DNA of 38,088 nucleotides from an uncultured Piscirickettsiaceae bacterium (lineage in GTDB: Bacteria; Pseudomonadota; Gammaproteobacteria; Methylococcales; Cycloclasticaceae), in the NCBI GenBank assembly GCA_913061075.1, contig CAJXSK010000005.1, positions 1-38,088 of the forward strand, given 5' to 3'. A program made the translations under genes and the position numbers. Within the stretch, counting starts at the first letter, position 1; every line of letters starts with the position of its first letter. The notes under the pieces were generated by a model, which did not search any database, was not told the DNA's origin, and saw only the letters and a list, made by a program, of their open reading frames with translations. Of the stretch, positions 1 through 38,088 are shown piece after piece.

Positions 1-49
1 ACGAGATAGGAGTCCGTCTCGTGGGCTCGGAGATGTGTATAAGAGACAG
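1..49 (+). other. Illumina Nextera i7 adapter (non-genomic)
   Basis: This is library-preparation sequence, not bacterial DNA. Bases 1-7 match the end of the P7 primer (ACGAGAT). Bases 8-15 (AGGAGTCC) look like the i7 index known as N705. Bases 16-30 are the Nextera read-2 primer segment, and 31-49 are the 19-bp Tn5 mosaic end AGATGTGTATAAGAGACAG. Genomic sequence begins at base 50. An untrimmed adapter at a contig tip is a common assembly artefact and should be removed before any analysis. Confidence 0.97.
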
Positions 50-79
50 CCCTAGCCCTCCCCCTAAATGGGGAGGGGA
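50..79 (+). repeat. C-rich hairpin repeat, copy 1
   Basis: The unit begins CCCTAGCCCTCCCCCTAAA and folds on itself: CCCTCCCC at 56-63 pairs with GGGGAGGG at 70-77 around a six-base loop. A closely similar unit lies at 199-230 and a diverged inverted one at 115-152. It looks like a dispersed intergenic repeat of the type found at contig ends. No coding potential is seen. Confidence 0.65.
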
Positions 80-114
80 TAAAGCGTGGCAATTTATATT
101 TTATTGTCTGCTCT

Positions 115-152
115 TTCCTCCTTTAAGGGTGAAGGTTGGGATGGGGGGGGGG
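115..152 (-). repeat. C-rich repeat, inverted diverged copy
   Basis: Read on the minus strand this stretch runs from a C homopolymer through CATCCCAACCTTCACCCTT to AAGGAGGAAA. It resembles the flanking repeat units in inverted orientation but has diverged. The plus strand holds a run of ten G at 143-152, whose exact length may be unreliable. Confidence 0.5.
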
Positions 153-198
153 TAGTCTATTCAATTATACTGTGTCGTATGTTCCAAGCGTTTACCCC

Positions 199-230
199 CA
201 CCCTAGCTCTCCCCCTAAAAGGGTAGGAGA
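199..230 (+). repeat. C-rich hairpin repeat, copy 2
   Basis: The unit begins CACCCTAGCTCTCCCCCTAAA and is followed by GGGTAGGAG, forming an imperfect hairpin. It is the same family as the unit at 50-79, in the same orientation. The rest of bases 50-260 shows no gene. Confidence 0.6.
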
Positions 231-260
231 CGCAATATAATGTGTTTTTTCTTCTGGCAT

Positions 261-290
261 AAAAAAGCAGTGGAACTTTCGTTCCACTGC
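261..290 (-). terminator. Rho-independent terminator of the envelope operon
   Basis: On the minus strand a perfect 10-bp stem, GCAGTGGAAC with GTTCCACTGC, closes on a GAAA tetraloop and runs into six T (plus-strand A run at 261-266). It lies about 30 bases after the DUF1329 stop codon. It therefore ends the YCF48/RND/DUF1302/DUF1329 transcription unit. Confidence 0.92.
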
Positions 291-319
291 TTTAGTACTT
301 CTTATGTTTTAACTACGTA

Positions 320-1741
320 TTATTGGTAATCGCGTAGTTGATCCACATCAAACATTTCTTCAGATACTTCTTCTTCACGATTGTCCCAGTTAGGCGTCAT
401 GTAAAGAGTAGAAGAACGCTGTGATACTTCGTTATTAACGATCACTGAACGCCATTGTGCATCACCTATAGAAGGCCTCCAAGCACGTGAATCATCCCAG
501 TTACGCAATGGGTTTCCGCGTGGATCCCATGTCATGTGGTACTGCATGTAATAGAATTCTTTATCGATCCAAGTACGACGTTTTGAATACTGATATTTAC
601 CAGTTTTGTCTACTATATCAAGAACCCAAACTGGACGAAGCTCAACTTCCATTGAAGCCCAACCACAGCTAGTAGAATCCATGACTTGTGCGTCATAAAC
701 ATAGCCAACTTCTGGTGTGGCAAGAATGAATGTTTGCTCAACCAATGTATATTCAAATTTTGATGTGTCAGTTTTTACCCAGTATGCACGCCAGTCGTCC
801 CAAGTTAACTCAATGCCTGAAGCAATTGGATCTTGTGAATCAGACCCTGTTAACAAACGAGTACGACGTAAGCTTGGAATAAACACTTTGAAGTCATCTT
901 CTTTGCCTTCTGCAGCATAACGTTGGCGAACACCTGCTAAACCACGGATATCGTTAGGTTCTAGGAAGAAAATTGAACCACCTTCAATAAATTCTTCTTT
1001 GCCATCCGCATCGCCCATTGGGCCAACATTTGAACGACCGTGATAATGCCACCACCATAAGTCAGCCTTATATTCACGATCAAGCTTACCGTCAGACGTA
1101 CAAGCATTCATTTCAATCGGGCTAAAATCTAGCGTATCTGTATTCACAGAGCTAGCTACATAATTCCAGTTTAATTCCACACCGTTTTTAGGATTTAAAA
1201 ATGGTATAGCAGTTGCGCCAGCACCAGACATCAACGCATTAGAACCATCTGGATATACTAACGAACCGCCCGTCGGACTAACTTTTATTTCAATGTTTTT
1301 ATCTCTTAGCTCTTTTGTACCCGCTAAGTAGCCCGTGTGTGGGTAATACGTATTAGTAGGAACAATTTTAACTTGCCCGATATTTCCCCATTCACTACCG
1401 ATATGGTCGTAAATTTCTTTTGGTAAGTATTCTTTTAACCAAGGGTAGTTCGCTTTGTTTTCAGGTGTAATCACTAAACCCGGCTTTAAGTCTGCTGGTA
1501 ACTTAGTCTTGTCGATTAAGTCATACGCATCATATCCACGTAGGTCTTTCCATTCTTTCGCTAAAGCAATCGCTTTAGGGTCAGAAATTAGCTTTACCCA
1601 TTTATCATAGTTAGGGTTGTTTTGCTCAGCGGCAAATGATTTCCATGCTTCAAGCGCTCTATTTGTATCAGCCATTACGGGTGCAGTCACTGATACAGCG
1701 GCTGCGAAACCAATTGCGGCTGCAATTTTATTCATTTTCAT
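320..1741 (-). CDS. DUF1329 domain protein, secreted
   Basis: The 473-residue product has a Sec signal peptide with a likely cut after VMA near residue 24. The rest is a soluble DUF1329 domain, rich in Trp and Tyr. There is no lipobox cysteine, so this copy is probably periplasmic rather than a lipoprotein. DUF1329 proteins are annotated as related to outer-membrane lipoprotein-sorting (LolA/LolB-like) folds, which bind lipid-like ligands, but no function is established. An AGGAG ribosome site precedes the ATG. It is the last gene of a four-gene minus-strand operon with DUF1302, RND and YCF48-like genes, a grouping seen repeatedly in hydrocarbon- and sterol-degrading proteobacteria. A role as periplasmic carrier or outer-membrane partner for a hydrophobic compound is inference. 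Confidence 0.88.
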   Translation of the reverse strand: MKMNKIAAAIGFAAAVSVTAPVMADTNRALEAWKSFAAEQNNPNYDKWVKLISDPKAIALAKEWKDLRGYDAYDLIDKTKLPADLKPGLVITPENKANYPWLKEYLPKEIYDHIGSEWGNIGQVKIVPTNTYYPHTGYLAGTKELRDKNIEIKVSPTGGSLVYPDGSNALMSGAGATAIPFLNPKNGVELNWNYVASSVNTDTLDFSPIEMNACTSDGKLDREYKADLWWWHYHGRSNVGPMGDADGKEEFIEGGSIFFLEPNDIRGLAGVRQRYAAEGKEDDFKVFIPSLRRTRLLTGSDSQDPIASGIELTWDDWRAYWVKTDTSKFEYTLVEQTFILATPEVGYVYDAQVMDSTSCGWASMEVELRPVWVLDIVDKTGKYQYSKRRTWIDKEFYYMQYHMTWDPRGNPLRNWDDSRAWRPSIGDAQWRSVIVNNEVSQRSSTLYMTPNWDNREEEVSEEMFDVDQLRDYQ

Positions 1742-1803
1742 AATTTAAATCTCCTGTTTTTACTTGCTAAATATTAGACCTATTTACTATCCAATATCTT
1801 TCG

Positions 1804-3726
1804 TTAGAACTGGTAAGTTAATGATATTTCAACAAAGTCAGAATTGTTCAATAGACCTAAAGGAACACTTTCTTTCTTAGCATCAAAATGCATCCACTCT
1901 ATACGTGGGCGCCAGCTATCACCGAAGTAGTTAAAGTCAACACGTTGACGGTAAAATGTACTGTCATTTGTGAAGTCTTCAATAAACAAACCTTCAAGTA
2001 CTAATCGTTGATTATCTAACGGAGCACTCCATAAGAACGTCATGTAGTTCTGATGATCTTCAACTGTACTAAAGCCATACGGGGCTTGAGCCATTAAACC
2101 TTCATCTGAATCATGTGTGTAGATATCAAATACTTGTAAGCTAGTAAAGATTGAACGCTCTTGAGAATCCCAACCTGGTACCCAGAATGGAAAATCAAAA
2201 CCAACCATTGTTGAGGTTACATCACTTTTAGTAATTGCACGACTTGGTATTACTGCCAACGCACCTGTTCCAAACTCATTGGGTGTTGTTGCACTAAATG
2301 GCACGGTAACTCCAACTGCTCCAGGGTTTACTATAGAACGATTAAAAGGCTTATCAAATTCTTGAGCAATCTCAAAACGCATTGAAGGTGATGAGTTTTT
2401 ACGTCCAAATTTCATAAAGTCAGCTAAATCACGCGTAAAAGTAAAACCAAGTAACTTTTGACGATAATCATAATCTAACTCAACTTGAGCTGTTACAGAA
2501 CAAGCTACACCAGCACCACCTGGGTCCAGAATTGGATCATTACAAGCGCCCCCTGTTGCAGCTGTTAGTGGACTAACAATAGGTGCAGCTGCTGCAATTG
2601 AACGTAACCAAGCTAAATAGCCACCCGTTGGGCCTAATAAATCTCCATGTACAATAGCTTCCGTATCCGATGCACTAAAACTTGCTGCTGGAGCTATACC
2701 ACTTGCACCATTGGCACCATCTCCAATATAAAGATCTAAGCCTCGTAATTTAAGTACGGGCAAATCTTGCATACCGTAGAATGCATTAATAGTAGCTAAG
2801 CCACCTAATGTTTCAAACTTTAAGCGAAGCGAGTACTCAGCATCTGAAAAACTCAATTTCCGAGCTTCATTTTCAGGAGTTTCGAATGCAAATCCTAGAT
2901 AGCCAAAACCTGAAACCGGGTCTGTTGAATCTGGCCACGGCAAACCGAATATACCACCTGAACTACGATCTGTAGGCGTCGGGTTGTTTATTATAAATGC
3001 AGAGTGGTGGACTTCTGGAACAAAGTTAAATTCTAACGTTGGGCGCTTCATGCCAATCGCTTCAAACGGTGCCGCCATACCTAACTTTTTCAAATTAAAA
3101 TCGGCTGATAACATCAATGCAGGTATGCGTAGTTCGTCTGAGTCACGGAATACAAATCGTTCACGTAAATCTTGCGCATGGAGCACATCCATTAGACGTA
3201 AACCATCTGACTGACCCCAACCACGTTGAAATTTACCAAACTTAACTGTGTATCTACGTTTAGGGTCGCGATATTTTACAGATAGCTCACGAATCACATC
3301 TTCCCAGTCATCTAAAACATCTAATTCATTTATTTTTGAACACTGGTTACTACCTGATGCAGAGCAATTAGTATCATTCAAATTATGTGGTAAATTTGTA
3401 AGAGGGTTTAGCCCTGCATTTGAACCTGCAAACCCACCGTTTGGCGCATCATAGCTAGTTATTTCTGATTGCAAATCACCACGCAACCAGAAGTTACCAA
3501 TAAATGACCAACTTTTGTTTGGGCGGTATGTTGTTTTTGATTCGATTAACCAGTTTGCTGGGCCTGCTTTATCCCCTTGACCTGGTAAATCATAAAGGAC
3601 TGATGCCCCTACTTTAATACGGCCACTTTGGGTTAAGCCCTTAATGCCGGTGTCGATTGCGAATGCCGGTGCGGCAATTGCAAATCCTAATACGGCTGCT
3701 AGGCCGGTTTTTATTATTGTCTTCAT
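1804..3726 (-). CDS. DUF1302 outer-membrane protein
   Basis: This 640-residue protein starts with a clear signal peptide ending APAFA (cut near residue 23). It ends in TYQF, the terminal-aromatic signature of beta-barrel outer-membrane proteins recognised by the Bam machinery. The body alternates short hydrophobic and polar stretches as expected for beta strands, and length and composition fit DUF1302. It sits between the RND gene (137-base gap) and DUF1329 (62-base gap) in one minus-strand unit, with an AGGGGA ribosome site before the ATG. DUF1302 and DUF1329 genes are nearly always adjacent. The pair plausibly forms the outer-membrane part of a transport route for hydrophobic molecules, but the substrate cannot be read from the sequence. 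Confidence 0.88.
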   Translation of the reverse strand: MKTIIKTGLAAVLGFAIAAPAFAIDTGIKGLTQSGRIKVGASVLYDLPGQGDKAGPANWLIESKTTYRPNKSWSFIGNFWLRGDLQSEITSYDAPNGGFAGSNAGLNPLTNLPHNLNDTNCSASGSNQCSKINELDVLDDWEDVIRELSVKYRDPKRRYTVKFGKFQRGWGQSDGLRLMDVLHAQDLRERFVFRDSDELRIPALMLSADFNLKKLGMAAPFEAIGMKRPTLEFNFVPEVHHSAFIINNPTPTDRSSGGIFGLPWPDSTDPVSGFGYLGFAFETPENEARKLSFSDAEYSLRLKFETLGGLATINAFYGMQDLPVLKLRGLDLYIGDGANGASGIAPAASFSASDTEAIVHGDLLGPTGGYLAWLRSIAAAAPIVSPLTAATGGACNDPILDPGGAGVACSVTAQVELDYDYRQKLLGFTFTRDLADFMKFGRKNSSPSMRFEIAQEFDKPFNRSIVNPGAVGVTVPFSATTPNEFGTGALAVIPSRAITKSDVTSTMVGFDFPFWVPGWDSQERSIFTSLQVFDIYTHDSDEGLMAQAPYGFSTVEDHQNYMTFLWSAPLDNQRLVLEGLFIEDFTNDSTFYRQRVDFNYFGDSWRPRIEWMHFDAKKESVPLGLLNNSDFVEISLTYQF

Positions 3727-3863
3727 TTGTTTCCCCTTTCTTCGAAGATATTTCTATTTATATTACAAATAATTTCTAACACGTTATTTATACGCGCTTT
3801 TAATTACCAATACCACTTTTTTTTACCACTTTTACAACACTGTTGCTTTGTTGCGACGCATCA

Positions 3864-6179
3864 TTAATCCTTAAATAATGCTTTCGGCCGAAACGCAGTT
3901 AACGCGGCGGGTACGAATAATAACGAACCTAGCATATTCATAAATAACACCATGGCTAACAACATGCCCATTTCTGCTTGGAATCGAAGCGGTGATGCAA
4001 CTGCCCAAGGCATTAACGGTGCAATCATGGTAATTGCCGTGATAAAGATTGCGTTGCCTGCTGTTAAAAATGCACGGTGTACCGCTTCGTGTACGCTTTT
4101 AACGTCTAGGTTTCGATACTCTTCTTTAATCCTATCAATCATGTATATGCCATAATCCACACCCAAACCCACACCTAGCGCTGCTAGCGGCAAGGTACTA
4201 ACGTTTAGGCCCACTTCTTTCCATGCCATAAATGCATAGGTAAGCGAGTTCGCTGTTGCCAAGCTGAACAGCAACACTAAACCTGTTGTTACAGAGCGAT
4301 AGTACAGCACAATACAGAAGAAAATGACGCATGCGATGGCGACCATTGTTTTAATATTTGAATTAACAATTTCTTCATTCAACGCTTCAACAATACCGAC
4401 TTGCCCGCCCATATACAAGAAGTCTGCATCACTGATAACTTCTTTTTCATTTGCGAAGAAAGCATCTAGGTTATCCCTCAATTTTTGTATCGTTGGGCGA
4501 CTATGATCTTCTAAGAAAAATGAAATATTGCCTATTTCCCATTCTTTATTGGTAAAGGCAGCGAAATCACCAGGCTCACCCCTTGAGCGGAACATATAAA
4601 TATCAAAACCTACTTCTTCTTTCGTGTCTGGAATAATCGCATACGACGGATCACCCTCAAATAACACCGAATTAACTAATTTAATTACTGGGACCAAGCT
4701 GATGGCTGGACGTACTTCTTGCATGTGCTCGAATATATAACGATCCATCGCTTCAGTTTGGTGGTACACCGTTGGGTCTAACATCGTATCCTTCTCACCC
4801 TCAACATACACTTGAACCATATCCGTACCTAGGAACGAGAAGCGAGAGTTGATGGAGGCTACATCTTGGTTAAAACGCGCTTCTGGCCATAAAATGGCCG
4901 AACCTTTAGTATCGCCAACCGTTAAATTACCGGCATACCAGACACCTCCGCCCAGCAATAATGAGGTGATGAAGATCATCGTCCACGCATGATCTTCCAT
5001 ATTAATCACTGCACCCCACATTTTGTTTAGGATAACCGAACCTGTTTTATGCGATTTTGGCGGCTTAATTAAGCACATAACAGCTGCTGCAAAAATGAGC
5101 GCTGGTATGACAGACAGTAACCACAGACTACAAATAACAGCTAAAGATTCAATACTTGGAATAGCAACGAGCGCCAGCACACCAAAACCGGCCGCATCGG
5201 TAATAATGGCTGCGGTACTTGGCACTAGCAGCAATGCCAAACCTTTTCGTGTACATTCTCTAGTATCTTTTGGCGGCTCATCACAGGCCGAAATATTATC
5301 GAGTATTCGCGTGGTGAACTGCACACCGTGCGATAACACAATGGCAAAAATAAACGCCGGCAACAAAATAAGCAATGGGTCCAAGTTATAACCCACAAAA
5401 CCCATGCCGCCTAACCCCCATATGGTAGCCACGGTAGCAGTAAACATAGGTACGAATACACCAACCCATGTTTTAAAATATAAGAATAATATAATGGCGA
5501 TAATCAAAATTGATGCCGCTAATATATTAAATACTGAATCTAACGACTGATAAATATAGCCTAAAAGGATAGGGCGCCCAACGAAATTAATTTCTAAATT
5601 TTCGCCTTCATACTTTTCGCGCATGTCTAAGAAAAAATTTAGGACCTTGAGTTTATCCACTTCGTCTCTAAAATCGGCAATAATAATGGCTGATGTTTCA
5701 TCGTTAGATACTTGAATACCACGGTATTGCTTATTAACGAATTGACGTAACCGTGTCATGTCTTTTTCGTTTGCTGGCAAGTCTGGCCACAACAAAGCAT
5801 CTACGCCCACACGGCCGCCACCACCTGAAATAGCTTTGGTTTTTCTTAAAACTAATGATTGACTTAAATGCCTGTATGTATCCTCGTTGTAGTAAACATC
5901 TTCAGCAATTTCTTTGTACTTTTCTAGATACTCTAAGTTATAGATATTACCTTTTTTGTTTTTAACTTCAATTAGCGTTGTGTTTGCGCCGCCGAATTGT
6001 TCGCCAAAGCGCAAAAACAATTCAACATTGTTTGCGCCTGCTGGCAACATCTCTTCTAACACCACTTTAAGCGATAACCCTTTATAGGCGTAATAACCAG
6101 GAATAATCGTAATAATCGTTAATAAAATTGCGACGAAGACCGGCTTTTTCGAAATAAATGTCGATAATTTATTAATCAT
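3864..6179 (-). CDS. RND/MMPL-family transporter
   Basis: The 771-residue inner-membrane protein has the two-fold RND layout. There is one N-terminal helix (near residues 13-33), a periplasmic loop and a helix block around 215-370. A second lone helix near 400-417, a second loop and a final block from about 607 to the end follow. The second half has the usual acidic membrane motif GVGLGVDYG (Asp near 675); the matching position in the first half reads LSHGVQ, with no acid. The start is chosen at the ATG that overlaps the upstream stop by one base (TAATG) and follows GGGGAG; a TTG five codons earlier is less likely. No membrane-fusion or TolC gene is adjacent, so it is closer to lipid/hopanoid-type MMPL exporters than to drug pumps. 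The substrate is unknown. Confidence 0.9.
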   Translation of the reverse strand: MINKLSTFISKKPVFVAILLTIITIIPGYYAYKGLSLKVVLEEMLPAGANNVELFLRFGEQFGGANTTLIEVKNKKGNIYNLEYLEKYKEIAEDVYYNEDTYRHLSQSLVLRKTKAISGGGGRVGVDALLWPDLPANEKDMTRLRQFVNKQYRGIQVSNDETSAIIIADFRDEVDKLKVLNFFLDMREKYEGENLEINFVGRPILLGYIYQSLDSVFNILAASILIIAIILFLYFKTWVGVFVPMFTATVATIWGLGGMGFVGYNLDPLLILLPAFIFAIVLSHGVQFTTRILDNISACDEPPKDTRECTRKGLALLLVPSTAAIITDAAGFGVLALVAIPSIESLAVICSLWLLSVIPALIFAAAVMCLIKPPKSHKTGSVILNKMWGAVINMEDHAWTMIFITSLLLGGGVWYAGNLTVGDTKGSAILWPEARFNQDVASINSRFSFLGTDMVQVYVEGEKDTMLDPTVYHQTEAMDRYIFEHMQEVRPAISLVPVIKLVNSVLFEGDPSYAIIPDTKEEVGFDIYMFRSRGEPGDFAAFTNKEWEIGNISFFLEDHSRPTIQKLRDNLDAFFANEKEVISDADFLYMGGQVGIVEALNEEIVNSNIKTMVAIACVIFFCIVLYYRSVTTGLVLLFSLATANSLTYAFMAWKEVGLNVSTLPLAALGVGLGVDYGIYMIDRIKEEYRNLDVKSVHEAVHRAFLTAGNAIFITAITMIAPLMPWAVASPLRFQAEMGMLLAMVLFMNMLGSLLFVPAALTAFRPKALFKD

Positions 6180-7495
6180 TATTTTTCTCCCCAACGGTTT
6201 GAAATCAGCTTAACCGCACCGGGTGCCGCTATATTTAATTTGGTATTAAACGTCATATCGGTCGTATTGCCTTTTACTATAAGACCACCTATTCCAGCTG
6301 CCCAAATATCACCCGATGGCGTTACACTGACGCCCCCCATCCATATGTATGGCAAAGGAAATTCTTCTGCTGGCTTTAAACTATCAACCGGATAAGTGAC
6401 CAGAACTGGGGGCTCTTCTTCTGTCAGCTTATCTATCACTTTTTTGGCTTCTTTAACAACTGCCTCAACACCGTCCACAGGTATTTCTACTGTAGGCTCA
6501 GACACATTCGCTGCAACCTGTAATAAGGTTGATACGCCAACAACATACGCACGCCCATTTGACGCCGTTGTCACCCCGTATAGATGCTCTTTTATTTCAC
6601 TGTCTACTCGTGTTACTTGGTAATCTACTTCCGTTTCTGGAAAGGGTACGTATTCTTTTGCTACGTATGCTTTTTTACGACGCTTTGCTTTTTTCATCGC
6701 TTTAGCTTCTGCTTTAGCATGCTTCGCTAAACGCATCTTAGTCACTTCATCGCGTTGCTCTTGCGTAGATTGCATCAATGTATAGATACCACCATCCAAA
6801 CCAACCGCTATTGCACCGTCACCAAAGTAATCCACAGAGAGGAGGGTGCCAGGATCATCATTAAAACTAACCATCCATAAATTTCCAGCATCTTCTGTAT
6901 GCGCCACCATGCCGAACTCACCCACTAAAATGGCTGTGTTAGCGTCTTTTGCTATAACACCATGAAGCCTTGGTAAATCACGGCCTTCAAAACCTGTAAG
7001 ATGTTGGCTTTCCCATGTTTTTCCGCCATCTGCTGTATGCCAAATATGCGTATCATGCCCAACTGCCCAACCATTATTTAGGTCTGCAAAGGATATATCT
7101 CTTAAATACACGCCTGCATCTGTTTTTTGAATTTCCCATGTTAGCCCAGCATCCGCCGTATGCAGAATAGACCCACGGTGACCAACTGCCCAACCGTTCT
7201 GCTCATCAACAAACGACATCTTACGAATTAACTCATTGGTGCCCATGTAAATGCCAGACCACGTTTCGCCGCCATCTTCTGTTTTGAATAAAGACCCCGA
7301 ATAGCCCGCAATGTAGCCGACTTTATCGCTGGGGAAATCTACGGCGTATAAATTATCTGGCCAGAAGCGATGAAATTTACCTTCTTCGGCCGATGCTTCA
7401 TCTGCAGCAAAAACAGCTGTGGATAACATACATGCCAAAAAACATGCGCTAATAAAGTGCATAGCCTTATTATTTATACTAAGTGTTTCTTTCAC
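6179..7495 (-). CDS. YCF48-like periplasmic beta-propeller protein
   Basis: The product (438 residues from the chosen GTG) has a signal peptide ending VFA near residue 30. BNR/Asp-box turns of the form T-x-D-x-G-x-T-W follow at about 72, 113, 154 and 200, typical of the YCF48/HCF136 propeller fold. The GTG at 7495 is chosen because AGGGGA lies five bases before it and it gives a compact signal peptide; a TTG 19 codons upstream has no such site. A very Lys/Arg/Ala-rich segment interrupts the propeller near residues 253-280. In plants and cyanobacteria YCF48 helps assemble photosystem II. Here it is the first gene of an RND/DUF1302/DUF1329 operon, so a scaffold or assembly role for that envelope complex is likelier, by inference. 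Confidence 0.85.
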   Translation of the reverse strand: MKETLSINNKAMHFISACFLACMLSTAVFAADEASAEEGKFHRFWPDNLYAVDFPSDKVGYIAGYSGSLFKTEDGGETWSGIYMGTNELIRKMSFVDEQNGWAVGHRGSILHTADAGLTWEIQKTDAGVYLRDISFADLNNGWAVGHDTHIWHTADGGKTWESQHLTGFEGRDLPRLHGVIAKDANTAILVGEFGMVAHTEDAGNLWMVSFNDDPGTLLSVDYFGDGAIAVGLDGGIYTLMQSTQEQRDEVTKMRLAKHAKAEAKAMKKAKRRKKAYVAKEYVPFPETEVDYQVTRVDSEIKEHLYGVTTASNGRAYVVGVSTLLQVAANVSEPTVEIPVDGVEAVVKEAKKVIDKLTEEEPPVLVTYPVDSLKPAEEFPLPYIWMGGVSVTPSGDIWAAGIGGLIVKGNTTDMTFNTKLNIAAPGAVKLISNRWGEK

Positions 7496-7732
7496 ATTTT
7501 TCCCCTGTACAACGAAATTATTATCGTAATGTTTTTTTAACTGAATTACCAAAGCAATTTGCTTGCCAAACCTCTCAATCCAAGCAATGAAGCTGTTCTT
7601 GTTGATTTTTGTTATACGTACGCTTCGAGCATACTATAAAAGTTTTATTATTTGGTAAAAGTATTTATAGTTATTTACTGATTTTAATCACTTTGATACG
7701 TTAGTGCCCAACCTTAAAAGGATACTCAAACC

Positions 7733-8713
7733 ATGACGTTAAGTACCACAGCTATCATTCACCAAACAGGTGACGCCTCAGTTTTTTCTATTGAACAAAC
7801 AAAGGTCGCTTTACCTGGCGCCCATGAAGTAAACATTACGCATACTGCTATTGGTGTTAACTTTATAGATACGTATTTTCGCTCAGGCTTATATCCTATT
7901 GATTTGCCAGCTGTCTTGGGTGATGAAGCAGTCGGCATTATCGACACCATTGGCGACGGAGTTACTGAGTTTTCAGTTGGCCAGCGTGTTGCTTATTCCG
8001 CAGCAAAGGGTGGGGCGTATAGCGAACGCCGCACTATAGGCATTAATGAAATTGTTGCCGTGCCCGATGGTATAGACGATAAAGCCATCGCCACCAGCTT
8101 ATTACGCGGCATGACGGTTGAATATTTGTTTTGTCGATTGTACGAATTAAAAGCGGGCGAAACGATACTCATTCACGCGGCCGCCGGTGGTATTGGCACT
8201 ATTGCTTGCCAATGGGCTAAGTCCATTGGCGCTACCGTCATTGGCACTGTTAGTTCCGCTGAAAAAGCTGTTATTGCCAAACAAAATGGCTGCGATTTTG
8301 TTATTAACTACAGTAAAGAAGACTTTGTTGCCGAAGTTACTAGAATAACCAACGGTAAAAAAGTAGATGTGGTGTACGACGGTGTTGGTAAAGACACGTT
8401 TATGCAATCCTTAGATTGTTTGCGTGTTCGCGGGCTAATGGTCAGTTTTGGCAATGCGTCAGGCAAGCCAGACCCTATGGATGTGTTGGAGCTATCTAAA
8501 CGTGGCTCATTATATTTAACCCGCCCAACTTTATATCACTACACACGAAACCGCGAAGAACTGGTTGAAAGTGCCGCACGATATTTGAACATGTTGGAGC
8601 AAGGCAAAATTAATATTCAAGTAGGCAAGGAGTTTGCGTTAAATGATGTTGCTGATGCGCATCGTTATTTGCTTCAGCGTGACCGAGTTGGTAGCCCGGT
8701 GCTTATTCCTTAG
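7733..8713 (+). CDS. NADPH:quinone oxidoreductase, zinc-independent MDR family
   Basis: The 326-residue protein is a medium-chain dehydrogenase/reductase of the quinone oxidoreductase (QorA) type. It has the substrate-side motif VNFIDTYFRSGLY (42-54) and the nucleotide-binding motif AAAGGIG (149-155). The cysteines of zinc alcohol dehydrogenases are absent. Length is standard for QorA. It would reduce quinones or alpha,beta-unsaturated carbonyls with NADPH in the cytoplasm. It is divergent from the YCF48-like operon across a 237-base spacer and nearly touches the convergent methyltransferase (15 bases). A possible sigma-70 promoter, TTGTTA - 17 bases - TACTAT at 7609-7637, lies about 95 bases upstream of the ATG, but this is weak. 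Confidence 0.9.
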   Translation: MTLSTTAIIHQTGDASVFSIEQTKVALPGAHEVNITHTAIGVNFIDTYFRSGLYPIDLPAVLGDEAVGIIDTIGDGVTEFSVGQRVAYSAAKGGAYSERRTIGINEIVAVPDGIDDKAIATSLLRGMTVEYLFCRLYELKAGETILIHAAAGGIGTIACQWAKSIGATVIGTVSSAEKAVIAKQNGCDFVINYSKEDFVAEVTRITNGKKVDVVYDGVGKDTFMQSLDCLRVRGLMVSFGNASGKPDPMDVLELSKRGSLYLTRPTLYHYTRNREELVESAARYLNMLEQGKINIQVGKEFALNDVADAHRYLLQRDRVGSPVLIP

Positions 8714-8728
8714 CTGCCCTGCTTGAGT

Positions 8729-9364
8729 TTACTTTTCGACCGTATCACCATTAAATCTAGACAGCTCAATTCCGCTACCGACACTCAATAAAACAGAATC
8801 CATTTTGTCATGGCTTTTCACGTGATTTCTATAACTATCCGCTGTTTCACGAACACTAGCAGGGTAACGCATATTGTCTGCGGCGATCATCGCACCGTCG
8901 GCTAGTTTGGGATAAATCAAGTCGAAGCAGGGGATATAAAACCGTTTCCACAAATCCAATAATACAAAATCGATGGGATCTGATATATCTGCTAATGAGT
9001 CGAGCGCATCACCATTTTTAAATTCTACAAATTCCAATAACCCTGCTTTTTGCAGCATATTAGTCGCATAATCTTGCTTTTTAGCATCTAACTCTAAACT
9101 TATCACTTTGCCACCGTGTTGGCTAACGGCATCTGCAAACCAAATCGTTGAATAGCCAAACGATGCTCCCACCTCAACCACTGTTTTACATTCTGCTTGC
9201 TGAATAAGCAGGTGAAGTAGCTGGCCTGTTTGTGGGCCTACTGGCAATAAAAATTCATCAATTCGCGTATCAAAGTCTTCGCTAGACAGGCTTTTCATTA
9301 AGGCATTTTCTTGCTCTGTTCGTACGTGGTATTCATCTAAAACTGACTGAACTTGAGTTCTCAT
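8729..9364 (-). CDS. Class I SAM-dependent O-methyltransferase
   Basis: This 211-residue protein resembles the caffeoyl-CoA/catechol O-methyltransferase family. The SAM-binding motif I reads VVEVGASFGYST (around 60-71), followed by the acidic loop SLELD and the motif DFVLLD. A later ADNM is close to the metal-binding DN of this family. It starts by a four-base ATGA overlap with the end of the EamA gene, so the two are probably translationally coupled. A role in methylating catechol-type intermediates would suit the neighbouring dioxygenase genes but is only inferred. Confidence 0.82.
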   Translation of the reverse strand: MRTQVQSVLDEYHVRTEQENALMKSLSSEDFDTRIDEFLLPVGPQTGQLLHLLIQQAECKTVVEVGASFGYSTIWFADAVSQHGGKVISLELDAKKQDYATNMLQKAGLLEFVEFKNGDALDSLADISDPIDFVLLDLWKRFYIPCFDLIYPKLADGAMIAADNMRYPASVRETADSYRNHVKSHDKMDSVLLSVGSGIELSRFNGDTVEK

Positions 9365-10278
9365 CTTGTCTCCTGTTTAACCGTTACTGTAGGCGCTCTA
9401 TACCCTGCATAAAAACTACCTACAAAAATTAATACCATGCCGATGATTTGATATACATAGGGCATAACACCAAAAAGTAGTGCGTTAATTATAATGATAT
9501 AAACGGGCACCGTATTTAAAAACAGCGAAGCGCGTGACGGGCCAATAATCTTCATCCCTTTATTCCAAAACAATAGCGATAATACCGTTGGGCCAATGCT
9601 AATAAACAATAATCCCCAAAGAACATTCGCCGTTATCTGAGGTGTTTGAATATAATTCACTTCGAACACGCTCATCGGCATCACCACCACTAATGACAAT
9701 AGTACACCAACAGCTGTTATAAACAAGGGCGTCATTGTCACCATCGCGTTTTTCCCCATGATGCTATAAACCACCCAACTCACCATGCCCGCTAAAATTA
9801 ACAAATCACCCACATTAAAGTTAAGCAGTAATAAATTTGAAAACTGCCCTTCACTCAGAATAAACACCAGGCCAAAAATAGACACTACTGCTGCAACCCA
9901 ATGATGGTAATTCAACCTTTCCTTTAACAACACCGCCGCAAAAAAGGCCATTAACAACGGCGTTAATGAATTTAATAACCCCGCATTCGTTGCCGTTGTA
10001 TAACGCAAACCGTAATACAAACATGCTTGAAAGCCGACCACACCGGTAAGTGCTAGTGCCGCCATCAACGGCCAGTTTTTAATACCCTGTATTTGTTGCA
10101 GCTCACCGCTATGCCTTAACAATAATATAAAAATACTGCCGCCTATAACTAAGCGTGTACTAATAATTGACCAAGGGCCTAAAAACGCAGCCAAATACTG
10201 GCCTAACATCATATTACCGCCCCATAACAGTCCGGCTATGTTTAACAGTACGATGGCTTTAAGTGTTTCGTTTTTCAC
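9361..10278 (-). CDS. EamA/DMT-family transporter
   Basis: The 305-residue product is almost entirely membrane helices (about ten) arranged as two EamA repeats, as in drug/metabolite transporters of the RhaT/YdcZ class. The first repeat starts near residue 7 (LNIAGLLWGGNMMLGQYL) and the second near 155. Family members move small metabolites or amino acids, mostly outward; the substrate here is unknown. It lies 66 bases after the dioxygenase beta gene but beyond a strong terminator (10293-10319), so it probably has its own promoter or depends on read-through. It is coupled to the downstream O-methyltransferase by an ATGA overlap. Confidence 0.88.
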   Translation of the reverse strand: MKNETLKAIVLLNIAGLLWGGNMMLGQYLAAFLGPWSIISTRLVIGGSIFILLLRHSGELQQIQGIKNWPLMAALALTGVVGFQACLYYGLRYTTATNAGLLNSLTPLLMAFFAAVLLKERLNYHHWVAAVVSIFGLVFILSEGQFSNLLLLNFNVGDLLILAGMVSWVVYSIMGKNAMVTMTPLFITAVGVLLSLVVVMPMSVFEVNYIQTPQITANVLWGLLFISIGPTVLSLLFWNKGMKIIGPSRASLFLNTVPVYIIIINALLFGVMPYVYQIIGMVLIFVGSFYAGYRAPTVTVKQETR

Positions 10279-10292
10279 ATGACTCCCTTAAT

Positions 10293-10319
10293 AAAAAAGC
10301 CCCGTAGAAACGGGGCTTT
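10293..10319 (-). terminator. Rho-independent terminator of the dioxygenase operon
   Basis: On the minus strand AAGCCCCG pairs with CGGGGCTT around a six-base loop and is followed by a run of T (plus-strand A at 10293-10298). It lies between the beta-subunit stop at 10345 and the EamA start at 10278. It separates the SDR-alpha-beta operon from the EamA/methyltransferase pair. Confidence 0.92.
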
Positions 10320-10344
10320 CAGTATCACACAGATAGTTAGGTTA

Positions 10345-10893
10345 TTAAAAATATACGTTCATATTTTTGCTAATCAACACATTTTGCTTTAACAAAATAC
10401 GACGCCTTGCCAATTTCAACACACCATCTTCACGGCGCCAAAGATCTTTTCTATTACCAATCAGCGTATCTTCATCACGCTCTAAACGATTGCGATACAC
10501 CAAGAAGTTGGAATACACCAATACTTCATCTGGATTAGCCGTTGTTTCCACCTCTATATTAGAAATGATATGACAGTAACGCGTTGCAGGATCTTCTGAC
10601 CATGCCGTACCCGTTTCTAACCGATCAATTCGTTTACCTAATTCCTCTAAATTATCGTTGTAATAGGCCATCCGACTTAAATCGTTCATCTGGTCGGTTT
10701 TGTCTTTACGGTAACGCGTTTCGATGCCCGGCATAAAATAATGCACATCAGCCGTCATCATGTCGGTCCATTTTCTATATTCTTCATCATCAAGAAAACG
10801 CATTTCTCGATATAGCCGTTGTTCAACTTCTGAAATAAGCTCCACAGACGTTGCCGCTGTCCCTTCTTCTTTAAAATAAGCAACTATACTCAT
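10345..10893 (-). CDS. Aromatic-ring-hydroxylating dioxygenase, beta subunit
   Basis: The 182-residue protein fits the small subunit of Rieske non-heme iron dioxygenases, a cystatin/SnoaL-like fold that supports the alpha3beta3 hexamer and carries no cofactor. Family-typical stretches are the N-terminal helix with EQRLYREMRFLDDEEY and the C-terminal strand KLARRRILLKQNVL. It begins nine bases after the alpha-subunit stop, behind a strong AAGGAGG ribosome site, and is followed by a terminator. Stoichiometric co-expression with alpha is expected. Confidence 0.92.
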   Translation of the reverse strand: MSIVAYFKEEGTAATSVELISEVEQRLYREMRFLDDEEYRKWTDMMTADVHYFMPGIETRYRKDKTDQMNDLSRMAYYNDNLEELGKRIDRLETGTAWSEDPATRYCHIISNIEVETTANPDEVLVYSNFLVYRNRLERDEDTLIGNRKDLWRREDGVLKLARRRILLKQNVLISKNMNVYF

Positions 10894-10902
10894 GATGCCT
10901 CC

Positions 10903-12270
10903 TTAAGCCTTTTTCATGCTAGGTATATCGCGCGTTGCGCGACCATTTAGCTGACTTTTATGGCGCTCTGGCACATCATCCCAACCTTGTGCATTCATCA
11001 TATCTGCCCAACGTTGGTAGAATAGGCGCTGGTTAGAATCATTATATTGACCACGATATATCGTTCCCGGCATATCTGGGTGATCAATTTTTCGGCTAAT
11101 ACCACAGCCGTAATGTAGTTTTTCCTGACGAGTCACCACGCCGCGGTTGACTGTTGTACAGTTTTCCCAATTTTCGCCATCGTCCATTTCAAACGCGCCA
11201 CCTGGCCCAAAAGTACACATCACACCTTTAGTAATGTCATCTTTAATTTCTTCTGCCATTTCTTTATTCACAATCACAAAGGTTTTAAGCTCTAGCTCAT
11301 ACGGCCCTTTCGGGTTCCATGTTCTAAAGGTATGAATACCCGGTAAAAAAGACACGTTAGGGAAAATTGACGCTGATGCCACCGATCCAAATATTTTTGA
11401 CCGCACTTCTCCTAACCGTTTAGCCATTTGTGGACGTATGCGCTCGTAATATTCCATCACTTTTGGCCGACCCAATAAGAAAATATCACCAACACCTTCC
11501 ATACCAAACTCCCAACCATGGCCGTTTACACTGGCATGAAATGAGTTTTGCATATCAACCGGCGGAAAAGGCTCGCCATTGTTCATGGCTCTACAGCCTG
11601 AATCGTGCGTCCATCCGGCGTGTAATGCATCGCCAATAAAGTTTTCGACACCAAATTTCCAGTTCGCGCCGATCACTGATTTAATCGTGCCGCCAACAAA
11701 TTCAGTGCCGCCTTCTTCGTTATCGAGTAGGGCATCTAAATACCAGCGGAAATCGCCTAAAAAAGTTTCAAGCGACGGCGCGGTTTCATCAAACGTTGCG
11801 AAAATAAGACCTTTATAACTATCGATTTGCGCTACTTGTTTTAAACCCCAGTCTGCTTTATTAATATCGCCTTCTTCATAGCAATATTCTTCGTGCATAC
11901 CTGTCAATTCGCCAGCCGTATCAAACGACCAGCCATGATAGTTACAAACAAAACGACGTGAATTACCCGCGTCCGCAAAACAAACTTTATTACCTCGATG
12001 TGTGCATGAGTTTAAAAAGGCTTTAACGGTATTATCTTTTTGGCGCACCACAATCACACTGTCTTCACCCATGTGCGTGGTGATAAAATCACCCGGTTTA
12101 GGGATTTGTGAGTCGTGCGCTAAGAATAACCAGCATCGAGCAAAAATTTGGTACAGCTCTTGCTCGTAAATAGCTTGATCAGCAAAAATTCTGCGATCTA
12201 CCCAACCTTTTTCGATATCCATGTATCGACTGTAATCTGGCCTTGGGCCGCTCATGTTTTCTATTGGCAT
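10903..12270 (-). CDS. Rieske aromatic-ring-hydroxylating dioxygenase, alpha subunit
   Basis: The 455-residue catalytic subunit would insert both atoms of O2 into an aromatic ring to give a cis-dihydrodiol. The Rieske [2Fe-2S] ligands are Cys89, His91, Cys109 and His112 (CTH...CNYHGW). The catalytic motif GDALHAGWTH supplies the bridging Asp214 and iron ligands His217 and His222. The third ligand is one of the Asp residues at 363-364. The pattern GDxxHxGWTH resembles the naphthalene/PAH dioxygenase branch, while the operon's SDR looks like benzoate-diol dehydrogenases, so the substrate is left open. A GAGGAAG site precedes the ATG. No ferredoxin or ferredoxin reductase is encoded nearby, so electrons must come from components elsewhere. 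All metal ligands are intact. Confidence 0.94.
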   Translation of the reverse strand: MPIENMSGPRPDYSRYMDIEKGWVDRRIFADQAIYEQELYQIFARCWLFLAHDSQIPKPGDFITTHMGEDSVIVVRQKDNTVKAFLNSCTHRGNKVCFADAGNSRRFVCNYHGWSFDTAGELTGMHEEYCYEEGDINKADWGLKQVAQIDSYKGLIFATFDETAPSLETFLGDFRWYLDALLDNEEGGTEFVGGTIKSVIGANWKFGVENFIGDALHAGWTHDSGCRAMNNGEPFPPVDMQNSFHASVNGHGWEFGMEGVGDIFLLGRPKVMEYYERIRPQMAKRLGEVRSKIFGSVASASIFPNVSFLPGIHTFRTWNPKGPYELELKTFVIVNKEMAEEIKDDITKGVMCTFGPGGAFEMDDGENWENCTTVNRGVVTRQEKLHYGCGISRKIDHPDMPGTIYRGQYNDSNQRLFYQRWADMMNAQGWDDVPERHKSQLNGRATRDIPSMKKA

Positions 12271-12350
12271 TTAAACTTCCTCGTGTAGTTTTTCTATTTT
12301 TCACTCTCAATACTAAAGCGTTATTTTGAATCAATCAATGCTTTAAATCA

Positions 12351-13130
12351 CTAACCAATGCCACCGCCAGCGACATTAATTGTTTCACCCGTTATGTAAG
12401 ACGCTTCATCCGCCGCTAAAAAACAAATCGCTGCCGCTTCTTCTTCTGGTGTGCCGTAACGTTTCATTGGTGTGTCGCGAATGGTTTGCTCAATCACGCC
12501 TTGCATGCCCGCTTTGTCTACCTCAGTCGTTTCGCCCGTATGTCTTGGAATCGCTCGTTCGCCCTGGTCAATACCGCCCGGGTTTACGCAATTTACTCGA
12601 ACACCGTGTTCAGCTAATTCCAACGCCATACAGGTTGTTATGGCCTGCACCCCGCCTTTAGCAGCGGAGTAGGGCACACGATTTATTCCACGGGTTGCTA
12701 CAGAACCTACATTCACAATCGCGCCAAATTTTTGTTCCATCATGTAAGGAATAACAGCTCTGCAACACCACAGAGTGGGCCATAGTGACCGGTTAATTTC
12801 TTTTTCTATTTGGTCATCAGGGTATTCCCAAAAGGGTTTTGCCCAAATCGTACCGCCCACATTGTGTACCGATACATCAATACGACCAAATGCATCCATC
12901 GTTGCTTGCATGACCTTTTTTGCGCCCGCGCTGGTTTCTAAATCGGCCATACAAATCTCAGCAATACCGCCTTCATCGCGTATTTGTTGCTGTACCTGCA
13001 AGGCTTGTTCTTCCGCACGATCGGCAATCATCACCTTACCGCCTTCACTTGCAAACCGTAGTGCGCAGGCTTTTCCTATCCCTTGCGCTGCACCGGTTAC
13101 GACGACGACTTTATCTTTAAAACGTTGCAT
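12351..13130 (-). CDS. SDR dehydrogenase, cis-dihydrodiol (BenD-like)
   Basis: This 259-residue short-chain dehydrogenase has the dinucleotide motif TGAAQGIG (12-19), Asp37 at the end of strand 2 (favouring NAD+ over NADP+), and the catalytic set Asn90, Ser143, Tyr154 and Lys158. Stretches such as VGGTIWAKPF and TLWCCRAVIP recall BenD/XylL, the dehydrogenases that rearomatise dihydroxycyclohexadiene carboxylates to catechols. It is the first gene of the operon with the dioxygenase subunits, preceded by AAGGGG, so it probably oxidises their product. It is divergent from a glutathione S-transferase across 89 bases. The exact diol cannot be read from the sequence. Confidence 0.88.
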   Translation of the reverse strand: MQRFKDKVVVVTGAAQGIGKACALRFASEGGKVMIADRAEEQALQVQQQIRDEGGIAEICMADLETSAGAKKVMQATMDAFGRIDVSVHNVGGTIWAKPFWEYPDDQIEKEINRSLWPTLWCCRAVIPYMMEQKFGAIVNVGSVATRGINRVPYSAAKGGVQAITTCMALELAEHGVRVNCVNPGGIDQGERAIPRHTGETTEVDKAGMQGVIEQTIRDTPMKRYGTPEEEAAAICFLAADEASYITGETINVAGGGIG

Positions 13131-13219
13131 TTTTACCCCTTTAACGATTTTTGTTTACCTTTGCGCGGTAACCTTTTAGTATTCTCAGTCCAATTTAACC
13201 AAAAAACAGGACAAATGAA

Positions 13220-13828
13220 ATGAGTGATGTCACCTTATACGGATTTCCACTAAGCACCTACGTTAGAACAGCCCGCATTGCCTTGGCAGAAAAGGGCGTT
13301 GCTTACGAACATTTACCGTTTGAACCCAATACTGACGATATGATGGCCGTTAACCCAACCGGCAAAGTACCTGCGTTTAAACACGGCGATTTTGTTCTTT
13401 ATGAAACACTCGCCATTACCAACTACATTGACCAAGCATTTGATGGCCCAGCCTTACAACCTGCTGACGCTAAAGAACGTGCTGTGATGAACCAATGGAT
13501 TAGTTACATCAATGCGTATGTTTTCTCGGCGATGGTGCATGAAGTTATATTATTTAGGTTTGAAATGCTCCCTATGGATCAGGCCGTACTTGATGCTGGT
13601 GTGATTAAATCAAAAGACCAGCTTGCCTTATTAGAGGCCACGCTGTCTTCAAACGATTATTTAGCCGGCTCAACCGCTTCATTAGCGGATTTCTTCTTAT
13701 ACCCAATTTTGGCCTATATGGGCATGATTCCAGAAGCGTCTTTATTAGCTGATTACCCAGGCGTAACCGCTTGGAAAGCTCGTATGGAAAGTAAAGACAG
13801 CGTAACGGGTTCTGCGCCTCCTTTATAA
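13220..13828 (+). CDS. Glutathione S-transferase family protein
   Basis: The 202-residue protein has an N-terminal thioredoxin fold with the glutathione-binding signature NPTGKVPAF (cis-Pro51) and the pair Glu62-Thr63 in YETLAITNYI. An all-helical C-terminal domain follows. The early SxxV stretch (STYVRTARIAL) would hold the catalytic Ser or Thr region. Glutathione transferases often accompany aromatic-degradation genes, where they open epoxides, isomerise ring-cleavage products or dehalogenate. This gene is divergent from the SDR/dioxygenase operon, so a shared control region is possible. It is monocistronic, closed by a terminator at 13848-13873. Confidence 0.9.
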   Translation: MSDVTLYGFPLSTYVRTARIALAEKGVAYEHLPFEPNTDDMMAVNPTGKVPAFKHGDFVLYETLAITNYIDQAFDGPALQPADAKERAVMNQWISYINAYVFSAMVHEVILFRFEMLPMDQAVLDAGVIKSKDQLALLEATLSSNDYLAGSTASLADFFLYPILAYMGMIPEASLLADYPGVTAWKARMESKDSVTGSAPPL

Positions 13829-13847
13829 GCAGCGTCCCTTTGTTATG

Positions 13848-13873
13848 AAAAAAGCCGCTTTTGCGGCTTTTTT
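13848..13873 (+). terminator. Rho-independent terminator after the GST gene
   Basis: Six A, then GCCGC, a TTTT loop, GCGGC and six T make a symmetrical hairpin 20 bases after the GST stop. It separates GST from the DUF58/TgpA pair. The sequence could work in both directions. Confidence 0.92.
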
Positions 13874-13931
13874 CTCATCCGGCGTTTAAATCACGTGCTA
13901 AAGTTTAACGACCGGATTAATTTGTACGCAC

Positions 13932-14885
13932 ATGTCACTTTCTATCTCTCAACGGCTATCTATTAAACGCTTCACCAGGGGAGAACCGCCTAAGCACAGT
14001 AGCATCCGCCTCAATCATCGGCGCATTTTTATCTTGCCAAGCAAAGGTGGGTTAGCCCTTGGGTCGGTTGTTTTATTAATGCTGATTGCCTCCATTAACT
14101 ACAACAATAGTATGGGGTTTATATTTACTTTTCTTCTTGCCGCCGCCGCACAGGCATCCACCTTTTATAGTTACAAAAACTTATCGGGTCTTGTCATCTC
14201 CATGTCAAAAACACCGCCACTATTTTCAGGCGCTTCGGGTCATATCAATGTATTAATAAAAGAAACTAGCCAGCGTCAACGGTGGGCTATTAGCATAAAA
14301 CACCAAAAAAATTCAGACGATTTCAACCTACAGGCCTCACAAAACCAAGTCGTTAGTTTGCCAATAACACCTACCAAACGCGGTTGGTACACGCCAGATA
14401 CGGTCACCTTATACAGCCAATTTCCACTTGGGGTTTTTCGTGCATGGTCTCCATTAAAGTTTAATGCACCCATACTTGTTTATCCCACACCGGTAGACAC
14501 TGGCCTTTCCACGCCCCTTAAAAACAGTAAAGAAAGTAATGCTGCTATCGCTAGTTTAGACAGCGGAACAGATGATTTTGCTGGACTAAAACCCTACCAA
14601 ACAGGGCACAGCTACCGGCACATCAACTGGAAAGCCTTTGCCGCAGAAAAAGGCCTCTATACGAACGAGTTTAGTGCTGATCAATCCGCCACCATATGGC
14701 TTGATTGGGCGGCCTGTGCACATTTATCGCTCGAAGCTAAGCTATCTCAACTTTGTTTTTGGGTGTTGGCCGCCGAAAAAAATGGGCTGATTTATGGGTT
14801 GCGATTAGCAACGGTAACCATTGAGCCCAGTACCGGTTTAAATCATCAACATTGCTGTCTTAAAGCACTGGCTGTGTATGAATAA
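13932..14885 (+). CDS. DUF58 domain protein
   Basis: The 317-residue protein has one or two N-terminal membrane helices (about 40-80), a beta-rich middle, and the DUF58 signature D-x-A-G-L-x-x-Y-x-x-G-x-x-x-x-x-I-N-W-K-A at about 215-236. DUF58 proteins usually form a unit with a MoxR AAA+ ATPase and a TgpA-type transglutaminase. Here the TgpA gene follows with an eight-base overlap, implying coupling, but there is no MoxR gene upstream. In Pseudomonas aeruginosa the equivalent unit is linked to viability and the cell envelope; the precise function is unknown. Confidence 0.9.
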   Translation: MSLSISQRLSIKRFTRGEPPKHSSIRLNHRRIFILPSKGGLALGSVVLLMLIASINYNNSMGFIFTFLLAAAAQASTFYSYKNLSGLVISMSKTPPLFSGASGHINVLIKETSQRQRWAISIKHQKNSDDFNLQASQNQVVSLPITPTKRGWYTPDTVTLYSQFPLGVFRAWSPLKFNAPILVYPTPVDTGLSTPLKNSKESNAAIASLDSGTDDFAGLKPYQTGHSYRHINWKAFAAEKGLYTNEFSADQSATIWLDWAACAHLSLEAKLSQLCFWVLAAEKNGLIYGLRLATVTIEPSTGLNHQHCCLKALAVYE

Positions 14886-16842
14886 GCCAATACCGCCTTC
14901 AATCACAATACAGCCTGCGCTATTAAAGCTATTGCTGGTCATTGCTACCTTACTTGTGTTGCCCCACAGCCAACACCTAAACCCCACCTTCATTATTGCC
15001 GGCTTTGCACTACTGGCATGGCGGGCGTTGACATTATGGTTCCCAAAAACGCTGCCGCATAAATTATTGTTATTGCCGCTTTCAATCGGGCTTGCATTAT
15101 TGGTATTAAAAACCTTTGGTATGTCGTTAGGCCGTGATGCAAGCAGCAGCCTACTGATTATTTTAATGGGATTAAAGCTATTAGAAAGCCGCACAGCCAG
15201 AGACGTACAAGCCGTTATTTACATGTGTTTTTTCGTGTTGATAACCCCTTTCTTATTTGACCAGCGCATAGAATTGGCTTTGTATGCACTCATCATCTTT
15301 TTCTTATTATTGTTCGCGCTAATATTGAACAATACTCGAGGGCTCACCTTAAAAACCCCCCCTCTTTTACGCTTATCTGGCCTAGTGTTGTTACAAGCTA
15401 TTCCACTCATGTTGGTGTTTTTCTTGCTCTTTCCGCGGATGATTGGCCCACTTTGGGCAATGCCGGACAACAACACCGCCATCAGCGGTTTAACCGATAC
15501 GATCAACCCAGGGCAAGTGTCAAACCTAGCCTTATCTGATGAAACCGCCTTTAGAGTTCGCTTTAAGGGTACGCCGCCAGAACAAAAAGACCTGTATTGG
15601 CGCGGCCCCGTTTTTTGGGAAACAGACGGTCAAGCGTGGACATTAACACCGCCTAGAAAAAGCGCGTTTGAACGAGCAAAAGCTATACCGAATAACGCAA
15701 ATGACTACCAATACACGCTCATGATGGAGCCACATAATCAGTTTTGGGTGTATGCCCTAGACCTTCCAAACAAAGCACCTAACCGAACACGCTTATCGCA
15801 TGACCATCAATTAATTCTCGACAATAAACTAAGCCGAAATTTATCGTTTGATATCCGCTCTTCCACACACGCTAAAATAACCCAATTATCAAGCGACGAT
15901 CGGTCCCGAGCATTACTGCTACCGAACAACACAGACAAGCGGGTTATATCATTAGCGCAAACTTGGGTATCATCATCTACTAACCACCAACAGGTTATTA
16001 ATAAGGCCTTACGGTTTTATAACGATGAGTTTTATTACACCTTAAAACCACCGTCTTTAGGCACCAATCCGGTAGCTGAATTTTTATTCGACACGAAACG
16101 CGGCTTTTGTGGCCACTTCTCCACCAGTTTTGCCACACTGATGCGCGCTGCCAATATCCCCGCGCGGCTTGTAGGCGGTTACCAAGGCGGGGTATACAAC
16201 AAAGTAGGTGATTTCTATGACGTTCGCCAAGCCGACGCGCATGTTTGGGTTGAAGTGTGGCTAGACAATAGCGGCTGGACGCGTATTGATCCAACAGCCG
16301 CCATCGCACCTAATCGTATTGAACACAGCATTGATGTGTCACAAAATAGACAAAATGGCGATGTGAACTTTTTACTAACACCCCCAGAGGGCCTAGGAAA
16401 ATGGGTGCAACAACTTAACTGGATTCTACACAGCGTAGACTACCACTGGCAAAATGCCGTGCTAGCCTACGGCCCCGAAAAACAGCTCGACTTCCTTTCA
16501 ACGTTTGGAATCATTGATTGGGGAGACATGGTCATTTGGCTATCAATCTTCAGCGGCGTTATTCTATTTATCACCTTGAGTGTCTTATTCTTATTACACG
16601 CAACACCAAAAGACACCGTTCAAACCGCTTACCTAAAACTATGCAAACAGTTAGCAAAAAAAGCAGGAGCCCGTAATCATCACGAAACGAGTTCTGATTA
16701 TTTTAAACGTATTAACACCACGCACCTACATTCAACTACTGAGCTAAACCACTTAAAAAGGCTATATTTAACTGCACGTTATGGAAAAGGGCAGAGCCAA
16801 ACTTTCATCAATGCAGTGCGGCGGTTTAAACTAAAAAATTAA
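14878..16842 (+). CDS. tgpA: TgpA-type membrane transglutaminase (DUF3488/DUF4129)
   Basis: The 654-residue protein has an N-terminal block of about six membrane helices (residues 15-190, DUF3488), a periplasmic transglutaminase-like domain, a further helix near 555-575 and a C-terminal DUF4129-like cytoplasmic tail. The catalytic triad is intact: Cys411 in RGFCGHFS, His455 in DAHVWVEVW and Asp471 in RIDPTAA. This matches the layout of P. aeruginosa TgpA, reported as essential and acting on a periplasmic substrate. It is coupled to DUF58 by overlap and converges on mnmE across 141 bases without a clear terminator. Confidence 0.92.
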   Translation: MNKPIPPSITIQPALLKLLLVIATLLVLPHSQHLNPTFIIAGFALLAWRALTLWFPKTLPHKLLLLPLSIGLALLVLKTFGMSLGRDASSSLLIILMGLKLLESRTARDVQAVIYMCFFVLITPFLFDQRIELALYALIIFFLLLFALILNNTRGLTLKTPPLLRLSGLVLLQAIPLMLVFFLLFPRMIGPLWAMPDNNTAISGLTDTINPGQVSNLALSDETAFRVRFKGTPPEQKDLYWRGPVFWETDGQAWTLTPPRKSAFERAKAIPNNANDYQYTLMMEPHNQFWVYALDLPNKAPNRTRLSHDHQLILDNKLSRNLSFDIRSSTHAKITQLSSDDRSRALLLPNNTDKRVISLAQTWVSSSTNHQQVINKALRFYNDEFYYTLKPPSLGTNPVAEFLFDTKRGFCGHFSTSFATLMRAANIPARLVGGYQGGVYNKVGDFYDVRQADAHVWVEVWLDNSGWTRIDPTAAIAPNRIEHSIDVSQNRQNGDVNFLLTPPEGLGKWVQQLNWILHSVDYHWQNAVLAYGPEKQLDFLSTFGIIDWGDMVIWLSIFSGVILFITLSVLFLLHATPKDTVQTAYLKLCKQLAKKAGARNHHETSSDYFKRINTTHLHSTTELNHLKRLYLTARYGKGQSQTFINAVRRFKLKN

Positions 16843-16983
16843 CTTGTTATTAAGAGGAATAGATTTTCCCTGTAATTCATATACATATGGCGTACAACAA
16901 TTCCCTATAATGCGACAATTAAAAGAAAACGAGGAACTATTAACCTACTTCTATGCTTACCTTAACATAGCGCTATACGGGTT

Positions 16984-18336
16984 TTATTTCCCTATACAAA
17001 AAGATGAGAATATCTCCCCAAGCAAATCATCTGGGGTCATTTTTCCTGTTATTTCTGACAAGGCTTGTTGTGCAAGCCTAAGGTCCTCGGCAAATAATTC
17101 GCCTGCTTGATAGCTAAGCAGTTGCTCTAAGCCCGTATTTAAAAGGACCTCTGATCTTTTTAGTGCATCAATATGTCGACGGCGGGCCAAAAAAACATTT
17201 TTCTCTTCCGAATCAAACCCTACCTGTTTTTTTAGGTGCTCTGTGAGCAGGTCTATACCTTGTTCTTTTTTGACCGATAACCTTATTTCCGTCTTTTGGT
17301 CGTTTGTTCTGATCCCCGCCTTATTCCCCGTTAAATCAATTTTATTAATGACGACGGTTGTTGGTATCTCTTGGGGAATTTCTCTAATCGATATTGCGTA
17401 GTCGTTATTTTTATTATCACGGTCATCAACAATAAATAGCACAATGTCTGCACTTGCTATCGCTTTTTTTGCACGCTTAACTCCTTCCATTTCAATAGGG
17501 TCGGTGGTTTCTCGTAAGCCAGCCGTATCTATAATGTGCACCGGCATTCCATCTATCTGAATTTGTTCTTTTAGTATGTCGCGAGTTGTTCCAGCAATAT
17601 CTGTGACGATGGCTGTGTCTTGCTGAGACAGTGCATTCAATAGACTGGACTTACCCGCATTGGGTTTACCCGCCAGCACAACGGTCATCCCTTCGCGTAG
17701 CAAGCGCCCTTGTTTTGCTGTATCGGTTACTTTTTTAAAGGTTAGTTGTAATTCTTTTATGATTTTTTTAAGTTCATCACCCGCTAAAAAATCGATATCT
17801 TCATCACTAAAATCTATGGCAGATTCTACGTATAACCGCAGATGTGTCAGTTGCTGCTGAAGGTTATTTATTTTATTTGAAAATTCACCTTGCAGGGATT
17901 GTTGCGCCGACATCGCTGCCGCTGTTGTTCCGGCATCAATAATGTCAGCTACGGCTTCAGCTTGGGCTAAATCTATTTTGTTATTTAGGAAAGCGCGTTG
18001 AGTGAATTCACCCGGTTCGGCAAGGCGAGCACCCAGGGACAATACGCGTTTTAATACCATGTCTAAAACAACCGGGCCACCATGGCCTTGAAGCTCTAAC
18101 GTATCTTCACCGGTATACGAAGCAGGGGACTGGAAAAAGAGGGCAAGCCCACTGTCTATACTGCTGCCGTCTTGTTGTTTAAACGACTTTAGACTGGCTT
18201 GCCTAACTGGGATTTGTGACCCCAGTAATTGTTCACCAATTTGGCTGGTTTGCGGCCCACTGATGCGAATAATACCTATACCCCCACGACCAGCCGCTGT
18301 TGCTATGGCGGCAATGGTATCTTGGGGATGATTCAT
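16984..18336 (-). CDS. mnmE: tRNA uridine-5-carboxymethylaminomethyl modification GTPase
   Basis: MnmE works with MnmG to install the cmnm5 group on wobble U34 of several tRNAs. The 450-residue protein has the N-terminal folate-binding domain, a helical domain and an inserted G domain. GTPase motifs are GKPNAGKSS (223-231), GTTRD (249-253), DTAG (270-273) and NKID. It ends with the diagnostic CIGK, whose Cys is needed for activity. It is last in the run rpmH-rnpA-yidD-yidC-mnmE, seven bases after yidC. The usual mnmG-rsmG-parAB neighbours do not follow; a convergent tgpA gene lies there instead. Confidence 0.98.
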   Translation of the reverse strand: MNHPQDTIAAIATAAGRGGIGIIRISGPQTSQIGEQLLGSQIPVRQASLKSFKQQDGSSIDSGLALFFQSPASYTGEDTLELQGHGGPVVLDMVLKRVLSLGARLAEPGEFTQRAFLNNKIDLAQAEAVADIIDAGTTAAAMSAQQSLQGEFSNKINNLQQQLTHLRLYVESAIDFSDEDIDFLAGDELKKIIKELQLTFKKVTDTAKQGRLLREGMTVVLAGKPNAGKSSLLNALSQQDTAIVTDIAGTTRDILKEQIQIDGMPVHIIDTAGLRETTDPIEMEGVKRAKKAIASADIVLFIVDDRDNKNNDYAISIREIPQEIPTTVVINKIDLTGNKAGIRTNDQKTEIRLSVKKEQGIDLLTEHLKKQVGFDSEEKNVFLARRRHIDALKRSEVLLNTGLEQLLSYQAGELFAEDLRLAQQALSEITGKMTPDDLLGEIFSSFCIGK

Positions 18337-18342
18337 TATAAT

Positions 18343-19989
18343 TTACTTATCTTTTCCAGCTTCAATACGCTTCATAATGAATGTTTGCTGAGCAATTGTT
18401 AAGACATTATTAACAATCCAATACAACACCAAACCCGCTGGGAAAAAGGCGAAGAAACCCGTAAACATGATAGGTAATAACTGCATCATTTTCTTTTGCA
18501 TTGGGTCAACCGGTGCTGGGTTCAACCGTTGTTGCAAGAACATGGTAATACCGTAAATAACCGGCAATATAAAGTAAGGGTCTGCAGCAGAAATATTATC
18601 AATCCATAACGCAAAAGGTGCCTGACGCATCTCTACACTTTCAAGCAACGTCCAATAAAGCGCAATAAACACCGGAATTTGAATGAGGATAGGGAAACAA
18701 CCGCCTAATGGATTAATTTTTTCCGTTTTATACAGCTCCATCATCGCTTGGTTAAGCTTTTGCTTATCGTCTCCAAACTTTTCTTTCATGGCGACGATTC
18801 TTGGCTGCACAATCTTCATGTGTGCCATTGATTTATAGCTTTTTTCAGACAACTTAAAGAAGAGGGCTTTAATTGTTAACGTCACTAAAATAATAGCAAC
18901 ACCCCAGTTACCAACAAAGTCGTGATAAAAACTAAGTAACCAGAAGATAGGCTCTGCAATAATGGTGAGCTTTCCATAGTCAACCATTAGCTCAAGCCCA
19001 GGGGCTGTTGCTGCTAATTGATCTTGTAATTTTGGCCCTGCATATAATACTGAATTAAATGTTCCGGTTTCGCCCGCTGCGACTGTTTTGCTGGGTGAGT
19101 ACGCACCAATAACGAACAAACCACCGTCAATTGCTTTCGTGTAATAACTGTATTGATTTTCTTTTTCAGGTACCCAAGCAACGCCAAAATAATGCTGAAT
19201 CATTCCAGCCCATCCACCTACGGCTTTAACATCAAGGTTTTCATCTTGCATGTCGTCGTAATCAATTTTTTGGTACTTTTCTTCATCGGTATACAAAACA
19301 CCGCCGGTATACGTGTATATAAACGAGTTAGCCTTTTTTTCTGTAAAGTCATTGCGTTTTAGCTGTAGGTATTCACGCGCTGACCAGCTATTAGTGCCAG
19401 CGTTTTTAACCTGTGTTTCTACATCTATTTTATAACTGCCTTTTGTAAATACGTATGTTTTAGTTACTAATACGCCATCAGCTGTACGCCACGTTAGAGG
19501 TACTCGTAAGGTTTCGTCTTGAAGCGCATATTTGTTTTGCGTTGTTGACCAAATTGCATGGTGGTTTGGGCTCTCGCCGGCTTCGCTCACAAGGCCTGAT
19601 TCAACAACAAATATTTTTGGCGCATTTTCATTAAGCAATTGAACCCTTGCGTCCTTACCTTTTTCTTCAGGGTATTCCAAAAGCTGTAACTGACTTATGC
19701 CACCACCTTTCGTGTTTATTTCTAGGTTATAAACATCGGTAATAACAGAAATTATTTGGCCTTGTGAAGCGTTTTGAGCCGATTGGTCACTGAGCCCAGA
19801 CATATTAGGCGCAGAATTAGAACCGCTTGTTTTAGGAATATCAGTTTGCTGCGCGCCGGTATTACCAGACGCCTGTTCTGTAACAACAGGTGCTTCTGGT
19901 GGAAGCACGTAGTCTTTTTGCCATGCTTGCCAAATTAATACTGATACGAAAGCTAGCGCCGCAAAAAGTAAGGTTCTTTGATTATCCAT
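18343..19989 (-). CDS. yidC: Membrane protein insertase YidC
   Basis: YidC inserts and folds inner-membrane proteins, alone or with SecYEG. The 548-residue product has the gram-negative layout: an N-terminal helix (about 6-22), a low-complexity Gln/Ser/Asn linker, a large periplasmic beta-sandwich domain, and five C-terminal helices with the conserved 60KD_IMP core. That core includes NPLGGCFPILIQIPVFIALY and the loop before it. Its start overlaps the yidD stop by eight bases. Confidence 0.98.
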   Translation of the reverse strand: MDNQRTLLFAALAFVSVLIWQAWQKDYVLPPEAPVVTEQASGNTGAQQTDIPKTSGSNSAPNMSGLSDQSAQNASQGQIISVITDVYNLEINTKGGGISQLQLLEYPEEKGKDARVQLLNENAPKIFVVESGLVSEAGESPNHHAIWSTTQNKYALQDETLRVPLTWRTADGVLVTKTYVFTKGSYKIDVETQVKNAGTNSWSAREYLQLKRNDFTEKKANSFIYTYTGGVLYTDEEKYQKIDYDDMQDENLDVKAVGGWAGMIQHYFGVAWVPEKENQYSYYTKAIDGGLFVIGAYSPSKTVAAGETGTFNSVLYAGPKLQDQLAATAPGLELMVDYGKLTIIAEPIFWLLSFYHDFVGNWGVAIILVTLTIKALFFKLSEKSYKSMAHMKIVQPRIVAMKEKFGDDKQKLNQAMMELYKTEKINPLGGCFPILIQIPVFIALYWTLLESVEMRQAPFALWIDNISAADPYFILPVIYGITMFLQQRLNPAPVDPMQKKMMQLLPIMFTGFFAFFPAGLVLYWIVNNVLTIAQQTFIMKRIEAGKDK

Positions 19990-20212
19990 GTTTTTTTTCT
20001 ATCGTTGGAAGGGGGTCTAGCCCACCTGTACATAAGGGCTGACATCTAACCAACCGTTTGATTGTTAAGTAACTTGCGGTAAACACGTTATATTGTTGAA
20101 ATGCCTGTAATGCATATTCAGAGCATGTGGGGTAAAAACGGCAACGACTTGCCATCATGGGGCTTATAAAAAAGCGATAAAACTTAATTAAATAAATAAA
20201 TGGTTTATTCAT
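19982..20212 (-). CDS. yidD: Membrane protein insertion efficiency factor YidD
   Basis: The 76-residue protein carries the family signature CRFYPTCSEYA and a short amphipathic N-terminus (YLIKFYRFFISPM). YidD associates with the inner face of the membrane and helps YidC-dependent insertion. It overlaps rnpA upstream and yidC downstream by eight bases each, so the whole run is translationally coupled. Confidence 0.96.
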   Translation of the reverse strand: MNKPFIYLIKFYRFFISPMMASRCRFYPTCSEYALQAFQQYNVFTASYLTIKRLVRCQPLCTGGLDPLPTIEKKHG

Positions 20213-20570
20213 TTTTCAGTAATTTATCAAAGTGTTTATTAATCGAACCCGACAAAACCGCTTTAGATATATTTCCAGCCTTATGTCGGCACAATACGAC
20301 GATATCAAAGCCCCTTAATGACCCCTTTCTCAAACGGAAAGCCTCTCGAACGACCCGTTTAATCTGATTTCTTAACACCGCCTTCTTTACTTGCTTTTTG
20401 GCTATGGCAAGCCCTAGTTTTGCCTGAGGTTCTTTAGAATGTCTAACCAAAACAGTTAGATATTCATCAGAAAACCGTTTGGCGTTTTTAAAAACCCGTG
20501 AATACTCATCTGCCGTATTAAGGCGGTCTGCTTTTAAAAAAGTATGTCTTATTTCTTTTTCAAAAATCAA
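20205..20570 (-). CDS. rnpA: Ribonuclease P protein component
   Basis: RnpA binds the catalytic RNA of RNase P and helps mature tRNA 5' ends. The 121-residue product has the basic family motif [14 protein letters not shown] in its middle. The best start is TTG at 20570, which shares TTGA with the rpmH stop (a four-base overlap). No ATG precedes the conserved region and no good Shine-Dalgarno site is evident, so translation probably depends on ribosomes finishing rpmH. The exact N-terminus is the least certain part of this call. Confidence 0.94.
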
Positions 20571-20701
20571 GCAGTTAAGCGAACCCGGCCTTTTGCACGT
20601 CTTGCATTAATAATTTTACGACCAGATTTTGTTGCCATACGAGATCTAAAACCGTGTGTACGCGCTCTTTTTAAATTACTTGGTTGGAATGTTCTTTTCA
20701 T
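20567..20701 (-). CDS. rpmH: 50S ribosomal protein L34
   Basis: Reading the minus strand from ATG at 20701 gives a 44-residue basic protein starting [18 protein letters not shown] and ending GRVRLTA, the standard L34 sequence and length. It is too short for usual ORF-size cutoffs. It is the first gene of the minus-strand run leading away from the origin region and is divergent from dnaA across 247 bases. Confidence 0.99.
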
Positions 20702-20948
20702 TGTTTATTACTCTTAAATAAATGTTGTTTGGCTAAATATTAATCAAAGTATCTCTCAACCCTGTTGATTGATAAGGTTCTTTGAATGGAAAAAGACCGC
20801 GAAGAATACGTTTTATTTCGCATAAAGTCAATGTTTTATTAGTTTTCAAGGCTATCGTTAAATACCAAAACGTTTTTATTAATTGCCTGTGGATAACTTT
20901 TTGTTTTAGGTTTATCCTAGACCTTTAAAAAATAACAAAAGGTTTATT
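20702..20948. other. rpmH-dnaA intergenic region, candidate oriC
   Basis: This 247-base divergent spacer is A+T-rich and holds one perfect DnaA box (20888-20896) plus a weak one, TTATCCTAG, at 20912-20920. It also has repeated TTTTATT stretches. In pseudomonads and relatives this is where the chromosomal origin lies, and it also holds the rpmH and dnaA promoters. With only one strong box the origin assignment is tentative; the dnaA-dnaN spacer is the alternative. Confidence 0.5.
20888..20896 (-). promoter_or_regulatory. DnaA box
   Basis: TGTGGATAA is the exact reverse complement of the consensus DnaA box TTATCCACA. It lies 52 bases before the dnaA start codon, a position suited to DnaA autoregulation, to origin function, or to both. 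Confidence 0.8.
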
Positions 20949-22277
20949 GTGTCGTCAATTTGGGAGTCTTGTATTAAGCACCTAGAGCAGGATATTCCTC
21001 CTCAACAAATTAATACTTGGATTAGACCACTCCAGGCACAGTACTCAAACGACGGACTCAGCCTCTTTGCCCCCAACAAGTTTGTTTTAGACTGGGTTAT
21101 TGATAATTATAAAGAAAAAATATCAAATATAATCAATGGTTTAGAAAAAAAAGATGTTCGTGTTTCAATAGCCATAGGTTCAAGCAAAACAACACATACG
21201 CGCCCGTCTTTTAATAATCAAAAAACCACAACAAACAAACAAACCAGCGCCGCTTTCCCTAGCAACCTTAATAGTTCGTTCACGTTTGATAACTTTGTTG
21301 AAGGTAAATCAAACGCGCTAGCTAAAGCAGCGGCAATACAGGTCTCTACAAACCCTGGCGAAGCAAATAACCCCCTATACCTCTACGGCGGTGTTGGTCT
21401 TGGTAAAACGCATTTAATGCATGCTGTTGGCAATTCAATTTTAGCCAATTCACCCAACGCTAAAATTTGCTTCCTTTCTTCAGAACGTTTTGTTTCAGAG
21501 ATGGTCAGTTCCTTACAAAAAAACAAAATTAATCAGTTTAAAAACTTCTATCGTTCTTTAGATTTATTACTAATCGATGATATTCAGTTTTTTGCAAAAA
21601 AAGAACGGTCTCAAGAAGAGTTTTTTCATACGTTCAATACGCTTATTGAAAATAATAAACAAATTATACTAACCTGCGATTGTTATCCTAAAGAAATCAA
21701 TGGGTTAGAGGATCGGCTTAAATCCCGTTTTGGTTGGGGTTTGCCAATTGCCATAGATCCTCCTGATCTTGAAACACGGGTTGCGATTCTTAAAAACAAG
21801 GCCGAACTAAATAATGTTGATTTGCCTGACGAGGTTGCTTTCTTTATGGGCAGCAGAATTAAATCTAATGTTCGTGAATTAGAGGGCGCATTAAGGCGTG
21901 TGTTAGCAAATTCAAACTTTACGGGCAAACCAATTACTCTTGATTTCACTAAAGATGCGTTACGAGACCTTATCTCATTACAAGACAAAAGGGTCAGTAT
22001 TGATAATATTCAAAAAACTGTTTCAGAATATTACAAAATTCGAATCGCAGATTTATTATCTGCTAAACGGACCCGTGCCATTGCTCGCCCTAGACAATTA
22101 GCAATGGCCTTGGCTAAAGAGCTAACAAATTATAGCTTACCTGAGATAGGCCACCAGTTTGGAGGCAAGGACCATACAACTGTTTTACATGCTCAACGGA
22201 AAATCATTGAATTACGTGAATCAGACCAAAAAATTGATGAGGACTATAAAAACCTGTTAAGAACTCTGTCTCATTAG
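20949..22277 (+). CDS. dnaA: Chromosomal replication initiator protein DnaA
   Basis: DnaA binds DnaA boxes, melts oriC and helps load DnaB. The 442-residue protein has the N-terminal domain I ([15 protein letters not shown]), a short linker (about 80-108) and the AAA+ domain with Walker [10 protein letters not shown] (147-155) and Walker [10 protein letters not shown]. The C-terminal DNA-binding signature contains KDHTTVLHA. The start is GTG at 20949, behind AAAGG. One oddity: the usual T-S-D-R-Y-P near sensor I reads T-C-D-C-Y-P (residues 242-247), replacing a strongly conserved Arg. The following [12 protein letters not shown] arginine-finger segment is intact. Confidence 0.98.
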
Positions 22278-22446
22278 CAGTAATAACCTGTGTGTATCTA
22301 TTTAGTTGAATTAATACACAAATTACCCACAGGATTAAAGTGACTTATTCAACTATTTATCATTGAACTAACCATATGTTTTAATTAGCATATTCAGAAC
22401 AACTAACCGATTTGGCTTCCCTTATAGTAATAATAAGATTTTATAT
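22278..22446. other. dnaA-dnaN intergenic region with DnaA-box-like site
   Basis: The 169-base spacer is A+T-rich. It holds TTACCCACA (22323-22331), one mismatch from the DnaA box, and an inverted repeat TGTGTAT (22291-22297) / ATACACA (22314-22320), flanked by CCTGTG and CACAGG. Such spacers serve as origins or origin parts in many bacteria. It may also carry a dnaN promoter. Confidence 0.45.
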
Positions 22447-23547
22447 ATGAATTTAAATATTAATAAAGAAGATTTACTTGAACCACTAATGAAGGTCATT
22501 GGTGTTATTGAAAGAAGACAGACATTGCCTATCTTATCTAACGTTTATCTTAATCTGCAAAACAAAACACTCTCGTTAACGGGCACCGATTTAGAAGTGC
22601 AGGTGACAGCAAAAGGGTTTATCGATTCTGACGCTGAAATTAAAACAACATTACCTGGAAGAAAGCTTCTGGATATCTGTCGATCATTACCAGACCAAGC
22701 GAATTTAAAATTAAACTTTCAAGAAGGAAAAGTTTTAATTAATTCGGGTAAAAGCAGGTTTGTTCTTAGAACGCTCCCTGCTGCAGAATACCCATTGTTT
22801 GATGAACTTCAATATACCAATGAGTTTAGTATTGAAAGAGATGTTTTATTTAAAGCATTAACTAAAACGTCATTTTGTATGGCACAACAAGATGTACGCT
22901 ATTATTTGAACGGTCTTATGTTGCAAATAATAAATGGTGAAGTTCAAACAGTAGCCTCAGATGGCCACAGGCTTGCATTATTCCAATACCAATCAGGTAG
23001 AGACGATCTCTCTATGGAGCAAATAATTTTGCCCAGAAAAGGCGCTCAAGAATTTCTAAAGTTACTTGAGAAAACAGAAAACGACATCTTAATAAAGGTT
23101 GCTAAAAACCACATAAACCTTTCTTTAGAGGGTGTACAACTTAACGCTAAATTAATTGATGGCCGTTTCCCTGATTTTAAAAACGTACTGCCTGAAGAAA
23201 GTAAACATAACTTCAACATCGAAAAACAAATATTCAAGTCAGCACTGAATCGAGTATCTATTCTTTCAAATGAAAAATACAAGGGCATTCGTTTAGACAT
23301 GAGCCCACAACTAATGAAAGTGAATGCCAACAACCCAGAGCAAGACGAAGCTGATGAGGAAGTTGTTATTGAATATGACGGCGAAGAAATGAGCATGGGT
23401 TTTAACTCGAGCTACCTCATGGATGCGCTTAACGTTATTGAGTCTGACGTTGTACATGTTTCTTTTACTGATACGAACAGCAGTTGCTTGTTGGAAGACC
23501 TGAATGACAAATCAAGCAGATTTGTCATTATGCCTATGCGACTATAG
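22447..23547 (+). CDS. dnaN: DNA polymerase III beta sliding clamp
   Basis: DnaN forms the ring-shaped dimer that tethers Pol III and many repair proteins to DNA. The 366-residue length is standard and the sequence shows three clamp folds. The N-terminal MNLNINKEDLLEPLMKVIGV region and the final VIMPMRL are typical of the family. It sits between dnaA and recF in canonical order. The sequence before the ATG is A+T-rich with no strong Shine-Dalgarno site. Confidence 0.98.
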   Translation: MNLNINKEDLLEPLMKVIGVIERRQTLPILSNVYLNLQNKTLSLTGTDLEVQVTAKGFIDSDAEIKTTLPGRKLLDICRSLPDQANLKLNFQEGKVLINSGKSRFVLRTLPAAEYPLFDELQYTNEFSIERDVLFKALTKTSFCMAQQDVRYYLNGLMLQIINGEVQTVASDGHRLALFQYQSGRDDLSMEQIILPRKGAQEFLKLLEKTENDILIKVAKNHINLSLEGVQLNAKLIDGRFPDFKNVLPEESKHNFNIEKQIFKSALNRVSILSNEKYKGIRLDMSPQLMKVNANNPEQDEADEEVVIEYDGEEMSMGFNSSYLMDALNVIESDVVHVSFTDTNSSCLLEDLNDKSSRFVIMPMRL

Positions 23548-23568
23548 AAGAAAAACACGTTATTTTTT

Positions 23569-24642
23569 ATGTTGTCAGACATCAAGATAACCAACATCAG
23601 GAACATTAAACAAAGTAATTTAACTTTTTCAAAAAACATAAATATTTTTGTTGGTCAAAATGGGAGCGGTAAAACATCTTTGTTAGAAGGTATTTATTTA
23701 CTTAGCCGCTCTCGTTCGTTTAGAACACAATCAACGAGTAAAGTAAGAAGTAAGGGGGAAAACGCACTTGTTGTTTATGGATTGGTTGTAGATGAGTTTA
23801 GTAAAAACAACATAGCCATAAAGAAAACAAAATCCGACACCCAAATTAGAATTAACGGAAAGGACGAAAAAAGAACATCTGTTTTATCGTCCTTTTTAAA
23901 AGTCCATTTAATTCGCCCCGAATCACAAGCCTTGTTAGAAAGGGGGGCGTCGATCAGAAGAACATTTATTGACTGGGGTTTGTTCCACGTGAAACATCAG
24001 TTTTTAGAAGACTCCAAAAAATACAACCACACGTTAAGGCAGCGAAACAAGCTGCTTAAACAACAAAAAACAGCAACACTTTCAATTTGGAGCGAGAGCC
24101 TTGCGGAATACGGTATAATAGTTGATAAAGCGCGCGCGAGCTATATTGAAGCACTAGCAAATGAGTTTTCTAAAACAACAAAAGCATTACTGGGCGGCAT
24201 AGACATTCAGCTTAGCTATTCAAAAGGTTGGCCCGAGAGAGAGGCTCTGCTTGATTCACTTAATGGCACGTTAAAAAGAGATTTATTTAAAGGGTACACA
24301 ACGGTTGGTCCGCACCGGTCAGATTTGGTGTTAAAAGTGAACGGGGTGTTGGTGCAGGATTTTTTATCTAGAGGTCAAATGAAGTTGGCTGTATTGGCGC
24401 TTTATTTAGCCCAAGTGAAAATTTCCAATCAATCAAGCAAACAAGATGTTTGTGTGTTGATTGATGACCTGTCAGCTGAACTGGATAGGGATAATTTAAA
24501 TAAATCGCTAACGTACCTAAATGAAATGGGTGCTCAGGTTTTGATAACCACGACTAGTTTGGAGCCATTTAATAACTGGTTGGCGCTAACAAACACAAAA
24601 CTGTTCCACGTGGAACAAGGTGTAATTAATGAAGGTGTTTAA
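23569..24642 (+). CDS. recF: DNA replication and repair protein RecF
   Basis: RecF is an SMC-like ATPase that loads RecA at gaps together with RecO and RecR. The 357-residue protein has Walker A GQNGSGKTS near the N-terminus, the ABC-type signature SRGQMK and the Walker B region VLIDDLSAELD. It follows dnaN after 21 bases, and its TAA stop abuts the gyrB GTG start. Two 16-bp parS-type palindromes lie inside the gene, both encoding L-F-H-V. Confidence 0.98.
   Translation: MLSDIKITNIRNIKQSNLTFSKNINIFVGQNGSGKTSLLEGIYLLSRSRSFRTQSTSKVRSKGENALVVYGLVVDEFSKNNIAIKKTKSDTQIRINGKDEKRTSVLSSFLKVHLIRPESQALLERGASIRRTFIDWGLFHVKHQFLEDSKKYNHTLRQRNKLLKQQKTATLSIWSESLAEYGIIVDKARASYIEALANEFSKTTKALLGGIDIQLSYSKGWPEREALLDSLNGTLKRDLFKGYTTVGPHRSDLVLKVNGVLVQDFLSRGQMKLAVLALYLAQVKISNQSSKQDVCVLIDDLSAELDRDNLNKSLTYLNEMGAQVLITTTSLEPFNNWLALTNTKLFHVEQGVINEGV
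23981..23996 (+). promoter_or_regulatory. parS centromere site
   Basis: TGTTCCACGTGAAACA matches the widely conserved bacterial parS consensus TGTTNCACGTGAAACA exactly. ParB binds such sites near the origin and nucleates the partition complex. It lies inside recF, about 3 kb from the dnaA start. Confidence 0.88.
24602..24617 (+). promoter_or_regulatory. parS centromere site, fully palindromic
   Basis: TGTTCCACGTGGAACA is a perfect 16-bp palindrome and differs from the site at 23981 by one base. It lies near the 3' end of recF, 621 bases from the first site. Paired parS sites close to oriC are usual for ParABS chromosome segregation. Confidence 0.85.
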
Positions 24643-27060
<2,418 letters not shown>

Positions 27061-27075
27061 AAACTGGAGATAGTT

Positions 27076-27972
27076 ATGCGCTGGAAAGGACGTAAAAGTA
27101 GTAGTAATTTAAATGATCAGCGTAATATGCGTGTCAGTGGTGGTGGCGGAGCTGGTGGTGGTATGTTGCGTTTTTTACCGGTGGTTTTTAAGTTTCTAGG
27201 GTTTAAAGGCACGGCGGTTGTTGCTGCTGGTGTGATTGCTTATGGTTTGTTTACAGGAAACCTTGGTGGAGTACTGGGTCTTCAGCAACCGTCAGGCCAA
27301 ACAAAAACAAGCAGTGGGCCTATAAAACAATCCGCGGAAGAACAAGAGTTGGCCCAGTTTGTAGGGGTTATACTTGCTGATACTGAAGAGACCTGGCAGA
27401 AGATTTTTAGTCAGCAAGGGAAAACATATAAAGAGCCGAAGTTAATATTATTTAGAGATAAGGTAAACTCAGCATGTGGACTGGGGCAGGCAGCAATGGG
27501 ACCTTTTTATTGCCCAGGAGACCAACAGGTTTATATTGATTTAGGCTTCTATGACCAATTGAAAAATAAATTTAAGGCGCCGGGCGATTTTGCACAAGCT
27601 TATGTTATTGCCCATGAAGTAGGGCATCACGTACAAACTTTATTAGGCGTTTCTGCGTCAGTCCGTAAAGCAAAAAGCGGTCTTAGTAAGACTGAGGCAA
27701 ACAAACTATCAGTAAAGCAAGAGCTCCAGGCAGATTGTTTTGCTGGCATGTGGGCCTACCATGCAGGTAATGTTAGAAATATGTTGGAAGAAGGTGATGT
27801 TGAAGAGGGACTAAGGGCGGCCAGTGCAATTGGTGATGATACCCTTCAGCGCCAAGCAACTGGCACAGTTAGCCCTGATTCTTTTACTCACGGAAGTGCT
27901 GAGCAGCGCGTTAAATGGTTCAAGGTGGGCTTGTCTAGCGGGCAACTTAATGCATGTGATACATTCAAATAA
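27076..27972 (+). CDS. ypfJ: YpfJ-family neutral zinc metallopeptidase
   Basis: The 298-residue protein has the family's N-terminal MRWKGRKSSSNLNDQR, a Gly-rich stretch, one membrane helix (about 31-58) and a periplasmic peptidase domain. The zinc motif is HEVGHH (180-185), and ELQADCFAGMWA further on supplies the third acidic ligand. It is 15 bases downstream of gyrB, behind TGGAG, and may be co-transcribed. Physiological substrates of this family are not established. Confidence 0.92.
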   Translation: MRWKGRKSSSNLNDQRNMRVSGGGGAGGGMLRFLPVVFKFLGFKGTAVVAAGVIAYGLFTGNLGGVLGLQQPSGQTKTSSGPIKQSAEEQELAQFVGVILADTEETWQKIFSQQGKTYKEPKLILFRDKVNSACGLGQAAMGPFYCPGDQQVYIDLGFYDQLKNKFKAPGDFAQAYVIAHEVGHHVQTLLGVSASVRKAKSGLSKTEANKLSVKQELQADCFAGMWAYHAGNVRNMLEEGDVEEGLRAASAIGDDTLQRQATGTVSPDSFTHGSAEQRVKWFKVGLSSGQLNACDTFK

Positions 27973-27984
27973 ATAGGCAAGCTT

Positions 27985-28350
27985 GTGGAAAAAAATACGA
28001 TACTAGAAAAAGAAGGCATAAAGTTTACAAAAGAAGAGATGATCGTGTCAGGTAAAAAGATTGCTATCAGTGATATTGAGTCATTTTTTTTAACAGAAGC
28101 TAACCCAGCAAGAGATCGCGCTTACGCATTTATTGCTATAGGTGTTGTTTTGTTTGTATTTACATCACGTTGGTTTATGGCGGGTGGCGCCTTGGCTGTG
28201 TTGGCTGGCATTGTTACTTTTTTTGACTCAAGAAGGAAATACACGGTTTTTGCTAAAACACAAAAAGGTGACAAAGCGGTAGTTGCAAGTTATGATTTTA
28301 CAAGAATAAAGAAAATTAAAGAGATATTAAGCGAAAAAACAGCCTCGTAA
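27985..28350 (+). CDS. Small membrane protein, DUF6232-like
   Basis: This 121-residue product has a short N-terminal soluble part and two adjacent membrane helices (about 46-60 and 65-80). A C-terminal soluble part ends in a Lys-rich helix. The overall layout resembles the DUF6232 family, but that assignment is by eye. It begins at GTG 12 bases after the metallopeptidase gene, so the two probably share a transcript. No function can be given. Confidence 0.75.
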   Translation: MEKNTILEKEGIKFTKEEMIVSGKKIAISDIESFFLTEANPARDRAYAFIAIGVVLFVFTSRWFMAGGALAVLAGIVTFFDSRRKYTVFAKTQKGDKAVVASYDFTRIKKIKEILSEKTAS

Positions 28351-28367
28351 GACGCGGTTTGCGAAAC

Positions 28368-29108
28368 TTATTCGCTCATACCCTCCATCTGCCCCTCAAT
28401 CCAGTTTTCTGCCTGCTGATTAAGCTCTCTGGCCGAAATCGACTTGCTATCAATCATTTCTCCAATTTTTACCTGAATGGTACCCGGGTATTTAATGAAA
28501 GCTTTTTTTCTCCAATAGCTGCCCGCGTTATGTGCCACAGGAATAACAGGGTAACCTGACTTTTCTGCAAGCAACGCTCCGCCAACCAAATATTTGCGTT
28601 TTTCTCCCGGTGCTGTTCGTGTGCCCTCTGGAAAAATTACAACCCAGCGCCCAGACTTTAATCGTTCCGTCCCTTGTTTAATAATTTGCTTAAACGACTT
28701 ACTTTTTTTAGAACGGTCGATCGCGATTGGTTGGGTAAGGGCGAGAGCCCAGCCAAATAAAGGTATCCATAATAATTCACGTTTTAATACCCAGCATTGT
28801 TCAGGGAATATGACTTGGAGAGCAAAGGTTTCCCAAGCAGATTGGTGTTTACAAAAAATAATTCCATTGCCTTTAATATTCTCAGCACCTGTAACTTGAA
28901 AATCCAAATGACAAATAACCCTCAGACCTTTTATAACTAACTTGGCCCAGGCGCTAGCGATGCTATATCGAATGCTATAGGAAAAAGGAAAGGACAATAA
29001 AACCAGGGGCGCAAAAACAAATAGGGTGACAACTTGAAATGCAAAAAAAACGACAGAACGAAGGCCGAGAATAAAGAGATTATGCGAGGATGGCTTGGGC
29101 GGCGTCAT
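28368..29108 (-). CDS. plsC: 1-acyl-sn-glycerol-3-phosphate acyltransferase
   Basis: PlsC adds the second acyl chain to lysophosphatidate in phospholipid synthesis. From the ATG at 29108 the protein has 246 residues with N-terminal membrane helices, the acyltransferase motif KHQSAWE (His88, with Glu93 where the textbook NHx4D has Asp) and FPEGTR (159-164). An ATG eight codons upstream (29132) would lengthen the overlap with gmhB; the inner ATG, preceded by GAG, is preferred. It ends the operon glyQ-glyS-gmhB-plsC, a common order in gammaproteobacteria. Confidence 0.93.
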   Translation of the reverse strand: MTPPKPSSHNLFILGLRSVVFFAFQVVTLFVFAPLVLLSFPFSYSIRYSIASAWAKLVIKGLRVICHLDFQVTGAENIKGNGIIFCKHQSAWETFALQVIFPEQCWVLKRELLWIPLFGWALALTQPIAIDRSKKSKSFKQIIKQGTERLKSGRWVVIFPEGTRTAPGEKRKYLVGGALLAEKSGYPVIPVAHNAGSYWRKKAFIKYPGTIQVKIGEMIDSKSISARELNQQAENWIEGQMEGMSE

Positions 29109-29634
29109 ATAAATTCTCAAATGTTGGAACATTAAGGTTTGGGTTGGATTGCTGTGTTTTCTTGCCTTTACCAGTTAACACTAAGATTGCTTTTGCATCA
29201 ACATCAAAAGCAGCTTCTAGATCACGTAAACTATCGCCAACCACAATGGTATTATTGAGTTGAATATTATGTTTACTAGATAATTCGGTCAGTAAGCCGG
29301 GCTTAGGTTTGCGACACGCACACTCATCGTCAGGTGAGTGTGGGCAAAATGCAATATCCGTTATGAAGCCACCTTCTTTATTAACTAATTGGTGCAATTT
29401 ATCGTGCATTGACGTTAGTGTATTCAGCGAAAAGTACCCGCGTCCAATCCCCGATTGGTTTGTGGCAACAAATACACGGTGGCCGGCTTTATGCAGAGCG
29501 GCAATGGCATTAATACTGCCGTCTATTGGAATCCATTCATCAGATGACTTTACATATTCATCACTATCAATATTTATGACCCCATCACGGTCTAGAATAA
29601 TATCAGACTTAACTGGGTTATAAGAATGAATCAT
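29080..29634 (-). CDS. gmhB: D-glycero-beta-D-manno-heptose 1,7-bisphosphate 7-phosphatase
   Basis: GmhB removes the 7-phosphate of heptose bisphosphate on the route to ADP-heptose for LPS core. The 184-residue HAD enzyme has motif I DRDGVI (15-20), and motif II TNQSGIGRG. The zinc loop ligands are Cys97, His99, Cys105 and Cys107 (CPHS...CAC). A late KPKPG supplies the catalytic Lys. The ATG follows the glyS TAA without a gap and without a good Shine-Dalgarno site, suggesting re-initiation. It overlaps plsC by 29 bases. Confidence 0.95.
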   Translation of the reverse strand: MIHSYNPVKSDIILDRDGVINIDSDEYVKSSDEWIPIDGSINAIAALHKAGHRVFVATNQSGIGRGYFSLNTLTSMHDKLHQLVNKEGGFITDIAFCPHSPDDECACRKPKPGLLTELSSKHNIQLNNTIVVGDSLRDLEAAFDVDAKAILVLTGKGKKTQQSNPNLNVPTFENLYDAAQAILA

Positions 29635-31701
29635 TTAAATCATTGAAATATCGGCAATTTTTATAAAATTAGCGTGAATTTTTGCCAATAATGCTAAGCG
29701 TGTATGCTTAAGGTTTTCATCATCAGCCATAATAAACACGTGCTCGAAGAAAGCGTCAATAGGCGCTTTAAGCGCAGATAATTGTTTTAGCGCCTCTATG
29801 TAATCGTGCTGTTCAATTAAAGGGCTGACCTGGCTTTCAATGGCTTGTAATTGCTTGTGAAGATCAACTTCTTCGTTGTCGTTTAATAAAGCAGCGTCAA
29901 ATTGATTTGCCACGTTATCAGGCGCTTTTTTTAAGAGGTTTTGAATCCGCTTATTTGCTTCGCCTAAACTTGCGGCCTCATCCATTTGTGCAAACCGTTT
30001 AACGGCATCTAGTCGATTCATGAAATCAACAGGTTCCGAACAACCTACGCTAGCAACAGCGGCAAATTGTTCAGCGGTATAGCCTTGGCTTAAAGCATAG
30101 CCTTTTAAGCGATCTATCATAAAGTTCAAAACCAGTAACTTGGTCTCATTAGCGTCGAACGTGTGTCTAAATTGTGTACAGGAGAGTGCAATAAGTTTAT
30201 TAAGGTCTAGTACTAATTTATTTTCAATGATAATTCTTAATACACCCAAGCTGGCACGGCGCAGGGCGAAAGGGTCTTTGTCTCCCGTTGGTAACAAACC
30301 AACGCTGAATATGCCGACAACAGTATCAAGTTTGTCTGATAAGGCTAAAACTTTACCGGTTTGAGTAGTAGGTAATGCGCCACCCGATTGTTTAGGTAAG
30401 TACTGTTCTTCAAGAGCGGTAGCAACTTCAGTAGCCTCGTTGTTCTCATTAGCATAATAATGGCCAATAACGCCCTGTAAGCTGGCAAACTCACCGACCA
30501 TATCCGTAACGAGGTCGGTTTTAGATAATTGTGCTGCACGCGCAGCTAGGGTTGCATCAAAACCCAATTGCTCAGCAAACTGGCTAGATAATGCGCTGAC
30601 ACGCTTAGTTTTTTCACCAACAGAACCAAGCTTGTGTTGAAACACGACGTTATCAAGAGAGGGAATACGATCAGCCAACGTCGTTTTCATATCTTGTTGC
30701 CAGAAGAATTCTGCATCTGCCAGCCGTGGGCGAATAACGCGTTCATTACCGTGGCTTACGGAGCTTGGGTTAGAACTTTTGATGTTGCTGATGGTAATAA
30801 AATAAGGCAGTAACGCGCCGTTATCATCCAGCACAGGAAAGTATTTTTGGTTGATTTGCATGGTGGTAATCAGCACCTCTTTCGGTAGTGCTAAAAAGTG
30901 TTCATCAAAACTACCGGTTACAGCAACGGGGTATTCAACTAAAGCCGTAATTTCATCTAATAAGGCGGGTTCTATATGCGCGATTCCGTTAACAGCAGAC
31001 GCGGCAGCATTGGCCTGTTCTTCAATGATCGCCTTTCGTTTTTCGGTGTTAGCAGTCACATACGCAGCATTGAGTTGCGCTTCATACGCGCGTGCTGATG
31101 TAATCGTAATGGCTTCGGGTGCGTGGAAACGGTGGCCGTACGATGTGTTGCCCGTGGTTAAACCAAGCAATTCGGTGGTGATAATATCGCTGCCAAACAG
31201 TAAAACAGCCCAGTGAACGGGTCTTACAAAAGCGGCATTAGAGCTTCCCCATCGCATGCGTTTGGCAATGGGTAAGCGAGTTAATGATTTTTCAATAATA
31301 GCGGGAATTAACGTGTCGGCTGCTTGGCCTTTTTCTAATTTGTTATAACTTAGCCATTCACCTTTGTCGGTTTTAAGCGTACCCAAGTCACCAAATTCTG
31401 CGCCACAACCACGCGCAAAGCCAAGAGCAGCTTTACTGGGGTTGCCTTCTTTATCGTAAGCGGCTACAACAGCGGGGCCACGTTTTTCCACTTCAATATC
31501 TTCTTGTGATATTTGTACATCTTCAAGCCAAACAGTTAAGCGGCGTGGGGTGGCAAAACTATGTGCTGTTCCAAAGCTTAAATTGGCTTCATCAAGGCCA
31601 TCGCAAATACCTTTTAATAGGTTGTCGCGTAACGTATTAAGAGTAGTAGGCGGTAGCTCTTCACAGCCTAATTCAAACAGTAGATCTTTAGAGTCAGACA
31701 T
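29635..31701 (-). CDS. glyS: Glycine--tRNA ligase beta subunit
   Basis: The 688-residue beta subunit of the bacterial alpha2beta2 glycyl-tRNA synthetase recognises tRNA-Gly. The N-terminal LLFELGCEELPP and the internal AKRMRWG and ALRRASLGVLRII segments are family hallmarks. The length is standard. The ATG overlaps the glyQ stop by one base (TAATG), giving the coupled expression expected for a two-subunit enzyme. Confidence 0.98.
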   Translation of the reverse strand: MSDSKDLLFELGCEELPPTTLNTLRDNLLKGICDGLDEANLSFGTAHSFATPRRLTVWLEDVQISQEDIEVEKRGPAVVAAYDKEGNPSKAALGFARGCGAEFGDLGTLKTDKGEWLSYNKLEKGQAADTLIPAIIEKSLTRLPIAKRMRWGSSNAAFVRPVHWAVLLFGSDIITTELLGLTTGNTSYGHRFHAPEAITITSARAYEAQLNAAYVTANTEKRKAIIEEQANAAASAVNGIAHIEPALLDEITALVEYPVAVTGSFDEHFLALPKEVLITTMQINQKYFPVLDDNGALLPYFITISNIKSSNPSSVSHGNERVIRPRLADAEFFWQQDMKTTLADRIPSLDNVVFQHKLGSVGEKTKRVSALSSQFAEQLGFDATLAARAAQLSKTDLVTDMVGEFASLQGVIGHYYANENNEATEVATALEEQYLPKQSGGALPTTQTGKVLALSDKLDTVVGIFSVGLLPTGDKDPFALRRASLGVLRIIIENKLVLDLNKLIALSCTQFRHTFDANETKLLVLNFMIDRLKGYALSQGYTAEQFAAVASVGCSEPVDFMNRLDAVKRFAQMDEAASLGEANKRIQNLLKKAPDNVANQFDAALLNDNEEVDLHKQLQAIESQVSPLIEQHDYIEALKQLSALKAPIDAFFEHVFIMADDENLKHTRLALLAKIHANFIKIADISMI

Positions 31702-32618
31702 TATGTATCTCCCCCGTTTTTAAGCATTGGGAAGCTAAGTTCTTCGCGGGAAGCGAAATACGTTTCCGCGACCATTTTAGACAACGTACGAACACGCAGA
31801 ATAAAACGTTGGCGCTCGGTGACAGAAATCGCGTGGCGAGCATCTAATAGGTTAAATGTATGGGAGGCTTTTAATACTTGTTCGTAGGCGGGTAGTGCTA
31901 AGCCTTTATCAATCAATAAGTTACAAGCCGTTTCGCATTCATCAAATTGTTTGAACATATGGTCAACATTGGCGTGGTCAAAGTTAAATTCGGATTGTTC
32001 TACTTCGTTTTGGTGGAATACATCGCCATAGGTTACCGGGCCGTTTTTAGTGTTTGTCCAAACGAGGTCATACACACTTTCAACACCTTGGATATACATC
32101 GCGATACGTTCAAGCCCGTAAGTAATCTCGCCACTAACGGGTTTGCAATCTAAACCGCCGACTTGTTGAAAATAGGTGAACTGTGTGACTTCCATACCGT
32201 TTAACCATACTTCCCAGCCTAAGCCCCACGCGCCAAGCGTTGGTGATTCCCAGTTATCTTCAACAAAGCGAATATCATGTTCAAGCATATCTAAACCCAA
32301 GTGCTTTAGGGAGTTTAGGTATAAGTCTTGGATGTCGATAGGTGATGGCTTGATCAACACCTGAAATTGGTAATAGTGCTGTAACCTATTTGGGTTTTCT
32401 CCAAAACGGCCATCCGTAGGGCGGCGAGAAGGCTGCACATAAGCGGTTGCCCAAGGCTCAGGCCCAATCGCGCGTAAAAAAGTAGCGGGATGGAAGGTTC
32501 CAGCGCCGACTTCAAGGTCTAAAGGCTGCAGAATAACGCAGCCTTGGTCAGCCCAATATTCTTGCAACGCAAGGATAAGTCCCTGGAATGTTTGGAGGTC
32601 TTGATTAGATTTTGACAC
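31701..32618 (-). CDS. glyQ: Glycine--tRNA ligase alpha subunit
   Basis: GlyQ carries the class II catalytic core that activates glycine. The 305-residue protein begins with [18 protein letters not shown] and contains the characteristic [20 protein letters not shown] and the class II segment [18 protein letters not shown]. The start is GTG at 32618 with no clear Shine-Dalgarno site; no nearer in-frame ATG would preserve the conserved N-terminus. It is divergent from the PP-loop gene across about 150 bases. Confidence 0.98.
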
Positions 32619-32715
32619 GGTATTTTGACTGAAAAAATAAATAAACGTGAAGTATATCTAATCTGTGCGGGTTTAGCATCAAAAGGCCCTTAATAAGGAG
32701 GCGTAGAGTAAACAG

Positions 32716-32743
32716 CTCACAACAAAAGTCTATCCGGTATAAT
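32716..32743 (+). promoter_or_regulatory. Possible sigma-70 promoter of the PP-loop/tusA/CDF operon
   Basis: A perfect -10 element TATAAT at 32738-32743 is preceded, with 16-base spacing, by CTCACA (four of six matches to TTGACA). It lies 30 bases before the chosen ATG. The -35 is weak, so the call rests mainly on the -10 element and position. Confidence 0.4.
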
Positions 32744-32772
32744 GCGGCAAATAACATTAATAAGTGAGTATT

Positions 32773-33816
32773 ATGACAACACAACGCAAGGCAGTTGCGC
32801 TTATTTCAGGCGGCTTAGATTCATTACTAGCAGCAAAAGTTATGCTGGAACAAGGCATCCACGTGGAAGGTATTAATTTTTACACAGGTTTTTGTGTGGA
32901 AGGGCATACGCACGCCATTCGCAAAAAAGACAAAGCAAAGCCGAAACGGAATAATGCGCTATGGAGCGCTGAAACGCTAGGGATTAAGTTGCATATCATT
33001 GATGTGATTGACGAATACAAAGATGTCCTGATTAACCCTAAACACGGTTATGGTCAAAATATGAACCCGTGTTTAGACTGTAAAGTGTTTATGGTGGGCA
33101 AAGCCAAAGAGTGGGCGGATGAAAATGGCTTTGATTTTATTATTACCGGTGAAGTGATTGGCCAACGGCCGATGTCGCAGCGCCGTGAAACGATGCCGAT
33201 TATTTCTGCTGAATCGGGTGCTGATGATCGTTTATTACGCCCGTTATGCGCACAGAATTTACCGGAAACCCTGCCAGAACGAGAAGGCTGGGTGAATAGA
33301 GATGAGCTACACGACTTTAGCGGCCGAACGCGTAAGCCACAAATGGCGTTAGCTGAAAAGTTTGGGCTTGATGACTATGCTCAACCCGCCGGCGGTTGCT
33401 GCTTTTTAACGGATAAAGCATATTCTGTTAAGTTGGCTGATTTGTGGGCTTCACGAGGCAAAAAAGAATACGAAATTGATGACATTATGTTGTTAAAGGT
33501 GGGGCGCCATTTTCGACCTAAGCCTAATTTCAAATTAATTGTGGCACGTGAAGAAGGCGAAAATAACTTCTTACAGGGTTATAGAAAACAATTTATCACG
33601 TTAAGAACGATGAGCCATAAAGGCCCGTTAACTTTATTGGATGGTACAGTAGAAGACGGTGATTTAGAGTTGGCGGCAAAAATAGTGGCGCGTTTTAGCC
33701 AAGGGCGTGATGCAGAGAGTGTTGATGTTGAAGTGGCGGAGTTAGGCGAAGTAATTAAAAGTATTAGTATTAAACCGTTTTCGAATGAAGAGATTCAAGA
33801 GGCGTGGCGGGTATGA
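32773..33816 (+). CDS. PP-loop ATP pyrophosphatase, MnmA/ThiI-like thiolase
   Basis: The 347-residue protein opens with the PP-loop SGGLDS (12-17), which activates a substrate with ATP, and resembles tRNA-thiolating enzymes of the MnmA/ThiI/TtuA group. It has a CLDC pair (Cys100, Cys103) and later a GGCC (Cys209, Cys210). This spacing recalls the three-cysteine Fe-S binding of TtuA/NcsA-type enzymes. The ATG at 32773 is preferred over the in-frame GTG at 32764, with GAG upstream. It overlaps a TusA-like carrier gene by ATGA, which suggests that TusA feeds it sulfur. It is not canonical MnmA. The target (a tRNA position or another metabolite) is unknown. Confidence 0.82.
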   Translation: MTTQRKAVALISGGLDSLLAAKVMLEQGIHVEGINFYTGFCVEGHTHAIRKKDKAKPKRNNALWSAETLGIKLHIIDVIDEYKDVLINPKHGYGQNMNPCLDCKVFMVGKAKEWADENGFDFIITGEVIGQRPMSQRRETMPIISAESGADDRLLRPLCAQNLPETLPEREGWVNRDELHDFSGRTRKPQMALAEKFGLDDYAQPAGGCCFLTDKAYSVKLADLWASRGKKEYEIDDIMLLKVGRHFRPKPNFKLIVAREEGENNFLQGYRKQFITLRTMSHKGPLTLLDGTVEDGDLELAAKIVARFSQGRDAESVDVEVAELGEVIKSISIKPFSNEEIQEAWRV

Positions 33817-34037
33817 TTGAGTTAGATGCGCGTCGGTTAATGTGTCCTATGCCAGTCATAAAGGCGCAAAATGCTATTAAAACGATGACATCTGGCGACA
33901 AACTGCGGGTAACGTGTTCAGACCCTGGGGTTATGCAAGATATACCAGCATGGAGCAGAATTAATGGTCATACCATATTGAAAGCGGAAGAAATTGATCA
34001 TGAATATATTATTACGATTGAAGTTGGGGATGATTAG
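33813..34037 (+). CDS. TusA-family sulfur carrier
   Basis: The 74-residue protein has the family signature MCPMPV near residues 10-15; its Cys carries persulfide sulfur. The ATG overlaps the stop of the PP-loop gene (ATGA); an in-frame GTG three codons upstream is less likely. TusA proteins relay sulfur in tRNA thiolation, molybdenum cofactor synthesis and sulfur oxidation. Coupling to a thiolase-like gene points to a dedicated relay. It may be a paralogue rather than the housekeeping TusA. Confidence 0.9.
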   Translation: MIELDARRLMCPMPVIKAQNAIKTMTSGDKLRVTCSDPGVMQDIPAWSRINGHTILKAEEIDHEYIITIEVGDD

Positions 34038-35171
34038 TTGGTAGATAGTGCCGAATTAAAGGCTAAAAAGAAAATTACCGTTATTGGCGGTGTGGTTAAT
34101 CTTGTTTTGTCTATTCTAAAAATAGGCTTGGGCTGGTTAGGGCAGTCTCACGCGTTAATTGCGGATGGTTTTCATTCATTATCTGATTTATTGACAGATG
34201 GTTTGGTTTACTTTGCCTCCCATCACGGAAGTCAAGAAGCCGATGAAGATCACCCATACGGACACGCTCGGTTTGAAACGCTGGCAACCGTCATATTAGG
34301 CGCAATATTAATTGCTGTTGCTGGTGCTATTGTTTGGGATGCTATTTCGCGCTTCTTTAATGATGAAACATTAACGTATGGTTGGCTAGTTATTGGTGCC
34401 GCTGTGGTGTCTATTTTAGCTAAAGAAGTGATGTATCACGTCACCTTAAAAACGGCAAAAGAAACAAATTCTGATTTGCTGAGAGCCAACGCTTGGCACC
34501 ACAGAGGTGATGCTATATCGTCTTTCGTGGTATTAATTGGGGTTGGATTAGAGATGGCAGGTTATCGTTACTTTGATTCAATTGCTGCGCTGATTGTTGG
34601 GCTGATGGTGATAAAAATTGGTTTTGACTTGGTGCTTGATGCGAGTAAAGAGTTGGTAGACACAGCGTTAGCTCCGGATAAGGTTGAACAAATAAAAGAA
34701 GTGATCTTAAGTGTTGATGGCGTTAAAGAGCTGCACTTTTTAAGAACCCGTAAAATGGGTGAGGCGGCGTTGGTTGATGTTCATATTTTGGTTTCACCAA
34801 AAATCAGCGTATCTGAGGGGCATTTGATTAGTGAAACCGTTCGTTTGTCACTCATTGACCAAATGCCTAACATCGGGGAGGTGATGGTACATATTGATCC
34901 TGAAGATGATGAGGTTGCTTCACCGAGTGTTAGCTTACCGGTCAGAAAAGAAATGGTTGCAAGACTAGAAGCTGCTTGGGAGGGTATAGCTGAAAGGGCC
35001 CAAGTAAAGCGAGTGAATTTACATTATTTAGACGGAACGGTGTCAGTTGAAATAGAGCTACCGGTGACGATAGCACGTGAAACAAGTGCGTTAGAAGCAT
35101 TAACAGCATCGTTTGTCAATGCGTCTTTAACCGTGTCTGAGGTGGCCCAGGCGAAGGTGTTATATTCATGA
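34038..35171 (+). CDS. Cation diffusion facilitator transporter
   Basis: The 377-residue protein has a six-helix membrane domain followed by a cytoplasmic ferredoxin-like domain, as in zinc/iron exporters such as FieF/YiiP. The likely transport site is His46/Asp50 in helix 2 (FHSLSD) and His154/Asp158 in helix 5 (HHRGDA). This HD-HD set is linked to zinc selectivity in the family. The C-terminal part is longer than in FieF and seems to hold a second metal-binding-like domain (about 310-377). Translation starts at TTG directly after the tusA stop, with GGGGAT upstream, so it belongs to the same operon. Confidence 0.9.
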   Translation: MVDSAELKAKKKITVIGGVVNLVLSILKIGLGWLGQSHALIADGFHSLSDLLTDGLVYFASHHGSQEADEDHPYGHARFETLATVILGAILIAVAGAIVWDAISRFFNDETLTYGWLVIGAAVVSILAKEVMYHVTLKTAKETNSDLLRANAWHHRGDAISSFVVLIGVGLEMAGYRYFDSIAALIVGLMVIKIGFDLVLDASKELVDTALAPDKVEQIKEVILSVDGVKELHFLRTRKMGEAALVDVHILVSPKISVSEGHLISETVRLSLIDQMPNIGEVMVHIDPEDDEVASPSVSLPVRKEMVARLEAAWEGIAERAQVKRVNLHYLDGTVSVEIELPVTIARETSALEALTASFVNASLTVSEVAQAKVLYS

Positions 35172-35173
35172 TA

Positions 35174-35190
35174 TGCACCAAATTAGTGCA
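35174..35190 (+). promoter_or_regulatory. NtrC-type binding site 1 (glnA upstream)
   Basis: TGCACCAAATTAGTGCA is a 17-bp inverted repeat that closely matches the NtrC operator form TGCACCA-N3-TGGTGCA. It lies just after the CDF stop codon. Its centre is about 126 bases before the predicted sigma-54 transcription start of glnA. Confidence 0.8.
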
Positions 35191-35204
35191 AGGCGAGCAA
35201 TGTT

Positions 35205-35221
35205 CGCACCAATGTGGAGCA
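35205..35221 (+). promoter_or_regulatory. NtrC-type binding site 2 (glnA upstream)
   Basis: CGCACCAATGTGGAGCA matches the NtrC operator with two deviations. Its centre is 31 bases from that of site 1, about three helical turns. That is nearly the spacing of the paired glnA enhancer sites in enteric bacteria. Confidence 0.75.
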
Positions 35222-35281
35222 TAAGCCAACTATTCCTAGTAAAGGCTGAACAAAAATACCTTTAAAACAAGGTGTTATATT

Positions 35282-35297
35282 TTGGCACAAAATATGC
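35282..35297 (+). promoter_or_regulatory. Sigma-54 promoter of glnA
   Basis: TTGGCACAAAATATGC fits the -24/-12 consensus TTGGCAC-N5-TTGC with one mismatch. GG at 35284-35285 and GC at 35296-35297 are correctly spaced. The transcript would start near 35308, about 40 bases before the glnA ATG. With the two NtrC sites this predicts induction under nitrogen limitation. Confidence 0.85.
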
Positions 35298-35349
35298 AAA
35301 AATTGTTTAGCTAACTTTTAAATATTAACTTAACTAATCTGGAGTAACC

Positions 35350-36759
35350 ATGTCAGCACAAGATGTATTAGATTTAATCAAAGAAAAAGACGTAACATTC
35401 GTTGATTTTCGCTTTGTCGATACCATCGGTAAAGAACAACACGTAACAGTTCCATCTCACACAATTGATGACAGTGTGTTTGAAGATGGCAAAATGTTTG
35501 ATGGTTCATCCATAGCGGGCTGGAAAGGTATTAATGAATCAGACATGATTCTAATGCCAGATCCAGAAACAGCTGTTTTAGACCCGTTTTTTGATGATGT
35601 TACGTTGATTATTCGTTGTGATGTCGTTGAGCCAACAAACATGTCTGGATATGAAAGGGACCCTCGTTCAATCGCCAAACGTGCTGAAGAATATCTACAA
35701 TCAACAGGCATTGGTGATACAGCTTACTTCGGCCCTGAAAATGAATTCTTCGTATTTGATGATATTCGTTGGGGTACTGATATGTCTGGTACATTTTATG
35801 AAATTGATTCTGAAGAAGCTGGCTGGAATTCAGAAAAATCTTACGAAAGTGGCAATATGGGTCATCGCCCTGGCGTAAAAGGTGGTTATTTCCCAGTACC
35901 TCCTGTCGACTCTCTTCATGATATGCGTGCAGCAATGTGCTTAACGCTTGAAGAAATGGGTCAAGAAACAGAAGTACATCACCATGAAGTAGCAACGGCT
36001 GGCCAATGCGAAATTGGTACAGTGTTCAACACCTTGGTTAAAAAAGCTGACGAAGTGTTAGAGCTTAAATATGTTGTTCAAAACGTAGCACATGCGTACG
36101 GTAAAACAGCGACATTCATGCCAAAACCAATCGTTGGGGATAACGGTAATGGTATGCACGTTCATCAATCTATTTTTAAAGACGGCAAAGCATTGTTTTC
36201 GGGTGATTTGTACGGCGGCTTGTCTGAAACAGCGTTGTTTTATATCGGCGGCATTGTTAAGCACGCTAAAGCAATTAATGCGTTTGCTAATGCATCAACA
36301 AACAGCTACAAACGTTTAGTACCAGGCTTTGAAGCACCCGTAATGCTGGCTTATTCTGCTCGTAATCGTTCGGCGTCTATTCGTATTCCTTTTGTGGCTA
36401 ACCCAAAAGGGCGACGTATTGAAGTTCGTTTTGGTGATTCAACAGCAAACCCATACCTTTGCTTTGCAGCCATGTTAATGGCTGGCCTTGATGGTATCAA
36501 AAACAAAATTCACCCGGGTGATGCAATGGATAAAGATTTGTATGATCTACCGCCTGAAGAAGAAGCGTCTATTCCACAAGTGGCGACGTCATTGGATGAA
36601 GCGTTAGATGCATTGAATACAGATCGCGCGTTCTTAACCGAAGGCGGCGTGTTTACAAATGACATGATTGACGCTTATATTGAGCTTAAAATGGAAGAAG
36701 TGACTCGCTTACGTATGAGCACTCACCCCGTTGAGTTTGATATGTACTACAGCTTGTAA
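35350..36759 (+). CDS. glnA: Glutamine synthetase, type I
   Basis: GlnA condenses glutamate and ammonium to glutamine with ATP, acting as a dodecamer in the cytoplasm. The 469-residue length is standard for GSI-beta. It shows FDGSSIAGW, the metal-binding GPENEFF, the ATP-site [12 protein letters not shown] and the adenylylation loop [10 protein letters not shown]. The Tyr is codon 398, equal to Tyr397 without the initiator Met. Adenylylation by GlnE is therefore expected. A TCTGGAG ribosome site precedes the ATG. Upstream NtrC sites and a sigma-54 promoter provide nitrogen control, and ntrB follows two genes later. Confidence 0.99.
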
Positions 36760-36778
36760 GCAAAATCTGTAACGTGAG

Positions 36779-36809
36779 AAAAGCCCCGCATTTGCGGGGT
36801 TTTTTTTGC
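36779..36809 (+). terminator. Rho-independent terminator after glnA
   Basis: AAAAGCCCCGC, a four-base loop, GCGGGG and a run of eight or more T form a classic terminator 20 bases after the glnA stop. It separates glnA from the DUF4124 gene. Confidence 0.94.
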
Positions 36810-36864
36810 ACTATCGGACATGTTTATGGTCTTATATTAGATGGGCACAGAAAAAGGAAAGCAG

Positions 36865-37443
36865 ATGCGAAGAATAGTGACAGTACTTTTATGGTTGTTT
36901 ATGACGAATACCGTGTATGCAGAAATATATAAGTCTAAAGATGCAGAGGGGAATGTTGTTTTTTCTGATGTGCAGGTTAAGGGTGCTGAAACGGTAAAGC
37001 TACCGTCGATTATTACATATCAATCACCTGTACTAAGCAGTAAGACATCGACGAATGCATCGCCATTAATTCAACCAAATCATAAGCCTTATCAACGCTT
37101 AACGATTTTGGAACCCGAACAAGAAGGAACAATATTGAATAACGAAGGCGAGGTCACCATACGTTATAGTGTGTCGCCAGTGTTACAAAAAGGCGACTTT
37201 GTGCAGGCATTTTTAGACGGTGAATTGCAGGAGGGGGTGGTACTTAAAGGCCTTGATAGGGGCGAGCACACCATTCGTGTACAGGTGGTGGATGCTAGTG
37301 GATACGCTCATGTGACGAGTGATGATGTGAAGTTTTATTTGCAGCGCCAGTCAGTTTCTGTAATTAAAAGGCAAGAACAGGCAAAGAATAAAAAGCGAGA
37401 AGTATTTCTTAAACTAAAAAAGCAACGGCAAAGTAAACAATAA
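36865..37443 (+). CDS. DUF4124 domain periplasmic protein
   Basis: From the ATG at 36865, behind AAAGGA, the product has 192 residues. It has a signal peptide ending VYA, then a DUF4124 motif EIYKSKDAEGNVVFSD, then an Ig-like beta domain (about 85-160) and a highly basic tail. The ATG eight codons earlier lacks a ribosome site and would spoil the signal peptide. DUF4124 genes commonly sit between glnA and ntrBC in gammaproteobacteria, but their function is unknown. Confidence 0.85.
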   Translation: MRRIVTVLLWLFMTNTVYAEIYKSKDAEGNVVFSDVQVKGAETVKLPSIITYQSPVLSSKTSTNASPLIQPNHKPYQRLTILEPEQEGTILNNEGEVTIRYSVSPVLQKGDFVQAFLDGELQEGVVLKGLDRGEHTIRVQVVDASGYAHVTSDDVKFYLQRQSVSVIKRQEQAKNKKREVFLKLKKQRQSKQ

Positions 37444-37466
37444 AACGAATTTGAGGTTGATTGTAG

Positions 37467-37483
37467 CGCACCATTTTGGTGCG
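37467..37483 (+). promoter_or_regulatory. NtrC-type binding site upstream of ntrB
   Basis: CGCACCATTTTGGTGCG is a perfect 17-bp inverted repeat around a three-base centre, matching the NtrC operator. It lies 82 bases before the ntrB ATG. In enteric bacteria a comparable site at the glnL (ntrB) promoter lets NtrC repress its own operon. Confidence 0.82.
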
Positions 37484-37564
37484 TAGGATATAGTTAATAG
37501 TATGACATGACCCCTGTTTTACTGGCGGGTGGTGAAATGGCTCGCTTATTGCTATATGGACTAG

Positions 37565-38088
37565 ATGACAAATACGCCCCCCTCATACGCCGCAGTTGTT
37601 GAGCAACTTTCCATTGGTGTTCTTGTGTTTAGCAAGAATAATTGTTTGGTCTATATGAACAACACAGCACAAGAAGTGCTGGAAGTGAGTGGCCGTAAAG
37701 CCTTGGGCGTACGCGCTGAACAGTTATTGGAATCAGAGGGTTTTAATATTCAACGTGTTTTAGATAAGGCAAGAGATAAAGGGTTGACTATTAAGCAGAA
37801 TGTTACGCTTCTAAGTTCACGCGATAAACGCTTTGATATTTCAATTTCCCCCATTACATTCGATAGTGCCATTGAAGGCGGTGTGCTCGTCGAAATAAGT
37901 AATTCAGATCATTTTCATGAAATAACGAGAGGCGATGCAATATTGTCTCAAAACAAATTAGCGACAGGTATGTTACGGGGGTTAGCGCACGAGATTAAAA
38001 ACCCACTAGCTGGGCTTCGAGGCGCAGCGCAATTACTATCGGCTGAACTAAATGACGACCTAAGCGACTATACGAAAGTGATAATAGA
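37565..38088 (+). CDS. glnL: Nitrogen regulation sensor kinase NtrB, 5' part
   Basis: Reading from ATG at 37565 (GGA five bases upstream) gives 174 codons that run off the window end. An N-terminal PAS-like domain begins VVEQLSIGVLVFSKNN. The histidine-kinase H-box reads LAHEIKNPLAGLRGAAQLL, with the phosphorylated His near residue 142; it is the NtrB-type box. NtrB, controlled by P-II, phosphorylates or dephosphorylates NtrC. The ATPase domain and presumably ntrC lie beyond the window. Confidence 0.95.
   Translation, partial: MTNTPPSYAAVVEQLSIGVLVFSKNNCLVYMNNTAQEVLEVSGRKALGVRAEQLLESEGFNIQRVLDKARDKGLTIKQNVTLLSSRDKRFDISISPITFDSAIEGGVLVEISNSDHFHEITRGDAILSQNKLATGMLRGLAHEIKNPLAGLRGAAQLLSAELNDDLSDYTKVII

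Follow-up and report, generated by a model that had tools for sequence, protein, structure and literature searches.

The window, a stretch of 38,088 nucleotides from an uncultured Piscirickettsiaceae bacterium, carries near its beginning four open reading frames on the minus strand (7552–6179, 6194–3864, 3726–1804 and 1741–320), all co-oriented and, as the initial annotation had it, closed by one terminator. The features of the locus are the following:

7496..7732, minus strand: presumed promoter region, bounded by the operon and a divergently transcribed quinone reductase gene (by position only)
6179..7495, minus strand: AmeC-type secreted YCF48-like propeller (GTG start at 7495, frame opening at 7552; PSII_BNR, 98.7 bits)
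3864..6179, minus strand: AmeD-type RND/HAE3 inner-membrane pump (ATG at 6179, frame opening at 6194; MMPL, 87.3 bits)
5319..5333, minus strand: TM4 signature S288-H289-x-x-Q292 of the pump (41/41 AmeD-lineage rows vs. 0/20 other HAE3 rows)
5196..5198, minus strand: D333 in TM5, candidate relay acid (D in 34/41 AmeD-lineage rows; T in 20/20 others)
4143..4157, minus strand: TM10 motif D680-Y681-x-x-Y684 (D680 in 61/61 rows; Y684 in 41/41 AmeD-lineage rows vs. H in 20/20 others)
1804..3726, minus strand: putative AmeA-type outer-membrane protein, divergent DUF1302 barrel (from its orthologue's DUF1302 match, hhalign and its termini)
320..1741, minus strand: AmeB-type secreted DUF1329/LolA-like protein (DUF1329, 66.2 bits; LolA_like, 44.7 bits)
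264..293, minus strand: intrinsic terminator (13-pair stem, loop of 4, then a T run, read on the minus strand)

The GTG at 7495 is a plausible start of the propeller gene, chosen by the Shine-Dalgarno-like AGGGGA that precedes it and identical to the coordinate annotated before; the ATG at 6179, likewise a plausible start for the pump, is preceded by GGGGAG and overlaps the stop of the YCF48 gene by one base. The earlier description of the genes as partly overlapping holds for this pair, the other gaps in the operon being 137 and 62 bases. Pump residue numbers are counted from the TTG at 6194, and 5 has to be subtracted for the ATG start. Promoter-like matches between positions 1 and 9000 number 14, below the shuffle mean of 22.1, and Rfam and tRNA scans of the window gave no matches. 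A tandem-repeat scan of the window returned a single short array (6668–6708), lying within the YCF48 gene.

The closest described counterpart is AmeABCD of the terpene-degrading bacterium Castellaniella defragrans, composed of a DUF1302 barrel, a DUF1329/LolA-type protein, a YCF48 propeller and an HAE3 RND pump; its 2018 description makes it a tetrapartite exporter that confers monoterpene tolerance (Puentes-Cala & Harder, PMC6394551). The window pump shares 29% identity with AmeD over 759 residues (E 2e-69) and the propeller 26% with AmeC over 183 residues (E 7e-13). The DUF1329 protein lies well above the Pfam cut-off (66.2 vs. 23.1 bits) and matches LolA_like in addition (44.7 bits); a profile built from 10 relatives retrieves solved LolA-like chains (9tp6, E 1.6e-7; 3bk5 weakly, E 0.011), and pairwise comparison with AmeB gives only E 0.001. 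The DUF1302 label of the initial annotation draws its support from relatives: the window barrel itself has no Pfam match at E ≤ 10, DUF1302 included, whereas its orthologue from the same genus exceeds the DUF1302 cut-off (28.6 bits, E 1e-6), two of the eight aligned members of the barrel family match DUF1302 at E ≤ 1, and its profile aligns with AmeA-type proteins over 67 columns (hhalign probability 84%, E 7.8e-6 in a single comparison). Pairwise BLAST against AmeA was not significant (E 0.8), the barrel profile matched PDB entries at chance level only (best E 0.94), and the barrel used as query in the plasmid search returned nothing. The protein begins with a signal-peptide-like stretch and ends in ...SLTYQF, which we take to be the C-terminal pattern of outer-membrane barrels. 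Structure prediction from the window proteins alone was of low confidence, with pLDDT 30.1 for the barrel, whose fold it did not confirm, and 36.3 for the DUF1329 protein. Judged from sequence, the barrel appears to have diverged beyond the reach of Pfam's DUF1302 model, and homology to AmeABCD is clear for the pump and the propeller and weaker for the carrier and the barrel.

In the tree, the AmeD lineage (41 rows, the window pump among them) occupies one side of a branch with SH-aLRT 100, within which the window pump forms a long, separate, deep side branch. A pump profile scores the window pump, itself one of the profile rows, at 991 bits vs. at most 326 for other HAE3 pumps. Against the HAE3 subfamily model TIGR00921 it reaches 140.1 bits, below the cut-off of 351.9; its assignment to HAE3, broadly defined, depends on where AmeD was placed in print and on the present tree. 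Within the genus, 8 of 18 genomes (the set includes incomplete ones) have a pump of the window type, which was found once outside it. The host genome contains two complete quartets besides that of the window, and the tree places one of them (G000:C5:97.7–104.3 kb) closer to AmeD; the family has at least three deep branches, all within one small genome.

The initial annotation had predicted one linked system spanning the envelope and proposed to look for co-occurrence of the four families across genomes. Such linkage was indeed found: in a class-wide genome sample, with a stretch of 18 kb fetched per locus, the complete set of four occurs together at 16 of 26 AmeD-lineage loci vs. none of 16 control HAE3 loci, at least one partner being missing at 10 of the 26 and every partner at 3. 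In seven congener loci the quartet order is the same as far as the contigs extend. Moreover, 47 plasmid records were matched, and in eight of the ten opened all four families are annotated together, namely in Aromatoleum, P. putida YC-AE1, P. aeruginosa H15, Azospirillum, Vibrio alfacsensis, Massilia, Methylibium (two DUF1329 genes, the propeller being annotated as a photosystem II assembly factor) and P. aeruginosa LYT4 (an IS element separating the pairs). At the Comamonas 7D-2 locus the pump alone is annotated and a piece of YCF48 was recovered by profile; the unannotated Indioceanicola locus yielded, again by profile, a pump, a propeller and a DUF1302 piece on the opposite strand. Among the 27 of 41 loci with all four genes on one strand, distance matrices of the quartet genes correlate at 0.82–0.94. 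These values are inflated by shared ancestry, and we therefore rely on nearest neighbours at the level of the quartet: for the second host quartet, L023, a single foreign quartet (L116) supplies the nearest relative of all four genes among the 27 full quartets, whereas for the window quartet and for L022 the nearest foreign quartet differs among the four genes. Joint inheritance thus holds for L023 only.

The earlier remark that TolC and membrane-fusion genes are missing was borne out: neither domain type was detected in the 29 window proteins scanned (frames of at least 120 residues, apart from five overlapping ones), and OEP and HlyD_D23, the two families searched genome-wide, matched nowhere closer than 30 kb to the three quartets. 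The locus comprises an AmeD-lineage RND pump, a YCF48/COG4447 partner and a DUF1329/LolA-superfamily partner in a co-oriented four-gene cassette; of the MFP and OEP partner genes characteristic of HAE1 tripartite pumps (AcrAB-TolC type), these searches found none beside it. Taken together, the absence nearby of genes from the MFP and TolC families searched, the conserved linkage, the four-part homology and the joint inheritance of L023 lead us to read the locus, with a probability of about 0.8, as encoding a four-part system of the AmeABCD type that transports hydrophobic compounds across the envelope. The presumably proton-driven pump of the AmeD lineage (HAE3) would act on the compound at the periplasmic face of the inner membrane, with the YCF48 propeller placed on it as an assembly factor or adaptor; the DUF1329 protein, with its LolA fold, would either ferry the compound through the periplasm or bridge to the outer membrane, which the compound would cross by way of the DUF1302 barrel.

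The system had been put forward as uncharacterised, which does not hold: it is of a kind already described, within which the window copy forms a distant branch. Deletion of ame lowers monoterpene tolerance (PMC6394551). AmeABCD and the window have in common the four families in one cassette, the HAE3 lineage, the lack of MFP/TolC genes in the cassette and adjoining catabolic genes; they differ in gene order (C-D-A-B in the window, A-B-C-D in AmeABCD), in sequence, the barrel being beyond pairwise BLAST, and in neighbours, which are dioxygenase genes in the window and monoterpene genes in AmeABCD. COG4447-COG1033-PF07044-DUF1302 operons of Betaproteobacteria, regulated by AphS/AphR/AphT and suggested to aid against toxic aromatics (PMC6449761), unite the same four families in other organisms. 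In P. putida, PP_0765/PP_0766 and PP_2018/PP_2019 (a DUF1302 protein, a DUF1329 protein, a periplasmic protein and an efflux transporter) have linked phenotypes and are required for growth on Tween 20 (PMC10866462). This requirement is compatible with uptake as much as with export. These genes form two pairs at separate loci, by gene number, unlike the single operon of the window, and the likeness is by description, PP_2018/PP_2019 being left without named families in that paper. The contacts between the four proteins that were expected earlier are in print as predictions for this P. putida set, between barrel and carrier and among carrier, pump and propeller (two of the proteins being named DUF1302 and DUF1329; PMC10866462). 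The "Nanopod" cluster of the benzene degrader ORM2a (Desulfobacterota) is highly expressed and encodes porin-like, DUF1329, YCF48 and MMPL proteins, its direction being stated as unconfirmed (PMC13101534); it differs from the window in two extra proteins and in a porin-like protein that is not named DUF1302. How oily compounds cross the envelope of Gram-negative degraders is poorly understood, and the window cluster is now assigned to a family for which phenotypes have been published.

RND pumps are exporters by precedent, and for the direction of transport we lean towards export, which would limit membrane toxicity. An importer, in which hydrophobic growth substrates would enter through the barrel, cross the periplasm on the DUF1329 protein and be passed by the RND protein to the inner membrane for the neighbouring dioxygenases, goes against this precedent and is less likely, even though several observations fit it. 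Tween 20, for which P. putida needs the genes, is not obviously toxic (PMC10866462), and a Delftia strain deleted for a DUF1329 gene grew less well on phenanthrene (cited in PMC13101534). Likewise, in all five congener loci reaching that far the gene after the quartet has the size of a PQQ dehydrogenase (Pfam-tested in two), and in four of these five a ring-hydroxylating dioxygenase pair comes next. On the other hand, high limonene inhibits the ame deletion strain even on acetate, and after CCCP this strain accumulates slightly more Nile Red (PMC6394551). The direction, which the 2018 paper gives as export and a 2024 paper leaves undecided as substrate transport, is now directly testable.

The suggestion that hydrophobic compounds are carried is maintained, and the neighbouring dioxygenases suggest aromatic or other hydrocarbons as the presumed cargo. 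As a general marker of the family, the dioxygenase neighbourhood found no support: the dioxygenase-subunit queries from the window matched at 0 of the 26 class-sample loci within the fetched stretch, single-sequence queries being likely to miss some. With the same kind of query, and the same likelihood of misses, any of eight catabolic proteins was matched at 6 of the 26 loci vs. 0 of 16 controls. A dioxygenase subunit was matched at two (L147, L148) of six loci fetched later, which were picked for having the next-best pump scores against the window-type profile, and dioxygenase genes are annotated at one of the ten plasmid loci. The dioxygenase operon, previously taken as a cue to function, is thus mainly a genus-level feature. 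A Pfam scan of ten flanking genes from five loci gave GatB, Fic, two histidine kinases, a DUF5666 protein, a lipase, a UvrD helicase, a glutamate dehydrogenase, an AMP-binding protein and an enoyl-CoA hydratase, with no single theme.

A role like that of HpnN, delivering to the outer membrane a lipid made by the cell, such as a hopanoid or a surface lipid, with the phenotypes on oily substrates being secondary, is improbable. The LolA fold binds lipids, the pump has weak similarity to exporters of the sterol and MmpL types as well as to HpnN, and its best solved matches are the mycobacterial MmpL3/4/5; HpnN and MmpL3 belong to the same superfamily. Its scores, however, fall far under the cut-offs of the HpnN (NCBIfam TIGR03480; 37.7 vs. 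751.85 bits) and BstA (19.6 vs. 1400) models, its type is present in just 8 of 18 genus genomes, and AmeABCD is up-regulated on alpha-phellandrene (PMC6394551). HpnN is said to work without such partners (PMC6394551). That the window encodes a classical tripartite RND pump borrowing its MFP and TolC from elsewhere is highly improbable, for although OEP and HlyD_D23 genes exist in the genome, the closest copy is some 32 kb away from one quartet and some 129 kb away from that of the window, the pump is of MMPL/HAE3 type and conserved dedicated partners are present instead.

Within the AmeABCD-type reading, the pump itself offers a sequence signature. Ser-His-x-x-Gln in TM4 and Asp-Tyr-x-x-Tyr in TM10, usually together with the TM5 aspartate, separate AmeD-lineage pumps from the other HAE3 pumps compared, 20 sequences whose TM4 mostly has Asp/Asn followed by His, and single out residues for mutation. 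The sections available of the published accounts of such systems contain no mention of the TM4 feature. A more far-reaching but rather improbable reading makes the AmeD lineage a second RND route to the Gram-negative envelope: the adaptor-TolC tube would give way to a LolA-type carrier with a DUF1302 barrel, and the proton relay would be rewired, His (TM4) and Asp (TM5) acting with a single Asp (TM10) in place of the usual polar or acidic TM4 residue; such rewiring might accompany hydrocarbon uptake rather than export. The TM10 motif aligns to both Asp-Tyr sites of MmpL3, which has Asp-Tyr at both repeat sites, whereas the AmeD lineage has it at TM10 only.

Judged from its proteins, the gene combination at the start of the window is AmeABCD of Castellaniella defragrans, for which PMC6394551 describes AmeA as a DUF1302 protein, AmeB as a member of the DUF1329/LolA superfamily, AmeC as COG4447 (YCF48-like) and AmeD as an HAE3 RND pump, and reports that an ame deletion strain grows less well on unfunctionalised monoterpenes and tolerates them less. 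With the letters A to D used in this sense, the main features are:

7495-320, minus strand: window quartet (secreted YCF48-like propeller, RND/MMPL pump, barrel-type protein, secreted DUF1329 protein)
264-293: hairpin with a T run, 3' of the quartet
start at 7733: quinone reductase gene, divergent from the quartet
contig C5, 97.7-104.3 kb: quartet L022 of the same genome, order A-B-C-D, then Porin_O_P and YceI genes
contig C2, 74.5-81.4 kb: quartet L023 of the same genome, order C-D-A-B
L146, 1-4413 (contig C88 of another genome, G360): 4.4 kb contig with window-type pump, barrel and DUF1329 genes, pump and DUF1329 incomplete

In the window, the propeller and pump genes overlap by 1 base, the remaining gaps are of 137 and 62 bases, and a Shine-Dalgarno-like sequence lies ahead of each gene start. 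Contig C5, whose first 38 kb make up the window, belongs to a genome of 2.26 Mb, and the downstream side of the quartet reaches the contig end.

The ame gene set of strain DSM 12141, located through a published primer stretch, comprises ORFs of 605, 451, 329 and 813 residues, the last two starting further upstream than the published 316 and 787. The window pump is 29% identical to AmeD (E 2e-69), and the propeller matches AmeC at E 7e-13, the DUF1329 protein AmeB at E 0.001 and, pairwise, the barrel AmeA at E 0.8. The DUF1302 label of the initial annotation finds no backing in Pfam for the window protein itself, which has no match even at E≤10, but it does among the relatives: at E≤1, DUF1302 matches two of eight aligned members (window and seven orthologues), the higher score being 28.6 bits for a cut-off of 23.2, and comparison of the window-type profile with three AmeA-type proteins aligns 67 columns around the motif GKFQRGWGQSDGLR..D.LHAQDL at E 7.8e-6. 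We take the barrel as a very divergent DUF1302 protein on these sequence grounds. The window copy belongs to the known AmeABCD kind, in which it branches deeply; the proposal of an uncharacterised envelope system was well observed and concerns a real system, of a kind already described (PMC6394551). According to two further papers, the four families occur jointly in Betaproteobacteria under aromatic regulators (PMC6449761), and a benzene degrader has a cluster of porin-like, DUF1329, YCF48 and MMPL proteins (PMC13101534). What this analysis adds is the counting of linkage against controls, the division into three branches and the pump signature.

The co-occurrence of the four families, which the initial annotation had put forward for checking, was examined with a profile of 12 AmeD-lineage pumps in 114 genomes drawn from the class. 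At E≤1e-60 the gene-level scores fall into two groups, one of at least 575 bits, present in the own genome and in 16 of the 113 others and comprising 26 loci beyond the own genome (at two of which the pump gene was read in two pieces), and one of at most 326 bits (16 loci, HAE3 controls). All 42 loci were fetched; the profiles used to score their neighbours came from other loci. DUF1329 and DUF1302 (>75 bits) neighbours each occur at 19 and YCF48 neighbours at 22 of the 26 AmeD-lineage loci, versus none of the 16 controls; all three partners are present at 16/26 versus 0/16 (Fisher p 4e-5), so that the linkage holds, and 14 of these 16 complete loci have all genes on a single strand. At least one partner is found at 23/26; the pumps of L111, L119 and L120 have none within about 18 kb, and some other misses (L115, L118, L122) have contig ends nearby. 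A short LolA_like gene is commoner near controls (11/16 versus 2/26, in both of the latter adjoining another pump of a different sort), and 10/16 control loci show weak DUF1302-like matches of 19-60 bits, so the theme of pump, LolA-type carrier and barrel may extend beyond the AmeD lineage. Two more HAE3-type pumps of the own genome (L026 5914-8984, L027 5478-8602) each overlap a short LolA_like gene.

The split by profile score, made independently of the residues, coincides with a signature in the pump (TM numbers assigned by comparison with known RND pumps). In TM4, AmeD-lineage pumps have His289 in 41/41 cases, where 20 other HAE3 pumps have Asp (11), Asn (4), Glu (2), Ala (2) or Leu (1), and Gln292 in 41/41, versus His in 20/20; in TM10 they have Tyr684 in 41/41, versus His in 20/20. 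Residue 333, in TM5, is Asp in 34/41 (Asn 5, Glu 1, Ala 1) versus Thr in 20/20. Asp680 is common to all 61 pumps, and in MmpL3 the two repeat sites that align with D680-Y681 of the window pump both read Asp-Tyr. We infer a changed proton relay from these residues. The signature was found neither in the sections of PMC6394551 consulted nor in the titles and abstracts listed by a full-text search of a library with few subscription journals.

In a tree of 61 rows built by a quick method, a branch with support 100 sets the AmeD lineage apart from the other pumps. Within the lineage, the window pump and its orthologue form a long separate branch of unsettled placement; the L022 pump groups with AmeD and two others (support 97), and the L023 pump with the foreign pumps L116 and L114 (support 100). 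Among 27 full quartets, L116 is the nearest relative for all four L023 genes (36-55% identity), and the nearest relatives of the window and L022 quartets differ from gene to gene. Genes for a desaturase, a Rieske oxygenase and a ketoacid-oxidoreductase-type protein flank L023; the ketoacid ferredoxin-oxidoreductase-type gene and an HpaB hydroxylase (L023 1903-5394 and 15985-17541) recall COG4231, which PMC6449761 lists among regulated genes. On contig C3 of the same genome, an apolipoprotein N-acyltransferase (Lnt) gene adjoins an orphan DUF1329 gene (L025 6201-7604) that shares about 50% identity with the one in the window. Transcription order is A-B-C-D in most loci and C-D-A-B in the window, L023, L060 and L149, with C-D-B-A (L116), B-A-C-D (L066), B-A-D-C (L113) and D-B-A-C (L123) rarer, unlike the conserved organisation stated in PMC6394551.

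Of the 18 genomes of the genus, eight encode a window-type barrel, and gene order is consistent up to contig ends in the seven fetched congener loci. All five that extend further have a gene of PQQ-dehydrogenase size after the quartet (Pfam-tested in two), followed in four by a dioxygenase pair and a dehydrogenase. Two congeners have tandem DUF1329 copies (L050 5842-9080, L052 6540-9474). A search for the window-type pump in 369 class genomes gave one further true member, L146, from another family's genome (pump 71%, barrel 51%, DUF1329 61% identity), which may reflect either transfer or mis-binning. Within the window type, comparison with four congeners shows the pump as the best conserved part (87-89%); the propeller (55-60%) and the barrel (61-66%) rank among the least conserved, and the neighbouring quinone reductase stands at 73-75%. 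The pump is likewise best conserved in the L023 type (89-98%), but the L022-type barrel (80-88%) equals or exceeds the pump (81-82%) in 2/4 loci, and the pattern is thus no general rule.

The pump would pick up a hydrophobic molecule at the outer face of the inner membrane and, with the propeller as adaptor, hand it to the LolA-fold DUF1329 carrier, which would dock on the DUF1302 barrel; such a route is probable. The initial annotation had noted the lack of a TolC or membrane-fusion gene, and indeed no OEP or HlyD_D23 gene lies within 30 kb of any of the three own-genome quartets. According to PMC10866462, P. putida requires PP_0765 (DUF1302), PP_0766 (DUF1329), PP_2018 (periplasmic) and PP_2019 (efflux transporter) on Tween 20; the contacts predicted there are weak for the DUF1329 protein, with the barrel as well as with the transporter, and strong between transporter and periplasmic protein. 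Because of the AmeABCD phenotype, export for detoxification is favoured as the direction; uptake is possible. Going only by the neighbour genes, which encode a BenD-like dehydrogenase and a phenylpropionate-dioxygenase-like pair, this organism probably uses the system for aromatic cargo. The ring-hydroxylating pair, which together with the diol dehydrogenase occupies 10345-13130, is closest to HcaEF (3-phenylpropionate/cinnamate type), its alpha subunit scoring far under the equivalog cut-off.

The YCF48 gene contains a short tandem repeat (6668-6708; 18-base unit, 2.3 copies) in a Lys/Ala-rich stretch missing from relatives outside the genus. An origin-type region (YidC, dnaA, dnaN, recF, gyrB) occupies 18343-28350, with dnaA about 13 kb from the quartet.
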